A stretch of 64,000 bases of DNA, taken from contig JANQSJ010000010.1 in the NCBI GenBank assembly GCA_028284065.1, forward strand, positions 62,001-126,000. Reading direction: 5' to 3'. Origin of the DNA: Parvularculaceae bacterium. Its GTDB lineage: Bacteria > Pseudomonadota > Alphaproteobacteria > Caulobacterales > Parvularculaceae. Shown piece after piece: positions 1-64,000 of this stretch (position 1 is its first letter; each line of letters opens with the position of its first letter). The notes below the pieces were generated by a model. The model saw only the letters and a program-made list of their open reading frames with translations, was not told the DNA's origin and made no database searches. Both the position numbers and the translations under genes were made by a program.

Positions 1-304
1 CGGGCACGGCGGCGTGCTCAATGGCCGAGACGAAAATCTTCTTCACCGACCCGTTCATCGCGGTCCCGTGGAGCGCATAGTGGATCGCTTCGGTGCCGCC
101 GCCGGTAAAGATAACGCCGTTCACCGGCGCATTGACGAGCTTGCGGACCTTCTCCCGCGCCGCTTCGACCCGGGCGCGGGCCGCCCGCCCCTCTTCGTGC
201 ACCGACGACGAGTTGCCGTCCCGGCGCATCGCGTCGCACACCGCGTCGACGACTTCCGGCCGCACGGGCGAGGTGGCGTTGTGGTCAAGATAATGCCGCG
301 TCAT
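1..304 (-). CDS. Cysteine desulfurase (IscS/SufS/NifS family), N-terminal part, cut by window edge
   Basis: Only about the first 101 residues are visible. They begin MTRHYLDHNATSPVRPEV, the typical N-terminus of PLP-dependent cysteine desulfurases, and include the GGGTEA motif near residue 69 that helps bind the cofactor phosphate. The family removes sulfur from cysteine to give alanine and an enzyme persulfide for Fe-S cluster or tRNA thiolation. The start codon overlaps the stop of the upstream iscR-like gene (ATGA at 301-304), which implies translational coupling. The Lys that binds PLP and the active Cys lie outside the window. Whether it belongs to the Suf or Isc type cannot be decided here; the iscR-desulfurase order is common at the head of alphaproteobacterial suf operons. 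Confidence 0.93.
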   Translation of the reverse strand, partial: MTRHYLDHNATSPVRPEVVDAVCDAMRRDGNSSSVHEEGRAARARVEAAREKVRKLVNAPVNGVIFTGGGTEAIHYALHGTAMNGSVKKIFVSAIEHAAVP

Positions 305-792
305 GCTCCGATCTCCGAAACCTCTTCACCCCTCGCCTGCGCTTCCGGCTGACGCGGCGCATTCACCGAGGCCGCGCCGAGGACCCGCCGCGCGACGACA
401 TCTTCAAGCGTGATGGCGTTGAGGAAAATTTCGATCTGGCGGCCTAGCTCGTCCCAAAGGTCATGGGTGAGGCAGCGCGCTGAGCCGCCCCGGCAGCCGA
501 TGTCCGAGCCCGGCGAACAGGCGGTCGTCCGGATCTCTTCATCCACTGCGGCGACGATGTCGGCGATGCGAATCTCCTGCGCCGCGCGGGCGAGCCCGTA
601 TCCGCCATTGGCGCCGCGGACGCTCGCCACTAGTCCCGCGCGCCGCAGTTTCGACAGGATCTGGTCGAGATAGTCCGGAGAAATTCCCTGGCGCAGCGCG
701 ATCTCGGACGCAGGGATCGCTCGGCCATCGCTATAGGCCGCGATATCCGACATCGCCTGCACGGCGTACCGCCCTTTGGTTGTCAACTTCAA
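301..792 (-). CDS. iscR: Rrf2-family Fe-S regulator, IscR-like
   Basis: The protein has 163 residues. Its N-terminus (MKLTTKGRYAVQAM) matches IscR closely, and an Rrf2 winged helix covers about residues 1-80. Likely cluster ligands are C92, C100, C107 and H110, close to the Cys3-His pattern of IscR; the first gap is longer than in E. coli. The start codon is TTG (complement of 790-792). It was chosen because the reading frame begins exactly at the conserved N-terminus, although no strong ribosome site precedes it. By family it senses Fe-S status and controls the downstream biogenesis operon, which begins with the overlapping desulfurase gene. Confidence in the Rrf2 family is very high; the IscR role is inferred from the cysteines and the neighbour. 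Confidence 0.92.
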   Translation of the reverse strand: MKLTTKGRYAVQAMSDIAAYSDGRAIPASEIALRQGISPDYLDQILSKLRRAGLVASVRGANGGYGLARAAQEIRIADIVAAVDEEIRTTACSPGSDIGCRGGSARCLTHDLWDELGRQIEIFLNAITLEDVVARRVLGAASVNAPRQPEAQARGEEVSEIGA

Positions 793-1138
793 GAGACTAA
801 TTCACTTTTTTATTCAGGGCCTTAGCGCCCCTATTTAACCCTAAGACTACAAACGGGCAGAGACCAAGTGCGTTCGAAAGAACCGTTTCCTGAGTACCCG
901 CTTTTCCGCCCGCCGCCACCATTCGCCAGTGTTGCCGATTGACGACAGACGCCGAATTCCCTGTGGCGCCAGCGCGATAACGTGGTATCCGGCCGCCTTC
1001 CCGCAGCTATGCGATGTATTAAACCTGACCGTGACAGTCAACATTAATCGGCGCTGAAGGGCGATGCTCCGAAAACCTTGGGGAATCGCATGCGCCTAAG
1101 TGGACTATTCCGGTCGGATATGGAGGACGCCAGATCCG
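793..1138. other. Divergent intergenic region between iscR and the hydrolase gene
   Basis: About 346 bases hold no convincing gene. The region must carry the promoters of the two divergent genes. AT-rich patches near 800-850 are the likely iscR promoter and autoregulatory zone, but I cannot pick out a clear consensus or an IscR box. A GGAGG at 1122-1126 sits 12 bases before the hydrolase start. Confidence 0.5.
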
Positions 1139-1807
1139 ATGCCAGAAGTCGTGTTCGCCGGGCCGGAAGGCCGCCTTGAAGGCCAATATCAGAAAGGCAG
1201 GGGCCAAACCCCGCCCGTGGCGCTCATTCTCCACCCGCATCCGCTGTTCGGCGGCACGATGAACAACCGCATCTGCTACGAGATGTACAACATGTTCGCC
1301 CGCCACGGATTTTCGGTGCTCCGGTTCAACTTCCGCGGCGTCGGCCGTAGCCAGGGCGAATACGACCAGGGCCAGGGGGAGCTCGCCGACGCGGCGACCG
1401 CGCTTGACTATGTGCAGCAGCTCAATCCGAACGCGCCCTTCGCCTGGGTCGGCGGGTTTTCGTTCGGCTCCTGGATCGGCATGCAGCTTTTGATGCGCCG
1501 GCCGGAGATTGTCGGCTTCATCTGCGCGTCGACCGCGGCGAATCTCTATGACTTCACTTTTCTCGCCCCCTGCCCGTCATCGGGCGTCATCATCCACGGC
1601 TCAGAAGACCGCATCTGCCCGCCGGACGAGACGCGTCTTATGGTCGAACGCACCCGCACCCAGAAAGGCCGCAAGATCGAATTCCAGGTGCTGGAAGGCG
1701 CGGACCATTTCATGGAGTCCGACGTGGAGGGATTTATCGGCATGGCGGAAGCGTATCTGGAGCCGCGCCTCGCCTATCCGCAGCCGGAAGGTCCGCATAT
1801 TGAATAA
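1139..1807 (+). CDS. Alpha/beta hydrolase
   Basis: With the ATG at 1139, preceded by GGAGG at 1122-1126, the protein has 222 residues; an in-frame upstream start at 1100 is possible but would add an unconserved tail. The sequence carries the HPHPLFGGTMNNR motif near the N-terminus, NFRGVGRSQG, and the nucleophile elbow GFSFGS, which fits a serine hydrolase. An aspartate in HGSEDRICPP and a histidine in EGADHF complete a plausible Ser-Asp-His triad. Proteins of this small cytoplasmic family are often annotated as dienelactone hydrolase-like, but their substrate is unknown. It stands alone, divergent from iscR and convergent with the next gene. Confidence 0.85.
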   Translation: MPEVVFAGPEGRLEGQYQKGRGQTPPVALILHPHPLFGGTMNNRICYEMYNMFARHGFSVLRFNFRGVGRSQGEYDQGQGELADAATALDYVQQLNPNAPFAWVGGFSFGSWIGMQLLMRRPEIVGFICASTAANLYDFTFLAPCPSSGVIIHGSEDRICPPDETRLMVERTRTQKGRKIEFQVLEGADHFMESDVEGFIGMAEAYLEPRLAYPQPEGPHIE

Positions 1808-1834
1808 ATGGGGCCTGCGCGCGCGTCGCGCCGG

Positions 1835-2794
1835 TCATTCGGCGGCGAGGCGGCGATAGACGATCGCGCCGAAAGCCGTCTGCGCGGCGAAGGCGACGAA
1901 TTGAAAAGCGGCCTGACTGAGCGCGGCGATGACTGACAGGAGCCCGCCCGCAGCCGCAAGCGCGCCCCCGAAGGACGCCAAGAGCGCGGCGACGGCCTCG
2001 ACGACGCCGACGCCAATCGAGATAACGAGGCCCATCAGGAGAAGCGCAGCGCCCAACAGCGCAAAACCGGCGAAAATGGACCAGGCGTGGCCCCTCGTCA
2101 TGGCGAAGCTGCGGCGCAGGATCAGCCGGTTCTCCACCGCCGCGCCGGCGACGAAGGGCGCAAGGCGCGTCGCCACATACGCATAGACCGGTAGGTAGAG
2201 AACAACGCTTGCGCCTAATAGGCCGAACGCCGCGAGCGCGCCCGGCTCAATCTCAGCCGCCCCGCCCGTCGACGCGTCCGCATCCGCGATCAGCGCGAGC
2301 AAGTCGCGCGCCGCGCCCGGCGCCGACACGCCGGTGACGCCCTGCGCGAGCGCCAGCGCCGCCACCCAGAGGACGAAGTTTGCCGCGCCCACCATCAAGG
2401 TCGCCGCGAATGTGCGCCGCGCGACATCGTCGATGCGCACATTGATGACGCGACCTTCGTCCTCGCCTGTCGCCGCGAGGCGCGCGATGTTTGCGATAAC
2501 GCCGCCGAGGAGAATTCCATAGGCGGCCGACGCGGCGGCGAGGAGAGCGATCGCCAGCGGCGCGGCGAACCTGAAGACGCTGGCGCCATCCTGCGGGCCG
2601 TCATCGCCGCCCGCGCCCATCAACGCGCCGGCGCCGAGGGCTTCAAAATTGACGGTGACGCCAAAGGCGCCGCCCAGAATCAGCGACGATACCAGGATCG
2701 GCGCCCATGCGAACCTAACGACCGCCAATGCCCGGCGCGCGGAGAATTCCAACGCTTCCGCCGCAATTTGCGCCGCGCGAATACGGTCCGACAT
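1835..2794 (-). CDS. Multi-pass membrane protein, unknown function (paralogue of next gene)
   Basis: I do not recognise this 319-residue protein. It is very rich in Ala, Gly and Val and has about six hydrophobic stretches, including ones near residues 30-50, 75-100, 135-155, 195-215 and 240-300. The cytoplasmic N-terminus shares the pattern AL.FSARR followed by a hydrophobic stretch with a Pro with the N-terminus of the next upstream gene (2873-4138), so the two look like paralogues. The layout of a short amphipathic head followed by scattered membrane helices resembles alphaproteobacterial glycerophosphoryl-diester-type or DUF-type inner-membrane proteins. The spacing of about 80 bases suggests one transcript with the upstream gene. 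Confidence 0.75.
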   Translation of the reverse strand: MSDRIRAAQIAAEALEFSARRALAVVRFAWAPILVSSLILGGAFGVTVNFEALGAGALMGAGGDDGPQDGASVFRFAAPLAIALLAAASAAYGILLGGVIANIARLAATGEDEGRVINVRIDDVARRTFAATLMVGAANFVLWVAALALAQGVTGVSAPGAARDLLALIADADASTGGAAEIEPGALAAFGLLGASVVLYLPVYAYVATRLAPFVAGAAVENRLILRRSFAMTRGHAWSIFAGFALLGAALLLMGLVISIGVGVVEAVAALLASFGGALAAAGGLLSVIAALSQAAFQFVAFAAQTAFGAIVYRRLAAE

Positions 2795-2872
2795 GACGAC
2801 GAAAATCCTCTTTCAGTAAGTATAGAGATTTCTGAACGCGGCCGACCGGGCCGGCCGCGCTGCGCGGCAGCG

Positions 2873-4138
2873 TCAATCAGCGCCGGCGCTTTCACGATAC
2901 AACTCGCCCAGGACGCCGGCGCTTACGCCATAGGTAAAAAAGAGCCACACGAACTTGTAGGCTATGAGAACGCCGGTCCAGACCCAAACGAAGAACGGCA
3001 GTATCCATTCCGCCCGTTCGCCGCCGTTTGACAGTCTGGAGACCGAATCGCTGGCGGTAAAGAGGGACTGAACGCCGGCGAAGATTGCCGGCAGGATAAG
3101 CCGCTCGGCGAACATCTGCACGCCCACAACGACGAGCCATGCGACCGAAATCGCCCCCGCCAGCCGGAAGAGATTCCATCCCCTTGAAAGCTCGAACAAG
3201 CCGGCCATCGCCATCGATCGGCGGCACACGGCGATGCCGGGATAGGGCGCGAAACGTAGGCTCAGATAAGCGAGCAGCAGGGCGGCGGCGGCGTAGAACG
3301 CGCGCATGGATATCTGCCCCCGCGTCGCCTCCGATACGCCTGCCCCGAGGCTGAATATGACGAGGGCCGCGATGATGAAGGCGGTCGCCCAGGCGAGCGC
3401 GCCGGCCCGCGCAAAGGGGCTTGATCCCCCCGCATTAGGGCGATTGCTCGGATGGAAGTGCAGCATCGCCACGACGAACGCGGCGACGGCGGCGGCCGCG
3501 GCGAGGTAGGCGATATAGCCGTAGCTGAATAGCCAGAACTCGCCTCGTCCGGAGAGCGCCTCCTGCGCGGAAACCATTTGAATGGTATGCAGACTTTCCG
3601 TATTAGGAAAAACGACATAGGTCCTGCTCAGCGCCGCGTCCACTGCGCGCGCGATAAAGCCGATTGCGGCCATTGACGGCGCAATGACCGCGCCGAGCGC
3701 CAACAGGCTCAAGAACTGCGCGAGGACATACCGCATTTGATCAGCCGCGAAGGGCGCGCGCACAAGGCCGGGCGCGGGCCGTTCGCCGAGGCCTGCGAAC
3801 CGGACAAGCGGCGCCATGAAGGACGCGACCAGGATGACATTTATGAGGAATGAGGCGCCGGCGATCGTCAGGATGCGCCACCGGCCTTGCGCGGCCGCGT
3901 CCGATACAATCGACCGGGCGGCGCGCGACACGGTCTCGAAGGATGCGCCGTTAGGCAGGTCCGCGAAAGTGATCATCCGGCCATTCGCCAGCGAAACGAT
4001 GGAGAAGGAAGCCGCGAAGTCGAATACAAGAATCAGCGCAATTGGCAGAAAGCCCACCCGCGCAATCGTCTCCATTCGCCGCGCGGAAAACCCCAACCCG
4101 CCTCCGGCGATACGAAAGACATTGATTTTTGCGGCCAC
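2873..4138 (-). CDS. Multi-pass membrane protein, unknown function
   Basis: This 421-residue inner-membrane protein has about eight hydrophobic segments. Its N-terminus (FRIAGGGLGFSARRMETIAR) resembles that of the downstream paralogue. The centre holds a long soluble stretch between membrane segments, and the C-terminus ends with a membrane helix and a short charged tail. No enzymatic motif is visible. It is divergent from the sulfotransferase at 4436 and probably co-transcribed with the 319-residue gene that follows it on the minus strand. Its function cannot be inferred from the sequence. Confidence 0.72.
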   Translation of the reverse strand: MAAKINVFRIAGGGLGFSARRMETIARVGFLPIALILVFDFAASFSIVSLANGRMITFADLPNGASFETVSRAARSIVSDAAAQGRWRILTIAGASFLINVILVASFMAPLVRFAGLGERPAPGLVRAPFAADQMRYVLAQFLSLLALGAVIAPSMAAIGFIARAVDAALSRTYVVFPNTESLHTIQMVSAQEALSGRGEFWLFSYGYIAYLAAAAAVAAFVVAMLHFHPSNRPNAGGSSPFARAGALAWATAFIIAALVIFSLGAGVSEATRGQISMRAFYAAAALLLAYLSLRFAPYPGIAVCRRSMAMAGLFELSRGWNLFRLAGAISVAWLVVVGVQMFAERLILPAIFAGVQSLFTASDSVSRLSNGGERAEWILPFFVWVWTGVLIAYKFVWLFFTYGVSAGVLGELYRESAGAD

Positions 4139-4435
4139 TACGCGCCCCTGCCCACCCGCTCGCGGACCGTACGCGTTAAGGAGCGGCAGTGTCGAGTCGC
4201 CGCGCCGACTGGGCGGGGTCGCGTGCCGATGGCGCGAGGCTTAACAATCCGTTTCGGGCGCCCTACACGCGACCTCCATGAGGGACGATCCCAATCAGAC
4301 GCGCGACTTGCGCTCTGCGCACCCATTTCGGGGCGACGTCGACGGCGGCGCGCCGCGCAAGATTAATGCGCCTGACCGCCATCCTCGCCGCGCGGCGAGC
4401 GCAGCGCGCCCTTCGCGCCTTAAGCTGGCTCCTCG

Positions 4436-5386
4436 ATGATTGATTCCGTCCTACTCCACATCGGGTATCCAAAAACCGGCACAACGACGCTGCAACAGAC
4501 ACTGTTTCCCGCCGCGCCGTCCGTGAAATTCCTTGGCAAGGGTAAGGCTGAGACGCCTCAGTCGATCGATGCTTTGCGAAAAATCATCAATTATGGCTCC
4601 GGTTTCCATGTATCAAAGCATGGACCGACGATCGCCAGGGCTCTCACAGAGGCCAACGCGGGCGAAGAGACGGGCAAGCTGCTTCTGTCGCTTGAAGGGT
4701 TCACCAATCCGTTTGTCGATACCCATTACATTCAGCCAAAAGACGTTCTGAAGAAGATCGACGACATTCGGACAGTGTTCGCGCCGATGATGGGCGAAGG
4801 CGTCGCCGTCAGGATTCTCGCCACGCTCCGGAACCAGACGGAACTCCTGCCCTCCCTATATTCCCAGATTTACCTCCAAGGGTTTGCGACCGGCCTGTTC
4901 CGGTCGAGCTATGACAGTTTCCTCGACTTTATGTTTGAGGATGAAGTCCTCGGCTTCGGTCCGGATTTCTACTTTGATATCGTGCTTGATCGGTGCCGTG
5001 AACATTTTGGCGAGGCGAACGTCTTCGCAGCGTCGATGAATGAGGTGTTCGGCAACGGCGGCGAACGAGGCGTCAAGGCGCTGTCAAGCTTCCTCAGCCT
5101 CGACGAGGATGAATGCGTGAGCCTTATCGGAGACGCCAAGCACAATGTCCGAAACAGGGCGGACACAAACCAGCGCAAAATGATGGCGGTTTCGCCGGGC
5201 GTGCGCCGCTTTGAAGAAAATACGGGCGCCTCGATAATGTCGAAAGCGTTTGCGTTGACGGAACGGTTGAAAATCAGAAAAGGCGAAAGCGTGTACAGGA
5301 GCCTGCCCGACCGTAGCGAGAGAATCGCCGCGTATTACGCCGGCTCAAACGCCCGCCTTGAGGAGAAGCACGGCGTGGCCGTCTAG
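4436..5386 (+). CDS. P-loop sulfotransferase-like protein
   Basis: The protein has 316 residues. At residues 8-18 it carries HIGYPKTGTTT, the 5'-phosphosulfate-binding loop typical of PAPS-dependent sulfotransferases. A second region with a conserved Arg and Ser (LRNQTELLPSLYSQIY, about residues 128-143) fits the 3'-phosphate-binding segment. Such enzymes transfer sulfate from PAPS to carbohydrate or lipid hydroxyls. The gene is alone: divergent from membrane-protein genes and 49 bases ahead of trmFO, which has no functional link. Two more sulfotransferase-like proteins are encoded at 9978 and 17479, so sulfated glycans are plausible for this organism. Confidence 0.82.
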   Translation: MIDSVLLHIGYPKTGTTTLQQTLFPAAPSVKFLGKGKAETPQSIDALRKIINYGSGFHVSKHGPTIARALTEANAGEETGKLLLSLEGFTNPFVDTHYIQPKDVLKKIDDIRTVFAPMMGEGVAVRILATLRNQTELLPSLYSQIYLQGFATGLFRSSYDSFLDFMFEDEVLGFGPDFYFDIVLDRCREHFGEANVFAASMNEVFGNGGERGVKALSSFLSLDEDECVSLIGDAKHNVRNRADTNQRKMMAVSPGVRRFEENTGASIMSKAFALTERLKIRKGESVYRSLPDRSERIAAYYAGSNARLEEKHGVAV

Positions 5387-5435
5387 GCTACAGGGCCTTA
5401 AACTCGCCGCTGGAGCCGGTTAACCTCCCAATCAT

Positions 5436-6860
5436 ATGACAGAGAACAGCCCCATTTACGTAATCGGCGCCGGCCTCGCGGGCTCGGAAGCCGCCTGGCA
5501 GGCCGCTGAAGGCGGGGCGGCGGTGGTCCTGCACGAAATGCGCCCCTGTCGCGGCACGGACGCCCACCAGACGGACGCGTTCGCCGAACTCGTTTGCTCG
5601 AACTCCTTTCGATCCGACGACGCCTACGCCAACGCGGTCGGGCTGCTGCACGAGGAGATGCGTCGGGCGGGGTCGCTCATTATGCGCGCTGGCGACGCGC
5701 ACAAGGTGCCGGCGGGCGCGGCCCTCGCCGTCGACCGCGAGGGCTTCTCCAATGCAGTGACGCGCGCGCTCGAGAGCCACCCGAACATCGAAATCCGTCG
5801 CGAGGAAATCACCGGCCTGCCGCCGTCGGACTGGACGAATGTGATCATCGCCACAGGGCCGCTCACCTCGCCCGCCCTCGCCGAAGCGATTCGTGCGGAA
5901 ACCGGCGTAGAGGCCCTCGCCTTTTTTGACGCGATCGCGCCGATCGTCTCGAAGGAATCGATCGACTTCGATATCGCCTGGCGCCAGTCGCGCTACGACA
6001 AGGCGGGCCCCGGCGGAGACGGCGCGGACTACATTAACTGTCCCTTGTCGGAAGCCGAATACGACGCCTTCATCGACGCGCTCCTCGGCGGCGACATGAC
6101 CGAATTCAAGGAGTGGGAGAAGTCGACGCCCTATTTCGAGGGCTGTCTGCCTATTGAAGTGATGGCCGCGCGCGGGCGCGAGACCCTGCGCTTCGGCCCG
6201 ATGAAGCCGGTCGGACTCACCGATCCGCGAACGGACAAGCGCCCGCATGCGGTGGTCCAGCTGCGCCAGGACAACGCCCTCGGCACGCTCTTCAACATGG
6301 TCGGCTTTCAGACCAAGCTGAAATACGGCGCCCAAAAAGACGTATTCCGGATGATCCCCGGCCTGCAGGACGCGGAGTTCGTCCGTCTCGGCGGCATCCA
6401 CCGCAACACCTTTATCAATTCGCCGAAGCTGCTGGACGGGACGCTCCGCCTGCGTACGCGGCCATCGATTCGTTTCGCCGGCCAGATCACCGGCGTCGAG
6501 GGCTACGTCGAAAGCGCAGCGATAGGGCTTATCGCCGGCCGGGCCGCGGCTTCGCAGGCCGTGGGCGGCGGATTCGCTGCGCCGCCGCCGACCACGGCGC
6601 TCGGCGCGCTGCTCGCCCATGTCACCGGGGGACACCTCTCCGAAGGCGCAGGCGCCGCCGGCGCCTTCCAGCCGATGAACGTTAACTTCGGCCTCTTTCC
6701 GGAAATCGCCGCGCCGCGACTGGGCCCCAATGGCGAACGCCTAAAGGGTAAGGAAAAGGGCCGCGCGAAAAAACGCGCCCAGGCCGAGCGCGCCCTCTAC
6801 GATATCACCGGCTGGCTTACCGCGGCTGGCCAAGCGCGAGGCAATACCGCGGCGGAGTAG
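5436..6860 (+). CDS. trmFO: Methylenetetrahydrofolate--tRNA-(uracil-5-)-methyltransferase
   Basis: The 474-residue product begins with an FAD-binding dinucleotide fold ([14 protein letters not shown], residues 9-22) and contains conserved TrmFO blocks such as [18 protein letters not shown] near residue 45 and the Cys-bearing segment YFEGCLPIE near residue 230. The enzyme forms 5-methyluridine at position 54 in the T-loop of tRNA, using methylenetetrahydrofolate as carbon donor and FADH2 as reductant. Its length is normal for the family. The C-terminus has a basic Lys-rich tail (about residues 430-450). The gene is probably monocistronic. A hairpin 28 bases downstream is oriented for the opposite strand, so it is not its own terminator. 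Confidence 0.97.
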
Positions 6861-6880
6861 GCGACGCGCTCCCTGCGCCC

Positions 6881-6915
6881 AAAAAAAGGCCGCGGCGACC
6901 GAAGCCGCCGCGGCC
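6881..6915 (-). terminator. Rho-independent terminator oriented for the minus strand
   Basis: On the minus strand a perfect 10-bp GC stem (arms 6888-6897 and 6906-6915), extendable by two pairs around a TTCG tetraloop, is followed directly by seven T (6881-6887). On the plus strand the hairpin is followed by C residues, so it would not work for trmFO. No convincing minus-strand gene lies upstream of it, which makes it an orphan terminator. Confidence 0.8.
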
Positions 6916-7078
6916 CCCCTAACGTGCTTGCTGGGGGAGAATAGCCGCACGGTCGGGAACAGGTCGCAGCTGACGTTTCATGGCGATGAAATCGACAATC
7001 AGACGCCGCCGCCGTCGCAGGCCAATGGGGAGACCGTCCCGCAACGATGGCCGGGGGTATGGCGCCAGCCGCAAATTC

Positions 7079-7090
7079 GGTCAACTGACC
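7079..7090. promoter_or_regulatory. Palindrome GGTCA-AC-TGACC upstream of the TetR-type gene
   Basis: Two 5-bp arms separated by two bases lie about 30 bases before the start of the TetR-family gene at 7121. Such a position fits an autoregulatory operator, but the arms are short and I cannot test it. Confidence 0.3.
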
Positions 7091-7120
7091 AAACATCGAC
7101 AATGTGATAAGTTGCCGTAA

Positions 7121-7810
7121 ATGCGTTCGGAGATCCCATTGACGCCGACTGACGATCGCCTTGCGGCGGTGGACGAGCACCTTAAGACGCTAAGCCGCCA
7201 GCGCCCCAGCCTTAAATACGCAGGCGCGCATTCGGCGAAGGGCGCGCGCACAATTCACGCTATCCTGAAGGCTGCGGAAGACGTGTTCACAGAGTACGGA
7301 CACGCCGGCTTGTCGCTCAGGCAGGTGGCGGCGCGGTCTGGCGTCACCGTGGGCAATCTTAACTATTATTTTCCGTCAAAACGGGCGCTGCTGGACGCGA
7401 TGCTGCGCGAATCGCTCGCGGACTATGTGGACGCCCATATCGAGCAGGTCTCCGGCGACGATGTTTCGCCCATGGAGGCGCTGCAGCGCGTCGTCGCGTT
7501 CTACATGCGCACGGCGCGCGAACGGCATCGGCTGTACTTTCAGATCTGGGGCTTTGCGGCCTCGGACGAGGACGCAAAGGAGCTTGTGGCGGAGCTCTAC
7601 CGATCCGTCGGACGGTTCATCCGGGCCCTAATCGCGGCGGCGAACCCCGATCTCAGCGACGAAGAAGCGCGCCGCGCGGTCATTACGATTTTCAGTCTGG
7701 AGGAAGGCATGAAGCTCTTTATCGGCCTGTCGCCGGAAGGCGATCCGACGCTTGAGTATGCCGAGGAAGAAGTCCAGAGACTGACGTTGCAAATCGTCGG
7801 TCGGGCTTGA
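7121..7810 (+). CDS. TetR/AcrR-family transcriptional regulator
   Basis: The protein has 229 residues with an extended N-terminal arm of about 40 residues before the helix-turn-helix (LSLRQVAARSGVTVGNLNYYF, near residues 64-84). The following YFPSKRALLDAML is the typical TetR helix-4 pattern. The C-terminal half is the ligand-binding, dimerising domain and cannot be linked to a ligand. The pirin gene follows after about 60 bases, so pirin is the likeliest regulatory neighbour. Palindromes at 7079-7090 and 7830-7844 lie before this gene and before the pirin gene and could be operators; this is inference from position only. Confidence 0.9.
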   Translation: MRSEIPLTPTDDRLAAVDEHLKTLSRQRPSLKYAGAHSAKGARTIHAILKAAEDVFTEYGHAGLSLRQVAARSGVTVGNLNYYFPSKRALLDAMLRESLADYVDAHIEQVSGDDVSPMEALQRVVAFYMRTARERHRLYFQIWGFAASDEDAKELVAELYRSVGRFIRALIAAANPDLSDEEARRAVITIFSLEEGMKLFIGLSPEGDPTLEYAEEEVQRLTLQIVGRA

Positions 7811-7829
7811 CCGCCGGCGAACGGCGGCC

Positions 7830-7844
7830 GGACTGGTCCAGTCC
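7830..7844. promoter_or_regulatory. 15-bp palindrome between TetR-type gene and pirin gene
   Basis: GGACTGGTCCAGTCC has two perfect 7-bp arms around one central base. It lies about 26 bases before the chosen pirin start. Size and symmetry fit a TetR-type operator, but it could also be a chance GC-rich palindrome. Confidence 0.3.
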
Positions 7845-7870
7845 TGAGAATGATCCGCACAGGTAGCCAC

Positions 7871-8776
7871 ATGACAACTCCCCCCGGCGTTAGCCTGTTA
7901 ATCGAACCGCGGACGCGGGACCTTGGCGGCTTCACCGTCGGCCGCGTTCTGCCGTACGCGAAGCGCCGGCTAGTCGGTCCGTTTATCTTCTTCGACGAAA
8001 TGGGGCCTTCCGACTTTCCGCCCGGCGCCGGCGTCGATGTTCGACCGCACCCGCATATCGGCCTGGCGACGGTGACCTATCTGTTCGAAGGCGAACTGCG
8101 CCACCGGGATAATCTCGGCTTCGACCAGGTAATCCGTCCGGGCGACGTGAACTGGATGACCGCAGGGCGCGGCATCGCGCACTCCGAACGCACCGACGAG
8201 GGGCCGCGGCGCAATGGCCAGCGCCTGCACGGTATACAGACCTGGGTCGCGCTACCCATCTCCGATGAAGAAACGGCGCCGTCGTTTCATCACCATCCGG
8301 CGGGCGATTTGCCGCGAATTGAACGCACAGGCGCGACTTATCATCTGATCGCAGGAACGGCGCTTGGCGTCGCATCGCCGGTAAAGACCTTTTCGCCGAT
8401 TTTTTACCTCGCCCTTACCGCCGAGGCAGGCGCGCAGATCGATCCCGTCACGGAGCATGAGGAACGCGCAATCTATGTGGTCGACGGCGAGATCGAGATT
8501 GATGGCAGCATCGTCGGCGCGCAGACGATGGCGGTCCTGCAGGACGGCGCGGCGCCGGCGATCCGCGCCCGCAAGGCGACGCGGGCGATGCTGCTCGGCG
8601 GCGCGAATGTCGGCGCGCGAAAGATATGGTGGAATTTCGTCGCCTCCAGCGACCAAAAAATTGAGATGGCGAAGGCGCGCTGGTCCGCCGCTGCAGCGAG
8701 CGGTTTCGCCGAGGCGGGCGATTTTGGCCTGCCGCCCGGCGAAACCGAGCATATTCCCCTACCGGACGCCCCTTAA
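7871..8776 (+). CDS. Pirin family protein
   Basis: From the ATG at 7871 the protein has 301 residues; an earlier in-frame ATG at 7850 would add seven residues. The N-terminal cupin carries the pirin signature: RPHPHIGLATVTYLFEG with metal-binding histidines near residue 56, GDVNWMTAGRGIAHSE near residue 92, and a second cupin in the C-terminal half. Pirins are Fe-containing bicupins. Some have quercetin dioxygenase activity and others act as regulators, and sequence does not tell which. The gene sits between a TetR-type regulator and a short-chain dehydrogenase, all on the same strand with short gaps. Confidence 0.92.
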   Translation: MTTPPGVSLLIEPRTRDLGGFTVGRVLPYAKRRLVGPFIFFDEMGPSDFPPGAGVDVRPHPHIGLATVTYLFEGELRHRDNLGFDQVIRPGDVNWMTAGRGIAHSERTDEGPRRNGQRLHGIQTWVALPISDEETAPSFHHHPAGDLPRIERTGATYHLIAGTALGVASPVKTFSPIFYLALTAEAGAQIDPVTEHEERAIYVVDGEIEIDGSIVGAQTMAVLQDGAAPAIRARKATRAMLLGGANVGARKIWWNFVASSDQKIEMAKARWSAAAASGFAEAGDFGLPPGETEHIPLPDAP

Positions 8777-8824
8777 CGCCCAGGCCCACCGGAGCTCTCC
8801 TTGTAATGACGAATTGCCAAGATA

Positions 8825-9577
8825 ATGACTGATTACCCGGCGCATGATGCGCCCGCACCCGACCTTTCCGGCGCCTATGCGCTTGTCACCGGCGCGTCGC
8901 GCGGGATCGGCGCCGCGATGGCCAAGGCGCTCGCCGGCGCCGGCGCGCATGTTCTCGCGCTCGCCCGGACAGTCGGCGGGCTTGAGGAGCTCGACGACGA
9001 AATCAAGGCGGCGGGCGGCAAGTGCAGCCTTATCCCGGCGGACCTCACCGAACCTGAGGCGATCGAACGTCTGGGCCCTGCGCTCATGGAGCGGTTCGGG
9101 CGGGTCGACATCCTTCTTGCAAACGCCGGGGATCTCGGCGAGCTTGCGCCGCTCACTGACATCGACCCCGCGGCCTGGTCACGCGCCCTCGACATTAATG
9201 TGACTGCGAACTGGCACCTTATTCGCAGCCTTGATCCCGCCTTGCGCGCAAGCGCTGCGGGCCGCGCCATATTCATCAGCTCGCGCGTCGGCGGCGAAGA
9301 GCCCCGCGCCTTCTGGGGAGCCTATGCTGCGTCCAAGGCGGCGTTGGAAATGCTGGCCAAAACGTATGCGGAGGAAACGGCAGTCACCGACCTTCGCGTC
9401 GCCATCATTGACCCCGGCGCGATGCGCACGCGGATGCGGGCGACGGCAATGCCGGGCGAAGACCCGAAGACCCTCCGCGGACCTGAGGAGCTTACGCCGC
9501 TCGTTCTTTATGCGGCGTCTGAGGACTATGACGGCCGCGCCGAACGCCTCGTCTTTCGCGACTGGAAGACCGTCTGA
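8825..9577 (+). CDS. Short-chain dehydrogenase/reductase (SDR)
   Basis: The protein has 250 residues. The NAD(P)-binding motif TGASRGIGAAMAKAL starts near residue 19, NAGD follows near residue 99, and the catalytic Ser and YAASK (Tyr and Lys) lie near residues 151-167. It has all elements of a classical SDR. The substrate is unknown; strain-wide paralogues are normal for this family. It follows the pirin gene by about 50 bases and may share its transcript. No terminator is visible after it. Confidence 0.92.
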   Translation: MTDYPAHDAPAPDLSGAYALVTGASRGIGAAMAKALAGAGAHVLALARTVGGLEELDDEIKAAGGKCSLIPADLTEPEAIERLGPALMERFGRVDILLANAGDLGELAPLTDIDPAAWSRALDINVTANWHLIRSLDPALRASAAGRAIFISSRVGGEEPRAFWGAYAASKAALEMLAKTYAEETAVTDLRVAIIDPGAMRTRMRATAMPGEDPKTLRGPEELTPLVLYAASEDYDGRAERLVFRDWKTV

Positions 9578-9977
9578 AAGATGAGGCGGCAAAGCGACGT
9601 TTTGAGCCGGCCGATGACTTGCGCTCACCGCAAAAGGCTTTCGGCCCCGCAACCACGTCGTCATGGCGAAACGGACGTTTGGTCATCTCTCGCCACGGGA
9701 GTTGTCGACCTCTCTCGTTCACGACCGAGGCGGCCGGCCTATTGGCGCAAGCGGCATCCATTGGCTCGAAGAATTATTCTTTTGACGTTTGCGAAACAGC
9801 TGCGCTAAAGCACCTTCGCGCCCGGTAAGAAGGCGTTGCATTGCCTTTGATCACTATTGCAGGCGTTTCTTCACAGCGACCCGGTAATCGCCACGCTTGG
9901 AAACGCTTTGATCCATACTGTAAGCTGTCATTAGAATAACAAGAAAAACGCCGCTTTGCGGCGTCGACGGGGCGGGT
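9578..9977. other. 400-base intergenic region before the first glycan block
   Basis: I see no gene here. The reading frames that cross it have no recognisable product and overlap each other. The AT-richer part around 9840-9940 probably contains the promoter for the 9978 gene. The end of the region holds a small hairpin (9949-9963) described separately. Confidence 0.5.
9944..9963 (-). terminator. Short hairpin with T-tract on the minus strand
   Basis: Arms CGCCGC (9949-9954) and GCGGCG (9958-9963) around TTT are followed on the minus strand by TTTTTCTT. This is the shape of an intrinsic terminator, yet only plus-strand genes flank it. It lies in the leader of the gene starting at 9978, 15 bases before the ATG. 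Confidence 0.5.
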
Positions 9978-12377
9978 ATGGGCAAAGATCGGCTGAATTT
10001 TTCTGAGGCGTTGCTGGTTTTGGGCATGCACCGAAGCGGCAGCTCCGCCCTGACGCGCTGTCTGTCCGTTCTCGGATATGCGCTGCCCAGAAATCTCATC
10101 AAGGACAATCGAACAAATCTCCGTGGCCACTGGGAATGCCAGCCGCTCGCGCGCCTGAATGATTCATATCTCGAAGAAGCGGGCCTCGAATGGTCCGATT
10201 GGCGGAGCGGAGGACTTGATCGCGTCGGCGAGGGATTTCGCCGGGACTTCCAGACCGACCTCTGGCGCCTGCTCGCCTCGGAATTCCCCTCCGATGTGGC
10301 TCCCGTCATCAAAGAGCCGAGAATATGTCGTCTCGGCGGAACGTATAAAGACTTCTTCAAGAAAAACGGCGTCGCCGCGAGCTACGTCGTTGTCTTCCGC
10401 CATCCCCATGAAGTTTGCTCTTCCCTTGGCAAGCGCAACGGCCTTCGACGGCTGGATGCGGCGCTGCTTTGGCTGAGATACACGCTCGACGCGGCGATGG
10501 CCGCAAGAGGCGAGCCATGCGTTTTCGTCGCCTACGACAAGCTCCTTGATGATCCGATCGCCGTCTTGTCCCATATCTGCGACTGTCTTTCGCTTAACCC
10601 GCTGCGACGGCTTGAAGACGCGAGCGACGAAATAGCCGCTTTCCTGTCATCCGACCTCCGCCACAATACGAGCCGTACGGAAGACGTCATTCACGACGAC
10701 TTGACGCGCGGATGGATCAGCGACGTCTATGAGGCGCTTCGAATTCTCGCGAAAAATCCGACGGCGCATGAACCGCTCGAGACGCTCTCTCGGGTCCACG
10801 CTGAATTCACGGCGGCTTGCCCTTTTCTTGACGCTGCGCTCACCGAAACTCGCGACGCCGCCGCCGAGGCGGATGAGGCGCTGAAAACCGCGAACGCAGC
10901 TTCCGAACTTCGCGCCGAGCAGATCCGCATCTTGCGAGACGAAAAAATCCAAGCAGCGCGAATGCACGAGGAAATCGAGGCCGCGCTTCGCGGGAGTGTC
11001 GAAGAAGAGCGACAGGTCGCCGCGGCCCAAAAGAAACAAACAGAAAAGCTCACGCTTCGACAATTGGACCACGAGCGAAACGCACGCGCCGACCTACAGG
11101 ACGCGCAAAATGTCGCCGCGGCCCAAAAGAAGCAAATAGAAAAGCTGACGCTTCGACAAAAGGAATTGGAGAAGGCGGAACGCCGGCTTCAACGGCGATA
11201 TCTTCGCGTTCAGGACGAACTCGCCTACCGCAAGGACATGATCGCGAATCTGCACAATTCGACAATGTGGCGGCTAACCGCGCCGCTGCGCCGCGGCGTC
11301 GAGATTTACCGTGGAGTCAGGCATTCTATAGCGGCGCGACTCTCGCGCAGGCGCGAAAGTAGCGACACCGCATCGGCGCAGAAGGAAGACAAGCCGAGCC
11401 AGGCCTCGCCGGTCGCCGATGCGAGCAAGGCTGGGCTCGTAAGGGAATCTAACCTCTTTGACCAGGCCTGGTATCTCGCCAGCTATCCCGATGCGCAGCT
11501 GCACCCTACCGGCGCCGCCGCGCACTATGTGACCGAAGGCTGGCGAAAGGGATATGATCCAAGCGCAGCATTCAATACGAAGGCTTACATCGCTTCCCAT
11601 AAAGACCTTCTTGACCCAGATGAATGCCCTCTAGTCCACTATCTGACTAAGAAAACAGATCGAAAGCCGACATCTTCGCGTGGGCGCGAGAACCAAAAGA
11701 TAGCGGTCTTCACGGCGATTGCGGGGGAATACGACCTGCTTGTTGAACCGGCGAAGGGGTCGGCAGGCGCTGATTTCTTCGTCTTTACGGATGACGTAAA
11801 CGGCCGTTCTTCCGTGTGGCGTCAGGAGCCTTTCGAATATGTCTCGGGGGATCCAACGCGGACCGCGCGCTTTGTGAAAACCCATCCTCACCTGTACTTT
11901 CGGGACTACGACTGGGCGATTTGGCTTGACGGCAATCTCATTCTGAATTGCGATCCGAGAGAGCTTCTTCCTACTGACGATATATCAGCCAGCGTTTTCA
12001 CCTGGAAACACCCTTTGCGAAACTGCGTTTATGAAGAGGGCAAGGAGTGCATTCGCCGGGAAAAGGATGACACGGAGATCATTGAGGCCCATATTCATAA
12101 CTTGCGCAAAAGCAAGTTTCCCGAGCGGGCGGGCTTATTTGAAACGAGCGTTTTCGTAACGCGTCTTGGCGCGCCTGACATTAAGGCTTTCTACGACGCC
12201 TGGTGGAGCGAGATCGACCGGGGCAGCAAGCGCGACCAATTAAGCTTGCCAGTCGCCATCAAGAAATCGGGCGTCAAAGTCGGTTTTCTTGGCGATGACC
12301 GAATGTGCATGCGAACCGATCCGCGCGTCCTTTATCACCGCCATGTGCAGATCGAAGATGCGCGAGCGGATCAATAA
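9978..12377 (+). CDS. Sulfotransferase-like / coiled-coil / 38-residue repeat / DUF616-like fusion protein
   Basis: This 799-residue multidomain protein has four visible parts. Residues about 9-280 are a P-loop sulfotransferase-type domain (GMHRSGSSAL near 16). Residues about 290-420 are Glu/Lys/Arg-rich and predicted coiled coil, with the block AAQKKQ.EKLTLRQ repeated twice, followed by the STMWRLTAPLR motif often found after coils in glycosyltransferases. Residues about 492-565 hold two degenerate copies of the 38-residue FDxxWYLxxxPD repeat also found in the genes at 47834 and 54418. Residues about 573-795 resemble DUF616 (TOD1/MUCI70-type glycosyltransferase-like) with IWLDGNLILN as a candidate metal/nucleotide site. 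It likely sulfates and glycosylates a surface glycan (inference). The next gene starts 15 bases later. Confidence 0.8.
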   Translation: MGKDRLNFSEALLVLGMHRSGSSALTRCLSVLGYALPRNLIKDNRTNLRGHWECQPLARLNDSYLEEAGLEWSDWRSGGLDRVGEGFRRDFQTDLWRLLASEFPSDVAPVIKEPRICRLGGTYKDFFKKNGVAASYVVVFRHPHEVCSSLGKRNGLRRLDAALLWLRYTLDAAMAARGEPCVFVAYDKLLDDPIAVLSHICDCLSLNPLRRLEDASDEIAAFLSSDLRHNTSRTEDVIHDDLTRGWISDVYEALRILAKNPTAHEPLETLSRVHAEFTAACPFLDAALTETRDAAAEADEALKTANAASELRAEQIRILRDEKIQAARMHEEIEAALRGSVEEERQVAAAQKKQTEKLTLRQLDHERNARADLQDAQNVAAAQKKQIEKLTLRQKELEKAERRLQRRYLRVQDELAYRKDMIANLHNSTMWRLTAPLRRGVEIYRGVRHSIAARLSRRRESSDTASAQKEDKPSQASPVADASKAGLVRESNLFDQAWYLASYPDAQLHPTGAAAHYVTEGWRKGYDPSAAFNTKAYIASHKDLLDPDECPLVHYLTKKTDRKPTSSRGRENQKIAVFTAIAGEYDLLVEPAKGSAGADFFVFTDDVNGRSSVWRQEPFEYVSGDPTRTARFVKTHPHLYFRDYDWAIWLDGNLILNCDPRELLPTDDISASVFTWKHPLRNCVYEEGKECIRREKDDTEIIEAHIHNLRKSKFPERAGLFETSVFVTRLGAPDIKAFYDAWWSEIDRGSKRDQLSLPVAIKKSGVKVGFLGDDRMCMRTDPRVLYHRHVQIEDARADQ

Positions 12378-12391
12378 GGACATTTAGGCCC

Positions 12392-13300
12392 ATGGCGCTG
12401 CCGTCCCTCACGATAATCGTTTGCGTCCACAACGCTCTTGAAGACGTCAAGCTCTGCCTAGCCTCCCTAAGCAGGGCGGAATACGACGGCCCCCTTTCCA
12501 TTATTATTGTCGATGATGGATCAGATTCGGCGACGGCCGGATACCTTGAACTCTTCGCTGAGGGCGCGCCTGACGTCCGGCTGATCCGCAGGGACAAAGC
12601 GCACGGCTACACGAATGCGGCGAACGCGGGACTGAAAGCGGCGACGACGGAGTTACGAATCCTCTTGAACAGCGACGCCGTTGCGTCGCGCCAGTCATTT
12701 CGCAAGATCGCCGAAGTATTCATCAACAGCCCCGATGTCGGCGTCGTCGGCCCCCTGTCGAACGCCGCAAGCTGGCAATCCGTGCCCGACCTTTCCGCGC
12801 CGGAGGGCGGGTGGTCGAAGAACCCGCTGCCGGACGGCGTTACGGCCGACGATATGGACCGCATTCTTGACGCGGCTGACGTCGATCTTCCGAAGACGGT
12901 CCGAACCCCGCTTGTAAATGGATTTTGCTTTGCGATACGGCAATCCGTAATCCAACAAATCGGCTATCTTGACGAGGCGTCTTTTCCGCGCGGCTACGGC
13001 GAAGAGGACGATTACTGCTTGCGCGCGGCGGACGCAGGATTTGGCGTCGCCATCGCCATCAGAGCGTTCGTCTTCCACGCAAAGTCCAAAAGCTTCGGGG
13101 CGGAGGCCCGCTCAAAACTCAATGCGTCCGGTCAGGTCGCGCTGAAGACCAAGCATGGCGAAGCCCGTCTAAAGAGGGCCGTCGAGACGCTGCGGCTGAA
13201 CCCTTATCTCGGCGCCATGCGCGATGCGGTCAGGGCTGGCCTCGCCGCAACGCTTCAATCTCACCGCACGGGCGATGAACTGCGTCTCGCAGGGCGTTAG
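12392..13300 (+). CDS. Family 2 glycosyltransferase
   Basis: With ATG at 12392 (AAGGAC at 12376-12381 as ribosome site, 14 bases after the previous stop), the protein has 302 residues. The GT-A fold is clear: LTIIVCVHNALEDVKLCL at the start, VDDGSDSAT near residue 36, LNSDAVAS near residue 92 (DxD-equivalent), and FPRGYGEEDDYCLRAADAGF near residue 200, a typical acceptor-side block with the catalytic base. Enzymes of this subgroup are usually rhamnosyl- or related transferases for O-antigen or capsule. It is translationally close to the sulfotransferase/DUF616-like gene, so both likely act on one glycan. Confidence 0.9.
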   Translation: MALPSLTIIVCVHNALEDVKLCLASLSRAEYDGPLSIIIVDDGSDSATAGYLELFAEGAPDVRLIRRDKAHGYTNAANAGLKAATTELRILLNSDAVASRQSFRKIAEVFINSPDVGVVGPLSNAASWQSVPDLSAPEGGWSKNPLPDGVTADDMDRILDAADVDLPKTVRTPLVNGFCFAIRQSVIQQIGYLDEASFPRGYGEEDDYCLRAADAGFGVAIAIRAFVFHAKSKSFGAEARSKLNASGQVALKTKHGEARLKRAVETLRLNPYLGAMRDAVRAGLAATLQSHRTGDELRLAGR

Positions 13301-13408
13301 GTCGGGTTGCAGCGCAATTTGGGCCCAGCGCCCGGAAAGCCCATCGCGCCTACGCGCTTCCGGAAAGCGGGCGCTGCTTGGCGGCGCGCGGTCGCCGGCC
13401 GCTCGACG

Positions 13409-14440
13409 CTACCAATACGCTGCGCTCTGATTTTCTGGATACCGACCAGTTGCAAAAAACCAGGTTTCCAGAGCGTAGCGTTTTTGAGTAAATTCCGCGC
13501 CGAAAGAAGTAGAGTGTAGATTGAAGTGATCAAAAAAAACCGCGTCGCCCACATTGAATGTCGGCCGAACCGGCGGCGTATCGGCGAACTTTTCGCGCAC
13601 CGTTTTTGCTGACACGGACCAATCGAAATTTGCGCCATTAACGCCCGGGTCGACTATTTCCCAAAGGCGCTTCGGCACCAGGTCAATTCCGGGCGCGTCC
13701 ATGCCCTCGCCGCACGGCGTCAGTGCGACCCAGAGATTCAGGCTCTTGATGTCCGCGGTCATGAAGGCGCCGTCCTGGTGCCAGTCGGCGGGCGACAGAA
13801 GCGGCGAAACACGACGAAGCAATGACTTTTTGAACGACACGCAGGGCTCATCCGAAAAGTATGCGCGGAGGAGGCTGCGCAGTCCGAGCCGATCGAAGGC
13901 CGTAAGCAGATGATCGGTCGTCCGCGGCGACATGAACATTTCGATCGCCCCAGTTTCACGCACGAACACAACATGCTCCCGCGTCCTTTTTTCCTGCACG
14001 AGGGGATGAAACCACTCTGCGTCCTCAGCAGGAACATTTCCCATGCCGTCCGGCTGTCTCCGAGCTTCGGCCTCGGACGCTTCAAACGTCCGTTGGATCA
14101 TTGAGCGAAGCACAGCCGCCTCAGGCTTCTCGATTAAACCTCTGATGATCAGCGCGCCATGCCGCCGCATGGCGCAGGCCAGCACACCGATTTCCAGATC
14201 ATCCGCGGCGATCTCGGGGATCTTGCCCTTGGAGATCTTTGGAAGCGCGCCGGAGTCAGCCGGCAGGAGTTCGCCATTAAATTGTGGAGCGCACACCGCG
14301 TCATCGAACCAATGCACCCTCGCGTCCCGCATCGCGATCAGCGACGCCAAATCACCCTTAACCCGCACTGCCCTATGCAGCAGACCCCAATACTCCTGAT
14401 CCCGCTCCGAACGGGCGCTTTGCGGAATCGGCTCAACCAT
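13409..14440 (-). CDS. PhyH-like Fe(II)/2-oxoglutarate dioxygenase
   Basis: The protein has 343 residues. The iron-binding HxD motif is at H221-Q-D223, and a distal histidine at H305 or H309 with a following Arg in QKRYALETWF fits the 2-oxoglutarate-binding end of the phytanoyl-CoA dioxygenase superfamily. Bacterial members hydroxylate very different small molecules, sugars or lipids, so the substrate is open. The gene is inserted on the opposite strand between glycosyltransferase genes; a 71-base divergent gap separates it from the 14512 gene. The location suggests a tailoring step on a glycan or its lipid, but this is inference. Confidence 0.85.
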   Translation of the reverse strand: MVEPIPQSARSERDQEYWGLLHRAVRVKGDLASLIAMRDARVHWFDDAVCAPQFNGELLPADSGALPKISKGKIPEIAADDLEIGVLACAMRRHGALIIRGLIEKPEAAVLRSMIQRTFEASEAEARRQPDGMGNVPAEDAEWFHPLVQEKRTREHVVFVRETGAIEMFMSPRTTDHLLTAFDRLGLRSLLRAYFSDEPCVSFKKSLLRRVSPLLSPADWHQDGAFMTADIKSLNLWVALTPCGEGMDAPGIDLVPKRLWEIVDPGVNGANFDWSVSAKTVREKFADTPPVRPTFNVGDAVFFDHFNLHSTSFGAEFTQKRYALETWFFATGRYPENQSAAYW

Positions 14441-14511
14441 AACGACATCTCTCCACTGACTTTCAATATAAGTTCTGGCCGCATTTCTTGTGAAGGGCTA
14501 AATCAATAGGA

Positions 14512-17472
14512 ATGTCGCAGGCGTTCGGCCTTGCGCGGACCTGTCTAGTGGAAGGCCTAACATCAATGTCACGGCAACTGGATCCCAATAACGAGATCGA
14601 TCGCCTCATGGAGCACATCGCCGCTCTCGAGTCCGAGCGCGACTGGATGAAAGCGAGAGATCACAGATTCCAGATGCTAATCGACAATATCTCCGATCAG
14701 TTGGAAACGGCGAGCGTCAGGCTGGACCGCGTCGAACGCGAATTCGCCGGCATCAGTTTTGTCATCGCCTACTATGATATCCCGCGCCAGATCGAACGCA
14801 CACTGCTGTGCTGCTCCCCTGCCTATCAGGGCGTCGAGAACGACGAAATTGAGGTCATTCTTATCGACAACGGGTCGACGCAGCCGCCGCCCGAAGACCT
14901 GCAGGAGAAGTTTCCGCACATCTCAAAAATCATCAGGGTCGAGGGTCGCCCCTCACCGGTTGAAGGCCTGAACCGGGGCATTGAGGAGGCGCGGTTCAAC
15001 ACAGTGGCGGTGATGATCGACGGCGCCCATCTATTGTCACCAGGCGTCGTGTCGAACGCTCGCGATGTCGTTCGCTTGTTCGACAATCCTGTCATAAACG
15101 TGCCCCAGTATCTGCTCGGCTCGGTCGCCCAGAGTCTCTCAACCGGCGAACAGGCATTCGAGCGCGAAACGCAGACGCTGAAGGAACTTGGATGGCCAAA
15201 GGACGGCTACCGACTATTTGACTACGCTACATATCCGGGAGAAAATTATGAGAAGTCGTTTTTCTCGGCGATTGAATCGAATTGCCTAATCTCGACAAAG
15301 AGCGTTTTCGAGGCGAGCGGCGCATTCGACCTCCGTTTTGACGAACCGGGCGCCGGCTTCGCAAATCTTGAGCTTTTCTCGCGGCTTATTCACAATCTTC
15401 AAAACGCATACGTCATTCTGTTGGGGGAAGGCTCTTTTCATCAGGATCATCGTGGCGTAACGACCCAAAGGTCGCCCGAAGAACGCGAAGACATCATCCG
15501 TCAATACAGGGTCCGGTTTAAGGAGGTCACCGGCAGCGAGACGGTTTTAAACACTCGCAGCCCTTTCGTTTTCGGCGTCACGCGCCATTCCGCTCAGCGA
15601 GTCCCGACGATTTCACGCGAATACAGGATCGCGCGAACGCGAATCCTCCGTCAACTCGCCAACATATATGTGGCGCGCGCACAGAGTGGCTTGACGGACA
15701 AATATACGCCCCAACTCGCCGTTGGCGGCTCGCCGGATGAGCGGCTTGCCCGTATCCCAATTAAACCGCTTGGGCTTCGCCCCAAAACGGCTGATAAGAA
15801 CGGCGTGGACCAGAAAGCGCTTGGCTACGTCAAGTGCCTCCAGAAAATTCATAAGCGCATCAATCCAGAGCTTTACTTTGAGATTGGCGTTGACACCGGC
15901 GCAAGCCTTAGACTCGCCAAGTGCGATAGCATCGGCGTCGATCCAGGCTACTTCATATCAAATGCCATTACCGCTTCGTGCCGTCTGTTCCGTGAAGAAA
16001 GCGATGCTTTTTTCGAAAACCGAGAACGCTGCGCCAAACTGTTTGCACGTGGCATAGACTTCGCCTTCATCGACGGCATGCATTTGGCGGAATATGTCCT
16101 GCGAGACTTCATCAATGTCGAGAAGTGGATGAATGAGGACGGCGTCGTCGTTTTCGACGACGTGCTGCCCGAACGTCTCGAGGTGCTTGAGCGCGAACGA
16201 CGGTTCAACGCCTGGTGCGGGGACGTCTACAAGATTGTCCCGCTGCTGAGGCGGCATCGCCCGGATCTGAATATCCGAGTCGTGGAGGCGTTTGTCGGCC
16301 CTTACAGGAAGGGCCTGGCGGTGGTGACGGGACTTAACCCAAAGAGCGCCATTCTCGAAGAAAAACTGCCGGCGCTCGAAAAGGAAATACTCGGCGATAC
16401 GTATACGGTAGAGTCCATTGAGCAATTGGAGGAGATGGCGAACATATCGAAGATTTCGGTCTTGAACGACCTGCCGCGCCGGAAACGCGAATCTCAGCCG
16501 GCGAGTCATTCTCCTTCGACATGCGAACCCCCGGCGATCGGCGCTTCGGAAAGCGGCGTCGATCCGTCTCCCATTACGCCCTGCCCGAAGCTTTCATTGG
16601 TCGTCGTCGCCTACGACATGGCTCGCGAACTGCCGCGCACGCTGTTGTCCCTGTCGGCAAAAATGCAGAGGGATGTGTCGCCGGAAGACTATGAGGTAAT
16701 TGTCGTCGACAATGGCTCTCCTGAGCCGGTCAGCATAGAAGCGGTTAAGGGTGAATTCGCAAACATAAGGTTGTTAAGGCTTCCGCCCGGTCGGCAATCG
16801 CCCTGTCACGCCGCAAATGCAGGGGTGGAGGCCGCGCTTGGCCCGCTTATCGGCGTTCTGATTGACGGCGCACGCATGGCGTCGCCCGGCCTTGTCCGCG
16901 CAGCGATCGACGGACTCGCCCTGTCGCCGAACGCTGTCGTCGGCGCCCATGGCTTTCATCTCGGTGAGGACATTCAGCAGGTTTCCGTCAAGAACGGCTA
17001 CGACCAGACGACCGAAGACGCATTGCTAGAGTCGGTCGCGTGGGAGCGGGACGGCTACCGTCTGTTCGACATTTCGACGCCGTCAAAATCATCCGGAAAA
17101 GGATGGTTCACCCTGCCATCGGAAACGAATTCCCTTTTCATGCGCAAGACGTTCTGGGCGAGCCTGGAGGGCTATGACGAGCGGTTTCAGTCGCCCGGCG
17201 GCGGCCTCGCCAATCTTGATATCTGGAAACGGGCGTGCGAGACCCCGGGTGCGACGCCGATCATCATGCTTTGTGAGGGAACGTTCCATCAGGTTCATGG
17301 CGGCGTCACGACGAACGCGGAGCAATCGACGCGCGCCGCCTTTGATGCGGAGTACGCACGTATCCGCGGCGCGCCCTATCGGCGCCCTGATGTCGAAGCC
17401 CTTTTTGTCGGCCGGCCGAATCCAGCAGCGCTTTCAAAAATGGGCCGGCTTATCAAGCCGGCGCAGGAGTAG
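14512..17472 (+). CDS. Bifunctional glycosyltransferase: GT2 / SAM-methyltransferase / GT2 fusion
   Basis: The 986-residue protein has three catalytic-looking parts. Residues about 80-345 form one GT2 domain (FVIAYYDIPRQIERTL, LIDNGS, MIDGAHLLSPG). Residues about 450-600 match class I SAM-dependent methyltransferases of the cephalosporin-hydroxylase/CmcI-like type (YFEIGVDTGASL, FIDGMHLAEYVLRDF, VVFDDVLPE). Residues about 690-960 are a second GT2 domain (LVVVAYDMARELPRTLLSL, VVDNGSPEP, IDGARMASPG). The two GT2 domains share the I.YD...ELPRTL and IDGA motifs, suggesting internal duplication. The start could also be the ATG at 14566, which has a better GGAAGG ribosome site. It probably elongates and methylates a glycan chain. 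Six bases separate it from the sulfotransferase gene. Confidence 0.85.
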   Translation: MSQAFGLARTCLVEGLTSMSRQLDPNNEIDRLMEHIAALESERDWMKARDHRFQMLIDNISDQLETASVRLDRVEREFAGISFVIAYYDIPRQIERTLLCCSPAYQGVENDEIEVILIDNGSTQPPPEDLQEKFPHISKIIRVEGRPSPVEGLNRGIEEARFNTVAVMIDGAHLLSPGVVSNARDVVRLFDNPVINVPQYLLGSVAQSLSTGEQAFERETQTLKELGWPKDGYRLFDYATYPGENYEKSFFSAIESNCLISTKSVFEASGAFDLRFDEPGAGFANLELFSRLIHNLQNAYVILLGEGSFHQDHRGVTTQRSPEEREDIIRQYRVRFKEVTGSETVLNTRSPFVFGVTRHSAQRVPTISREYRIARTRILRQLANIYVARAQSGLTDKYTPQLAVGGSPDERLARIPIKPLGLRPKTADKNGVDQKALGYVKCLQKIHKRINPELYFEIGVDTGASLRLAKCDSIGVDPGYFISNAITASCRLFREESDAFFENRERCAKLFARGIDFAFIDGMHLAEYVLRDFINVEKWMNEDGVVVFDDVLPERLEVLERERRFNAWCGDVYKIVPLLRRHRPDLNIRVVEAFVGPYRKGLAVVTGLNPKSAILEEKLPALEKEILGDTYTVESIEQLEEMANISKISVLNDLPRRKRESQPASHSPSTCEPPAIGASESGVDPSPITPCPKLSLVVVAYDMARELPRTLLSLSAKMQRDVSPEDYEVIVVDNGSPEPVSIEAVKGEFANIRLLRLPPGRQSPCHAANAGVEAALGPLIGVLIDGARMASPGLVRAAIDGLALSPNAVVGAHGFHLGEDIQQVSVKNGYDQTTEDALLESVAWERDGYRLFDISTPSKSSGKGWFTLPSETNSLFMRKTFWASLEGYDERFQSPGGGLANLDIWKRACETPGATPIIMLCEGTFHQVHGGVTTNAEQSTRAAFDAEYARIRGAPYRRPDVEALFVGRPNPAALSKMGRLIKPAQE

Positions 17473-17478
17473 TCGCCA

Positions 17479-18216
17479 TTGACGCGATTTCCGAACCTGC
17501 TCCTTGCGGGCGTGCAGAAGTCCGGCACGACCTGGCTTCACAACACCTTGTCGATGTCGGGGCACATTCTCGGTTCGACGCCGAAAGAGCTTAACTTGTT
17601 CGGGCAGCCGGATTATCGCAGCCGGTTGGATGGATACCGCGCGCATTTTTCGAGCGATGCGAAACCCCGCGCCTCCTATTTTCTGGAGAGCACGCCGCAT
17701 TACTTTCACGCGCCCACAGTTTTGTCCGATGTGCCCGGTCAGATCCGCGAGACGATCGGCGACGTTCAGATCATGGTCGTCCTGAGGAACCCTGTCGACC
17801 GGTACCGGTCCGCATACACGCACCATATGCAAAAGGGCAGGCTCGCCTATACCCCATTTATCGATACGCTGACGGATGAGCAGATCATGTTGGCGACCGG
17901 CCTCTACGGAGATATCCTGCCCCATTGGCGGCGCGTTTTCCCGGATATGCTGGTCTACTCCTACGACCAGCTACAGTCCGACAAGGCCGCGTTTCTCCGC
18001 ACGCTCTTCGTTGATCTGGGGCTTGAATGCGATCTCGACCTCGCAGACTTGCCGGCCCCGACGCACACGTCGACCGACAAACGCGCAGCCGCCGATTGGC
18101 CCGACACGCCGCAGCTGACGCCGGACTTGCGCGCCCGCTTAATCGACTATTACCGCGCGGACGTGGAGCGGTTGGCCGAGCTTGTCGATTTCGACGTCCT
18201 TCGCTGGCTTCTGTGA
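17479..18216 (+). CDS. Sulfotransferase family protein
   Basis: The protein has 245 residues and starts with TTG at 17479, supported by AGGAG about nine bases upstream. The PAPS 5'-phosphosulfate loop is GVQKSGTTWLHN (residues 11-22), and the 3'-phosphate site is VVLRNPVDRYRSAYTHH (residues about 97-113), the classic heparan-type sulfotransferase pair. It follows the GT2-methyltransferase-GT2 gene by six bases, so the two are certainly co-translated from one message. It is the second sulfotransferase of this block and most likely decorates the glycan built by its neighbours. It ends convergent with nhaA. Confidence 0.92.
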   Translation: MTRFPNLLLAGVQKSGTTWLHNTLSMSGHILGSTPKELNLFGQPDYRSRLDGYRAHFSSDAKPRASYFLESTPHYFHAPTVLSDVPGQIRETIGDVQIMVVLRNPVDRYRSAYTHHMQKGRLAYTPFIDTLTDEQIMLATGLYGDILPHWRRVFPDMLVYSYDQLQSDKAAFLRTLFVDLGLECDLDLADLPAPTHTSTDKRAAADWPDTPQLTPDLRARLIDYYRADVERLAELVDFDVLRWLL

Positions 18217-18316
18217 CATGCTATTCACAGCGGACAATCGACCGCGAGTAGCGGAAATCCCGGGAGTGTCCGATCTAAAAGCCTGTCTGAGAACGTCCGC
18301 GACCCGCTAAGCGACA

Positions 18317-18422
18317 GATAATCAGACGCTCATTACCCCACAACGATGTGGTGCAGGCTCCTTGTCTGTAGTGTATAGAGCCCGAACCTGCCATTGCGTC
18401 GGTCAGCCCTCGTCTGATTATC
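18317..18422. repeat. 12-bp perfect inverted repeat with 82-base spacer
   Basis: GATAATCAGACG at 18317-18328 is repeated exactly in inverted orientation at 18411-18422, between the convergent sulfotransferase and nhaA genes. The spacer contains no reading frame of note but has smaller hairpin-forming parts (CACAACGATGTGGTG). It could be a shared terminator structure, a small RNA or a short mobile remnant. Confidence 0.45.
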
Positions 18423-18460
18423 CGAACACGGTGGAAGTTGCCCGCTTACTCAAACGGGCT

Positions 18461-19840
18461 CTAAGACCGGCTATCACCTGCCGCGGCGTTCGCCGTCTGC
18501 GCGCCGCCTTCGGCCGATAGCGGATGCGGCGTATCCGCCGCATCGTCGCCCATAGTTGACGTATCGCCAGCGGACGCCGGACCGGCGTCGCTCTTCCAGC
18601 CGGCGAACGCTTTATCAAAGACGCCGGTCGGGTCCACCAGAAGAAGCGCCCCGGCGCATCCGGCGAACAAGGATCCGAGGATGACTCCGGCGCGGATTTG
18701 ATTGATCTGTTCCGGGTCGTCGAAGGCAAGGCCGCCGATAAAGAGGCTCATGGTGAAGCCTACCCCCGTGAGCCAACCGGCCCCGGTGAGGCCGCGCCAT
18801 GACACGTCGTCAGGGAGCTGCGCGAAGTTCAATCGCACAGCCAGGACCGACATCAACAGAACCCCGATCGGCTTGCCGACGAATAGGCCGAGCATGATGC
18901 CGAGCGGCATCGGCGCAAACACAGTCGACAGGTCCATATCAAAGAATGAGACGCCGGCGTTCGCGAACGCGAATACCGGCAGGATGGCGAACGCCGCCCA
19001 TTTGTGCAGGGCCTTTTCCGTCACATGGAGAGGCGATTTCTCGTCGGGCGTTCGCCCTTCAATTGGTATGCAGAACGCCGCCAGGACGCCGGCGAGCGTT
19101 GCGTGAACGCCCGACTTTAACACGCAGGCCCACATAAAGATCGTAACGAGCACGTAGGGCGTCATCGACTTAACGCCCGCTCGATTGATGACAACGAGAA
19201 GCGCAAACGCCAGCGCCGCCCAGACGAGCGACGTGACTGTCAGATTCGCCGTATAGAAGAGCGCGATGATGATGATCGCCCCAAGGTCGTCGATGATCGC
19301 GACCGCGAGCAGAAAAACCTTCAGCGCGGGCGGCGCCCGCGTACCGATGAGCGCAAGAATGCCAAGCGCGAACGCGATATCGGTGGCGGCTGGTATCGCC
19401 CACCCTCTGAGCACGGACGGATCGCCGCTCGCCATCAGAACGTAAACCAGCGCAGGCGCGACCATCCCGCCAATGGCGGCGAAAACGGGCAATGCCGCCT
19501 TGTTCCATTCGGAGAGTTCGCCTTCCAGTATCTCCCGTTTCACCTCAAGGCCGATGAGGAAGAAGAATATCGCCATCAGGCCGTCATTGATCCACAGAAC
19601 CAGCGGTTTGTTGATCTCAAACGCGCCGACGCCGACGACCATCGGCGTCTCAAGGAGAGAGGCGTAGCCGCCGGCAAGCGGCGTATTGGAGACGATCATC
19701 GCCAGGAGCGCGGCGCCCGCCAGAAGCAACCCGCCGGCGGATTCCATCTTGATGAAATCGTTGAGGGCGTCGGTGAACTTTATGCCGAACAAGACCGGGC
19801 TCTTGCCGGCCGCATTCTGATCGCTGTGGTCTGACATCAC
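18461..19840 (-). CDS. nhaA: Na+/H+ antiporter NhaA
   Basis: The protein has 459 residues with the twelve-helix NhaA arrangement. Recognisable signatures are FFFLIGLEVKREILEGEL near residue 90, PAATDIAFALGIL (the aspartate of helix IV) and VAIIDDLGAIIIIALFY (the two adjacent aspartates of helix V that bind Na+ or H+). NhaA exports Na+ in exchange for two H+ in the inner membrane, giving salt and alkali tolerance, which fits a marine or saline habitat. The C-terminus has an unusual polar Ala/Asp/Ser-rich tail of about 50 residues beyond the last helix. It is transcribed alone, away from the flagellar genes. Confidence 0.96.
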   Translation of the reverse strand: MMSDHSDQNAAGKSPVLFGIKFTDALNDFIKMESAGGLLLAGAALLAMIVSNTPLAGGYASLLETPMVVGVGAFEINKPLVLWINDGLMAIFFFLIGLEVKREILEGELSEWNKAALPVFAAIGGMVAPALVYVLMASGDPSVLRGWAIPAATDIAFALGILALIGTRAPPALKVFLLAVAIIDDLGAIIIIALFYTANLTVTSLVWAALAFALLVVINRAGVKSMTPYVLVTIFMWACVLKSGVHATLAGVLAAFCIPIEGRTPDEKSPLHVTEKALHKWAAFAILPVFAFANAGVSFFDMDLSTVFAPMPLGIMLGLFVGKPIGVLLMSVLAVRLNFAQLPDDVSWRGLTGAGWLTGVGFTMSLFIGGLAFDDPEQINQIRAGVILGSLFAGCAGALLLVDPTGVFDKAFAGWKSDAGPASAGDTSTMGDDAADTPHPLSAEGGAQTANAAAGDSRS

Positions 19841-20217
19841 ATCCTCGCCGATCCTAAATCTCTAGGGGCCCTCGTTCCGCAATGCGGGCAACGTCCGGAT
19901 CACTGGGACCTAGCCAAGCCAAAACCGCCGACGCGGCGTTACCCGGCGGCTCCAGTTTGAGACGCGCCATGTCGCGGGCAAGTTACGCAACGGCGGTCGA
20001 CGTTCAAGCCTGATATCAAGAAAATCGCGAAAATCTCGAACAGTCTTTCCTATCCGAGCAATGCTTCCACGTGCATTATTCGATTTTGACGCCGCTCACG
20101 CCTTTTCGCGCGCTCGCGCGAAATGAGGGGAAGACGGCGCTCGGAACGTAGCTGAGACGAGGAGGTCGAAGCGCTGCGTCTTTCAATGGAAGCGGCAGGA
20201 CCGACGGGGCGCGTCGG
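19841..20217. other. Intergenic region between nhaA start and flgI end
   Basis: About 377 bases without a gene. The nhaA promoter should lie at the left part. A near-perfect palindrome, TTTCGCGCGCTCGCGCGAAA, at 20104-20123 lies downstream of flgI and may end that transcript, although no long T-tract follows on the minus strand. Confidence 0.5.
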
Positions 20218-21351
20218 CTATTGGACAATAAGCTCCGCGTGGAGCGCACCGGCCGCCTTTATTGTCTTCAGTATATCAATCATCTCGCGAGGGCTGACGC
20301 CGAGGGCATTGAGTCCCGAGACAAGCTCCGAAAGCGTCACGTTCGGCTCCACAAGCGCAAGGCGCGCATCCCGGCGCTCATCAACATTGACCTCCGTACG
20401 CGGCACGACGATCGCTTCTCCCCCGCGGGTGAACGGATTGGGCTGTGAGACCGCCGGGCGTTCGACAATGCTGATAGACAGATTGCCCTGAGCGATCGCA
20501 ACGCGGGCGACGCGCACGTCGGCGCCGAGAACAATTGTGCCGGAACGCTGATCAACGACGACCTTCGCAGGCTGCGCCGGGTCGATGGCGACGTTTTCCA
20601 CAAGGCTGATGAGATGCGCAGGCGAGCGGTCGGACTTGGTAAGGTCAAGCTCCAGCGTGCCGGCGTCCATGAGGCGCGCCATCTGGCCGCCGAGCGCTTC
20701 GTTGACGGCGAGCTCCATGCGGGCCGCAGTCGTGAAGTCCGGCGCGCGTAGCGCAAGGCGCAGGCTCTTCATGGCCTGGAAGTCGAATTCGATTTCCCGC
20801 TCAACCCGGGCGCCCGACGGCACGACCCCGACCGTCGGCACGCCGCTCGTGACGGCGGCTGCATCGCCCTCCGCCTCAAAGCCGCTGGCGATCACAGCCC
20901 CTTGCGCCACGGCGTAGATGTCGCCGTCCGCGGCGTTAAGGGGCGTCATGATGAGCGTGCCGCCGGAGAGGCTGCGCGCATCGCCGATCGCGGAGACGGT
21001 GACGTCGATGGACGAGCCCGTGCGCGCGAATGGCGGCAAGGTCGCGGTAACGATGACGGCGGCGACATTTGCGGGGCGAAAATCTTCGCCCTGAACGTTC
21101 ACGCCAAGGCGCTCCAGAAGGCTCGCAAGCGCCTGCTCTGTATAGGGCGAGTTACGCACGCCGTCGCCTGTCCCTTCGAGGCCGACCACGAGGCCATAGC
21201 CAACAAGGTCGTTGCCGCGGACGCCTTCGACGTCCACGAGGTCCTTCAGGCGCACGCCGGGCTGCGCCGTTGCTGGCCCGCAGAGCCCAGCGGACGTTGC
21301 GACGAGAACGAAAGCGGCGACGAGACGCTTCAGTTGCAGGAGAACAGTCAA
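20218..21351 (-). CDS. flgI: Flagellar P-ring protein FlgI
   Basis: The 377-residue protein starts with a Sec signal peptide (about residues 1-29, ending ATAQ) as expected for the periplasmic P-ring subunit. The mature N-terminus VRLKDLVDVEGVRGNDLVGY and the block VGLEGTGDGV are diagnostic, and the C-terminal LVSGLNALGVSPREMIDIL is also conserved. FlgI polymerises around the rod in the peptidoglycan layer as a bushing. It is the last gene of a minus-strand run flgE-flgK-flgL-flgI, 12 bases after flgL. The usual chaperone gene flgA and the L-ring gene flgH are not in this window. Confidence 0.97.
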   Translation of the reverse strand: MTVLLQLKRLVAAFVLVATSAGLCGPATAQPGVRLKDLVDVEGVRGNDLVGYGLVVGLEGTGDGVRNSPYTEQALASLLERLGVNVQGEDFRPANVAAVIVTATLPPFARTGSSIDVTVSAIGDARSLSGGTLIMTPLNAADGDIYAVAQGAVIASGFEAEGDAAAVTSGVPTVGVVPSGARVEREIEFDFQAMKSLRLALRAPDFTTAARMELAVNEALGGQMARLMDAGTLELDLTKSDRSPAHLISLVENVAIDPAQPAKVVVDQRSGTIVLGADVRVARVAIAQGNLSISIVERPAVSQPNPFTRGGEAIVVPRTEVNVDERRDARLALVEPNVTLSELVSGLNALGVSPREMIDILKTIKAAGALHAELIVQ

Positions 21352-21363
21352 GAGCAGACCACG

Positions 21364-22371
21364 CTATCGAATGAAGTTAGTGAAATTGAGCGCCGACAGC
21401 CTCGCCGTCACCGTATACGTCGTTTGCAGGAGGGCCTCGAGTTCCTGCGCGCGGCTGGCGGCGTCGAACGGATCTCGGCCGGTCATCGCGTTGTAGGTCT
21501 CGTTCATGACCGCCTGTTCGGCATTGATGCGCGCCTGCGCGGTTTCGATACGCTGTTCGGCGAGGCCGACCGAGGCGATGGTCACGGCCGTTCCTTCAAG
21601 ACCGCCGGACATGTAAGCGCCGGCTTCAGCGATCACGGCATTGCGTTCTTCGGTTTCAAGCCCGAGGTCGTTCGCAAGCGCCGCAGTGGCGAGGCCGCGA
21701 ATGACGTCGCGGAAAGCCTCGCTGTCCGCGCGGCGTTCGATCTGGACACGGTCTCCGTCACTAAGCTCGACTGACGGCAGATCCCCCGTCCCGCCGAGAT
21801 AAGTGTCGGTTTCGAACCCGCCGCCTGGGGCGAAGTAAGCGTCGAGGGCGGTCGTCACTTCCGCCGCCGTCGTCGCGCCCGCCACGGCCGCCGAAATGGA
21901 GGCCAATATGTCTTCGCTGCTGGCGACCGGCGGCCGATCGACGGCGTCGCCCCCGAAAAGATATCGACTCCCATAGCGGACGTTCAGCGCCGAGACCACC
22001 TGGTCGATCGAACTTCGCGCCTCGTCGGCGTTCAGGTTGAGCGCTCGCTCGTCTTCCCGGCCGACAGCTGCGGAGAGATCCTCAGGCAACGACCCAATCG
22101 ATTGAAGGACGATGTCGAGGCTGTTCTGAACGACCTCCGCCCGGCCGAGACCAAGGGCGAAAGACGACTTGCGGACCTCCATCTGGTCAATCTGACGGCG
22201 GACGAGATGCGCGTCTCCCAACTGGCCATTGAGATTGCGCGTTGCTTCGGCCTTCGACAGGCGGCCGGTGGTAAGCTCCTGGAACGCGTCGGCGACGCCG
22301 CGCTTCAATTCCGCGCCGCGATCGCGCAGCGCCGAAAACTTCAGAACGTCGGGGAATGTTGAGACCTGCAT
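21364..22371 (-). CDS. flgL: Flagellar hook-associated protein FlgL (HAP3)
   Basis: The 335-residue protein belongs to the flagellin/FlgL superfamily, with coiled N- and C-terminal ends and a variable centre. The N-terminal part has the LTTGRLSKAEATRN region; the middle ALNVRYGSRYLFGGDAVDRPP matches FlgL proteins, and the C-terminal heptad-rich part ends LLQTTYTVTARLSALNF. FlgL joins the hook to the filament together with FlgK. The gene follows flgK by only three bases and precedes flgI by 12, so all three are in one operon. It could be confused with a flagellin, but the position after flgK supports FlgL. Confidence 0.93.
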   Translation of the reverse strand: MQVSTFPDVLKFSALRDRGAELKRGVADAFQELTTGRLSKAEATRNLNGQLGDAHLVRRQIDQMEVRKSSFALGLGRAEVVQNSLDIVLQSIGSLPEDLSAAVGREDERALNLNADEARSSIDQVVSALNVRYGSRYLFGGDAVDRPPVASSEDILASISAAVAGATTAAEVTTALDAYFAPGGGFETDTYLGGTGDLPSVELSDGDRVQIERRADSEAFRDVIRGLATAALANDLGLETEERNAVIAEAGAYMSGGLEGTAVTIASVGLAEQRIETAQARINAEQAVMNETYNAMTGRDPFDAASRAQELEALLQTTYTVTARLSALNFTNFIR

Positions 22372-22374
22372 CTC

Positions 22375-23835
22375 CTAGATCTCCAATAGTCGGGCCAGCA
22401 TGCGATCGACGACCTCGATCACGCGGGCGTTCGCCTGATAGGCCTGTTCGATCCGCAACAGGTTTTGCAGTTCAAAATCGGTGTCGACGCCTGTCACCTG
22501 CTGTTCAGCTTCAACGAGGCCGCTCGTGCGCGCCTGCGACGTCGCGGCGAGGCGCTCCGCGGAAAGCGACGCGGTGGCGCGAAGCGACGAGAAGTCCGCC
22601 GCCGCGTCGACAAGCGATACGGCGCCCGCAAATCCGGGCCCGTCAATTGCGCGGCGTTCGCGTATCCCGTCGAGGACGGATGAGACGACCGAGGAGTTCC
22701 CTGCCGGGCCCTCGACCGTAGCGCCGACGCCATCGCGCAAGCGATAAAGCTCCCCGCCCGCGGCCGGATCGACGAGATCGTTGACCGCAATCCGCCCGGC
22801 AAGACCCGGCGCAGGCGCCACGTCCAGCGCGCCGCCCGCATCGGTGAAGAGGCCTGGCTGAGTCCCGTCAAGACTTGTGTCATTCGCCGGGTCTGAAAAA
22901 CGCCGGATAAGATCCTCGGCGAGCGCGTCGAGCTGATTGGAATATTCCGTACCAATCTCATCGCGGATTTTGAACTGCGCCGCGAGCGACCCTGAGTCAG
23001 GCCGTAATGGCCCACTGGATGTCGGCGTAATGTCGGAGCCGGCGACTGTCAGGCCGGACAGATCTCCATCCTCATATGTCTCGCCAGCGCCAATGAAGTC
23101 GGTTTGCGTGAATTCGACCTCAAGCGGCGAGCCTGACAGAAGGAAGACGCCCTGTGTCGTCACGAGGCCGATCTCGCCATCCTGCCCTTGCGTTTCGCGG
23201 ATCGGAATGATGCTCGATACGCGATCGACGAGCCGCTGGCGTTGATCCTCAAGCGCGGCGGTATCCTGGCCGCCCACCCGCGAGGTGCGGATCTGGGCGT
23301 TCAACACGTCAATCTCCGCCAACGCCTCGTTCACTTCATTGACCTGGCGAGAGATTTCCTGGTCGGCGCGGAGGCGAAGCTGCGACGCCTCGGTCGACAG
23401 TTGTTGAAAATCGCGAGCGACCCGCTTGGCCGCATCGAGCGTATTGCTCTGCTGCGTCGTCGATTCCGGCGTTTCGCGCAGAGTCGAGAACGCAGATTCC
23501 AGATTCTCTATCGATTTGAAGAAAGAGAAGTCGTCGTCCGGTCCGCCGAGCGCATCTGAGAGCCGCGTTTGCGCCGCGGACAACGCATCGTCGCGCGCGC
23601 TGTCGCCTTCAGCCAGACGACGGCTCGCGGTGAGCGCACGGTCTTCGGACCGCGTGACGCCCAGAACCTGAACGCCGGCCCCGGCGCCAGCGACGGTCAG
23701 TTCGCCCGTCTCCACCTGGCGGCGGACATAGCCGGGCGTCTGCGCGTTCGAGACGTTGCTTGAGACGACGCTGGCGCGCCGCGACGTGGCGGCGAGGCCG
23801 CTGCCCGCGATCGTAAGCGCCTGGGAAATACTCAT
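22375..23835 (-). CDS. flgK: Flagellar hook-associated protein FlgK (HAP1)
   Basis: The 486-residue protein begins with the flagellar rod/hook N-terminal signature (LTIAGSGLAATSRRASVVSSNVSNAQTPGY), continues through a long helical region, and ends with the C-terminal signature EQQVTGVDTDFELQNLL followed by EQAYQANARVIEVVDRML. FlgK forms the first junction zone between hook and filament. Its length is normal for alphaproteobacteria. It sits between flgE and flgL on the minus strand in the common order. Confidence 0.96.
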   Translation of the reverse strand: MSISQALTIAGSGLAATSRRASVVSSNVSNAQTPGYVRRQVETGELTVAGAGAGVQVLGVTRSEDRALTASRRLAEGDSARDDALSAAQTRLSDALGGPDDDFSFFKSIENLESAFSTLRETPESTTQQSNTLDAAKRVARDFQQLSTEASQLRLRADQEISRQVNEVNEALAEIDVLNAQIRTSRVGGQDTAALEDQRQRLVDRVSSIIPIRETQGQDGEIGLVTTQGVFLLSGSPLEVEFTQTDFIGAGETYEDGDLSGLTVAGSDITPTSSGPLRPDSGSLAAQFKIRDEIGTEYSNQLDALAEDLIRRFSDPANDTSLDGTQPGLFTDAGGALDVAPAPGLAGRIAVNDLVDPAAGGELYRLRDGVGATVEGPAGNSSVVSSVLDGIRERRAIDGPGFAGAVSLVDAAADFSSLRATASLSAERLAATSQARTSGLVEAEQQVTGVDTDFELQNLLRIEQAYQANARVIEVVDRMLARLLEI

Positions 23836-23870
23836 GACATCAGTTCGCGCGTCTTTCTACCGCGCCTCTC

Positions 23871-25181
23871 CTATCGCTTCAGGTTGGTCGTCTCCTCGAG
23901 GATTTCATCCACAGTCTGAATAATTCTTGCGTTCGAGGAATAGGCGCGCTGCGTTTCGATAAGCGCGGTCAGCTCGGCGGCGACTTCCGTCGTGGAACCC
24001 TCAAGAGCGAAACCGATGGTGGTTCCCGCAGCGCCTTCGCCGGCGATATTATAGAATACGTCGCCGGAGTTCTGCGACACCTGATAGGCTTGGCCGCCCA
24101 CGGCCGCGAGACCGTTCACATTCGGAACCATGCCCACCGGGATCTGAAAGATCGGCTTGCGAAAACCGTTGTTAAACACGGCTTCCAGAACGCCATTCGC
24201 ACCTATCTCGACATTCGTCAGATCGCCAACTGAAGAGCCGTTCTTGCTGATGCCGAGCGGCGAAAAACTGGCGGCTAGCTGAGTAATGTTGGAAGAACCG
24301 TCTTCCAATCCGATATCGAGGGTGATCGGACCCCGCTGCACGCCCGCCACGGTGACAAGGCCCGTCGCCGCATCATAGGCGGCGCCGGTTCCGCTGGTGA
24401 CGGTCTGAAGCGTACCGGGGTTTGTTACGTCATCGCGGAACATAACTGTGAACTCGCCGATCGCCACGTCAGGCGTCGGCGATGCGCCATCAAAAACCTC
24501 CACGGTCCATTCATTGGCAGCCCCGCCGCCCGAAATCGTCGGCGTAAAGGAAACGGTTAGAACCTGGGGACGGCCTACATTGTCGAAATACTCGATTGGC
24601 GCATCAAATGACTCAAGCGGAGCGCCAGCCTGGGCCGACGTCGCAGGCAAATTGACGCCGAGTTCGATGTTCGTTGTCGGGCTTGAGTCCAACGTCGTGG
24701 TGCGGATGTTCACCGGAACAAGCCCTGTGCCGCTATCCTGGGCGCCGCGAATGACGTTGCCGTCGCCATCGATTGGCCAACCCATCAGGTATTGATCGGA
24801 CTGAGTGCGCAAGTTTCCGCTTTCATCGGGTCGAAAAGAGCCGGTCGTGACAAGTAACTCATCGCGTGCGCCAGGCGCCGCGGACAGGCCGTTAAAGTTT
24901 GTGACAGGCAGAAACCCCTCGCCCGCGACGGAGATGTCGGTCGAGTTCCCCGTCGCCTGTAGAGGTCCTTCTTCAGCCACAAAACGCGTCGTGGTCGCGC
25001 GCACGCCGCCGGCCGTGAACGCGCCCGTGCCCGACTGGAGAACCATGGAGTTAAATTCCGTGTCGACGCGTTTGTAGCCAGGCGTCGCGGAATTCGCGAT
25101 GTTCTCTGAAATCGTCGCGAGTTTGGTGGCGTTCACCGCCAACCCCATCACGCCCGCATTCAGCGACGAAGAAATACCCAT
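23871..25181 (-). CDS. flgE: Flagellar hook protein FlgE
   Basis: The protein has 436 residues. The N-terminal rod-type motif (ATKLATISENIANSATPGYKR, about residues 18-38), the FlgE core block ISVAGEGFLPVTNF near residue 85 and the C-terminal AELTALIETQRAYSSNARII identify it. FlgE builds the flexible hook. It is the first of four adjacent hook and ring genes on the minus strand, and about 95 bases separate it from motB upstream. An internal Gly/Thr/Asn-rich middle domain varies strongly between species and explains the longer length. Confidence 0.95.
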   Translation of the reverse strand: MGISSSLNAGVMGLAVNATKLATISENIANSATPGYKRVDTEFNSMVLQSGTGAFTAGGVRATTTRFVAEEGPLQATGNSTDISVAGEGFLPVTNFNGLSAAPGARDELLVTTGSFRPDESGNLRTQSDQYLMGWPIDGDGNVIRGAQDSGTGLVPVNIRTTTLDSSPTTNIELGVNLPATSAQAGAPLESFDAPIEYFDNVGRPQVLTVSFTPTISGGGAANEWTVEVFDGASPTPDVAIGEFTVMFRDDVTNPGTLQTVTSGTGAAYDAATGLVTVAGVQRGPITLDIGLEDGSSNITQLAASFSPLGISKNGSSVGDLTNVEIGANGVLEAVFNNGFRKPIFQIPVGMVPNVNGLAAVGGQAYQVSQNSGDVFYNIAGEGAAGTTIGFALEGSTTEVAAELTALIETQRAYSSNARIIQTVDEILEETTNLKR

Positions 25182-25276
25182 TGATCCACCTCACGACACT
25201 TATTTATCGATCCCGAGGCAGTTCCATAATATTCAAAGACTTAAAAACTCGCTAAACATATTCCTCGCAATAAAAA

Positions 25277-26188
25277 TCAATTTCGAAGCAGCGTGATCGA
25301 AATCCGCCGGTTTTGCGGCGCATAAGGATCGTCCACCAACGGCTCGGCGCTCGCCTTGCCGGCGACCTCGACGATCTGTCCCGGCGGCGCGCCGGCGGCG
25401 ACGAGAATGCGGCGGGCCGCGAGCGCGCGATCGCTCGATAGCTCCCAATTCGAGTAACGCCCTGACGCCTTGAAGCCGAACGCATCCGTATGTCCGACAA
25501 TCGCGACGTCGTTCACCACCTGGCCGACGACGTCGGCGACGATTGTCAGCAAACGCTCCAGCCGTCTCGACGCGGCCGCCTGTCCCGGCGCGAACAGCGG
25601 CGCATCCGCCTGGTCAATCAGCTCGATAACGAGGCCTTCCGGCGTTTGCCGCATGACCATGTGCTTGGCGAGTTCCCCGCCGCGCCAGCCTCCCGCCGCC
25701 TCGGCGAGCATCTGCTCGGCCCGTTCAGCGTCTAGATCCGCCTCGCTAGGCCCCCGTGCCGCATCGCGGCCGTCGCTGCCGGTTTCGCCAGCGCCCACCG
25801 CATTCGGACCGGCCATTGCCTCAAAGTCGGCCCCTGCCGCGCCGCCGCGGGCCTCAGCCTCCGGCCCCTCCACAGGCGGCGCCGCCGACCCGCGCACGCC
25901 CTTCGCGCCGCCGGCGCCATCCTGCGCCCGCGTATTGTCGGCGAATATCGAGGATCCAGACAGAAGATCATCGCCGCCGCCGGATATCCGGCTGATTGGA
26001 ATTGACGGATCAAAATAGTCCGCAATGCCCTTTCGCTGATCCTCCGTCGTGGCGTTCAGCAGCCACATCAGCAGAAAGAACGCCATCATCGCAGTGACGA
26101 AATCCGCGTACGCGACCTTCCAGGCGCCGCCATGGTGGCCGCCGCCAGAAATCACTTTCTTGCGCTTGATAATCGTTTCGCCGGTCAT
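25277..26188 (-). CDS. motB: Flagellar stator protein MotB (OmpA-type)
   Basis: From ATG at 26188 the protein has 303 residues; a longer upstream in-frame start (26263) lacks conservation. The N-terminus is a short cytoplasmic Lys-rich part followed by one membrane helix with the proton-binding aspartate in AYADFVTAMMAFFLLMWLL. The middle is an Ala/Gly/Pro-rich, low-complexity linker (about residues 85-175). The C-terminal OmpA-like peptidoglycan-binding domain has VAIVGHTDAFGF and DRALAARRIL, followed by NRRISITLL. MotB anchors the stator to the cell wall. Its partner MotA is not in the window. It is divergent from the FliM-like gene. Confidence 0.95.
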   Translation of the reverse strand: MTGETIIKRKKVISGGGHHGGAWKVAYADFVTAMMAFFLLMWLLNATTEDQRKGIADYFDPSIPISRISGGGDDLLSGSSIFADNTRAQDGAGGAKGVRGSAAPPVEGPEAEARGGAAGADFEAMAGPNAVGAGETGSDGRDAARGPSEADLDAERAEQMLAEAAGGWRGGELAKHMVMRQTPEGLVIELIDQADAPLFAPGQAAASRRLERLLTIVADVVGQVVNDVAIVGHTDAFGFKASGRYSNWELSSDRALAARRILVAAGAPPGQIVEVAGKASAEPLVDDPYAPQNRRISITLLRN

Positions 26189-26367
26189 TCCATCCGCACG
26201 CAAATCGCTGGCGCTCGCCCGAAGGCAGACGATTAACCGGCTTGGCCTTTCGTTTGGTTCCAAGGCTTTTAAAAAGTCTAAGCGCCTCCTTTAAGCCTTC
26301 GTAACCAGTTTTCGGCGTATGCCTGCGAGATCAATTGTTTGTGGGATTTAGTCAGGGGCCCCGGGGC

Positions 26368-27312
26368 ATGGCGGAGACTTCGAGCGGCGAGGTTATCAAG
26401 CGGAAAATCCAGGCGGCGGACGGGCGGAAGCCCGATGCAGCGGTCATGGAGTTCGCCGAAAACCTGACATTGCAGATCGCCGAAGCGCTGTTGCTGGAGC
26501 CGAAATTCACGCTCTTGCCTGCGTTCGAGAGTGCGGAAATCACCAGCTATCGCAGCCTGCTGTCGCAGCTTTCGCCTAAATCTCTTTACGCTTACACGAT
26601 TGACGTCCTCTTCCATCTGGAGAACGAACTTGGGTTCTGCTGGATCGAAAAGAGCCTCAGCGGCGAAAGCATCGAGGCGGAGCCGGTCGCCGATTACGAA
26701 CCGACGGCGATTGACGCCCACCTGAGCCGTCCGTTCTTCGAGTGTCTCCTCACCTCGCTTCAGCGCGACCTGCCGAAGAAATACAGGCTGCCCGAAAGCG
26801 CCTATGAAGATGAAATGATGATTGAGCGGGCCGTCGATAACGTGCATTTCGTCGATGAAACGACGAAGGTCGTGGTGCTTAAATACGCGTTCAATCATCA
26901 GGACGGAAGAGTGGGCGGCAACGCCCGCATCGTGCTGCCGCTGTCGATCATTGAGGAAATCGCCCTCACCGCAAGGCCGCATTCGCTTGCCGACGCGCCG
27001 ACCTCGGGGCTCTGGACGCAGCACATGACCGAGGAAACGCTAAACCTTCCGCTTGACGTGACCGCCGTCATCGAAAAGACCAAAATGACTGTCGACGATA
27101 TCGCGCGCCTGTCGCCGGGCGCGATGATTTCGCTGCCGAAGAAAAATCTTGAGCGCGTCATCGTCGCGGTCGAGACGGAGAACGGCGTCAAGCCGCTAAC
27201 CTATGGCCGTCTTGGCCTGAAGAACCAGTCGAAAGCCGTAAAGCTAGGGGCGGAGCCGAAATCGAGCCTCACCGCGCTTGTCGAAGCCGCTTCATACAAC
27301 GCGGAATCATAA
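26368..27312 (+). CDS. FliM-like flagellar motor switch protein
   Basis: From the ATG at 26368 the protein has 314 residues (an upstream in-frame start at 26335 adds eleven). The C-terminal part, about residues 230-305, is a SpoA/FliMN_C domain: LPLDVTAVIEKTKMTVDDI, LSPGAMISLPK and VAVETENGVKPLTYGRLG. The middle part resembles the FliM middle domain only weakly. The CheY-binding N-terminal motif of FliM (EIDALL-type) is not visible. It is therefore a divergent FliM of the alphaproteobacterial kind or another C-ring protein with one SpoA domain. The location beside motB supports a motor role. A FliN-like reading is less likely, since FliN is much shorter. Confidence 0.8.
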   Translation: MAETSSGEVIKRKIQAADGRKPDAAVMEFAENLTLQIAEALLLEPKFTLLPAFESAEITSYRSLLSQLSPKSLYAYTIDVLFHLENELGFCWIEKSLSGESIEAEPVADYEPTAIDAHLSRPFFECLLTSLQRDLPKKYRLPESAYEDEMMIERAVDNVHFVDETTKVVVLKYAFNHQDGRVGGNARIVLPLSIIEEIALTARPHSLADAPTSGLWTQHMTEETLNLPLDVTAVIEKTKMTVDDIARLSPGAMISLPKKNLERVIVAVETENGVKPLTYGRLGLKNQSKAVKLGAEPKSSLTALVEAASYNAES

Positions 27313-27508
27313 TCCCCTTGAAACCCTTCAAGCCGACAATGAAAATGCTCCGCCGGTTCGACAAGGGAAGGCAAGCGTCAGGAAACCGCCAGGTTCCCCT
27401 TGGCAACAATATGAATCAATATTTACCGGTAGCCGGCCACGGATAGAACTCTCTAAACGATTTTGGCGCAGAGTAGTTGCGGTAAACTCTGAATGCGGAC
27501 ATGCGCAC

Positions 27509-28558
27509 ATGACTTTGTCGCCGGAGAAATCCTTCGAGATTGCGGATGAGACCCTGCAAATCATCCGTGAGACGGTGGTGCGGGCCTCGCCGATCGCGTT
27601 CGAACTCTGGTTCACGCACGTCACGGGTGAGAACCCCGCGCTTTCCTCGGCGTTGAGCCGTGCGCTGGAGGAGCAGCGCCCTCTCGATGATCACGTCGCG
27701 AAGGAAATCCACGAACGGTTCTTCGCTGACATCCGCGTGGCGAGCGAGGTGCTTTCCGCCTCCGGCGACATCACCGAGAAGGTCTCCGAAATCATCGACC
27801 ATGTGGCGACGAGCGAAAAGGACTTCCAGTCATTCGGAACGACGCTCCGTGACGCGGAAGCTCACCTTAAGGAAAACGACGATCCGAGCCGCTTAAGCGA
27901 GATTGTCCAGGCGGTGTCGGGCGCCACGGCGTCAATGGCGTCCAAGAGCGAGGCCCTGGAGCGCCAGCTCGCCGAAGCGGGCGAGGAGCTGAAAACGCTT
28001 CGCACCGACATAAATCGCGCCCGGCAGGAAGCGTTGACGGACGGGCTCACCGGCATCGCGAACCGCAAGAAGTTCGACATTTTCATCGAGGAGCTGTTCG
28101 CCGAGCGGCGCGAAGAACCGATGGACGCGTCCCTAATCCTCGGCGATGTCGATCACTTCAAGAAGTTCAATGACAAATGGGGACACCAGATCGGCGATCA
28201 GGTGTTGAAGCTGGTCGCTCAGGGCCTGAAGGCGAACACCAAGGGCCGCGACCTCGTCGCCCGCTATGGCGGCGAGGAATTCGCTGTCGTGTTGCCGCAT
28301 ACAAAGCTGAGCGACGCCAAGCTGCTCGCCGAAAAGCTACGCCGCGAAATCGCCTCACACAAAATCACGCGCAAGATGACCAATGAGCTCATCGGACGCG
28401 TCACGATCTCCTTCGGCGTCGCGGAGATTTATGACGAGGACGACATTGAAGATGTCATCGCGCGCGCCGACAAGTGCCTCTATGAAGCAAAACGCCGCGG
28501 CCGCGACTGCATCGTCGGCGAAGATGAAGGTCCGTTTCAGGAACAGATGACCGCCTGA
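27509..28558 (+). CDS. Diguanylate cyclase (GGEEF domain)
   Basis: From the ATG at 27509 the protein has 349 residues. In-frame starts as far back as 27278 would overlap the FliM-like gene and pass through a stretch that does not look coding, so the downstream ATG was preferred. Residues about 1-175 are a helical N-terminal domain of unknown ligand, then a coiled linker, then a GGDEF domain with the active site GGEEF at 254-258. It makes c-di-GMP from two GTP. The inhibitory I-site (RxxD six residues upstream) is K245-G-R-D248, so the key Arg is replaced. Placed directly after a motor gene, it is a candidate for controlling motility or surface attachment. Confidence 0.92.
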   Translation: MTLSPEKSFEIADETLQIIRETVVRASPIAFELWFTHVTGENPALSSALSRALEEQRPLDDHVAKEIHERFFADIRVASEVLSASGDITEKVSEIIDHVATSEKDFQSFGTTLRDAEAHLKENDDPSRLSEIVQAVSGATASMASKSEALERQLAEAGEELKTLRTDINRARQEALTDGLTGIANRKKFDIFIEELFAERREEPMDASLILGDVDHFKKFNDKWGHQIGDQVLKLVAQGLKANTKGRDLVARYGGEEFAVVLPHTKLSDAKLLAEKLRREIASHKITRKMTNELIGRVTISFGVAEIYDEDDIEDVIARADKCLYEAKRRGRDCIVGEDEGPFQEQMTA

Positions 28559-28577
28559 CCGCCGGCAGGCGGGCGCC

Positions 28578-30617
28578 TTAGCCCTCAAGCTTTGAGAGAT
28601 CGGCGACGCGGGCCGTGGCCGCGATGAAACGCTGCAGTATGGCCAGGCGATTCGTGCGCAGCGCAGGCTCGTCCGCATTCACCGTAACATCTTCAAAGAA
28701 CGCGTCGAGCGGCGTGCGAAGCGAGGCGAGCGCCGCCATGGCGCGTTCAAACTCTTCCGCGGCCACCGCTTCTCGTGCGTTCGTCTCGGCCTTTTCGAGC
28801 GTCGCGAACAACGCCTTTTCGGCGCGCTCCGCCAGCAGATCCTCTCGGACGTCCGCGGCGGCGGGCAGGTCGCCCTTCTTCGCTTCGGCCTTCAGGATAT
28901 TGCCGGTCCGTTTGTAGGCGGCGGCGAGATTCGCCCCGTCGTCGGTCTTCAGGAAGGCCTCCAGGGCCTCCAGCTTTGAGACGATGAGGACGATATCCTC
29001 GAGCGGACTGCCCTCCGCATCATGAAGAACCGCGTCGATCTGGTCATGACGGCGTCCCTGGTCTTTCAGGTAGACTTTGAGGCGGTCGTGGAAGAAGCCG
29101 AGGAGATCGCCTGCGTCCGGCAGAGATATCCTGACGCAATTCTCCAAAACAATCCGTATAACTCCCAACGCTGCGCGGCGTAGCGCAAAGGGATCGGACG
29201 AACCAGTCGGCCTCTTGTCGATCGACCAGAAGGCCGTCAGCGTGTCGAACTTGTCGGCGAGCGCTAGGGCGACCGATATCGGCGCGACGGGGGCGTCGTC
29301 GTCCTGACCCGCGGGCTTGTAATGGTCGCGGATGGCGTCGGCGATGGCCCGGTCTTCCTCCGACGCCGCACTCCCGCACTGGGCAAGGTAATAGTACCGC
29401 CCGATCAGGCCCTGCAGTTCCGGGAACTCATAGACCATGCCGGTCACGAGGTCGGCTTTCGCCAACTCCCCCGCCCGCGCCGCCGCGTCGGGGTCCGCGC
29501 CGACGAGAGGCGCGATCTCCCGCGCGAGCGCAGCGATGCGCCGGGCCTTATCGCCGGTCGTGCCGAGCCCTTCGAAGAACGTCATGCCGTCCAGATCGGC
29601 GATGCGATCCGCCAGCGGACGTTTCAGATCCTGATCGTAGAGATATCGCCCGTCGGAGAGCCGCGCCGTCAACACCCGCTCATAGCCGGCGCGCATTGCC
29701 ATCCCGCCATCCGGCGCGTCGATATTCGCGACGCATACGAACCTGTTGGCGAGCCCGCCCGTCTTCGGGTCGCGCACGGAAAAATACTTCTGGTGCCCGC
29801 GCATTGAGGCGGTGAGGACCTCGTCGGGAAGCTCAAGGAATTTTTCGTCAAACGATCCGATCATCGGCCGCGGCCATTCGGCGAGGCCGGCGACCTCCCG
29901 CAGAAGGCCCTTGTCCTGCACCAGCTCGAGCCCTTGCGCCTCGCACAGCGTCCGCGCTTCGGCGGCGATCAGTTCCTCGCGCGCGGCGGCGTCAAGCATC
30001 ACATGGGCGGCTTGCAACCGCTCCGCATACGCCTCGAACGACCGGGCTTGAACGGTTCCTTCGGACATCGTGCGATGGCCTTCCGTCAGATCGCCGCTGG
30101 CGACGCCGTCGATCTCGAAAGGGACGACCTCGCCGTCGAAGACGCACAGGATCCGCCGCAGGGGCCGCACCCAGCGCAAGTCGCCATCGGCCCAGCGCAT
30201 GGATTTCGGCCACGAGAACCGGCGCACGATGTCAGGAACGAACTCGGCGATGAGGTCGGCGGTCGACCGTCCCGCACGCTCAATTAGCGCAACGTAATAG
30301 GCGCCCTTCTTGTCCTCGCGGGTCTCGCAATCGTCGAGCGAGGCGAGCCCCGCAGACTTCAGAAACCCCTCGGTCGCCTTCTCCGGCGCGCCGACGCGCG
30401 GGCCCTTCTTCTCCTCGCGCACGTCCGGTTGGCGCCCCGGCAGGCCGGTCGCAACGACCGTCAGGCGCCGCGGCCCCGCAAAGCCCTTGACGCCTTCCGG
30501 CATGAACCCCGCGTCGAGCAGACGCTGATTGACGGCGCGCTCCAGGTCGGCCGCGGCGCGCGCCTGCATGCGGGCGGGTATCTCTTCGGAGAACAGTTCG
30601 AGCAGCAGTTCGGGCAT
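28578..30617 (-). CDS. glyS: Glycyl-tRNA synthetase beta subunit
   Basis: The protein has 679 residues, a normal length. The start MPELLLELFSEEIPARMQ is the family signature, and PRRLTVVATGLP, LPKSMRW-like (FSWPKSMRWADGDLRWVRPLR) and the conserved FFEDVTVNADEPALRTNRLAIL near the C-terminus confirm it. The beta subunit binds tRNA-Gly and, with the alpha subunit, forms the bacterial tetrameric synthetase. The alpha subunit gene lies 2.3 kb upstream on the same strand, but four unrelated small genes separate them. That is unusual; the two are normally adjacent. The product is intact. Confidence 0.97.
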   Translation of the reverse strand: MPELLLELFSEEIPARMQARAAADLERAVNQRLLDAGFMPEGVKGFAGPRRLTVVATGLPGRQPDVREEKKGPRVGAPEKATEGFLKSAGLASLDDCETREDKKGAYYVALIERAGRSTADLIAEFVPDIVRRFSWPKSMRWADGDLRWVRPLRRILCVFDGEVVPFEIDGVASGDLTEGHRTMSEGTVQARSFEAYAERLQAAHVMLDAAAREELIAAEARTLCEAQGLELVQDKGLLREVAGLAEWPRPMIGSFDEKFLELPDEVLTASMRGHQKYFSVRDPKTGGLANRFVCVANIDAPDGGMAMRAGYERVLTARLSDGRYLYDQDLKRPLADRIADLDGMTFFEGLGTTGDKARRIAALAREIAPLVGADPDAAARAGELAKADLVTGMVYEFPELQGLIGRYYYLAQCGSAASEEDRAIADAIRDHYKPAGQDDDAPVAPISVALALADKFDTLTAFWSIDKRPTGSSDPFALRRAALGVIRIVLENCVRISLPDAGDLLGFFHDRLKVYLKDQGRRHDQIDAVLHDAEGSPLEDIVLIVSKLEALEAFLKTDDGANLAAAYKRTGNILKAEAKKGDLPAAADVREDLLAERAEKALFATLEKAETNAREAVAAEEFERAMAALASLRTPLDAFFEDVTVNADEPALRTNRLAILQRFIAATARVADLSKLEG

Positions 30618-30699
30618 GCCGCGCGTTCTACCCGGTTTTGCGCCGAAGTGGAGGGGGCCAATTCGACTTCTTCAGGCGTCTGCGTTCAGGCGCCGCGCC

Positions 30700-31158
30700 T
30701 CAGGTTTCTTTCGTCTGGCGCACCTGGCTCGCCTCGATCCTTACGGCGAGCTTGCGTTCGGGATTGACGACGTCCGCCTCCACATGGATGAGCCGCCGGG
30801 AGACGTTCAGGACCCGCGCCTCAATGGTCATGCGCGGCGCCTTGACGGGCCGGAAAAACTTCGTTTCCAGGCGGGAGGTGCGGAACCGATCCGCGTCGGT
30901 CGGCAGGACGGTCATGGTGACGAGGCTGGCGACATGGTCCGCTGCGGACGCGACGTGGCCGCCGAACATGAAGCCCTGATGCAGGATCATGTTCTCGTCG
31001 CCCGGACCGCCAATGTCCCAGGTCATGGCGATCCGGCCATAGTCCCATTCAACGATGCGCAAATCGCCGATATGGGTGAGCGCCCACTGGTAGTAAGGTG
31101 ACTCCATCGATTGGTAGAAGTTGAGGAGCTCTGTATGCCGATCGCTGGTCGCAGGCAT
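30700..31158 (-). CDS. Hotdog-fold protein, PaaI-like thioesterase
   Basis: The protein has 152 residues. The central segment GPGDENMILHQGFMFGGHVASAADH corresponds to the catalytic helix of hotdog thioesterases (the HQGFMFGG part), and the strand pattern that follows (TSRLETKFFRPV, MTIEARVLN, RLIHVEADVVN) is typical. Such enzymes hydrolyse acyl-CoA thioesters. The substrate is unknown. It lies between the glyQ and glyS genes as part of a run of four small genes on the same strand, 10 bases after the monooxygenase-like gene. Confidence 0.85.
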   Translation of the reverse strand: MPATSDRHTELLNFYQSMESPYYQWALTHIGDLRIVEWDYGRIAMTWDIGGPGDENMILHQGFMFGGHVASAADHVASLVTMTVLPTDADRFRTSRLETKFFRPVKAPRMTIEARVLNVSRRLIHVEADVVNPERKLAVRIEASQVRQTKET

Positions 31159-31168
31159 GCTGATCCCG

Positions 31169-31504
31169 TCAGACCCGCGCAGGCTTCAGGTCGATGGCTT
31201 CGAATGGCGAAAACATCTCCTTAGCTTCGGCGACATTCGCGATGGCGTCATAAGTGCACGCAGCTTCAAACCGCTCCCACAGCGCCTTCACCGCCGGATT
31301 TGAATGCGCGGCGTTGATCGCAGCCTGCGATTTCCAGACAAAGACTTCGACAATCGTGCCGTCGGCCGCACGCCCGGCCAGGGCCGGCGAATCCTCTACA
31401 AGCCCCTCCCCCTCAAGGACGCCGCGATGATCGCGTACAACCGCTTCTAGATCAGCCTCCTTGCCCGGCTTCGGCCTGAAAACCGCGATCACCATAATGC
31501 CCAT
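31169..31504 (-). CDS. Antibiotic biosynthesis monooxygenase (ABM)-like small protein
   Basis: The 111-residue protein has the ferredoxin-like ABM fold pattern: a starting strand MVIAVFRPKPGKEADLEAVV, the central GTIVEVFVWKSQAAINAAH, and a C-terminal helix pair. ABM domains cover heme-degrading enzymes, quinol monooxygenases and many uncharacterised proteins. Haem-binding residues cannot be assigned here. It is in the run of four genes between glyQ and glyS. Confidence 0.8.
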   Translation of the reverse strand: MGIMVIAVFRPKPGKEADLEAVVRDHRGVLEGEGLVEDSPALAGRAADGTIVEVFVWKSQAAINAAHSNPAVKALWERFEAACTYDAIANVAEAKEMFSPFEAIDLKPARV

Positions 31505-31531
31505 AGCGCCGCCCTCCTGCTTGTTATCTAT

Positions 31532-31942
31532 CTACTTGATCAACGTCAGAATGATGGCGCTTGCGACCCAACCGATGAACAGGTGCAGCCCGTCAATGAC
31601 GAGCGCCATGGGCGAATGTCCGGGAATGTAGATTGGATCGTAGGCCATCAGCGGCAGGGCGATCAGCGCCCAGGCGACGACCGCCGTCGTGACTGCGGCG
31701 CCAAGGCTCGCCGCCTTGCGCCATTGAAGGATGAGCCCTAGCCCAATGACCTGTAGGACGGTTATCAGCAGCGCCGGGGCCAGCCAGCCCATGCCCTGGC
31801 CCGCGGCGTCCGCCTCGCTGACGCCCTCAATTGCCATCCAGAGATCTGTAAACAGCACGCCATAGATCACGAAACCAGCGAAGAAAAAGGCGAATGTCGC
31901 AAGGACGACGCCGAGTAGGTTGAGGCCGATAATTCTTGGCAT
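31532..31942 (-). CDS. Small four-helix membrane protein, DUF1761-like
   Basis: The 136-residue protein consists of four hydrophobic helices with short loops. Its start (NLLGVVLATFAFFFAGFVIYGVLF) and overall size fit DUF1761 inner-membrane proteins, whose function is unknown. The ATG at 31940-31942 is well supported by GGGAGAG about eight bases upstream. It is in the run of four genes between glyQ and glyS. Confidence 0.75.
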   Translation of the reverse strand: MPRIIGLNLLGVVLATFAFFFAGFVIYGVLFTDLWMAIEGVSEADAAGQGMGWLAPALLITVLQVIGLGLILQWRKAASLGAAVTTAVVAWALIALPLMAYDPIYIPGHSPMALVIDGLHLFIGWVASAIILTLIK

Positions 31943-32062
31943 GGGATTCTCTCCCTTTCATTATGGTTGTTGCGCGTCCTGCGTGCCGCTGGATTGTTGC
32001 TGCGCTTCCTGCGCGCCGCTGGCCACATCCGAGAACGCCGCGGTGTCGGTGAGCGCCGAAGT

Positions 32063-32701
32063 CTAACGCATCGGGCCGCGGCGGTCGCGCCACATAGGCA
32101 GCAGCGGCGGCGCCCCTTCAGGCATCGGAATATCGCCGCGCACACAGAACCCCAGGGACTCGTAAAGCGGCGTATTGCGCGCCCGCGAATTCTCCAGATA
32201 CGCCGGCGCGCCATGCCGATCCGCCTGCGCTAGCCCCTCAGCGATAATGCGGCGGCCGAGCCCCCGCCCCTGCCGGTCTGGCGCAACGCCGACCGCAAAA
32301 AGGTAATAGTGCGGCGTTTCCGGGTGGCTGCGCTCCACGGCGTCGGCGAGACTCAGCGAGCGGCGAACGGCGCCAATCCCGCCGCCAGCCAAAATCGAAC
32401 CCGCAATTCGCAGTTCTCTGATGAAGTTGACCTTCGGCGCTTGTCCGCACGGCAACCAAAGCGTCGCAGCGGCGCCGTCGACGATGTGAGCAAAGCCGTG
32501 CCTTAAGTAACAACCCGAGATCATCTCCCGAAACAGCGTCTCAACTGGCTTGGTAGAGCCGAAGGCCCAGTTCATCACGGGGTCGTCGGCGAAGGCGCCG
32601 GAAAGCACTTCTGTGAGCTTCGCCGCGTCGTCAAGGAATGCGCGACGCGGCGCGTCGCCAGCGGAAGGTTCGCCGGCGGAAGGTTTGTCGGCGGTCGTCA
32701 G
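32063..32701 (-). CDS. GNAT-family N-acetyltransferase, probable CTG start
   Basis: The C-terminal half holds the acetyl-CoA-binding motif VAPDRQGRGLGRRII and the YLENSRARNTPLYESLGF block of GNAT enzymes. A GTG at 32608 would begin the protein in the middle of the first conserved helix (LTEVLSGAFADDPVMNWAF). In frame, 31 codons upstream, a CTG at 32699-32701 stands five bases after a perfect AAGGAGG (32707-32713), so I take it as the start, giving 212 residues with a small PSAGEPSAG repeat at the N-terminus. No ATG, GTG or TTG is available between. The acceptor substrate is unknown. Confidence 0.75.
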   Translation of the reverse strand: MTTADKPSAGEPSAGDAPRRAFLDDAAKLTEVLSGAFADDPVMNWAFGSTKPVETLFREMISGCYLRHGFAHIVDGAAATLWLPCGQAPKVNFIRELRIAGSILAGGGIGAVRRSLSLADAVERSHPETPHYYLFAVGVAPDRQGRGLGRRIIAEGLAQADRHGAPAYLENSRARNTPLYESLGFCVRGDIPMPEGAPPLLPMWRDRRGPMR

Positions 32702-32896
32702 TGCGGCCTCCTTGACGTTAACGCCGGGCCGCCGAGCGCAACGTGACCCGATCGGCGCATAGTTCGCCTAAAGACCATGCGACGTCGAACATACTCCATT
32801 TGCGGCGGAGCGCGAAGTGGCAAGCGGACGTCGGCAAACGGAAATCCGCCCTTTAGATCAAAGCCTCTTTCGCTAGGCGCGTCAGGCATCTCGCCG

Positions 32897-33853
32897 TCAC
32901 CCGGTCGACGCCGGAAAATCCACAAGCCCTGCGCCTTCCGCGCGTCCCTGCGGGCTTTTCAGCCACGCCTCGCAGCACGCCTTGGCGAGCGTCCTGATGC
33001 GGAGGATATAGGATTGCCGCTCGGCGACTGAAATCACGCCGCGCGCGTCCAGAAGATTGAACAAATGGCTCGCCTTGATGCACTGATCATAGGCCGGCAG
33101 CGCATAAGAGGCCCCGCCTTTGTCGCCCGCCGCGATAATGTCCATGCAGGCGGCTTCCGCTTCTTGGAACTGGTCGAATAGAACGTCCGTGTTCGCAAGA
33201 TCGAAGTTGTACTTTGAGAACTCCACTTCCTGCTGGTGGAAAACGTCGCCATAGGTCACGCCCGCGCCGTTGAAATCAAGATCGTAGCCATTGTCGACGC
33301 CTTGCACATACATGGCGAGGCGTTCGAGACCATAGGTGATCTCGCCCGTCACCGGGCGGCAGTCGATGCCGCCGACCTGTTGAAAGTAGGTGAACTGGGT
33401 CACCTCCATGCCGTCGCACCAGACTTCCCAGCCGAGGCCCCAGGCGCCGAGCGTGGGGCTTTCCCAGTCGTCTTCGACGAAACGAATATCGTGTACGGAG
33501 CGGTCGACGCCGATCGCGTCCAGGGAGTCAAGATAAAGCTCCTGGATGTTCTCAGGCGAGGGCTTCAGAACGACCTGGAACTGGTAGTAGTGCTGGAACC
33601 GGTTGGGGTTTGCGCCGTAGCGGCCGTCCGTCGGCCGACGACAGGGCTGCACATAGGCGGCGCGCCAGGGCTTTGGCCCAAGGGAGCGGAGCGTCGTCGC
33701 CGGATGGAACGTCCCCGCGCCCATCTCCATATCATAGGGCTGCAGGAGCACGCATCCCTGGCGCGCCCAGAATTGCTGCAACGTCAGGATTAGTCCCTGA
33801 AAGGACTGATCGGCCACCGCCCTATTGTCGCCGCCCGTCGCCATAGCTTCCAT
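32897..33853 (-). CDS. glyQ: Glycyl-tRNA synthetase alpha subunit
   Basis: From the ATG at 33853 the protein has 318 residues; starts at 33844 or 33916 are possible. The diagnostic blocks [22 protein letters not shown] and [14 protein letters not shown] follow near residues 20-65, and [19 protein letters not shown] and the motif-3 region [10 protein letters not shown] are present. The alpha subunit carries the aminoacylation site that charges tRNA-Gly. Its length is normal. It leads a minus-strand run that ends with glyS, with four other genes between. Confidence 0.96.
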
Positions 33854-33946
33854 GGCTCCGTTAGAAACTCTTCGCCAGTGGACGTGAGGGTTAGGCTGGT
33901 CGGCATGAGCGGTCAATGCGGGCTACGCCAATCCGCGGCCGACACG

Positions 33947-35488
33947 TCAAAGCCGGCTCATGGCGTCAACGATCCGGTTGGACTCGTCAATCGGCGGCAG
34001 CGCATTCAACGCATCCTGAAAGTAGGCTGACGCTAGCCCGCGCGACCCGCGGCGCGCCGCAACGAGCGCGCGTCCCACCAGCGCTTCATAATTATCAGGC
34101 GTGTAATCGAGCAACCGTTCAAACGTCGCGTCGGCCTCGCCCGGCGCTCCTTGCGCCGCCTGGCAGAAACCGACATCGACGAGGGCATCTAGCGCCCAGG
34201 CGTCGGCCATAAGGCGCTCGTGCGCAGCCTCGCATGCGGCGGCGTCGAACGGCCGCCCGAGGATCGCGGACGCTTCGGCGCGAATATCAAAGCCGTCAGG
34301 CAATGGCGGGCCTGCGCCAAGCGCCTCTGTGAGTTCCTGCGCGCGCGGCGCCTCGACGAGGGTCGCGTCGCTCGCGTCAGGCGCCTGCTCCAGCGCGCTT
34401 TGCGGGCGCGGCGCCTCCACTGTTTCCTCCGCAGCTTCCTCCGCGGCGGCCGCATCGGCCTCCTCCGCCGTTTCGGCCGGGTCGCCTTCATCCAGCGCGC
34501 CGAGCAGCGCCGGGGGCGCAAGACGCTCCGCCGCCGGCGCGCTGAAGCCGATGCGCTCACCGGCGGACCGAACCGGGGCGACGGCGACGCCAATGCGCGG
34601 CCGACCGACGTCGGCAGGGGCGACCGGCACGCCGTCGTCTCGCAGCAGGAACGCTTGCGAACGGACTAGCTGGCCTTCCTCCGGCGCCGGCGCCGGCGCC
34701 GCGGGAAACGGCGGTTCTGCCGGCGCGTCAACAGGCGTCGGGGCGGCAGCATCACGCGACAATGTCGGCGCTTCCGGCGCGCGTATCAGGAACGGCGGCG
34801 GATCAAGCGGGGCCGGTCCATTTGCGGCGAATTCGATCCTGAACTGAGACGCTGTTCCTGGCGCGACGCCCTGCAAAGCGGCCAACGCATCGGCGTCCTC
34901 GCGCAGTCCCGTTGGCGGCGCAAAGGACGCCGAAACGACCGGCGACGCGCCAGGCGACTCTTCAGCGGGTGCGTCGGTGGCGGCGGACTCGGCGCTCGCC
35001 TGCCTTGGCGGAGGCGTCAATACGTCCGCGCCGCCCGCCCGCGTGAAATCTAGACAAGTCGCAGGTTCGCCATTCGCCTCGCACGCGCGCGGCGCGGCCG
35101 CCCCGAATTCCGGGCTGACGGTAAGCGCGATTCGGCTCGACGCGCCCTCCGCGGCAAGCGACAGGGCCGCCGCGTGGCGACTGCGCGTCGTGAGATCAAG
35201 CTCGATGTCGGCCGATACGCCGATTAACCTCAGGCCTCCATCGGGCCCCTGCTCAATCGGACACAGGTCACGGCAAATGAATGCGACCCTCAAACGATCG
35301 TCTGTTTCCCCTAGCTGCACATCGCGCAGCGCATTTCTTTGCGTGGATTCGGGCCCCTGCGCGGAGGCGGCGTCAAAGGCGATCGCGAGACCGACTAAGA
35401 CGAGAGCGCCCGGCGCGCAGCGGCGCCCGCGCAGCCTCGTATGGCTCGACGGCGCCGATCGCCCACTTGTGCGCCGACGTAACAGCAA
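33947..35488 (-). CDS. Secreted Ala/Pro-rich protein of unknown function with C-terminal TPR-like part
   Basis: I do not recognise this 513-residue protein. The N-terminus is Arg-rich, then hydrophobic, and ends like a signal peptide (FDAASAQ, about residues 38-44). Residues about 50-140 form a beta-rich domain with Cys pairs (FICRDLCPIEQ and RACEANGEPATCLDF). A long low-complexity Ala/Pro/Glu region follows, about residues 150-390. The last 110 residues are helical with TPR-like repeats (ALVDVGFCQAAQGAPGEADATFERLL; YEALVGRALVAARRGSRGLASAYF). It is likely periplasmic, by analogy to TPR scaffold proteins. It follows glyQ with a different role and is divergent from vsr. Confidence 0.6.
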   Translation of the reverse strand: MLLRRRTSGRSAPSSHTRLRGRRCAPGALVLVGLAIAFDAASAQGPESTQRNALRDVQLGETDDRLRVAFICRDLCPIEQGPDGGLRLIGVSADIELDLTTRSRHAAALSLAAEGASSRIALTVSPEFGAAAPRACEANGEPATCLDFTRAGGADVLTPPPRQASAESAATDAPAEESPGASPVVSASFAPPTGLREDADALAALQGVAPGTASQFRIEFAANGPAPLDPPPFLIRAPEAPTLSRDAAAPTPVDAPAEPPFPAAPAPAPEEGQLVRSQAFLLRDDGVPVAPADVGRPRIGVAVAPVRSAGERIGFSAPAAERLAPPALLGALDEGDPAETAEEADAAAAEEAAEETVEAPRPQSALEQAPDASDATLVEAPRAQELTEALGAGPPLPDGFDIRAEASAILGRPFDAAACEAAHERLMADAWALDALVDVGFCQAAQGAPGEADATFERLLDYTPDNYEALVGRALVAARRGSRGLASAYFQDALNALPPIDESNRIVDAMSRL

Positions 35489-35551
35489 CGGAAATCCTGA
35501 CTTCTCGCCGCGCGGGAAAGATTATTGGCTTACGACAAACACTGGTTCGCC

Positions 35552-36046
35552 ATGAGTAGGAAGCGATCCGTTAACAAAAACGTAAAAATCCCGCCCGCGG
35601 CTACGTCGACCGCCCGCGACGAATGCGGGTCAGAGACGGATCGCGCGCGGCGGCGCAGCGCCATAATGCGTTCGGTAAAGGGCGCGAACACAGGTCCGGA
35701 GCTCGCCCTGCGCAGATCCCTGCATCGGCTTGGCTTTCGTTACCGAACAAATGTCCGCGACCTTCCTGGCGCGCCCGACATCGTCCTGCCCCGCTATAGG
35801 TCGATCATTTTCGTGCACGGCTGCTTCTGGCACCAACACGACTGCCCCCGAGGCGCGCGGATGCCGAAGACAAATGTCGACTACTGGACCAAGAAGCTCG
35901 CGCGCAATGTGGCGCGGGACGAAGCGGCGGTGAAGGCGCTCTCGGACGCCGGTTGGCGTGTTCGTATCGTCTGGGAGTGCGAACTGAAGATGCTTGACGA
36001 GACGGTAAGGCAATGCGCCGACTGGCTTAGAATCTCAGAGGATTAA
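35552..36046 (+). CDS. vsr: Very short patch repair endonuclease (Vsr)
   Basis: From the ATG at 35552 the protein has 164 residues; a TTG at 35525 would extend it by nine. The Vsr signatures are all present: MRSVKGANTGPE, GFRYRTNVRDLPGAPDIVLP with the catalytic aspartate, IIFVHGCFWHQHDCP, and GWRVRIVWEC. Vsr nicks next to T:G mismatches that arise by deamination of 5-methylcytosine in the target of a partner cytosine methyltransferase. No methyltransferase is in the window, so this copy is orphaned locally. It is divergent from the secreted protein gene. Confidence 0.95.
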   Translation: MSRKRSVNKNVKIPPAATSTARDECGSETDRARRRSAIMRSVKGANTGPELALRRSLHRLGFRYRTNVRDLPGAPDIVLPRYRSIIFVHGCFWHQHDCPRGARMPKTNVDYWTKKLARNVARDEAAVKALSDAGWRVRIVWECELKMLDETVRQCADWLRISED

Positions 36047-36194
36047 CGCGGCTTCCGGCGCCGTGAGCGCCAACCCGCGGAAGCTAGGGGCCGAGAAAAC
36101 CTCTTCGGAATCGACGCTTTCCGGTGCGCGCAACTGGTCACCCAGGGGCATTCAGAGGTCCTGGGTGTAATACCGCCTGCATTTCTACCATTGG

Positions 36195-37103
36195 TTGCTG
36201 GTCGACGAGAAAATTGCGCCTAGGGTAAATTTTTTGCGTCGAGCGCAAATTTTGAATCGACTGCTTGCTGGGGATCACATTTTGCCGACATCGATTGAAG
36301 ATTGGGCGCGCGCCCGGCAGCGCGCGCCCGGTCGATCGATTTTCTTGGCCGCGGCGCTCGCAACGGCCCTGCTCACCTTTTCGAAGTCTTCCCACGCCGC
36401 GCCCTGGACGCGGGAAAAGGGAGAGGCCTTCGTTGAAACGCGTACGGACGTCTTCCGGGCGCGCGACGGCGACGGCGGCAGGTTCGAGCGACTCGACGCC
36501 GGCATTTACGGTGAATACGGCTTGTTCGACGCGACTATGGTGGGCGCGAAAGTCGTCTTTGGCGCAGCGCGCAGCGTCGGGCCGGGCTTTGTCGACAATG
36601 CGAGCGGAGTCGTGGAGATCGAAGGCTTCGCGCAAAGAACGATCGCGTCCGGTAAATGGGGCGTACTCTCGGCGCGCGCCGCCGTGGCGCGGCCCGCGGG
36701 CATCGCCGCCGGCGCGCGGCCGGGACTTGCAGCGGACGGGATCGATGTCGACGTGAGGGCCCTCTACGGGTTCGGGTTCGGCGGACCAGTGCCCGGCTTC
36801 CTGACGACCGAGGCGGCGTATCGGGGCCGCACAGGAGACGCCGCAGATCAGGTTCGGATCGACGCCGTCATCGGTATAGAGCCGCATCCGGACTTTCTGT
36901 TGATGGCCGAGACTCAAACGGCGTTTTCCGCAGGCGAGGCCCGACCTGGCGGCGCCGACTTCGACGTCGTGAAACTTCAGCCGTCGCTCGTCTGGCGCGC
37001 CAATGATCGTTTAGCGGTCCGCATTGGTGGGCTCATCGAAGTCGCGGCGCGTAACCTTACCCCTGGCCGGGGCGTCTTCGTTGCGCTGTGGTCGGAGTTT
37101 TGA
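36195..37103 (+). CDS. Putative outer-membrane beta-barrel or periplasmic protein
   Basis: The true start is unclear; TTG at 36282 may be better than the earlier one. A hydrophobic signal-like stretch (FLAAALATALLTFSKSSHAA, about residues 50-69) precedes the mature part. The rest alternates hydrophobic and polar residues in strand-like blocks and ends with the aromatic FVALWSEF, the C-terminal phenylalanine pattern typical of outer-membrane barrels. I recognise no specific family. It precedes, by four bases, the membrane glycosyltransferase at 37108, so both likely belong to a polysaccharide export and assembly unit. Confidence 0.6.
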   Translation: MLVDEKIAPRVNFLRRAQILNRLLAGDHILPTSIEDWARARQRAPGRSIFLAAALATALLTFSKSSHAAPWTREKGEAFVETRTDVFRARDGDGGRFERLDAGIYGEYGLFDATMVGAKVVFGAARSVGPGFVDNASGVVEIEGFAQRTIASGKWGVLSARAAVARPAGIAAGARPGLAADGIDVDVRALYGFGFGGPVPGFLTTEAAYRGRTGDAADQVRIDAVIGIEPHPDFLLMAETQTAFSAGEARPGGADFDVVKLQPSLVWRANDRLAVRIGGLIEVAARNLTPGRGVFVALWSEF

Positions 37104-37107
37104 GGCG

Positions 37108-38778
37108 ATGTCGTTGGACGCCTTGCGCGAGGAAATCAAAAATGTGCGGGAGTCCTTGCGCCTGCCGGAAACACGCGACCCACATGGCGTCCGATCGGAA
37201 CTTCGCGCGGCGCGGCCTGATGCGCCGTTCTGCCCGGCGACGCCCGACTTTCCGCTGCGCAGGACTAAAGTCGTTCCAGCGGCAACGTTCCAGCGCGAAA
37301 TCAAAAGGCGGTACGCTAACCGCGCCGGTACCGTCGCGACCGACGCCCTCGCGACGCTCGACCCCAAGAATTCCGCTCGGCGCCTCCTCGACGCCAGGCA
37401 GGCCGCGTTCGCCGTCATTGCGACGCTGCTGGCGATCATGTGGTTCGTCAAGGCGCCGGTCTCCGCGCTTGTCGCCCTGAATGTGCTCGCCACTGCCTAC
37501 CTGACCGCGACCATAGCGTTCCGCGCCTATCTGGCGGCGAGCGTTTACGGCACACCCTATCGCGCCGCCGAGCCACAGGCCGACGGCGCGGCGCTTTCGG
37601 ATGATGACCTGCCGACGGTGACCGTCCTGTTGCCGCTCTTCCGCGAAAGCGACAGCCTGCCGAGTCTCGCACGCGCGATCGCGGCGCTTGATTACCCTGC
37701 GGATAAGCTCGACGTGAAGCTGATACTGGAGGAAGGGGATGCGGCTACCCGCGCGGAGGCGGCGGCGCTGCAACTCGAGGCCGCGTGGGACCTCATCATC
37801 GTACCGCCGTCGCAGCCGCAAACGAAGCCCAAGGCCTGCAACTTTGCGCTCGCGTTCGCGCGAGGCGAGCTGACAGTCATCTATGACGCCGAGGATGAGC
37901 CGGAGCCGGACCAGTTGCGCAAGGCGGCGGCTGTCTTCGCCGACGCCGCGGATAATGTCGTTTGCGTCCAAGCGAGGCTGAACTATTTTAATCCGCACGA
38001 AAACTGGCTGACGCGGCTTTTTGCGCTTGAATACGCGCTCTGGTTCGACAGCCTTCTGCCCGCCTTGCGGCGGCTTGGCGCGCCCGTCCCGCTCGGCGGC
38101 ACATCCAACATATTCCGTACCAAGAAGCTTTGTGAACTCGGCGCTTGGGACCCGTTCAATGTCACCGAAGACGCGGACCTCGGGCTAAGGATAGCGCGCA
38201 AAGGATACCGTACGGAGCTTATCGATTCGTCGACTTTGGAGGAGGCGAATTGCGAACTCGGCAATTGGCTGAGACAGCGCTCACGCTGGATGAAGGGCTA
38301 CATCCAGACCTGGCTTGTCGACCTGCGCGGCCCCGCGCGCGGTGACGATGGCGGTCTCCTGCGCGGGCTGGCCACAAGCCAGCTTTTCATCGCCGGGACG
38401 GTTTTCAGCGCGCTTATCAACCCGATATTGTGGAGCGTATTCGCATTCTGGCTCGTCACGCGATCGGCTGATGTCGGGCTGGTTTTTCCCGAGCCGTTGC
38501 TAACACTTAACCTGTTCGCGCTGCTGTTTGGAAATGCGCTCTTCATCTTTCTAGCGATGATCGCGCCGTTCAAGCGCGGCTGGTCGGACCTGTCGCCCTG
38601 GGCGGCGCTTGCGCCTCTATACTGGTGGTTGATGTCGGTCGCCGCCTATATGGCCGTGTGGCAGTTAATCCGACGACCACATTTCTGGGAGAAGACGAAC
38701 CACGCCCTTAGCGCCGAAGCGCGCGCGCGAAGGATCGACGCGATCGCCGCCCTGCGCGCGGCTAAAGCCGCGCCATGA
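37108..38778 (+). CDS. Membrane-bound family 2 glycosyltransferase (cellulose synthase-like)
   Basis: From the ATG at 37108 with GAGG just before it, the protein has 556 residues. An N-terminal soluble part and two membrane helices (about residues 95-135) precede a GT2 domain: PTVTVLLPLFRESDSL, IYDAEDEPEPDQL (DxD), PLGGTSNIFR, NVTEDADLGLRIARKG (catalytic TED) and the QRSRWMKGYIQTW signature of processive synthases. Four hydrophobic helices close the protein. Related proteins make exopolysaccharides or glycan modules at the inner membrane. It overlaps the next gene by the ATGA at 38775-38778 and follows an outer-membrane-type gene by four bases. Confidence 0.88.
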   Translation: MSLDALREEIKNVRESLRLPETRDPHGVRSELRAARPDAPFCPATPDFPLRRTKVVPAATFQREIKRRYANRAGTVATDALATLDPKNSARRLLDARQAAFAVIATLLAIMWFVKAPVSALVALNVLATAYLTATIAFRAYLAASVYGTPYRAAEPQADGAALSDDDLPTVTVLLPLFRESDSLPSLARAIAALDYPADKLDVKLILEEGDAATRAEAAALQLEAAWDLIIVPPSQPQTKPKACNFALAFARGELTVIYDAEDEPEPDQLRKAAAVFADAADNVVCVQARLNYFNPHENWLTRLFALEYALWFDSLLPALRRLGAPVPLGGTSNIFRTKKLCELGAWDPFNVTEDADLGLRIARKGYRTELIDSSTLEEANCELGNWLRQRSRWMKGYIQTWLVDLRGPARGDDGGLLRGLATSQLFIAGTVFSALINPILWSVFAFWLVTRSADVGLVFPEPLLTLNLFALLFGNALFIFLAMIAPFKRGWSDLSPWAALAPLYWWLMSVAAYMAVWQLIRRPHFWEKTNHALSAEARARRIDAIAALRAAKAAP

Positions 38779-39452
38779 TCGAGATCGACGCCGGCGACGC
38801 CGCGCCCGCAAGCGCGGCGTTCCTGGGCGCGGCCTTCGCCGTCGCCGGCGTCGGCGCCGCGGCTCGCGGCGGAGAAAGAATGGCGGCCGTCGGCGCCGGG
38901 ATGGCTTTCCTGGGCGCGATCGCGCTCACCGTCGCGACCGGCGGATCGAAGCTGAATATGGTCACGCGATATCTCGCCGCGGTCGCCTGCATCGCGGGCG
39001 GCGCGTTCCTGTCTTCGCCGTTCACAGGAAGCGCCTCCCGGCGCGCAGGCTTCGCTTTGGCCATCACGGCCCCCTGCCTCTTCGCATTCGCAGGCGCCGC
39101 TTACGTCGCTTGGCTTTACAGCGCTCCGCTAGGCCAAGGAATCGCCCTTAGGCTCGATCAAGCGTCGGATTCGTTCTCGCGAGACTTGGCTTCGCCGCGG
39201 GAACTGGCGCGTGCGGCCGCCCCCTCGGCGCCGATCATCGTTACGTCCATCTTGGGCGGGCTTAGCCGTCGCGGGCGGGCGCTCGCGGCTCTTGCGCCGA
39301 TCGCGTTCGTCGCGACCCTGACCTCGGCGTCCATCGTGACCTTAGCCGCTAGCCTCGGCGCAGGCATCGCATGGGCGCTCTTTGCGCCGAGGCTCCGCCT
39401 CGCCTTGGGCCTTGTCGCAATCGCCGCCGCTACGTCGGCTATACCTCGATAG
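38775..39452 (+). CDS. Small Ala-rich membrane protein, unknown function
   Basis: The 225-residue protein starts inside the stop of the glycosyltransferase gene (ATGA), so it is translated with it. About six hydrophobic stretches, nearly all Ala/Gly/Leu/Val, make a multi-pass membrane protein with a polar middle (about residues 130-150). No family is recognised. It may assist the adjacent synthase, for example in assembly or export, but this is only from position. Confidence 0.6.
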   Translation: MIEIDAGDAAPASAAFLGAAFAVAGVGAAARGGERMAAVGAGMAFLGAIALTVATGGSKLNMVTRYLAAVACIAGGAFLSSPFTGSASRRAGFALAITAPCLFAFAGAAYVAWLYSAPLGQGIALRLDQASDSFSRDLASPRELARAAAPSAPIIVTSILGGLSRRGRALAALAPIAFVATLTSASIVTLAASLGAGIAWALFAPRLRLALGLVAIAAATSAIPR

Positions 39453-39565
39453 GGCCCCTCTTCCGTCATAGCCATCCGGCCCTAGCGGCGTCCACCACAT
39501 TGCTAGCTGGCCCGCCGCGACCTAAATAACGGTAGCGTTTACGAAAACCGCAATGGAGGCCTCCC

Positions 39566-40444
39566 TTGCAGCGATCGCCGCTTGTCGGGCTGCCGTTCCG
39601 CAAGATGAACGGCCTTGGGAACGACTTTGTGATTCTCGACCTTCGCGGTACGGACGTTCGTCCATCGGCGGCGGATGCGCGCGCGCTCGCCGACCGATCC
39701 GCCGGCATTGGCTGCGATCAGCTGATAACGATCGAGCCGCCGGCGACGAAATCCGCCGAGGCCTTCATGGGCGTCAGGAACGCTGACGGCTCCGCCGTCG
39801 GCGCGTGCGGCAACGCCGCCCGCTGCGTCGCATCGCTCATCATGGCCGAAACGGACCGGGACTCGATCGCGCTCGAGACGATGAGCGGACGCATTCGCGC
39901 CGAGACGGCCGGCGACCAGATCGCGGTCGATATGGGAAGGCCGAAGTTTGGCTGGCAAGACATTCCGCTCGCGGAGCGGATTGAGGATACGCGGTTTCTC
40001 GACATCAAGCTTGGGCCGATCGACGCGCCGGTTCTCTGGGGGCCATCAGGCGTCAACATGGGCAATCCGCACTGCGTCTTTTTCGCCGAAGACGCTGCGG
40101 CGCACGCAATCGACCGGTTCGGTCCAATGATTGAAAATCATCCGCTGTTTCCGGAGCGCGCGAACGTTTCAGTCGCGCAAATAACTGGCCGGGACCGCAT
40201 TCGCCTGCGCGTGTGGGAGCGCGGGGCCGGCGTGACCAGGGCATGCGGCACAGCGGCTTGCGCGGCCCTCGCAGCCGCCTGCCGCCGGCGGCTCACGGAC
40301 CGGGCGGCGGTCGTCGACCTCGACGGCGGGCCATTGCGAATCGAATGGCGCGCCGACGATCACATCGTCATGACAGGTCCCGTCGCGCATGAATTTGACG
40401 ACGTTCTCGAGGCGTCGCACTTCGGGACGCGGGAGGAACCTTAG
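39566..40444 (+). CDS. dapF: Diaminopimelate epimerase
   Basis: The 292-residue protein starts with TTG, supported by GGAGG at 39555-39559 at ideal spacing. FRKMNGLGNDFVILD is the classic N-terminus, and the two catalytic cysteines are C81 (in GACGNAARC) and C227 (in TRACGTAACA). DapF converts LL- to meso-diaminopimelate for peptidoglycan and lysine. It appears to be monocistronic; the tRNA-Ser gene follows after about 210 bases that hold no convincing gene. Confidence 0.97.
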   Translation: MQRSPLVGLPFRKMNGLGNDFVILDLRGTDVRPSAADARALADRSAGIGCDQLITIEPPATKSAEAFMGVRNADGSAVGACGNAARCVASLIMAETDRDSIALETMSGRIRAETAGDQIAVDMGRPKFGWQDIPLAERIEDTRFLDIKLGPIDAPVLWGPSGVNMGNPHCVFFAEDAAAHAIDRFGPMIENHPLFPERANVSVAQITGRDRIRLRVWERGAGVTRACGTAACAALAAACRRRLTDRAAVVDLDGGPLRIEWRADDHIVMTGPVAHEFDDVLEASHFGTREEP

Positions 40445-40612
40445 TGAGCGGCTCAACCCGGCGGCTGACCATAGCGACGTGGTTCAGGCCTAGCCGCAAC
40501 GAAAGTTGCGCTTCGCCACGGCCCCGTTGCGGGAGCCCTCACGCTTGCCCGACCGCGGCAAAGGCCCGCGCGCCGCTAAGCGACCCGGAAAGGCGCCGCT
40601 CTAAAAACTCTA

Positions 40613-40641
40613 TTGATATGGCGCGCACCCGGCGCTAAGCG
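40613..40641 (+). promoter_or_regulatory. Possible promoter of the tRNA-Ser gene
   Basis: TTGATA at 40613-40618 and TAAGCG at 40636-40641 are separated by 17 bases and end 13 bases before the tRNA. The -10 match is weak, so this is tentative. Confidence 0.3.
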
Positions 40642-40654
40642 ATCTTTTCTCCCC

Positions 40655-40744
40655 GGAGAGGTGCCGGAGTGGTTGAACGGGGCGGTCTCGAAAACCGTTG
40701 TGCGCGCAAGCGTACCGAGGGTTCGAATCCCTCTCTCTCCGCCA
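40655..40744 (+). tRNA. tRNA-Ser (anticodon CGA)
   Basis: The 90-base sequence folds as a class II tRNA. The acceptor arms GGAGAGG and TCTCTCC pair with one G-T wobble, the D-arm region starts at GCCGGAGTGG, the anticodon loop is CTCGAAA (anticodon CGA, codon UCG), a long variable arm follows, and the T-arm is GAGGGTTCGAATCCCTC. The 3' CCA (40742-40744) is encoded in the DNA. The insertion-sequence array starts five bases later. Confidence 0.97.
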
Positions 40745-40749
40745 GTCTG

Positions 40750-40757
40750 CTGGCGCT
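40750..40757. repeat. Left copy of 8-bp target duplication CTGGCGCT
   Basis: CTGGCGCT stands immediately outside the left terminal repeat of the IS1595-family element and recurs at 43490-43497 immediately outside the right one. Eight base pairs is the usual target duplication for the IS1595 family. The last six bases (GGCGCT) are also the first bases of the IS6-type terminal repeat. Confidence 0.9.
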
Positions 40758-40807
40758 CGGGCTTATGTAGCAAGCGCACCAGCGCCCGCGGAAAGGGGTG
40801 CTAGGTG

Positions 40808-41671
40808 CTAAACTGTTTTCAAATCTTGGTTTACCTCATCCCAACCCTCTGGATGAACGGGGTCCATTTCGAGCGTCCATTCTCCAGCATTGTTGAGTTC
40901 GAGAAGCCCCTTTGGATGTTGGCCAAAAAGAGCAAAGGGGAGCGTTTCGCTTTCGTCAAAAACATCGACGTATTCTACTTCTCCCCTAAAAACCAATTGC
41001 GAATTTCGAAAAGCAATCTGGTGGATGATCATGCTTGTACTGCCTTCGAAGAGAATCGTATGTTTGCGGTCATCTCTCGCGCCAATTTCGTTGATGTAAA
41101 GAGGTTCGATCGAGATTATAAATGGTCGTGCGGAAGCGCCCTCTTGATCGACCTTCGAAACATAAAGTGTGCCTGTAACAACGATGTTTTTTGCGGGCGA
41201 GCTACCGGTGTTTCGCAGAACGATTTTGATGCTGAAGTTGGTTCTGTCGACTTCCTGCGCTTTATATTCCCCTTCAAAGACAGTGAGATAAGCCCGGGTC
41301 TGCGCCTCGCCGATGCGTCTAGTTTCTTCAGTTACTTTTCGCGTTTCCCACAAGGTCCATCCAAGCAATGCGACTCCCGCGAAAGTCAGGCCGGCGATAA
41401 CCTTGGTCCAAAAGGCCATCGCCTCTTGGGCTTTAAGGTCGCGGCGATCCCACCACTCGGGCTGCTTTGTTACTGTTTGGCCTTCCGAAGTAGCTGGCGC
41501 CGTTGGGACTGGGTCGGATTGGTGCGCTTCAAAATTGGCATCGCTGCCGGCGCTCTGAGCGGCTGGCTGGCGATATCCTTCTTCGCCCCGTGACAGTGCA
41601 AGAAACAGCGCAATAATCGCCACAACGCTCAGTCCAATGACAGTTGGTTCGCGCCAATAGCCGTCAGACAT
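40808..41671 (-). CDS. IS1595 passenger: membrane protein of unknown function
   Basis: The 287-residue protein has two membrane helices: one near residues 12-26 and one near residues 89-106 (VIAGLTFAGVALLGWTLW). A basic helix with WETRKVTEETRRIGEAQTRAY follows the second helix. The remaining 170 residues are beta-rich. The helix-plus-tail pattern is common in uncharacterised proteobacterial proteins. It is translationally linked to the DUF6471-like gene: its start lies 43 bases inside that gene's end. A long reading frame on the opposite strand is an antisense shadow. Base composition is clearly lower in GC than the surrounding chromosome, which fits transfer with the IS. Confidence 0.7.
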   Translation of the reverse strand: MSDGYWREPTVIGLSVVAIIALFLALSRGEEGYRQPAAQSAGSDANFEAHQSDPVPTAPATSEGQTVTKQPEWWDRRDLKAQEAMAFWTKVIAGLTFAGVALLGWTLWETRKVTEETRRIGEAQTRAYLTVFEGEYKAQEVDRTNFSIKIVLRNTGSSPAKNIVVTGTLYVSKVDQEGASARPFIISIEPLYINEIGARDDRKHTILFEGSTSMIIHQIAFRNSQLVFRGEVEYVDVFDESETLPFALFGQHPKGLLELNNAGEWTLEMDPVHPEGWDEVNQDLKTV

Positions 41672-41853
41672 TGCACCAAGAACACCGCTGTAAACTTACC
41701 CCTGGCAAGCTTGTTCCGAATGTTCGGTTCTGTTTCGCTCACCCCAATATCGGCAAGCTTATCCACTAGCTGCGCATAGGTCACGCCGCGTTTCTTGAGT
41801 TCGGCTTTGAGCAGGTTCTTGACCTGATCTTCCCAGTCTTTTTGTTCCTTCAT
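41629..41853 (-). CDS. IS1595 passenger: DUF6471-like small protein
   Basis: The 74-residue protein (start MKEQKDWEDQVKNLLKAELK) has a helix-turn-helix-like layout: LLKAELKKRGVTYAQLVDKL followed by IRNKLARGKFTAVFLVQCL. This is the DUF6471 pattern, related to small phage- or Xre-type DNA-binding proteins. It may regulate the element, but nothing shows this directly. Its coding sequence overlaps the start of the membrane protein gene. It is divergent from the transposase. Confidence 0.7.
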   Translation of the reverse strand: MKEQKDWEDQVKNLLKAELKKRGVTYAQLVDKLADIGVSETEPNIRNKLARGKFTAVFLVQCLTAIGANQLSLD

Positions 41854-41979
41854 GCCCTTGATGTAGGAGGCTTTGCACCGCCCGGCAAGATAAATGTTGC
41901 ATAAATGATGGTATTCGCCCTTGCCTGTGCTATGTCATGGAACTATATAAGATGCATAAGCATCGCAAACGGTTACACC

Positions 41980-42933
41980 ATGTCGCAACATTTTCTCCTC
42001 TCCGCCGCCTCTAAGACCTTGAAGCTCAAGGACATCTACAAGGCTGGTGAGGAAGCGGCATACCGGAAGTTCTGCGACATTCGTTGGGCTGAAAACGACG
42101 GCGACGCCGTTTGCCCCCGCTGCGGCCACACTGACGCCTACGACATCAAGACCCGCCGCAAGTTCAAGTGCAAAGCCTGCCATCACCAGTTTTCGGTGAC
42201 GTCGGGGACAATTTTCGCTTCGCGCAAGCTCGATTTCACCGACCTGCTGGCGGCGATCTGCATCATCGCCAACGCTTCCAAGGGCCTGTCGTCGATCCAG
42301 CTAAGCCGGGACTTGGGCGTTCAGTACAAGACGGCATTCGTTCTTGCGCACAAAATCCGCGAGGCGCTGTCGCGCGAGACGGCTGACGCGAAGCTAGACG
42401 ACGAAGTCGAAATCGACGGCGCCTATTTCGGAGGCTCGATTCGTCAGGCGAACGAGAAAGAAGACCGGATCGATCGTCGCCGCTCACGCCACCAGACCGG
42501 CAAGCGCCGCGTTGTCATTGCGCTTCGCGAGCGCGGCGGTCGTACTCTAACGACCGTTGCCGAACGTGAGTCGGACGGTGTGGCGTTCGCCAAGGCGCGC
42601 CTGGAAAATGGCACGATCGTCAACGCCGACGAAGCGTCGCATTGGGATGCTCTGGACGACGTCTTCCCGACCGAGCGCATCAATCATTCGGAAGCCTATT
42701 CGCTCGCCGGCGTGCACGTGAACATGGCGGAAAGCTATTTCTCGCGCCTGCGCCGGATGGTCGGCGGTCAACATCATCACGTGTCGCCGAAGTACCTGCA
42801 TCAGTATGCAGCGCACGCTGCATGGCTGGAAGATCATCGCCGGTCGTCAAACGGCGCGCTGGCTGGACGGAGTGTTCACAACGCAATGGCTTCGCCGGTC
42901 AGCCGGACATGGAAGGGGTATTGGCAACGCTAG
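41980..42933 (+). CDS. IS1595-family (ISXO2-like) transposase
   Basis: From the ATG at 41980 the protein has 317 residues; an upstream in-frame start at 41905 would add 25. The N-terminal zinc ribbon is CPRCGHTDAYD...CKACHHQF (residues about 42-70), and the DDE-type domain has DEVEIDGAYFGG, NADEASHWDAL and HVNMAESYFSRLRR with HHVSPKYLHQY. These are the usual signatures of IS1595 transposases. The length is complete and no internal stop is present, so the enzyme could be active. Confidence 0.93.
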   Translation: MSQHFLLSAASKTLKLKDIYKAGEEAAYRKFCDIRWAENDGDAVCPRCGHTDAYDIKTRRKFKCKACHHQFSVTSGTIFASRKLDFTDLLAAICIIANASKGLSSIQLSRDLGVQYKTAFVLAHKIREALSRETADAKLDDEVEIDGAYFGGSIRQANEKEDRIDRRRSRHQTGKRRVVIALRERGGRTLTTVAERESDGVAFAKARLENGTIVNADEASHWDALDDVFPTERINHSEAYSLAGVHVNMAESYFSRLRRMVGGQHHHVSPKYLHQYAAHAAWLEDHRRSSNGALAGRSVHNAMASPVSRTWKGYWQR

Positions 42934-42994
42934 TGAACAGCCGCGTTACTACCGCCACACCCGGCGCCAGATATGCCAGCGCAGCCCCGGCGCA

Positions 42995-43420
42995 CTAGCG
43001 CCTTATAATCCGCCAGCGGCCCACAGCGCCGTCTCCGATCCGTTCAATCACGCCCCTGAGTTTCTTACGATCCAAGGTGCGGGACACCTTCAGGCGTAGT
43101 TCGCGATTGAATCGCTCGTGATCGTTGTCCCAGCCCTTCTGGAAGCAGACGCGATCTACGATTTCGCGGAGCCCCAAGCCCTCGGGATGTGCCCTGAGCA
43201 ATTGCATGACGATCCGCGGCAGCTCGCCAGTGTAGAACAAGCCCGCCGCCATAGTCTTCTTCGGCGCCTCCGCGCCATCAGGGTAATAACCAAGGTGAAA
43301 GAGCGTTGCGTCGATGTGCGCCAACGTTGTCTTCAGGTCGCAGACTATCGCCTCATGATCCCGCAGGCGGGAAAGGACGTTCTTGCGTTCTGAAATGAGC
43401 GCCTGCGCCACGGGTTCCAT
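42995..43420 (-). CDS. IS1595 passenger: 141-residue protein, unknown function
   Basis: The protein has a coiled N-terminal half (LISERKNVLSRLRDHEAIV, TTLAHIDATLFHLG) and a C-terminal half that reads like a winged-helix domain (LPRIVMQLLRAHPEGLGLREIV, VSRTLDRKKLRGVIERI). It lies between the transposase and the right terminal repeat, on the opposite strand. I know no specific function; similar small proteins are often encoded in IS or phage contexts. It may have a regulatory role (inference). Confidence 0.65.
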   Translation of the reverse strand: MEPVAQALISERKNVLSRLRDHEAIVCDLKTTLAHIDATLFHLGYYPDGAEAPKKTMAAGLFYTGELPRIVMQLLRAHPEGLGLREIVDRVCFQKGWDNDHERFNRELRLKVSRTLDRKKLRGVIERIGDGAVGRWRIIRR

Positions 43421-43489
43421 GACGGCAGTTTAGGGATTCACGGACCCGATAAGCAGCGCTATTCTTGGTGCGTTTGCTACATAAGTCCG

Positions 43490-43497
43490 CTGGCGCT
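43490..43497. repeat. Right copy of 8-bp target duplication CTGGCGCT
   Basis: Exact repeat of 40750-40757, directly outside the right terminal repeat of the IS1595-family element. Its last six bases begin the IS6-type terminal repeat. Confidence 0.9.
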
Positions 43498-44341
43498 GAC
43501 AGGCTGATGCTAACTTGTCTCCATTGATAGCTGGAGGCAAAGGATGACGGACGGGATTTCCTTCAAGCGGCATGGATTTCCGCCAGACGTCATCCGCTAC
43601 GCCGTCTGGCTCTACTACCGTTTCACCCTAAGCATTCGGGACGTGGAAGAGCTTTTGGCGGAACGCGGAGCCGACCTCAGCCGAGAGTCCGTCCGCTACT
43701 GGGTAGTGAAGTTCGGTCCGAAGATAGCCGCCAATCTCAAGCGCCGGCGATTGCCGCCAACTGGCCGCTGGCGCCTCGACGAGATGGTCGTGCGGATCGC
43801 CGGCAGGCGCTTGTGGCTGTGGCGCGCCGTCGACGACGAGGGCGATGTTCTCGACATGCTGGTCCAAAAGCGACGCAACGCCAAGGCGGCGAAGAAACTA
43901 TTGCACCGCTTGCTGAAGAACACTGGCGTTAGACCTGAGTGCATTGTCACCGATAAGCTCAGATCCTATCCGAAAGCGATGCGGGAGAACGGCTTATCGG
44001 AACGCCACAAACCTGGCGGTCTTCAAGAAAACGACCTGGCAGAGAACTCGCACTTACCCAGCAGGCGACGAGAACGAAAGCAGCAGAAGTTCAAATCGCA
44101 GGGATCAGCACAGAGGTTCCTCGCCGCCCACGCCGCCGTCTACAACTGCTTCAATACCGACACCCACCTCGTTTCCCACCCCGCCCTAAAGGTTCTCCAC
44201 GCCAAAGCGCACGCAGAGTGGAGAGAAGCGACGAAGGCGGCGTGAGGTTACTCGGCAACGGGAGAATTGCGACCAAGACGAGTTAAGTTGTCAGTTCCCG
44301 CGCCGCTATCAAAGATCGCTTCGCACTGAAGTGTCAGCGCC
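43492..44341. mobile_element. IS6-family element (850 bp), interrupted next to its left end by the IS1595 element
   Basis: Perfect 10-bp terminal inverted repeats GGCGCTGACA lie at 43492-43501 and 44332-44341; both are followed inward by TGC-N-AA at the same distance. The 850-bp length and single transposase fit IS6. The IS1595 element inserted six bases into the left repeat, so the first six bases are duplicated at 40752-40757. Restoring the site puts the left junction five bases after the tRNA-Ser. The flanks beyond the restored element do not show an 8-bp target duplication. Confidence 0.75.
43544..44245 (+). CDS. IS6-family transposase
   Basis: The 233-residue protein is complete. It has FPPDVIRYAVWLYYRFTLSIRDVEELL near the start, RLDEMVVRI (first catalytic Asp), VTDKLRSYPKAMRENG (second Asp) and AENSHLPSRRRERKQQKFKS with the catalytic Glu, followed by AQRFLAAHAAVYNCF. 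IS6 transposases make cointegrates by replicative transposition, and pairs of such elements often remodel neighbouring DNA. No frameshift or stop is seen, so it could be active. Confidence 0.94.
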   Translation: MTDGISFKRHGFPPDVIRYAVWLYYRFTLSIRDVEELLAERGADLSRESVRYWVVKFGPKIAANLKRRRLPPTGRWRLDEMVVRIAGRRLWLWRAVDDEGDVLDMLVQKRRNAKAAKKLLHRLLKNTGVRPECIVTDKLRSYPKAMRENGLSERHKPGGLQENDLAENSHLPSRRRERKQQKFKSQGSAQRFLAAHAAVYNCFNTDTHLVSHPALKVLHAKAHAEWREATKAA

Positions 44342-44376
44342 TGCAGCTAAGCCGGGCCTTCCCACAATTCAATCAG

Positions 44377-47300
44377 GTGGAGGCCTTTCTGAAAAGGCCG
44401 AGGACCGATAGCATCGCCTCCACCACCGATAGGACCCACCCCGCAATGAGAGCCGTCGCCAACGCCACCGCCCGACTTTTCTGGCGGGTTATCCCGTTGA
44501 GTCCAGCCACCCGTGGGCGCCTGGCCGGTCGGCTGTTCAGGGCTTTCCCCGCGGCTTTCGCGTGGACCCCCGCATATCGGGCCTGGAAAGCGGAAGAGGA
44601 CGCCAAAGCCGCCGAGGCTCAAGCGATAAAGCGCGTGGCGGCGATGGAAGTACACGGCGAAGCGGAAACCTACTTGCCGCTTTTGTCATTCGCGCCGCCG
44701 ACCGATGTCGACGTCAGAACAATCGCGTTTTATCTCCCGCAATTCCACCCGATCCCCGAAAACGACGAATGGTGGGGAGACGGCTTTACCGAGTGGGCCA
44801 ATGTGCGCGCTGCGTCGCCGCAGTTTGAAAACCAATTGCAGCCGCGCATTCCAGGCGAACTAGGATATTATGATTTGATGGCGGACGATGGCGTCATGAA
44901 CCGTCAGGCGGAACTCGCCCGCCTTCATGGGGTCAGCGCTTTCTGCTTCTATTTTTATTGGTTCGCCGGCAAGCGACTTCTTGAGGGGCCAATCAAGCGA
45001 TATATGGAAGCGCCCGAGGCCGACCTGCCATTCTGCCTGTGTTGGGCAAATGAAAACTGGTCAAGACGCTGGGACGGACGCGACGATGATTTACTGATTA
45101 CACAGGATCACTCGCCTGACGACGACCTCGCTTTTATTGGTCATATCGCGCAATACCTGCGCGATCCGCGCTATTTGCGGATCAACGGGAGGCCGGTTCT
45201 CCTCGTTTACCGCCCCGCCCTATTGCCAAATGCAGCGGAGACTGTCGCGCGTTGGCGCGACTTCACCCAAAAAAATGGCATTGACGATTTGTATCTCATC
45301 TGTACCGAGAGTTTTGAGACCGGCGATCCGGCGGCGTTCGGTTTCGACGCGGCGACCGAGTTTGCGCCTAATAATATGGGCCTCGAGCCGAAGCCCCATC
45401 TTGTTACGCCATTGCATGAAGACTTTGCCTGCAAGATCTATGATTGGCGCGAACTGGCGAATCGCAGCCGAAACTACGCGGAGCCGGACTACAAACTATT
45501 CCGCAGCGTCACCCAAAACTGGGACAACACGCCCCGGCGCGGCGCCACTGCCGGGGTTCTTGTCGGCGCGACGCCCTCAGTTTACGAGCTCTGGTTGGCG
45601 AACGCAGCGAAGGATACCCGCAGACGGTTTGATCAGCCTGAAGAACGGCTGATATTTGTGAACGCCTGGAACGAATGGGCGGAAGGCGCTTATCTGGAGC
45701 CAGATACGCACTACGGCTACGCTTGGCTTGAAGCGACGCGACGCGCCCTTTCGCCGGCCGCGGCGGCTGAGCGTCCTCGGTTCATTATTGTCACGCACGA
45801 TTTGCGCCGACACGGCGCTCAGAACCTCGCTCTCAACCTCATCAAGACACTTAAGAAACACTATGGCGCAAGTGTCGCCACCATTGCGCTTGGAACTGGC
45901 GACATGGCGCCTGATTTCGCGGCCGAGGGGCCGCTTCAGCTACTCAATCCCGCCGTCGCCACCCTCGAACAAATCGATGACGCCATCACGCGTCTGAAAG
46001 AGCGTGGGTTCGACCGCGCGATCGTCAATTCCGCGGCATCAGGCGGCATCGCCGAACACTTGGCGCGACACCGCATCTGCTTTATCGGCCTGATCCATGA
46101 AATGTCGAAGATCATCGACCGAATGGCGCTTTGCGAGGCTCTTCGCTCGCTAAATGACCACGCGGAAGCGATTGTCTTCCCCGCCGCCCTTGTTCGCGAT
46201 AGCGCAGCTTCCGCTAGCGTTGGGACGTGGCGCAACGCCGTCATTCAGCCGCAGGGCATATATAAACCCGACGGAATTGCATCGTATGCTGAAAAAGAAT
46301 CCGCGCGACGCAGTGTCTGTCAACTGATCGGCGCTGACCCGGACCGCGGACGGATCGTGCTTGGCGTCGGCTTCGCCGATCATCGCAAAGGCGTTGATAT
46401 CTTCATCCGCTGGGCGATTTCTTCGCTCAAGAAGTTTCCACACCTTCATTTCGTATGGCTGGGCGCCACTGACCCCGAGTTCAGCCAAGCAATCGACGAA
46501 CTATTGGAATTGGCTGGCCCTCATCGCGACCGGATCCATTTTCCCGGCTACGTCCAGGATACGGCCGTCTACTATCGCGGGTCCGCCCTCTATGCGCTTT
46601 CATCGCGCGAAGATCCCTTTCCTTCAACGGTCCTCGAGGCGCTCGTGGCTGGAACGCCCGTAATTATGGTCGACGGAGCGACAGGCGCGACGGATTTCAA
46701 GGGCGAGCCGTTTGTGGCGGCGATACCTGATGCGTCGCCGGAAGCGTTCGTGGCGGCGGCGGAAAGTTTCCTGACCACACCCGCGTCGACTCAAGCCGCT
46801 GCGGAACAAGGCGTCGCCAGAATGCAGGGCGACTTCGGCTTCGCGTCCTACGCTGGCGACCTGGCGCGGCTTGCCGGCGCACGCGCGCCGGCGATCTCAG
46901 CAGTCGTGCCCAACTACAATTACGCAGGCTATCTAGAAAAGCGATTGCGCTCAATTCTGGACCAGACCCTCGCGCCTCGGGAGATAATTATCCTCGATGA
47001 TGCATCGACGGACGAAAGCATCGCCGTGGCGCGGCGAACGCTGAAGGACGCCCCCATCAATTGGCGTGTCGTGACCGCCGAAACGAATTCCGGCAGCGTG
47101 TTCGCTCAATGGCGCAAGGCGGCGCGCGAGGCGACAAGCGAGCTCCTCTGGATCGCTGAAGCCGATGATTGGGCGGACCCCAGGTTCTTGGAGATGACTG
47201 CGCGGACGTTTGCACAAAGAGATCTCGTTATGGCGTTCACGCAGTCATATCAGGCGGACGCCAATGGATCGATCCTCGCCACCAGCTATCAGGGCTATGT

Positions 47301-47766
47301 TGAAGATGTCTCATCGACACGGTGGCGGACAAGCTACTACGCATCCGGGCCGCAAGAGATTGTCGAGGGCCTTTCGGTCAAGAACACGATCCCGAATGTG
47401 AGCGCTGCGCTGTTCCGACGTGACGTTTTCCGCGCGACAATAGAAAACAGTTTTGACGAGATCGCTTCATTCCGGGTCGCCGGCGACTGGTGCGCCTATG
47501 TCGGCGTGCTATCGAAGGGCGACATCGCCTTCATTTCGGCGCCGCTCAACTTCCACAGACGCCACAGCGACAGCGTGACGATAAATCGATTTGGCCTGCC
47601 AGAGCTGGCCGAGATCGCTCGCATGCAGCGCCGCGTGGCTGCGGAATTTGACCTACCGGACTTATATAGAGAAAAAGCGAAAGACTATCTCAGCGCGCTA
47701 GTGCAGGAATTCGGGCTCAACGAGCGGTACAGCGAATTCGAGATCGCCAGGGCGATCAACGCCTGA
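44377..47766 (+). CDS. WbsX/GH99-like - GT4 - GT2 fusion protein (1129 aa)
   Basis: Three catalytic-type domains are visible. Residues about 115-455 are a WbsX/GH99-like domain: TIAFYLPQFHPIPENDEWWG, FCFYFYWFAGKRLLEGP, CWANENWSRRWDG and NAWNEWAEGAYLEPD. Residues about 465-835 are a family 4 type glycosyltransferase with a UDP-sugar-binding part (GVGFADHRKGVDIFI, FPSTVLEALVAGTPVI). Residues about 840-1110 are GT2 (ISAVVPNYNYAGYLEKRL, ILDDASTDES, EADDWADPRFLE). The GTG at 44377 is the first start; ATG at 44446 is an alternative. Neither has a strong ribosome site. WbsX-type genes are found in O-antigen and capsule loci. It probably adds several sugars in sequence. Confidence 0.88.
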   Translation: MEAFLKRPRTDSIASTTDRTHPAMRAVANATARLFWRVIPLSPATRGRLAGRLFRAFPAAFAWTPAYRAWKAEEDAKAAEAQAIKRVAAMEVHGEAETYLPLLSFAPPTDVDVRTIAFYLPQFHPIPENDEWWGDGFTEWANVRAASPQFENQLQPRIPGELGYYDLMADDGVMNRQAELARLHGVSAFCFYFYWFAGKRLLEGPIKRYMEAPEADLPFCLCWANENWSRRWDGRDDDLLITQDHSPDDDLAFIGHIAQYLRDPRYLRINGRPVLLVYRPALLPNAAETVARWRDFTQKNGIDDLYLICTESFETGDPAAFGFDAATEFAPNNMGLEPKPHLVTPLHEDFACKIYDWRELANRSRNYAEPDYKLFRSVTQNWDNTPRRGATAGVLVGATPSVYELWLANAAKDTRRRFDQPEERLIFVNAWNEWAEGAYLEPDTHYGYAWLEATRRALSPAAAAERPRFIIVTHDLRRHGAQNLALNLIKTLKKHYGASVATIALGTGDMAPDFAAEGPLQLLNPAVATLEQIDDAITRLKERGFDRAIVNSAASGGIAEHLARHRICFIGLIHEMSKIIDRMALCEALRSLNDHAEAIVFPAALVRDSAASASVGTWRNAVIQPQGIYKPDGIASYAEKESARRSVCQLIGADPDRGRIVLGVGFADHRKGVDIFIRWAISSLKKFPHLHFVWLGATDPEFSQAIDELLELAGPHRDRIHFPGYVQDTAVYYRGSALYALSSREDPFPSTVLEALVAGTPVIMVDGATGATDFKGEPFVAAIPDASPEAFVAAAESFLTTPASTQAAAEQGVARMQGDFGFASYAGDLARLAGARAPAISAVVPNYNYAGYLEKRLRSILDQTLAPREIIILDDASTDESIAVARRTLKDAPINWRVVTAETNSGSVFAQWRKAAREATSELLWIAEADDWADPRFLEMTARTFAQRDLVMAFTQSYQADANGSILATSYQGYVEDVSSTRWRTSYYASGPQEIVEGLSVKNTIPNVSAALFRRDVFRATIENSFDEIASFRVAGDWCAYVGVLSKGDIAFISAPLNFHRRHSDSVTINRFGLPELAEIARMQRRVAAEFDLPDLYREKAKDYLSALVQEFGLNERYSEFEIARAINA

Positions 47767-47833
47767 CGATTTCCTGCATGAAGCGGCTTCTTCTCGGATA
47801 GACAAGTCTATAGCGGCGCGGGTCGAAGGCGCG

Positions 47834-50800
47834 GTGAGTACGACGAAAGGTTCGATCATGTACGATCAACATCGTGCGGGCGAAGGGAATAGAAGCGTGG
47901 CGAAGTCCGAACGGGATAGCGTGATCATTGCCCTTCGCGAGCAACTTGACCATCAACGCGCAGCCTTTGAATTGACCGCCGCAAAACTTGGTGCGGCTGA
48001 GGCGCGTCTGACCGAGCGTGAGAACAAATGTCGTGAGCTTGAGCATCGTCTGAAAAAGGGGCAGGCGGACCAAGAAGCCGCCGCCGCTCGCCGAAGGGCC
48101 GCCATCCTATCCGATCGCGCGCAATTCGCGTCGCTGGAAGCCCAAGTCGCGCAACTGCTGACGCGAATTGGCGCCTTGGAAGCTGAGAATAGTCAACTCT
48201 CAACCCTTTCAGCTGAGATGCAGGCTTCGCCGCGCTGGCGCGCGGGCAAGGTGGCGATGGTGCCGCTCGCCCCAATTTTCTGGTGGCGTCGACGCAGCAA
48301 GGCCCACGGCCTCGAGCGGCAGGTCGCGGCCGTCGACGCCTCAGGTCTCTTCGACGCAGACACTTATCTCAAGGAAAATCCCGACGTCGCGGCGGCGGGC
48401 GTTAATCCGCTGAAGCACTATTTGGACATCGGCTGGAAGGAAAGCCGCAATGCCGGACCCAGTTTCGATGGCGATTGGTATTTGGAACAAAACCCAGATG
48501 TTAAAGACGCCGGCGTCTGCCCGCTCCTACACTATCTGGAGAATGGTCGCGCTGAGGGTCGACATCCGGCGCCACCGTCCAGCGCTAGTGCGGACAAGGT
48601 CAAGGGTCGCAAACTCCCGCCTGCGCCGGATCTATTTGCGCTGCGCGCCCACAGCCGACGCGCCGAGCGGGCCGTCGTCGCCTGGTTGCCGGACGCGGAG
48701 TCGGCGGAGGCGCTTCGAAGAGCGCTCGGCGAGAGAGCCCAAACCGTTGACTTGATTGTCGCAAGAGCATCGGGAGCGCCGGACGGCGAGAGGATCGATT
48801 CAATCACTGCCAACCCGGCCACCGACTCGGTGGCGTTTTCGATCGCATACACGCCGGCGCAAATCTTGCTGCATTTTGCAATGGAAGGTCCGTTGCGCGA
48901 ATTCACGAGCGTCATCTGGATCGACGGGTCCGCAGTGACCGATTGGACAACGACGACAAGCGCGCTGCAATTGCTCCTCACCGCGCCGCCTGCGGCAAAC
49001 CTCACTGCCGATGCGCTTAACTCGACGCCTGCAAGTGTCGCGGCCAGCCTCGAGAACAAAATAAAGCGGTTCGTCCTGCGTCTTGGCCGCCGGCCTCATG
49101 TGGATGTAGATGCCGTCTATCCGGCCGGCGCCCTACTTGAAATTCCCTCACTATTCATTGAGCAGTTGCGCGCTTACCAGATGCGGCCCGCCGATCTATT
49201 CCTCCGCACCGAGTCAGTCGCGCAATCAGATCGAACAAGGACCATCGACTCCAACGACAGCAGAGCTGTCCTTTTTGGCGTCCTGAACATCATAGCTCAG
49301 GAAGCGGATCTGCCGGTACAGACTGTTGAGACTGTTTCAGTATCGCCGACGCCAGATGACAACGGCGCGTCGGTGAAGACGATCGCCTTCTATCTTCCAC
49401 AATTTCATCCCATTGCGGAGAATGACGCCTGGTGGGGACGCGGCTTCACTGAATGGAGCAACGTCACCAAGGCCCGAAGCCTCTTCGATCGGCACCACCA
49501 ACCTAAATTGCCCGCGGATTTAGGTTACTACGACCTTCGCAACGCAGACACTCAATTGGCTCAGGCCAATCTCGCGCACGACCATGGCGTCTACGGATTT
49601 TGTTACTATTATTACTGGTTTGGCGGAAAAAAAATCCTGAACCAACCGATCGAACAAATGGTCGAGAGCGGCGAACCGGACTTTCCTTTTTGCGTTTGCT
49701 GGGCGAACGAGAATTGGTCTCGAAACTGGGACGGGCAAAACCGCTACGTGCTCTTGAAACAGACTTATTCTGAAGAATCGAATCGCGCCCTGATTCGCGA
49801 GTTCATTAAGTTGATGAGAGATCCGCGCTACATCCGCTTCAACGGTAAGCCAGTCCTCATCGTCTATCGGATACGCATCATCCCCAACTGGCGCGAATCC
49901 GCCGAGATGTGGCGGTCAGAATGCCGCAAAGCGGGGATTGGCGAGATCCATCTGTGTGCGGTTCGCTTCGGCCTGGAGCCGCTTGAGGGCGCGCCGGAGG
50001 AGTTTGGGCTAGACGCGTACGTCCTTTTCCCGCCTCATGAAACCCGCCGCATAGATGCGCGCGGACATGTCCCAAATTTGAATGGCGAGTTCAATGGCGA
50101 GATTTTCGGCTATGATGACGCGGTGGAAGGCGATCTTGAGCGTTTTGACAACGGCGCTCCATGGCCCGTCCACAGGGGCGCAATGGTCGACTGGGACAAC
50201 ACGGCTCGTCGCCCAAAGGATTCCCGGATCTACTTCGGCTCAACGCCAGCTCGTTTTTACAATTGGCTGAAGAACATTATTCAGCAGGAAGACAAAAATT
50301 ATCCCGATCGGAAGGAACGCCTCGTATTCATTAACGCCTGGAATGAGTGGGCCGAAGGCGCCATGCTCGAGCCGTCACAGCTATTCGGGCGCGGCTATCT
50401 CAAGGCGGTGAAGCGCGCAATCGGCGATCGCGCGGCTGATCGCCCGAGGCCGTCTCCCGTCTTGCCTATACCCTCCCACGCCGTTGACGCTTCCAGCCCG
50501 CCAACCGCTGTCGATACGCAATGGGTCAATGGCGCGGCTGAGAGAATCAGCGGCGCGCCGACTGTCCTTCTTTGCGCTCATATTGTCAGCCATGAGCTAT
50601 TCGGGGCGGAACGCAGCTTTCTTGACATGCTGGACGCGATGGAAGCACTTCGCGTCAATGTAATTGTCGCGCTGCCGACAGATAAACATCCATTCTATAC
50701 GGAGTTAGTTAGGACGCGGTCAATCGGCGTAAGCACTATTCCTTACGAGCAGTGGAGCGATGATCGTGAGCCAGACGAAAACATCGTTGCCGCCTTCAAC

Positions 50801-52492
50801 GATCTGATCGTCGAAAGGGACATAGATGTTGTCTATGCAAATACGATTGTACTTATGGAGCCGCTCATCGCCGCTCGCCGATGCAATCGGAAAACGCTCG
50901 TCCATGCCCGGGAGCTAGTCGATTGCGATGATGATCTGATACAACAGATTGACCGCCCCGCCGACGAGATCATCCAGCAAGTATTCGAGTGGAGCGATGG
51001 GGTAGTCGGCAATTCGCATGCCACAGAGGCGCTTTTCCATCGAGATGGCAAGACATTCTATGCGCCGAATGTCATTGTTGCAGATGATTTCGATATTCCT
51101 AATCTGCTAGAGGACGAAATCCGTTTTGTGATCGCCAGTAGCAATATCCCGAAGAAGGGCGTTCCCGACTTCATAGAGCTTGCCAGGCGCGTCGAGACCC
51201 AGGCCCCACAAGCGCGATTTTTCGTCGTAGGCCCCGATAACAGGTATGTTGAAAATTGGAAGGCGGATAATCCGCCAGGAAACTTGTCATTTACTCATTA
51301 CCGCGAGACCCCGCTCGAAGCGATCAGTCTTGGTAATGTGATTGTCAGCATGTCGCATTTTGCGGAGTCATTCGGGCGAACGGTTGCCGAGGCGGCTGCG
51401 GCCCGCAGGCCGGTAATCGCATATGCCCATGGGGCCGTAACGGAGCTAATCGAAGACGGCGTCACCGGCTTCCTGGCGCAGCCTGAAGATATCGAGGCAG
51501 CTGCCGACGCCGTAGTGGCCCTATGCAATGACCCGTCACAAATCCGTGAAATGGGCAAAGCCGCACGGGCGAGGATGATCGAGCGTTATTCGCCGCGCGC
51601 CCTGCGCGACGGAATCTGGCGCGCATTGGAAACAGTAAGCGCCCGCGGAATCGCTGCTCGGCCTGAAGTCGCAGCCAGACCGGTTACAATAATTGTGCCG
51701 GTGTATAACGCGCCAAATGAGACCCGGGACTGCCTGGAGTCCTTGCGCGCGACCCTTGAACCCGGCGCGGCGCGCGTGGTCGTCCTTAATGACGCTAGCC
51801 CCGATCCGCAGGTTCGTACGCTGCTTGATGAATGGCGCGATGAGACTGGCTTCGAGATTGTCCATCATTCGAAAAACATGGGCTATACCGCCAATGTCAA
51901 CGCGGGCCTCGCCGTGGCGGGCGACGACGATATCGTGCTCCTCAACAGCGATGCGATCGTCACCGGAGGGTTTCTCGAAGGATTGCAGCGCGCGGCCTAC
52001 GCCCGCGCCGACATTGGCACCGCCACAGCCATGAGCGACAACGCTGGCGCATTTTCCTTCCCGGAGTTCAATGCGCCAAACCCGAAACCCCGAGGCATAA
52101 GCCATGACGCACATGCGGCGGCTATCCTCAAAAGGACGAGCCACTTACCGCCAGTGGAAGTGCCGACTGGTTCGGGCTTTTGCATGTATATTCGCCGAGA
52201 CATGATCGAAGCCATCGGCAATTTTGACGAAAATGCTTTTCCGCGCGGTTATGGCGAGGAGAATGACTTCTGCATGCGCGGTCTCCGCGGTGGCTGGCGA
52301 CACGTGATTTCGCCCTACGCCTATGTGTTCCACAAGCGCAGCGCAAGCTTCGGCGACGCGAAGGACGCGCTTGTGAAGGCTGGCGTTGACGTCGTCACTA
52401 GCCGCTACCCTGACTATGCCGAGCGCACCAAGGCCGCGTTCGCTTCGGAAGAAATGTCGGCCCTGCGCGCCGCCAGCGACTGGCGGCGCTGA
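47834..52492 (+). CDS. Coiled coil - repeat - WbsX/GH99-like - GT4 - GT2 giant protein (1552 aa)
   Basis: Starting at GTG 47834 (or ATG 47858), the protein has several parts in order. Residues about 30-130 are coiled coil, then a basic hydrophobic stretch with PRWRAGKVAM. Residues about 172-248 are two 38-residue repeats (FDADTYLKENPDV; FDGDWYLEQNPDV). Residues about 265-510 are an unrecognised region. Residues about 514-860 are WbsX/GH99-like (FYLPQFHPIAENDAWWG, CWANENWSRNWDG, NAWNEWAEGAMLEP). Residues about 905-1270 are GT4 (SFGRTVAEAAAARRPVIAYAHG). Residues about 1280-1540 are GT2 (IIVPVYNAPNETRDCLESL, LLNSDAIVTGGF, FPRGYGEENDFCMR). Its C-terminal three domains have the same order as in the 1129-residue neighbour, so one may derive from the other. 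It likely polymerises or decorates a surface glycan. Confidence 0.9.
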   Translation: MSTTKGSIMYDQHRAGEGNRSVAKSERDSVIIALREQLDHQRAAFELTAAKLGAAEARLTERENKCRELEHRLKKGQADQEAAAARRRAAILSDRAQFASLEAQVAQLLTRIGALEAENSQLSTLSAEMQASPRWRAGKVAMVPLAPIFWWRRRSKAHGLERQVAAVDASGLFDADTYLKENPDVAAAGVNPLKHYLDIGWKESRNAGPSFDGDWYLEQNPDVKDAGVCPLLHYLENGRAEGRHPAPPSSASADKVKGRKLPPAPDLFALRAHSRRAERAVVAWLPDAESAEALRRALGERAQTVDLIVARASGAPDGERIDSITANPATDSVAFSIAYTPAQILLHFAMEGPLREFTSVIWIDGSAVTDWTTTTSALQLLLTAPPAANLTADALNSTPASVAASLENKIKRFVLRLGRRPHVDVDAVYPAGALLEIPSLFIEQLRAYQMRPADLFLRTESVAQSDRTRTIDSNDSRAVLFGVLNIIAQEADLPVQTVETVSVSPTPDDNGASVKTIAFYLPQFHPIAENDAWWGRGFTEWSNVTKARSLFDRHHQPKLPADLGYYDLRNADTQLAQANLAHDHGVYGFCYYYYWFGGKKILNQPIEQMVESGEPDFPFCVCWANENWSRNWDGQNRYVLLKQTYSEESNRALIREFIKLMRDPRYIRFNGKPVLIVYRIRIIPNWRESAEMWRSECRKAGIGEIHLCAVRFGLEPLEGAPEEFGLDAYVLFPPHETRRIDARGHVPNLNGEFNGEIFGYDDAVEGDLERFDNGAPWPVHRGAMVDWDNTARRPKDSRIYFGSTPARFYNWLKNIIQQEDKNYPDRKERLVFINAWNEWAEGAMLEPSQLFGRGYLKAVKRAIGDRAADRPRPSPVLPIPSHAVDASSPPTAVDTQWVNGAAERISGAPTVLLCAHIVSHELFGAERSFLDMLDAMEALRVNVIVALPTDKHPFYTELVRTRSIGVSTIPYEQWSDDREPDENIVAAFNDLIVERDIDVVYANTIVLMEPLIAARRCNRKTLVHARELVDCDDDLIQQIDRPADEIIQQVFEWSDGVVGNSHATEALFHRDGKTFYAPNVIVADDFDIPNLLEDEIRFVIASSNIPKKGVPDFIELARRVETQAPQARFFVVGPDNRYVENWKADNPPGNLSFTHYRETPLEAISLGNVIVSMSHFAESFGRTVAEAAAARRPVIAYAHGAVTELIEDGVTGFLAQPEDIEAAADAVVALCNDPSQIREMGKAARARMIERYSPRALRDGIWRALETVSARGIAARPEVAARPVTIIVPVYNAPNETRDCLESLRATLEPGAARVVVLNDASPDPQVRTLLDEWRDETGFEIVHHSKNMGYTANVNAGLAVAGDDDIVLLNSDAIVTGGFLEGLQRAAYARADIGTATAMSDNAGAFSFPEFNAPNPKPRGISHDAHAAAILKRTSHLPPVEVPTGSGFCMYIRRDMIEAIGNFDENAFPRGYGEENDFCMRGLRGGWRHVISPYAYVFHKRSASFGDAKDALVKAGVDVVTSRYPDYAERTKAAFASEEMSALRAASDWRR

Positions 52493-52823
52493 CACATAAA
52501 CGAGACCAACGCACGTAATTTCAATCACTTGTGGATACTCGTGGCGACGCCGCAGGAACCTGTCCCGGTACTCCTATCAACTCCCCTTCCCCATGTTGTC
52601 TATGATATCCGCCCCCTCCGAAACATCGGCATCCCTACAATATCTCAGTATCCGGAGTTCATCGGGCTTTATTTTTACAAACTGCGAGAACGGCTTGTGA
52701 CAAACTTCTTGCCTGGTCAAAGTCAATATTGAGTCGCACGCGGCTGATTTTGTGACAGTCTTCGCGTTGGCTCAACTGGCTTTGCGGCGCGGACGAAGTC
52801 AGGATAATTGTGCATTTGTCCTT
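52493..52823. other. Intergenic region before the IS3 element
   Basis: About 330 bases with lower GC than the genes around it. A 67-codon frame at 52529-52732 has no recognisable product and is not supported. I see no RNA gene or clear terminator. Together with 54024-54417 on the other side of the IS3 element it may once have been one intergenic region. Confidence 0.45.
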
Positions 52824-52872
52824 GCCCCCTAAAGTTGGGCCACGTTTTGGCGTAGGTTTCTAATTTTGGGGA

Positions 52873-53169
52873 TTGTTGGTGATGGCGAGGAAGCGGTTCT
52901 CAGATGAGGATATCCTGAAGCTCTTGAGGCAGATCGAGGTGGATCTGAGCTCGGGTTCGAACATTGAGACTGCCTGCCGTTCGGTGGGGATCAGCACGGC
53001 GACTTACTACAATTGGCGACGTCGGTACGGCGGAATGGGTCGCAACCAGCTGTCGGAGATGAAGGATCTGGAGAAAGAGAACCGGCGGCTGAAGAAGATC
53101 GTCGCTGAGCTGGAACTCGATAAGCTGATCCTGAAAGAGAGCCTGGATTTTTTAAAACCGAAGGTCTGA
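52873..53169 (+). CDS. IS3-family transposase OrfA
   Basis: The 98-residue protein has a helix-turn-helix start (FSDEDILKLLRQIEVDL and SVGISTATYYNWRRRYGG) and a leucine-zipper-like C-terminus (MKDLEKENRRLKKIVAELEL). Such OrfA proteins bind the terminal repeats and are fused to OrfB by frameshifting. The slippery heptamer TTTAAAA at 53151-53157 lies near the 3' end. The start could also be the ATG at 52882. Confidence 0.92.
   Translation: MLVMARKRFSDEDILKLLRQIEVDLSSGSNIETACRSVGISTATYYNWRRRYGGMGRNQLSEMKDLEKENRRLKKIVAELELDKLILKESLDFLKPKV
53151..53157 (+). other. Slippery heptamer TTTAAAA for -1 frameshifting
   Basis: In the orfA frame it is read T-TTA-AAA, the X-XXY-YYZ pattern. The orfB frame is open across the site and -1 relative to orfA. 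No downstream stem-loop or pseudoknot was assigned. Confidence 0.7.
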
Positions 53170-53192
53170 CCCCAGAGCAACTGCGTCAGGCC

Positions 53193-54017
53193 GTGATCCA
53201 TGCAAGGCAGAAGCTGGGCTCATCGGAGAGACGAACCTGCCAGGTTATGGGGTTCTCCAGATCCACGCACCAGTACCAAAAGATCTCGAAAGATGAGGAC
53301 AGCCCCCATGACATAGAATTGCGGCTGGCTCTGATCCGTTTAGCAAAGCAGTATGGTCGCTATGGCTATCGGAAGATCACTCAGCTGCTGAAGGTCGAAG
53401 GCTGGGACATCAACCACAAGCGGGTTGAGAGGATCTGGCGTGAGGAAGGGCTTCAACTTCCTCAACGGCACAAGAAGCGGCGACGTCTCTACCACAAAGA
53501 CTCATCGGTTATCCGCCTGCGGCCTAAGTACCCGAACCACATCTGGAGCGTGGATTTCGTCCATGATCGTTTGAGCAACGGGCGCTCCTACAAGATGCTG
53601 ACGGTCATCGATGAGTACACGCGGGAAGCTCTCACGGTCTCAATCCACACCAAGATGAACGGCGAGGATGTCCTCGAGGCTCTCTATCCGCTGCTGCTGA
53701 AACACGGGAAGCCGGAGTATCTGCGTTCCGACAACGGTCCTGAGTTCGCTTCTCAGAGCTTCCAAGCATGGCTCAAAAAGGTCAGCATCGAGCCCATCAG
53801 GATCTACCCGGGCAGCCCCTGGGAGAACGGCTACAACGAGCGGTTCAACGGCACCCTCCGCCACGAAGTGCTGAACACGGAATGGTTCACCACCATCGAC
53901 CAAGCTCGGACCGTCATCGGCAAATGGCTCAGACAGTACAACAAGGTCCGCCCTCACCAAGCCCTGAACATGCGCCCACCCGTACCAGAAACTCTAGCAA
54001 CAAATGGCCCAGAGTGA
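53193..54017 (+). CDS. IS3-family transposase OrfB (DDE integrase core)
   Basis: The reading frame is complete from at least 53148, in the -1 frame relative to orfA, so it is probably made as an OrfAB fusion. The conventional start, GTG at 53193, gives 274 residues. The DDE core is clear: IWSVDFVHDRLSNGRSYKML (first Asp), YLRSDNGPEFASQSFQAWL (second Asp) and SPWENGYNERFNGTLRHEVLN (Glu). IS3 transposases move by excised circles. The core is intact. Confidence 0.93.
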   Translation: MIHARQKLGSSERRTCQVMGFSRSTHQYQKISKDEDSPHDIELRLALIRLAKQYGRYGYRKITQLLKVEGWDINHKRVERIWREEGLQLPQRHKKRRRLYHKDSSVIRLRPKYPNHIWSVDFVHDRLSNGRSYKMLTVIDEYTREALTVSIHTKMNGEDVLEALYPLLLKHGKPEYLRSDNGPEFASQSFQAWLKKVSIEPIRIYPGSPWENGYNERFNGTLRHEVLNTEWFTTIDQARTVIGKWLRQYNKVRPHQALNMRPPVPETLATNGPE

Positions 54018-54023
54018 TGGGGC

Positions 54024-54417
54024 TGGACATCCGAATATGAACAGTTAAGCGGCCGTGGCTGCGTAACATCAATGTAAAAGTTCGTCGACGCGGATGAAAT
54101 TGCGGCTGGTGACTTGGCGCTGGACCTACGATTACTATCCTTTGCCAACAAATATATGCCTTTCACCATTGGCCAATAATCAACGCTTCCAACGTCTGCT
54201 CGTATCGCTGGTCGCATATTGTGCATGTTAAGTCGTGGACACTCTTCACACCGCGAACATGTTTGATCAGGTCGGGACTAACGATCGCCTGCCATCAACG
54301 ACGCAGTGGTCACATACTTCAATAGGCACCGGGCAATATTATTGATAGATTTGACGCCCCTTCGCGCTCTCGCTATGAGCCGTTCCTTCAAAAACCCGGA
54401 GGCACCGGCTGATCCAA
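54024..54417. other. Intergenic region after the IS3 element
   Basis: About 394 bases with clearly lower GC and no gene I can support. A GGAGG at 54398-54402 stands 15 bases before the next start. The remaining sequence may be a remnant of an older gene or of the promoter region of the next gene. Confidence 0.45.
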
Positions 54418-57024
54418 ATGAACGCGCTTTTCGATGTCGGGTATTATCTCCGCCTCAATTCAGATGTGGCGAGGGTTTACCGCGACCCGCTCGAACATTA
54501 TCTCTCGCGCGGCTGGGCGGAAGGCAGAAACCCAAATCCGCTCTTTGACGTCTCATGGTATCTTGACCAGAACCCGGATGTATGCGCGAAGGGATTAAAC
54601 CCTCTGCGTCACTACGTGTCCGCTGGCTATGTTGAGGGCCGATCGCCACATCCTCTTTTCGACCCTCGCTTCTATCTTGAACTCAATCCTGACGTTGCTG
54701 AGGCTGGCGTTGAGCCGCTTCTGCATTTCTTAAATCACGGCGGCCGCGAAGGCCGCGCCCCGCACCCGCTCTTCGACGCCGAGTTCTACCTCGAAGAATA
54801 CCGCGATGTCGGCAGGTCGGAGATCAATCCCCTTGTCCACTTCATTCAAGAAGGATGGCGCACCTCCAGATCCCCACACCCGCTCTTCGACGTCAAATTC
54901 TATCTTGAGGACAACGCGGTCGACTTACGCCCGGGGGTTGATCCTCTCACGCACTATCTTACCGAGGGCTGGAAAAGACATTATCGTCCTCATCCACTCT
55001 TCGACCCGACGTGGTATCTCGCGCAAAATCCAGACGTTGCCGAGCATGGCGTCGAACCGCTGCGCCACTTCGTGGAATTTGGCGGACGGGAACGGCGAGA
55101 CCCTAATCCCTATTTCGACGTGACGTGGTATACGAGGATTTATTCAGATGTCGGACAAGATGGCGCAAAAGCACTAGCCCACTACGCCAACGCAGGCTGG
55201 CGAGAGCGGAGAAGTCCGTCAGCCAGGTTCGACACCGATTACTACATCAAAGAAAACAACGATGTTGCGACGACAGGCGCTAATCCCTTAGCGCACTTTC
55301 TCACCTGCGGCCTCAAAGAAAATCGAGAACCAAGGCGGACGCCTTTGCTCGGTGCGCATGAGATTTGCGGAGAGTACGCGTCTACACACCTTGGCGAAGT
55401 AGTGATTCTTGGTGACAACCGAACTGAACCGCCGAATGAATGGTCCGGAGCGTTTGCAGTCCACCTGCATCTCTTTCACGTAGACTTAATAGACACGTTC
55501 TTTGCGCACCTTTGTCACATTCCGTTGGAATTTGCGCTATTTATCAGTGTGCCAAATAAATTGGCCGCGGAACTCGCTGAGCGTCGCTTTTCGAAATTAC
55601 CGCGCGTAAATCTCATTGGCGTCGAGGTGGTTCAGAACAGAGGCCGAGACGTTGCGCCATTCTTCGTGACTTTCGGCGAACGGCTCTCCGCCTTTGATCT
55701 TGTTTGCCATATTCATTCGAAAAAAAGTTCGCATTCGGCGGAGAAACACGATTGGTGCATGCATCTTCTTCATCACTTGATGCATAGCGATTCGCACTTT
55801 GCACAAATTCTTACTCTCTTTGCAGACAACCCTCGTTTAGGCATGGCCTTTCCAGTCTATCATCCAAGCATACGGAACCAGATAAAATGGGGAAACAACT
55901 TCGAGAAAGTGCGGGAGCTCTGCGGGCGACTCGGCGCGCCAGTTTGCGAAGAAGGTTTACGTCCCTTCCCGGCTGGAAATTTCTTTGTTGCGCGCACCGA
56001 CGCGCTCCGACCGATTTTCCAACTGGGCCTTTCGCTTGAAGATTTTGAGGCCGAGACGGGACAGGAAGACGGCACGCTCGCGCACGCGATCGAAAGGTGC
56101 CAAACTCTAGTTACTGATTATCTCAACTTCACAACGGTCCAGGTCCGATCCGACAAGCCACATTCCCTATCCACAACCTATTGTGATGGGCGCGAATACG
56201 TTTCGCAGGGCCTTGAGCGACTTCGACAAGATGCAACTGCTTCACTCCCTTCCATTCGCTTGGCCGTCGGAAAACGCGTTCGAGTGGCGTTCTATACGTG
56301 CTCGAAGGGGCGTCTCGAGCAGCTGATGCCGTTTGAGTCGTTCATCGAGGAAGCGGACTACTTTTATATTGCGGATTCGCCTTTGAGCGAGACCGGTTTC
56401 TGGCGCTTTCGCGAGACGGCGTTCGTTGAAAGCAACGCCCTCAAGCGCGCATTCCTACACAAAACCCAGCCCCACCTTCTTTTTGATGATTACGACATTG
56501 CTGTCTGGGTGGACGAGCACCTATCAATAACAGGCGACGTTTGTCCGATGATCGATCGGACTATCAAAGAAGGAGCGTGCTTCGGCGTTGCGCCTCATCC
56601 GTACCGGAAGGATTGCTACGAAGAGGCGGCGAGGCTCAAGCGGCTCTCTAAGCACGACCCTTCCAGAGTAGCTAGCCAAGTGGAGGGATATTGGGCGGAG
56701 GGTTACACTGGCGAAAACGGGCTTTCCGAAACGGAGTTCATCATTATGGACCTGAGGCGCCGTGAGACCCGTAATGCGCTAGACATCTGGCATCGCGAGA
56801 TCGACGCTCATTCGTTGCTAGACAATTTGAGTTTTGACTACGCTTGCTGGAAAGCAAATGCGGATACCGTTCAGGTCATTGACAATGGCCAGTCGGTTAA
56901 AGCTAGCCACTGTTTCTCATATTTTCCAGATGGAGGCATGACCCATCCGTACCGCGACGTGTTGCATCGTCTTGGTGGCAGTGCGCATCCCGGAGCACGT
57001 CCCGCCGGCAACGATGTCTCTTGA
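54418..57024 (+). CDS. Eight 38-residue repeats - RgpF-like - DUF616-like protein (868 aa)
   Basis: Residues 4-307 are eight tandem 38-residue repeats with the consensus FDxxWYLxxNPDV then PLxHYLxxGWxEGRxPxP; the first repeat begins directly after the start codon. Residues about 325-600 resemble rhamnan synthesis protein F (RgpF): VHLHLFHVDLIDTFFAHL, VVQNRGRDVAPFFVTFG, LVCHIHSKKSSH and the end of the domain PFPAGNFFVARTDALRP. Residues about 620-850 resemble DUF616 (RVRVAFYTCSKG, DYDIAVWVDEHLSI, LSETEFIIMD). RgpF-type enzymes add rhamnose in rhamnan or O-antigen synthesis. The repeats may bind a glycan or partner enzymes. The gene stands alone after the IS3 element. Confidence 0.85.
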   Translation: MNALFDVGYYLRLNSDVARVYRDPLEHYLSRGWAEGRNPNPLFDVSWYLDQNPDVCAKGLNPLRHYVSAGYVEGRSPHPLFDPRFYLELNPDVAEAGVEPLLHFLNHGGREGRAPHPLFDAEFYLEEYRDVGRSEINPLVHFIQEGWRTSRSPHPLFDVKFYLEDNAVDLRPGVDPLTHYLTEGWKRHYRPHPLFDPTWYLAQNPDVAEHGVEPLRHFVEFGGRERRDPNPYFDVTWYTRIYSDVGQDGAKALAHYANAGWRERRSPSARFDTDYYIKENNDVATTGANPLAHFLTCGLKENREPRRTPLLGAHEICGEYASTHLGEVVILGDNRTEPPNEWSGAFAVHLHLFHVDLIDTFFAHLCHIPLEFALFISVPNKLAAELAERRFSKLPRVNLIGVEVVQNRGRDVAPFFVTFGERLSAFDLVCHIHSKKSSHSAEKHDWCMHLLHHLMHSDSHFAQILTLFADNPRLGMAFPVYHPSIRNQIKWGNNFEKVRELCGRLGAPVCEEGLRPFPAGNFFVARTDALRPIFQLGLSLEDFEAETGQEDGTLAHAIERCQTLVTDYLNFTTVQVRSDKPHSLSTTYCDGREYVSQGLERLRQDATASLPSIRLAVGKRVRVAFYTCSKGRLEQLMPFESFIEEADYFYIADSPLSETGFWRFRETAFVESNALKRAFLHKTQPHLLFDDYDIAVWVDEHLSITGDVCPMIDRTIKEGACFGVAPHPYRKDCYEEAARLKRLSKHDPSRVASQVEGYWAEGYTGENGLSETEFIIMDLRRRETRNALDIWHREIDAHSLLDNLSFDYACWKANADTVQVIDNGQSVKASHCFSYFPDGGMTHPYRDVLHRLGGSAHPGARPAGNDVS
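54427..55338 (+). repeat. Eight tandem 114-bp (38-codon) repeats
   Basis: The N-terminal part of the 868-residue protein is a tandem array of eight 38-residue units of diverging sequence and nearly constant length. At DNA level the copies have diverged strongly; the periodicity is clear only in the protein. Confidence 0.9.
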
Positions 57025-57295
57025 ATGACGTCCCGTCTGTTCAGCCACATCTTCATTGGCCGCGATCACGACGGCCCTCCAGGCAGGCGAGCGCGAATTT
57101 TCACGGCTACTTTCCGCGGGAACGATTGGTTCACGCTCTGCACTTCCTTGCGTCGACGTGCGCTTTGGATGCCGACGCGTTCCCACTAGTCTCTCATTGA
57201 TCAGGCAGGGCCCATGGCCGAGCCGATGTCAGATTTCACTTTGCGCTGTCTAGGCTGAATCAGCGGTTTCGAGTATTGGTTTGAAATGAGCGGCT
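57025..57295. other. Intergenic region between the repeat protein and the membrane protein
   Basis: About 270 bases with no gene that can be supported. Short frames cross it on both strands without recognisable products. It should contain the promoter of the gene at 57296. Confidence 0.4.
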
Positions 57296-58738
57296 ATGAC
57301 CATTGGCTCATTGTCGATCAAGGACGCTCAAGGGATTGAGGCTGGTCGGCGAAACGGCCGGCCTTGGCCGCAGGACCTGAAGCGAAGAGAGATTGTTTTG
57401 TCCATGCGCCCTAACCGCTCAGGCGTCGCGCAGGCGCTTAGGCTGTTCGACGGCTTCGCCGGTCGTACTAGAGAATTTTGCCGTATGGCAGGCGAAAAGC
57501 GCTTCTTTCTCGCCCTAGCCGTATTCGCATTTGTCTTGTTGACGGCCGAAATCTTGTCGTTGAAGAGCAATGTTCCCGTTTACGACGATTACGTTGGGAT
57601 CTTGTCGTTCCTGAACGACGTCTACCGGGCGGAATCGATTTCCGACGTGATCCAGTCGCTCGTGACGCCTCATAACGAACATCGCATTATAGTGACGCGC
57701 GCCGTTGCTCTGAGCGAGAATCTGTTGTTCGGCGAAACGAGCTTTGTTCGCCTCACCCTGGTCCCGATCTTTGGTTTGGTATTGTGCGCGTTCATCGGTG
57801 GGCGGATCGCCTTTGAGGAGTTAGGGCAGGCCTTCAATCCGGTCATGGTTTCAGCGACGGGATTGCTCTTCGCGCGACCGGAGAATTGGAAACATTTGAT
57901 CTATACGATGGCGAACATCCAGGCCATTGGCGCGTTCGTCTTCGCAATGGCGTTCATTTATTTTTTCGGCAAGAACGGGCGCAGGAACCACGCGCTGGCC
58001 GTTCTGGCGCTTGGCCTCGCATTGATGACCAATAGCTCATCGATACTGCTGTTCGGCATTGGCGCGGTCGGCAGCCTTGCTCTCGCGCGATGGCGCAGCG
58101 CAGCTCTTTACCTTTTTTCCGGCGGCCTTGTCGCGCATTTCTACATGGGTGGCGGGGGCCTATTTGGCAATCTGGTTCCATCACCAGTCGAAGAGATGCG
58201 CTTTGCGATTGGCGTCCTTGGCAGCGCTTCAGATTCGATCCTCCCGGGACGCGCCGGCGCCGCGATCGTCGCCGGGATTGGCATTTGCCTGGTCTTTTTG
58301 TGGATTTTCTTAAGTGTCCCAATCGGCGCAATTCTCCGCTTGAAGCTGTTGATGCTCTACGTGCTGGGTGTCGCAGCGTTGGTGGGGCTTGGCCGGGGGG
58401 AGCTGTATAGCGATAACTGGACGCAGGTCGTGTTCGATGGCCGCTATCGGATCGCCTCGGTGACGGCGCTTTGGCTTGTATGTTGCTGCGCCCTTGTAGT
58501 TTTCCGCCATAGACTCGAAACCGTACGGCCAGTCTTACTGACAATTTCAGTTTTTACACTGATGGTATCTTACAGTGTCAACTTGCCCGAATACGAACGA
58601 AGGAATGCTCTCGCGGCAAGGGAGCTCCGAGCAATGGCGTTCGAAAACAAGCCGACCACCTTGCAAAATATTCCGAACGCCCATTCGATCGTGAGGGAGT
58701 CGATCGCGCTCGGAGTTTATCGTCCCCCTGAAAACTAA
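57296..58738 (+). CDS. Multi-pass membrane protein, GT-C-like or unknown
   Basis: The protein has up to 480 residues. A better start may be the ATG at 57404 or 57485, since the first 60 residues do not look conserved. About ten membrane helices follow. A periplasmic-loop motif PVYDDYVGILSFL and the TPHNEHRIIVTR block near residues 95-135 resemble loops of polyprenol-dependent GT-C glycosyltransferases, in which an Asp near the first helix pair is catalytic. No firm family is recognised. It follows the RgpF-like gene and precedes the arabinose-type operon, so a role in glycan transfer across the inner membrane is plausible. Confidence 0.65.
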   Translation: MTIGSLSIKDAQGIEAGRRNGRPWPQDLKRREIVLSMRPNRSGVAQALRLFDGFAGRTREFCRMAGEKRFFLALAVFAFVLLTAEILSLKSNVPVYDDYVGILSFLNDVYRAESISDVIQSLVTPHNEHRIIVTRAVALSENLLFGETSFVRLTLVPIFGLVLCAFIGGRIAFEELGQAFNPVMVSATGLLFARPENWKHLIYTMANIQAIGAFVFAMAFIYFFGKNGRRNHALAVLALGLALMTNSSSILLFGIGAVGSLALARWRSAALYLFSGGLVAHFYMGGGGLFGNLVPSPVEEMRFAIGVLGSASDSILPGRAGAAIVAGIGICLVFLWIFLSVPIGAILRLKLLMLYVLGVAALVGLGRGELYSDNWTQVVFDGRYRIASVTALWLVCCCALVVFRHRLETVRPVLLTISVFTLMVSYSVNLPEYERRNALAARELRAMAFENKPTTLQNIPNAHSIVRESIALGVYRPPEN

Positions 58739-59121
58739 GCGGCAGGCTCGCCTGCTGAACTGATGTCCGCGCTCCCCTTCAATGGTCATTTTCTCCAATG
58801 CTTCATTGGTCTGGTTCAACGTCCGGTTTATCGTCGGGGCGATCCCGCACCATGATCGTCCGGTCCAGCGCAAAAGCCCCCTTTTTCCACGTCGGCGCCC
58901 CGACGTTTGGACACCTCCTCAGCCTCGTATCGAGGTAATTTCTGGTGAGGAAAGAAAGACTGCGCGATACAGCCTCAATCGCATGTCGGCGCGCCCACCG
59001 GAAAGACTGGCCGGACAAGCCCACCACAGCTGCCCGCCACGAGATCCCATGATTAGCCTGTTGTTCGCGCAGGAAAAGACCATTACCCCGCCCCTGGCGG
59101 CAGTATTTGAAGGGGATCTCC
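58739..59121. other. Intergenic region upstream of the epimerase operon
   Basis: About 383 bases. A GCAGGC-TC-GCCTGC hairpin stands directly after the preceding stop, without a T-tract. A frame at 58782-59429 runs through into the epimerase gene in a different frame and has no recognisable product. The operon promoter must be in the right half. Confidence 0.45.
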
Positions 59122-60051
59122 TTGGCGCGGATACTCATCACCGGCGGCGCGGGTCTGGTTGGTCAGAACTTGATCGCGATGCTGGCCCATCGGCGCGATT
59201 GGGACATTGTCGCAATCGACAAGCACCCGGCAAACGTGCGTATCCTCCAGAGGCTCCATCCCGAGGTCGATACCATCGAGGCGGATCTCGCCGCGCCGGG
59301 CGATTGGGAGCGGTCGGCAAAGGAATGCGACATCTGCGTCCAATTGCATGCGCAAATCGGCGGCCTGAAAGAAGAAGCGTTTCAGCGGAACAATATTGTG
59401 GCGACACAGCGTGTGTTGACCGCTCTTGAGGCCGGCAAATGCTCGTATCTTGTCCACGCGAGCTCTTCGGTCGTGAATTCTATGGCGGTGGATTTCTACA
59501 CCGAAAGCAAGAAAGCTCAGGAGAAATTGGTCGAGGCGAGCCGGTTGCCTCACGTCACATTGCGGCCGACGCTGATGTTCGGTTGGTTTGACCGTAAGCA
59601 TCTTGGCTGGCTGAAGCGCTTCATGGAGCGTGCGCCGATTTTTCCGATTCCTGGCGACGGCCGCTACCTGCGGCAGCCGCTTTACGGCGGTGACTTCTCG
59701 GCGATCGTTCTTGCCTGCCTCGAAAATAGGATGGAAGGCGTTTACGACATCTCTGGTCAGGAGAAAATTGATTACATCGACTTGATCAAAGCTTTGCGCA
59801 CTGCGGCCGGCCTCAAGACGCCGATCGTGACCATCCCGTATTGGTTGTTCTGGTCGCTATTGAAGACCTACGCGGTCTTTGATCGCGACCCTCCCTTCAC
59901 CACCAAACAACTCAAGGCGCTCTCAACGCCGGACGTTTTTGACGTGATTGACTGGCCCAGTATCTTCAGCGTTCCCGCAACGCCGTTGGAGGAGGCCTTG
60001 CGCGAAACCTACAATCACCCGGAATACTCAAAGGTGTTTCTCGAGTTTTGA
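59122..60051 (+). CDS. NAD-dependent epimerase/dehydratase
   Basis: The start is TTG at 59122, preceded by AAGGGGA; an earlier TTG at 59107 is possible. The N-terminal Rossmann motif ITGGAGLVGQNLIAML, the SSSVVNSM catalytic Ser region and the YTESKKAQEKLVE (Tyr-x-x-x-Lys) pair identify an extended SDR sugar-nucleotide epimerase or dehydratase of about 309 residues. The sugar is not determined. It is the first gene of an overlapping operon with an FAD oxidoreductase, GtrA, HAD-UbiA and DprE1-like protein. Confidence 0.88.
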   Translation: MARILITGGAGLVGQNLIAMLAHRRDWDIVAIDKHPANVRILQRLHPEVDTIEADLAAPGDWERSAKECDICVQLHAQIGGLKEEAFQRNNIVATQRVLTALEAGKCSYLVHASSSVVNSMAVDFYTESKKAQEKLVEASRLPHVTLRPTLMFGWFDRKHLGWLKRFMERAPIFPIPGDGRYLRQPLYGGDFSAIVLACLENRMEGVYDISGQEKIDYIDLIKALRTAAGLKTPIVTIPYWLFWSLLKTYAVFDRDPPFTTKQLKALSTPDVFDVIDWPSIFSVPATPLEEALRETYNHPEYSKVFLEF

Positions 60052-60052
60052 T

Positions 60053-61375
60053 ATGAACGACGCGCGGTCCCCATTAATTGTCATCGGCGCGGGGCCTATG
60101 GGCCTTGCTGCGGCCTATTACGCCGCGAAGGCGGGGCGCAGGGTGACTGTGCTCGAAGCAGGCGACCGAGTCGGGGGCATGGCCGCCCATTTCGATTTCG
60201 ATGGGCTGTCGATTGAGCGGTTCTACCACTTCTGCTGTCTGTCGGACCTCGACACGCTTTCGCTTCTTGATGAGCTTGGCATGGGCGATGCGATGAACTG
60301 GCGCAGAACGACTATGGGCTATTTCGCCGACGGCGGTCTGCATGATTGGGGCGACCCCGTTTCTCTCCTGAAGTTTCCGGGCATGAACCTCTTCGAAAAG
60401 ATTCGCTACGGCGTTCAGGCGTTCTACTCAACGAAGCGGAACGACTGGGCGCGGCTTGATCAGATTAGCGCCAGGGACTGGTTCATCGGCTGGTGCGGGC
60501 GATCCGTCTACGACCGAATGTGGCGGCCGCTGATGGAGTTGAAATTTTATGAACTCGCCGATGAGATATCCGCCGCATGGATGTGGCAGCGGATCAAGCG
60601 TCTAGGCAACTCCCGAAAATCTCTCTTTGAAGAGCGCCTTGGGTACATTGAAGGCGGCTCAGAGGCGTTGATGAAAGCGATCGCCGCCGCCATCCGTTCC
60701 ATGGGCGGAGACATTCGTCTCAACGCGCCAGTGAAGAGGATTTTGATTGAGGAGGACGTCCTGCAGGGCGTAGCGCTGGCGGACGGGGAGACGATCGTCG
60801 CCCAGGATGTGATTTCGACGGCGCCGACGCCTGTGGTCGTCGAAATGCTGGCGGACGCGCCCGAATCGCTCAGCGCGCCTTACCGGGCAATCAGAAATAT
60901 TGGCGTCGTCTGCGTGATGCTGAAACTCAAGCGCCAGGTCAGCCCGCATTTTTGGGTGAACATTGCGGACCCCAGCGTCGAGATTCCCGGCATTGTCGAG
61001 TTTTCGAACCTGCGACCGGTCGGCAAGACGGTCGTCTACGTTCCGTTCTACATGCCCCAGACGAACCCCAAATTCGGCCGTGACGACGAAGCGTTCCTTG
61101 ATGAGGCGATGAGAGCGGTTCAGCTTGTCAATCCATCAATCTCTGATGACGACATCTTGGCCACGCATGTCGGCCGGCTACGACATGCTCAGCCGATTTG
61201 TGAAGTCGGGTTCGCCGACATGATCCCGCCAGCCCAGACGCCAGTGCGTGGCCTTCAGATCGCCGACACCTGCTTCTATTATCCGGAAGACCGCGGCGTC
61301 TCGGAGTCAATCAAGTTCGCACGCGGAATGGCGGAGGCGGCCGCCGACACGACAGATGCGACGAGGTCGGCGTGA
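60053..61375 (+). CDS. FAD-dependent oxidoreductase (amine oxidase/protoporphyrinogen oxidase-like)
   Basis: The ATG at 60053 stands one base after the preceding stop, giving 440 residues. The N-terminal FAD fold IGAGPMGLAAAYYAAKAGRRV and the following LEAGDRVGG mark a flavin monooxygenase/amine oxidase relative; conserved features after that include YIEGGSEALMKAI and the C-terminal FAD contact RGLQIADTCFYYPEDRGVSESI. Similar proteins occur in polysaccharide loci with unclear roles, some resembling UDP-galactopyranose mutase. The stop overlaps the start of the GtrA gene. Confidence 0.87.
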   Translation: MNDARSPLIVIGAGPMGLAAAYYAAKAGRRVTVLEAGDRVGGMAAHFDFDGLSIERFYHFCCLSDLDTLSLLDELGMGDAMNWRRTTMGYFADGGLHDWGDPVSLLKFPGMNLFEKIRYGVQAFYSTKRNDWARLDQISARDWFIGWCGRSVYDRMWRPLMELKFYELADEISAAWMWQRIKRLGNSRKSLFEERLGYIEGGSEALMKAIAAAIRSMGGDIRLNAPVKRILIEEDVLQGVALADGETIVAQDVISTAPTPVVVEMLADAPESLSAPYRAIRNIGVVCVMLKLKRQVSPHFWVNIADPSVEIPGIVEFSNLRPVGKTVVYVPFYMPQTNPKFGRDDEAFLDEAMRAVQLVNPSISDDDILATHVGRLRHAQPICEVGFADMIPPAQTPVRGLQIADTCFYYPEDRGVSESIKFARGMAEAAADTTDATRSA

Positions 61376-61770
61376 CCCGCGAATTTGTCGCTTTCGTTAT
61401 CGCGGGCGGCGTCGCCGCCGGCGTCAACTGGTTGTCGCGGATCGGTCTGTCGGTTTTCACCTCGCTCGAGATCGCGGTCGTCATCGCCTACTTGATCGGT
61501 ATGACTACAGCCTATCTTCTCAACAGAATGCTTGTCTTTGACCGTAGCGGCCGTCGCATTTCACAGGAATATGCACGGTTTGCGTTGGTCAATGTCGTCG
61601 CCTTGGCGCAGGTTTTCATCGTCACGATTGGTCTGAGCCGCTTTGCCTTCCCGGCCGCCGGGTTCGATTGGCATCCGCACGAAGTCGCGCACGCGGCGGG
61701 CGTCGTATCGCCGATCCTGACAAGCTATCTTGGGCATCGTCACTTCACCTTCGCGAAGGACGCGTCATGA
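61372..61770 (+). CDS. GtrA family membrane protein
   Basis: The 132-residue protein begins with GTG at 61372, overlapping the previous stop. Four membrane helices with the conserved FVIAGGVAAGVNWLSR, AYLIGMTTAYLLNRMLVF and the C-terminal GHRHFTF are typical of GtrA. GtrA proteins are thought to help move polyprenyl-linked sugars; in mycobacteria a GtrA protein (Rv3789) is tied to arabinan synthesis. It overlaps the HAD-UbiA gene by ATGA (61767-61770). Confidence 0.93.
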   Translation: MTREFVAFVIAGGVAAGVNWLSRIGLSVFTSLEIAVVIAYLIGMTTAYLLNRMLVFDRSGRRISQEYARFALVNVVALAQVFIVTIGLSRFAFPAAGFDWHPHEVAHAAGVVSPILTSYLGHRHFTFAKDAS

Positions 61771-63260
61771 CCGGACCTGCATCTGCGATAGCGGAGGCGG
61801 GTGGCCCCGCGACAACCGCACAAGCGGACGCCATTGCGCCACTTGCGGTCGATCTGGACGGGACCCTGCTTCGCACCGACACCCTCTACGAGACGATCGC
61901 GCTGAATCTTTTCCGGCGGCCGACCGCAACAGTCCGCGCAATGCTGGGCATTCTGGGGGGACGCTCTGTTCTGAAGGCGCAATTGGCGACGCTTGAACTG
62001 CCTCAAGCCGACACCCTGCCGGCGCGAGATGCACTCGTCGACTTTCTAAAGGCTGAAAAAAGCAAAGGGCGCAAACTTCATCTTGCGACCGCGGCAGACC
62101 AGCGGGTCGCCGCGATGATCGCGCAATACTTCAGCATATTTGACAGCTTCGAAGGCAGCACGCTGAAACGAAACCTCAAAGGCGGCCGCAAGCTGGACGC
62201 CCTTCGTGAACGGTTTCCGAACGGTTTTGTCTATGCCGGCGATTCGCGTGCGGACCTTCCTGTCTGGCGCGGCGCCAATGCGGCGGTTCTTGCCGGCGCG
62301 TCACCGGCGCTGGCTCGAGACGCGCGCGCCGCCGGCGTCAACATCGAAGCAGAGTTTCCTGAGCCGTCGCGCTCCAGCGCGACTCTCTGGCGACGCGCGC
62401 TTCGTCTGCACCAGTGGTCCAAGAACGCGCTATTGTTCGCGCCCTTGGTCCTTGCGCACCTTTATTTCGATGCAAAGGCTGTCCTATCCGTGCTGGCCGC
62501 TTTTCTCATTTTGGGGACCGTCGCGTCGGGCACGTATGTCTTGAATGATCTTTCCGACCTTGCATCGGACCGCCGTCACCGCACCAAGTTTCGAAGGCCA
62601 TTTGCATCCGGCGACCTGCCCGTTCTTCAGGGATTGATTGTCGCCCCAATTCTCATTGTCATCGGCGTAGCCGCGGCATTCATTTTGGAGCCTGCATTTG
62701 GCTATCTACTAATTGTTTATCTGTGCACGACGCTTTCTTATTCATTCGGACTTAAGCGCGTGCCGATGCTGGACGTTTTTATCCTCGGCCTCCTGTACAC
62801 GCTGCGCCTATTGATCGGGGTTGCGGTAATCGGGGTGTCTCTGTCGCCGTGGTTGACATCTTTTGCCTTCTTTTTCTTCTTCTCAATGTCGCTCGCCAAG
62901 CGCCACGTCGAACTTGTCAATGCCGGTAACGCGCCGCCGAAGCAGGACCTGCCAGGGCGAGGCTATCGGCCCGAAGATGCACCGCTAACCCTAGCAATGG
63001 GCGCTGCGACGACTGCCGCATCGATCCTTATCCTCGTGCTTTATCTGACTGACGAAGTCTTAACGGTCGAAGGCTATTCAAGCCCGGAGTTTCTTTGGTC
63101 TGCGCCTGCGCTTGTCACCATTTGGTCCCAGAGAATCTGGCTCATGGCGAATCGCGGCGAACTGGACGATGACCCGGTTGCGTTTGCGCTTCGTGACAAA
63201 TGGTCGATCATATTGGGGATCGTGTTGGCGGTCTGCTTTGCGCTGGCGGTGGTCGTGTGA
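61767..63260 (+). CDS. HAD phosphatase - UbiA prenyltransferase fusion (DPPR synthase-like)
   Basis: From ATG at 61767 the protein has 497 residues. Residues about 25-210 are a HAD domain: PLAVDLDGTLLRTD (motif I), HLATAADQRVA (motif II) and GDSRADLPVW (motif IV). Residues about 220-490 form a UbiA-type polyprenyl transferase: WSKNALLFAPLVLAHL, the Mg-binding NDLSDLASDRRHRTKFRRPFASGD, and YSFGLKRVPMLDVFILGLL. This mirrors decaprenyl-phosphate phosphoribosyltransferase (Rv3806c type), with a phosphatase in front. The product should be a polyprenyl-phosphoryl-pentose. It overlaps the oxidase gene by GTGA. Confidence 0.9.
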   Translation: MTGPASAIAEAGGPATTAQADAIAPLAVDLDGTLLRTDTLYETIALNLFRRPTATVRAMLGILGGRSVLKAQLATLELPQADTLPARDALVDFLKAEKSKGRKLHLATAADQRVAAMIAQYFSIFDSFEGSTLKRNLKGGRKLDALRERFPNGFVYAGDSRADLPVWRGANAAVLAGASPALARDARAAGVNIEAEFPEPSRSSATLWRRALRLHQWSKNALLFAPLVLAHLYFDAKAVLSVLAAFLILGTVASGTYVLNDLSDLASDRRHRTKFRRPFASGDLPVLQGLIVAPILIVIGVAAAFILEPAFGYLLIVYLCTTLSYSFGLKRVPMLDVFILGLLYTLRLLIGVAVIGVSLSPWLTSFAFFFFFSMSLAKRHVELVNAGNAPPKQDLPGRGYRPEDAPLTLAMGAATTAASILILVLYLTDEVLTVEGYSSPEFLWSAPALVTIWSQRIWLMANRGELDDDPVAFALRDKWSIILGIVLAVCFALAVVV

Positions 63261-64000
63261 CAGCTGACGGAGCGAATGGCGCATTCCAGGATCGCAACCG
63301 GCGTTCCTGGGGGCGCGTGGCGCGGCGACCCCACAAGGTTGCAAGCCCACGCTTTCGCGATGAGGTTCAGGCTGTATTGGTCGGCGGCTGTCAATCATAC
63401 AAATCGGTGCTGGGCGTAGGACTAGGCCGCTCCTATAGCGATAGCTGCCTCAACCCTGACGGAGCCGTTGTTGACACAACGGCTCTCGATCGTCTGATCG
63501 CATTCGACGGTGAGTCCGGCGTTCTTCGCGTCGAGAGCGGCGCGAGCCTGTGGGATATACTGGAGTTTGCGGTTCCCCGCGGGTTCTTTCTTCCAACCAC
63601 GCCCGGGACCCGGTACGTCACGGTCGGCGGGGCCGTGGCCAACGACGTGCACGGCAAAAACCATCATCGCGCGGGAACGTTCGGAAATCATGTCTTAAGC
63701 CTGGGCCTCATGCGCTCGGATGGACAGGAGCTGCGCGTTTCGCGCGATCAAAACCCTGATCTTTTTCAGGCTACGGTCGGCGGGCTCGGGCTTACGGGAC
63801 TTATTCTCTGGGCGGATCTCAAACTCACTCGGATCCCTTCAAGTCATATCAGTCAGCAATCCATTCCATTTCATTCGGTCTCCGAGTTTTTTGACCTCGC
63901 CTGCGAAAGCGAGCGGGACTTTGAGCATACGGTCGCCTGGGTTGACTGTTTGTCGGCCGGGGACAATCTCGGACGTGGGATATTCAGTCGAGGTAATTGG
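63257..64000 (+). CDS. DprE1-like FAD-dependent oxidase, N-terminal part, cut by window edge
   Basis: The frame starts with GTG at 63257, overlapping the UbiA stop, and is open to the window end (248 residues visible). Clear signatures are RSWGRVARRP near residue 15, LGVGLGRSYSDSCLN, TPGTRYVTVGGAVANDVHGKNHHRAG and GGLGLTGLILWADL. These match the PCMH-type FAD domain of decaprenylphosphoryl-beta-D-ribose oxidase (DprE1). With an epimerase partner (DprE2, not in the window) it would convert the ribose to the arabinose form. The C-terminal substrate domain, including the Cys that inhibitors attack, is outside. Confidence 0.9.
   Translation, partial: MTADGANGAFQDRNRRSWGRVARRPHKVASPRFRDEVQAVLVGGCQSYKSVLGVGLGRSYSDSCLNPDGAVVDTTALDRLIAFDGESGVLRVESGASLWDILEFAVPRGFFLPTTPGTRYVTVGGAVANDVHGKNHHRAGTFGNHVLSLGLMRSDGQELRVSRDQNPDLFQATVGGLGLTGLILWADLKLTRIPSSHISQQSIPFHSVSEFFDLACESERDFEHTVAWVDCLSAGDNLGRGIFSRGNW

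Follow-up and report, generated by a model that had tools for sequence, protein, structure and literature searches.

A sulfotransferase joined through a coiled coil to a GT116-like domain in a Parvularculaceae genome, with a layout like that of coiled-coil polysaccharide terminators

The DNA analyzed here, hereafter the window, is a 64,000-nucleotide stretch (positions 62001–126000) of contig JANQSJ010000010.1, C17 of the 3.7 Mb assembly of a Parvularculaceae bacterium. An open reading frame on its + strand (positions 9978–12377, ATG start) encodes a 799-residue protein in which a PAPS-type sulfotransferase domain (ST) is followed by a coiled coil, an SxxWRxTxPLR segment, two repeats and a GT116-like domain of Pfam family PF04765 (TOD1_MUCI70, old name DUF616; CAZy family GT116). 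A preliminary description made from the sequence alone had placed a sulfotransferase-type and a DUF616-like domain in this single reading frame, and Pfam searches confirmed both. Sulfotransfer_3 (PF13469) matched residues 13–206 marginally, at 28.0 bits versus a cut-off of 27, and TOD1_MUCI70 matched residues 625–763 at 38.2 bits versus a cut-off of 21.4, with the match spanning only the C-terminal half of the profile (141–288 of 314). The hydrophobicity of the protein, at best 0.98 as a 19-residue mean, is nowhere strong enough to indicate a transmembrane helix.

The sulfotransferase domain, delimited by HMM to residues 12–253 (10011–10736; + strand, as for all features of this gene), keeps all of its active-site motifs in alignment. 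These are the 5'-phosphosulfate loop GMHRSGSS (residues 16–23; 10023–10046), which matches RSGT of TPST2, the KEPR motif (residues 112–115; 10311–10322), which has an invariant K and R and matches KDP of tyrosylprotein sulfotransferase (TPST), and the 3'-phosphate site R141...S149 (RHPHEVCSS; 10398–10424). Every position that is invariant in alignments of 19 and 21 ST domains is also found in the fusion protein, and the 5' loop and the R...S of the 3' site are invariant throughout (19/19 and 21/21 rows). The ST family profile matched TPST in the PDB at E 9e-8, with the RSGT loop, KDP and R...S aligned. Structure prediction, which the preliminary description had proposed for both ends of the protein, gave an ST model (pLDDT 90.5) nearest to TPST1 (Z 16.4, rmsd 3.7, 218 residues aligned), and the modeled domain is a P-loop sulfotransferase fold of TPST-like type. 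The fold and the positions of the P-loop, KDP and R...S can thus be aligned with TPSTs and the Sulfotransfer_3 family, while identity is only ~13% and the domain sits N-terminal to a coiled coil. Its acceptor is probably a glycan, unlike that of TPSTs. The source genome encodes an APS kinase domain and can therefore make PAPS.

The PF04765 domain extends by HMM over residues 574–779 (11697–12314). Within it, DGN (residues 651–653; 11928–11936) lies right after a strand in the model, like a DxD motif, and its aspartate, D651, is invariant in 28/28 PF04765 rows; RDQ (residues 752–754; 12231–12239) is kept among PF04765 relatives. All invariant positions in alignments of 12 and 28 PF04765 domains are present in the fusion protein. 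A PDB sequence search with a profile of the domain returned no match, and the predicted model of the repeats plus the C-terminal domain (pLDDT 88.7) was nearest to the GT6 blood-group enzymes and LARGE1 (Z 12.3); as modeled, the PF04765 domain has a GT-A fold with a DxD-like motif. In the literature, PF04765 members are classed under GT116 as RG-I galacturonosyltransferases (PMC11765706, PMC10576798), the activity itself being known only for a plant member (PMC10576798). The window protein shares this Pfam family with plant RGGAT1/MUCI70, above the curated cut-off, and differs in being bacterial and fused and in matching the profile over its C-terminal half only.

Arabidopsis TOD1, whose domain is named DUF616 in the same report, has been described as an alkaline ceramidase (PMC4309442), which would favor another activity than glycosyl transfer for the PF04765 domain of this protein, such as the lipid hydrolysis claimed for TOD1. 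We consider this, together with the related possibility that one half of the protein is inactive, very unlikely, given the GT-A fold match, the DxN motif with its invariant D, the recurrent GT2 partner described below and the galacturonosyltransferase activity reported in vitro for plant MUCI70/RGGAT1 (PMC10576798), and given that the ST and PF04765 sites are both intact. A degenerate PAPS site or DUF616-like site, which the preliminary description had raised as the sign of an inactive half, was found on neither side, and with all invariant residues present both halves look competent from their sequences. Stand-alone PF04765-like proteins of ~225 residues are also present on viral contigs (L104–L137), and Cellulophaga and Synechococcus phages carry similar stretches annotated as glycosyltransferases.

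The two domains are separated by a charged spacer (residues 266–427; 10773–11258) with a low content of proline and glycine (2.8% over residues 266–445). The fixed-register heptad test failed on the fusion protein, with 1982/2000 shuffles at least as good, and a 28-residue sliding test was therefore used. The coiled coil of the preliminary description is supported by the mean of this sliding test (40/1000 shuffles as high), by strong results in two orthologues (0/500 shuffles each) and by the low Pro+Gly, but neither by the fixed register nor by the sliding maximum, which was not significant (110/1000 shuffles as high). Within the spacer, 32 codons are nearly duplicated (11004–11164; copies at 11004–11068 and 11100–11164, 85% identical over 65 nt), which would lengthen it. 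In the wider set of 53 distinct ST proteins from the surveyed loci (several cut at the locus end; viral loci left out), 40 have a charged, coiled-coil-like stretch of at least 80 residues with low Pro/Gly after the ST, and 13 fall below this threshold.

At the end of the coiled coil lies STMWRLTAPLR (residues 428–438; 11259–11291). The SxxWRxTxPLR motif is found in 18/53 ST proteins, at 145–458 residues from the ST among those 18. In the fusion protein the region has a net charge of +2 to +4 and a moderate moment of 0.36–0.50 (18-residue windows starting at residues 425–437), and from its sequence it is a possible membrane-contact helix. Behind non-ST heads the motif was seen only in cut ST proteins among the fetched loci, a search that says little because these loci were chosen for ST or PF04765. 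Further downstream, the HMM places two ~38-residue helical units of the form FD..YL..YPD...HY...G (residues 493–556; 11454–11645), in agreement with the two repeat units of the preliminary description, for which the near-duplicated codons may be an alternative meaning. No Pfam match covers the ~38-residue repeats. They also stand in tandem, as FD..YYL..NPDV...G..PL.HYL..G..EGR.P, in glycan-synthesis proteins at 54418–57024 and 47834–52492 of the window and at L022:248–3889, with about 8 copies in the protein from the window; here too Pfam covers none, and two of the three, both with many copies, matched no NCBIfam family.

The preliminary description had also proposed a search for the domain pair, and this search found four further proteins that combine ST and PF04765 in a single chain, so that the idea of a fusion unique to the window was rejected. 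The relatives come from a Rhodobacteraceae MAG (L095, 42% identity to the window protein), an uncultured Caulobacterales MAG of the source genome's own GTDB order (L096, the same as G249, on one contig; 37%), a Sneathiella MAG (L097, 31%) and genome G690 from another class of the phylum (L217). The order of ST, coiled-coil-like stretch and glycosyltransferase is common to all five. ST and PF04765 were also found as adjacent separate genes at the C2 locus of the source genome (L009), at L023 (overlapping), at L094 and at L138 (8-nt overlap). A PF04765-only search of the GTDB order recovered 9 loci in 7/299 genomes; 2 of these loci are fused, and 3 have a neighboring ST gene. A class sample had PF04765 in 11/385 genomes, and none of its 11 loci outside the source genome had an ST within the flanks that were fetched. 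In a named genome collection 3/7 PF04765 loci are fused (L096 belongs to both this and the order set). These counts of ST near PF04765 are raw and not set against the frequency of ST near glycan genes in general.

In the PF04765 tree, the window protein, L095 and L096 form a clade with support of 99/99, and in the ST tree L097 pairs with L094 (support 100/97). A single origin of the first four fusions was rejected on the ST tree (p-AU 0.003, and 0.002 with more rows) and was not rejected on the PF04765 tree (p-AU 0.40). The pair has therefore been joined at least two times, unless the ST of a fused gene was later swapped. The placement of L217 is unsure: on the ST tree, p-AU was 0.062 when L217 was placed in the window group, and joining it to L097, a pairing chosen after seeing the data, gave 0.033; on the PF04765 tree p-AU was 0.056 for all five fusions as one clade.

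Directly 3' of the PF04765 domain lies a GT2 glycosyltransferase gene (12392–13300, + strand), followed by a PhyH-like (Fe(II)/2OG oxygenase-like) gene (13409–14440, − strand; Pfam 20.4, below the cut-off of 22), a gene for a 986-residue GT2-methyltransferase 24-GT2 protein (14512–17472, + strand) and a second, stand-alone sulfotransferase gene (17479–18216, + strand; PF13469 and PF00685). The first four genes of this series, beginning with the fusion, form a cassette that has the same order and strands in L095, where the GT2, the conserved PhyH-like protein and the GT2-methyltransferase-GT2 orthologue are 54%, 43% and 56% identical to those of the window. The 986-residue protein is single copy in the source genome. 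A + strand ORF at L095:9708–10775 was tried as the PhyH-like homologue and rejected; it gave no similarity because it is a shadow ORF, and the homologue lies on the opposite strand. Upstream of the fusion, window positions 4436–5386 encode a P-loop protein (GYPKTGTTTLQ) that is sulfotransferase-like and below the Pfam cut-off; it was not counted as a cassette member because its likeness to the counterpart upstream of the L095 fusion is confined to the P-loop. In L096 the fusion and the GT2 are kept (GT2 53% identity), and a GT2 gene on the other side of the fusion is 42% like part of the 986-residue protein.

That the fusion might be a chance event or an assembly error with no functional meaning appears to us scarcely credible. 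The end-to-end order is rare (2/299 order genomes, including the window's own), as such an origin would have it, but orthologues at 31–42% identity are present in three other MAGs, the L095 cassette matches in order and strands, and at least two independent fusions are seen on the ST side.

The GT2 partner is also found more widely. Of 26 non-viral loci, 11 have it immediately 3' of PF04765 (L101, one of the 26, ends at a contig edge and could not show a GT2), and several carry the two as a fusion, among them loci from two planctomycete MAGs with no ST; in L217, a GT2 lies directly 5' of PF04765 within one chain. Given the recurrence of the GT2-PF04765 pair, GT116-GT2 looks like the core module and the ST like an added one. 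A second PF04765 protein of the window (54418–57024, 868 residues: repeats, an RgpF domain and PF04765) belongs to another glycan cluster with WbsX multidomain proteins, and transposase-like genes, judged by eye from their translations, occur before and inside this cluster (41905–54017). The paralogous cluster elsewhere in the source genome (C2:340000–358000) has an ST-coiled coil gene, a repeats-PF04765-GT8-RgpF protein, PhyH, a pyruvyl transferase and an ABC-2 permease.

As genes for flagellin, FlgK, FlgE and FlgI lie 2–7 kb downstream in the window and the ST fold most resembles that of tyrosylprotein sulfotransferases, the cluster could glycosylate and sulfate a protein such as flagellin and not a free polysaccharide. 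We regard a protein target as unlikely, since NhaA separates the cluster from the flagellar genes, the Pfam-scanned neighbors of L095 and L096 include no flagellar family, the Sneathiella homologue adjoins a capsule synthesis gene, and a Cereibacter pair adjoins ABC and sugar transporters. This pair, from Cereibacter azotoformans SY5 plasmid p1 (LV780_RS19895/RS19890; L138), resembles the window fusion in its overlapping PF04765 and ST-coiled coil genes, which have ABC and sugar transporters as neighbors; it differs in having two proteins with the ST downstream and in a PF04765 protein that also has RgpF and GT2 domains. The ST-coiled coil unit stands alone in the laboratory strain Cereibacter sphaeroides 2.4.1, where its gene (DQL45_RS20675, on pA) lies beside ABC export genes, adjoins a PF04765 gene elsewhere, and is also known as a fusion with WbsX-GT4-GT2 or with GT2-GT4 modules. 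In 10/26 ST loci an ABC-2 permease gene is close to the ST (phmmer gave 8 of these, and annotation L138 and L139; L022, which has no ST, and L081, the same as L096, were excluded), a raw count that is not set against exporter frequency near glycan genes in general. Permease, ATPase and KpsC/S-type queries revealed no export gene in the window, and none in the flanks fetched for L095, L096 and L217. The whole source genome has no Capsule_synth gene; of its ABC-2 genes, only that of the paralogous C2 cluster is both clearly of polysaccharide type and close to an ST gene.

The closest functional comparison is with the ABC-transporter-dependent O-polysaccharides of K. pneumoniae and E. coli, in which a coiled-coil ruler is described as carrying the terminator at its distal end, the polymerase glycosyltransferases are C-terminal in WbbB and ORF6-O7 and recruited by WbdD, and some terminator relatives stop after the coiled coil (PMC11231755). 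The window fusion resembles WbdD, WbbB and K. pneumoniae ORF6-O7 (PMC11231755) in its N-terminal modifying head, extended coiled coil and C-terminal or partner polymerase glycosyltransferases, and ST proteins, too, occur with and without glycosyltransferases. It differs in having a PAPS-type sulfotransferase head instead of a methyltransferase, kinase or Kdo transferase, in a GT116-like plus GT2 polymerase module, in cap and ruler roles that are assigned by analogy, and in that no ABC exporter was found at the window locus. Because the head is a sulfotransferase and not a known terminating head, we describe the fusion as working like the terminators and not as a member of them. On our best reading, to which we give close to, though just short of, even chances, the fusion protein is an enzyme that assembles a sulfated polysaccharide of the cell surface and has the layout of the coiled-coil terminators.

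In such an enzyme, the C-terminal GT116-like domain and the GT2 of the next gene would elongate the chain close to the membrane, while the coiled coil would keep the N-terminal sulfotransferase at a fixed distance, and the sulfotransferase would move sulfate from PAPS onto the glycan made by these transferases. That the ST sulfates the product of GT116 and GT2 is probable. Independent fusions, gene adjacency and the conserved GT2 partner, all read from sequence, also support the earlier suggestion that the protein would tie sulfation to glycan extension. Sulfation would then most likely be restricted to chains long enough to reach the ST, which would make sulfate a length-setting end cap. By analogy with the terminators, this ruler-gated terminal cap is the leading, though unproven, form that sulfation may take, and we hold it tentatively.

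A second form of sulfation rests on the same domain, fusion and adjacency data: the ST could decorate each or many of the repeat units as GT116 and GT2 extend the chain, with a coiled coil that oligomerizes or tethers and sets no length. The second stand-alone sulfotransferase of the cluster suggests more than one sulfated position, and in Cobetia marina the CPS repeat unit itself is reported to carry sulfate, and its gene cluster to include PAPS and sulfotransferase genes (PMC11766843). Sulfation during polymerization would leave unexplained the N-terminal position of the ST, coiled coils of very different lengths, glycosyltransferases at the opposite end in most members, and the association with ABC exporters, and we give it a sizable minority chance.

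If the terminal cap is extended to the other ST proteins, they may form a widespread class of ST-headed coiled-coil rulers, in which sulfate ends chains, the coiled-coil length of the polymerase-bearing protein sets chain length, and the head has been joined separately to GT116, WbsX-GT4-GT2 and GT2-GT4; we put this forward as possible, at somewhat under even chances. Against the terminator reading we counted that no exporter was found at the window, L095, L096 and L217, the absence of Capsule_synth from the source genome, the location of its clear ABC-2 gene in the paralogous cluster, the 13/53 ST proteins below the coiled-coil threshold, the moderate amphipathicity of SxxWRxTxPLR (moment 0.38–0.50), and the 0/11 PF04765 loci with ST in the class sample. 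Published terminator caps are methyl, methylphosphate or Kdo, the string 'sulfo' being absent from PMC11231755, and no sulfated product is known.

The preliminary description had stated that no enzyme with this domain order was described. Searches of the open PMC literature (closed papers and preprints lying outside this scope) found no paper on an ST-PF04765 fusion or on a bacterial GT116 enzyme; with four relatives and a layout of known functional type, however, the window fusion does not stand by itself. Glycan assembly proteins that combine a coiled coil with a modifying head are known, and what is new is the sulfotransferase head together with GT116. If the proposed function is true, sulfate would be added to methyl, methylphosphate and Kdo as chain-ending groups, and a testable job would be given to many proteins that are annotated as nothing more than 'sulfotransferase family protein'. 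Bacterial GT116-like enzymes, for which searches of the same literature found no described role, gain a recurrent GT2 partner and a cassette.

Follow-up and report, generated by a model that had tools for sequence, protein, structure and literature searches.

To our knowledge, how separate polymerising and capping enzymes meet is understood for only a few polysaccharides. The closest described system is that of WbdD and WbdA in the ABC-transporter pathway. In the accounts of it that we draw on, WbdD has a head that caps the chain, a coiled coil that acts as ruler and a C-terminal region through which the polymerase WbdA is recruited; the type is that of E. coli O9a and also of K. pneumoniae O3, O4, O5, O7 and O12, with modules variably split or fused (PMC3482155, PMC11231755). 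The terminator candidates considered here, all linked to a 38-aa repeat, resemble WbdD in having an enzyme head, a long putative coiled coil and a C-terminal region that is putatively membrane-proximal. Unlike in WbdD, the head is usually a sulfotransferase (a methyltransferase in an E. coli plasmid operon) with a putative chain-capping role, and the C-terminal region carries the repeat, which goes unmentioned in the descriptions of WbdD available to us.

The window, by which we mean the whole 64,000-nucleotide stretch of a Parvularculaceae genome that was analysed, encodes three repeat-bearing proteins, P868, P1552 and P799 (Table 1). A sequence-only reading had reported eight copies at the start of P868 and two each in P1552 and P799, in three different catalytic contexts. 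All of these copies were recovered, and Pfam assigns the contexts as RgpF with TOD1/MUCI70, WbsX with GT4 and GT2, and Sulfotransfer_3 with TOD1/MUCI70. Both copies in P799 had been called degenerate, which holds only for the weaker second one (E 2e-13 versus 1e-17). The P868 array measures 912 bp, or 8 x 114, with all eight units in perfect register and unit i starting at 54427+114(i-1); their E-values range from 2e-18 to 2e-20 in a search with a profile whose training set includes them. Compared with WbdD, P799 offers as a candidate capping head a sulfotransferase domain near the cut-off (28.0 versus 27 bits), followed by a proline-free stretch of 153 aa, rich in charged residues, Ala and Gln and judged by composition, which ends in a putative membrane-proximal helix, TMWRLTAPLR. 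Near P799 there is one more sulfotransferase gene, standing alone at 17479-18216, which hints at a sulfated glycan.

Table 1. Repeat-bearing proteins of the window, their parts and a repeat-free neighbour (window positions).
Feature	Position	Strand	Description
P799	9978..12377	+	799 aa: Sulfotransfer_3, coiled-coil-like stretch, TMWRLTAPLR, 2 repeats, TOD1/MUCI70
Sulfotransferase domain (Sulfotransfer_3) of P799	10014..10595	+	Pfam, 28.0 bits, cut-off 27
Proline-free coiled-coil-like stretch of P799	10824..11282	+	153 aa, charged/Ala/Gln-rich
TMWRLTAPLR motif of P799, end of coiled coil	11262..11291	+	
Two repeats of P799, second degenerate	11454..11675	+	E 1e-17 and 2e-13
TOD1/MUCI70 (DUF616) domain of P799	11850..12266	+	Pfam
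WbsX-GT4-GT2 protein without repeats	44377..47766	+	1129 aa, just 5' of P1552, catalytic set identical
P1552	47834..52492	+	1552 aa: N-terminal proline-free coiled-coil-like stretch, 2 repeats, WbsX, GT4, GT2
Two repeats of P1552	48347..48574	+	E 2e-19 and 8e-20
P868	54418..57024	+	868 aa: 8-repeat array, RgpF, TOD1/MUCI70 (DUF616)
Eight-unit array of P868	54427..55338	+	tandem 38-aa units, residues 4-307
RgpF domain of P868	55450..56103	+	residues 345-562, Pfam
TOD1/MUCI70 (DUF616) glycosyltransferase-like domain of P868	56446..56868	+	residues 677-817, Pfam

The profile, built from the twelve window copies, was run in six frames against the whole 3.74-Mb genome. It revealed a fourth repeat protein of seven to eight units on contig C2, where copies outside the training set reach E 2e-21; the rest of the genome gave three weak matches only (E 0.1-0.6). 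Conservation was then taken from 350 units. F2, Y7, H24 and G29 are near-invariant and D3, D13, E32, R34 and P36 are strong, while N11, P12 and W30 are only preferred, so that 'strict', the word previously used for the consensus, is slightly too strong. Since units of the P868 array share 28-68% aa identity and a search for a DNA-level tandem repeat within it found none, the array is old, and recent expansion at the DNA level was rejected. A unit-by-unit comparison of arrays between related genomes, meant to tell specific from generic roles of the repeat, gave no clear colinearity.

IS3-family-like transposase genes (52830-54040, with the transposase ORF at 53193-54017) lie between P1552 and P868 and may have separated two repeat genes that were once adjacent. 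The transposase gene has a 71%-identical relative on contig C3, and no terminal repeats were recognised around it. Loss of the N-terminus of P868 through this element was considered; the protein opens with a full first unit.

What kind of module is the repeat? AlphaFold2, given an 11-row alignment of four-unit segments (A3), returned a very confident model (mean pLDDT 95.3, pTM 0.87) in which each unit is predicted to form three short helices and a loop. In the full-length model of P868 the pattern is kept in all eight units with small variations (block pLDDT 85-96); after the array come a linker of low confidence and the RgpF domain, most of which is confident, and no part besides these two domains is confident. 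TPR-like, ankyrin and Sel1 repeats are likewise short tandem helical units, of 33-40 aa, whose elongated arrays serve as binding scaffolds, and such scaffolds are an already known kind. The window repeat differs from them in its three short helices per unit, in that Pfam matched none of them in the window proteins at E<=1, and in that Foldseek gave no match in the PDB, where each is represented by many structures; a divergent TPR, ANK or Sel1 repeat was rejected on these profile and fold searches. Foldseek returned no PDB match for the four-unit model at E<=10, whereas the positive control, the full-length P868 model, matched GT-A glycosyltransferases. Searches of PDB sequences with a single sequence and with a profile gave no match (best profile E 0.099), and Pfam and NCBIfam gave no accepted match over the repeat region, the best being Plasmid_RAQPRD (E 0.051) and TIGR01338 (E 0.17), both below cut-off. 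DUF4214 (PF13946) was also rejected, with matches in none of five repeat-rich genomes and a positive Synechococcus control. RgpF (PF05045), WsaF (PF21374/PF22772), WbsX (PF14307) and TOD1/MUCI70 (PF04765) are frequent catalytic neighbours, but the repeat is not part of these families, and the domain matches in the window begin after it. Motif strings and domain combinations retrieved no description of the repeat from a searched literature of 5.39 million papers that leaves most subscription journals outside. Thus neither a family entry nor a solved structure nor a paper could be found for the 38-aa repeat, and no characterised repeat family with a non-glycan role emerged as its match.

In a repeat-only search of 299 genomes drawn evenly from the phylum, we detected the repeat in 31. 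Among 61 relatives from the window's family and order its distribution is patchy, with 14 carrying it, and it is found in neither of the two other genomes of the genus. Two loci, L130 (same family) and L031 (Parvularculaceae), have identical unit scores at matching contig positions. Relatives of the repeat also occur in Chthoniobacterales, Acidobacteriaceae, Elusimicrobiales, Oscillospiraceae, Bacteroides and Cyanobacteria. The distribution of the repeat proteins is not free of glycan enzymes: by hand tallies of Pfam domains, 37 of 60 repeat proteins from the draw carry glycan-polymer domains (GT, RgpF, WbsX, WsaF or CDP-glycerol-transferase), which bears out the proposed link. The rest include sulfotransferases (2), a CmcI-like methyltransferase, a nucleotidyltransferase, an NRPS-like A-PCP-TE protein, clearly exported types (5: three RTX, one subtilase, one Ig/FG-GAP) and 13 proteins with no domain, some of which resemble GTs, coiled-coil or exported proteins by eye. 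On annotated plasmids, repeat proteins are mostly glycosyltransferases, GH99-like (WbsX) proteins and methyltransferases, with some M10/RTX/Ig proteins. RTX and M10 C-terminal exported proteins thus carry the repeat too, chiefly in a 42-43-aa form; they have no glycan-synthesis domain, and the window proteins have no RTX repeats. In five loci (L038, L039, L043, L046, L115) the 42-43-aa units of exported RTX-type proteins are often closed by one 38-aa unit. The NRPS-like protein, a non-glycan megaenzyme, ends in three repeats (L121:596-5086(+)).

Repeat genes tend to lie together: among the 15 genomes that have two or more repeat ORFs, a hand count gives 7 with a pair within 10 kb (expected 0.49). 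In a Methylococcales locus (L033:1828-10287) four consecutive same-strand repeat ORFs occur with a small one on the opposite strand, C-terminal single long units coming first and arrays of 4 and 6 units following.

The sequence-only reading held that the repeat always precedes a catalytic glycan domain. This is true of the three window proteins and false of the family: arrays lie nearer the C-terminus in 33 of 92 repeat proteins, and the rule fails outside the window because at least five repeat proteins are exported. Position instead differs between two kinds of protein. In GT proteins the array is N-terminal in 33 cases, one of them with repeats on both sides of the GT, and C-terminal in 4, whereas in sulfotransferase, methyltransferase or coiled-coil proteins lacking a GT, with coiled coils judged from proline-free runs and composition only, it is N-terminal in 0 and C-terminal in 7. 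In tests whose groupings, motif and thresholds were chosen after examples had been seen, this contrast gives P = 9e-6, and the sulfotransferase/coiled-coil/motif signature occurs in 4 of 48 immediate upstream ORFs of repeat loci versus 1 of 751 other ORFs (P = 5.5e-5); the immediate upstream ORF is not of ruler type at the other 44 loci.

The two kinds are paired in an ABC-type capsule operon on the E. coli plasmid pPSS-13_1, which also holds an ABC permease, an ATPase and rmlABCD-type genes. Its 880-aa protein comprises a methyltransferase, a proline-free coiled coil of ~480 aa, the motif SWKLTAPVR and, at the extreme C-terminus, two repeats; two bases after its gene follows a GT2 gene with one N-terminal repeat. 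The same arrangement recurs in L129 with a 33%-identical head, an ABC permease and an ATPase. A sulfotransferase-coiled coil-S(S)WRLTAPLR ORF sits immediately 5' of a repeat GT in the C2 locus of the window genome, in L031, in L076 and in Paracoccus yeei; in L037 a 155-aa ORF with the motif takes this place, and L094 and L034 have such an ORF close by, though outside the immediately 5', same-strand position. An ABC2 permease lies in the C2 repeat locus (C2:340555-341163), and permeases of Wzm/KpsM type are near repeats in L136, L129 and L124; for the window cluster, none was found on the window's contig, C17.

The two genes of pPSS-13_1 occur in 17 of the 5426 complete E. coli genomes searched, for the most part on plasmids. 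This is also the count for the pair of repeat genes in L136 (NZ_AP027705.1 37636-62072), a capsule operon of ABC type that is carried on a plasmid and encodes repeat proteins; 14 of the places are on plasmids. One sulfotransferase-coiled coil-TSWRLTAPVR ORF (L027:9718-11976(-), genome C2:349717-351975) stops where the WbsX domain begins (FCLPQFHPIAENKA) and is probably a broken gene; L031, by contrast, has the full ST-coiled coil-WbsX-GT4-GT2 protein.

Why would one module sit at opposite ends of two kinds of protein? The computations show the repeats themselves, their predicted fold, the accompanying domains, the order of the genes and the placement at the N- or C-terminus. From these we infer three roles: the repeats would bind partner proteins, the sulfotransferase would terminate chains and the coiled coil would gauge their length. 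With slightly less than even confidence, we propose a docking role for the repeat, as a module of tandem helical units that assembles the polymerase and terminator of surface polysaccharide machines, above all those of ABC-transporter type. N-terminal arrays on polymerising glycosyltransferases would form one docking side; the other would be short arrays at the membrane-proximal end of terminator/ruler proteins, laid out as a sulfotransferase or methyltransferase head, a long coiled coil and an SWRLTAPLR helix. The arrays would bring polymerase and terminator together, and, in the manner of WbdD with WbdA, the head would cap a chain that has grown long enough to span the coiled coil. On this view P799 would combine, in one polypeptide, a GT with a terminator/ruler whose head is the sulfotransferase, and P1552 and P868 would be its array-bearing polymerase partners. 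Docking is favoured because the repeat takes the place of the recruiting region in the available accounts of WbdD and because the polymerases carry the counterpart. Of the earlier suggestion of a glycan-binding or scaffold module, the scaffold half is thus supported by the partner pattern. Against docking stand the lack of an ABC2 permease on the window's contig, the 44 of 48 loci whose immediate upstream ORF is not of ruler type, the four GTs with a C-terminal array and the exported repeat proteins (at least five in the even draw, and all those scanned in genome G280), which cytoplasmic polymerase docking does not explain.

Because glycan binding alone would also explain the exported proteins, it is the main rival, though we regard it as doubtful. 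Each unit would bind a short polysaccharide stretch, so that GTs hold the growing chain and exported proteins are held on surface or matrix polysaccharide; a single function would then span cytoplasmic glycan enzymes and RTX, subtilase and Ig proteins, and the conserved aromatic and polar residues (W6, Y7, H24, Y25, D13, E32, R34) would suit it. However, these residues are the same whatever the catalytic neighbours, although the polymers differ widely, and the positions that a specificity surface would use (4, 5, 9, 16, 19, 23 and 27) are the most variable ones across the 350 units. Glycan binding also sits poorly with the repeats that end the NRPS-like protein and does not predict the N/C-terminal partner pattern. 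A division of one fold into two functional classes, the 38-aa form for cytoplasmic glycan complexes and the 42-43-aa form for an unrelated adhesion-type role in exported proteins, seems to us quite improbable: the long form (NPDVAxAVxxGxFxSAxEHY) makes up 52% of units in exported proteins versus 3% in glycan enzymes, but exported arrays include 38-aa units as well (19 of 42) and a few GTs have long ones. Least probable of all is a module that merely spaces large enzymes or places them at the membrane or envelope with no specific partner, for although the units are rich in aromatic residues and arginine, sometimes just follow a coiled coil and a basic WRLTAPLR helix, and vary freely in number from 1 to 18, the near-invariance of H24, G29, Y7 and F2 exceeds a spacer's needs and exported RTX proteins do not fit inner-membrane tethering.

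The repeat may extend beyond cellular genomes. The best predicted viral structure match in Foldseek is a giant-virus GT2 (E 2.6e-4), with weaker giant-virus matches to a dTDP-6-deoxyhexulose reductase, a DUF5672 protein and an FkbM methyltransferase, and giant-virus (Hyperionvirus) glycan enzymes appear to carry the repeat, which adds to the support for its glycan link. The Hyperionvirus glycan enzymes are BFVD A0A3G5AB74, A0A3G5A8B2, A0A3G5A882 and A0A3G5A8D1, the match being statistically solid only for A0A3G5AB74. When the viral search was widened with back-translated patterns, it turned up just two loci. An unlikely but broader form of the docking proposal is that the three-helix fold is a general assembly code, by which polymerases with arrays recognise coiled-coil terminators with repeats, among them a new chain-terminating sulfotransferase class, and that giant viruses have acquired the module for use in glycan enzymes of their own.

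In ABC-transporter-type loci two partners are marked by the repeat: glycosyltransferases, which have it at the N-terminus, and proteins of WbdD-like layout, which either have it at the C-terminus or lie beside a repeat-bearing GT. This placement suggests a role in joining the enzymes that build the chain to those that finish it. Since no family entry or solved relative was found, one structure of the repeat would annotate many proteins. If the repeat is indeed a portable docking module, partners would become readable from sequence across many uncharacterised loci; it would also flag sulfotransferase-capped polymers and offer a handle on glycan length.
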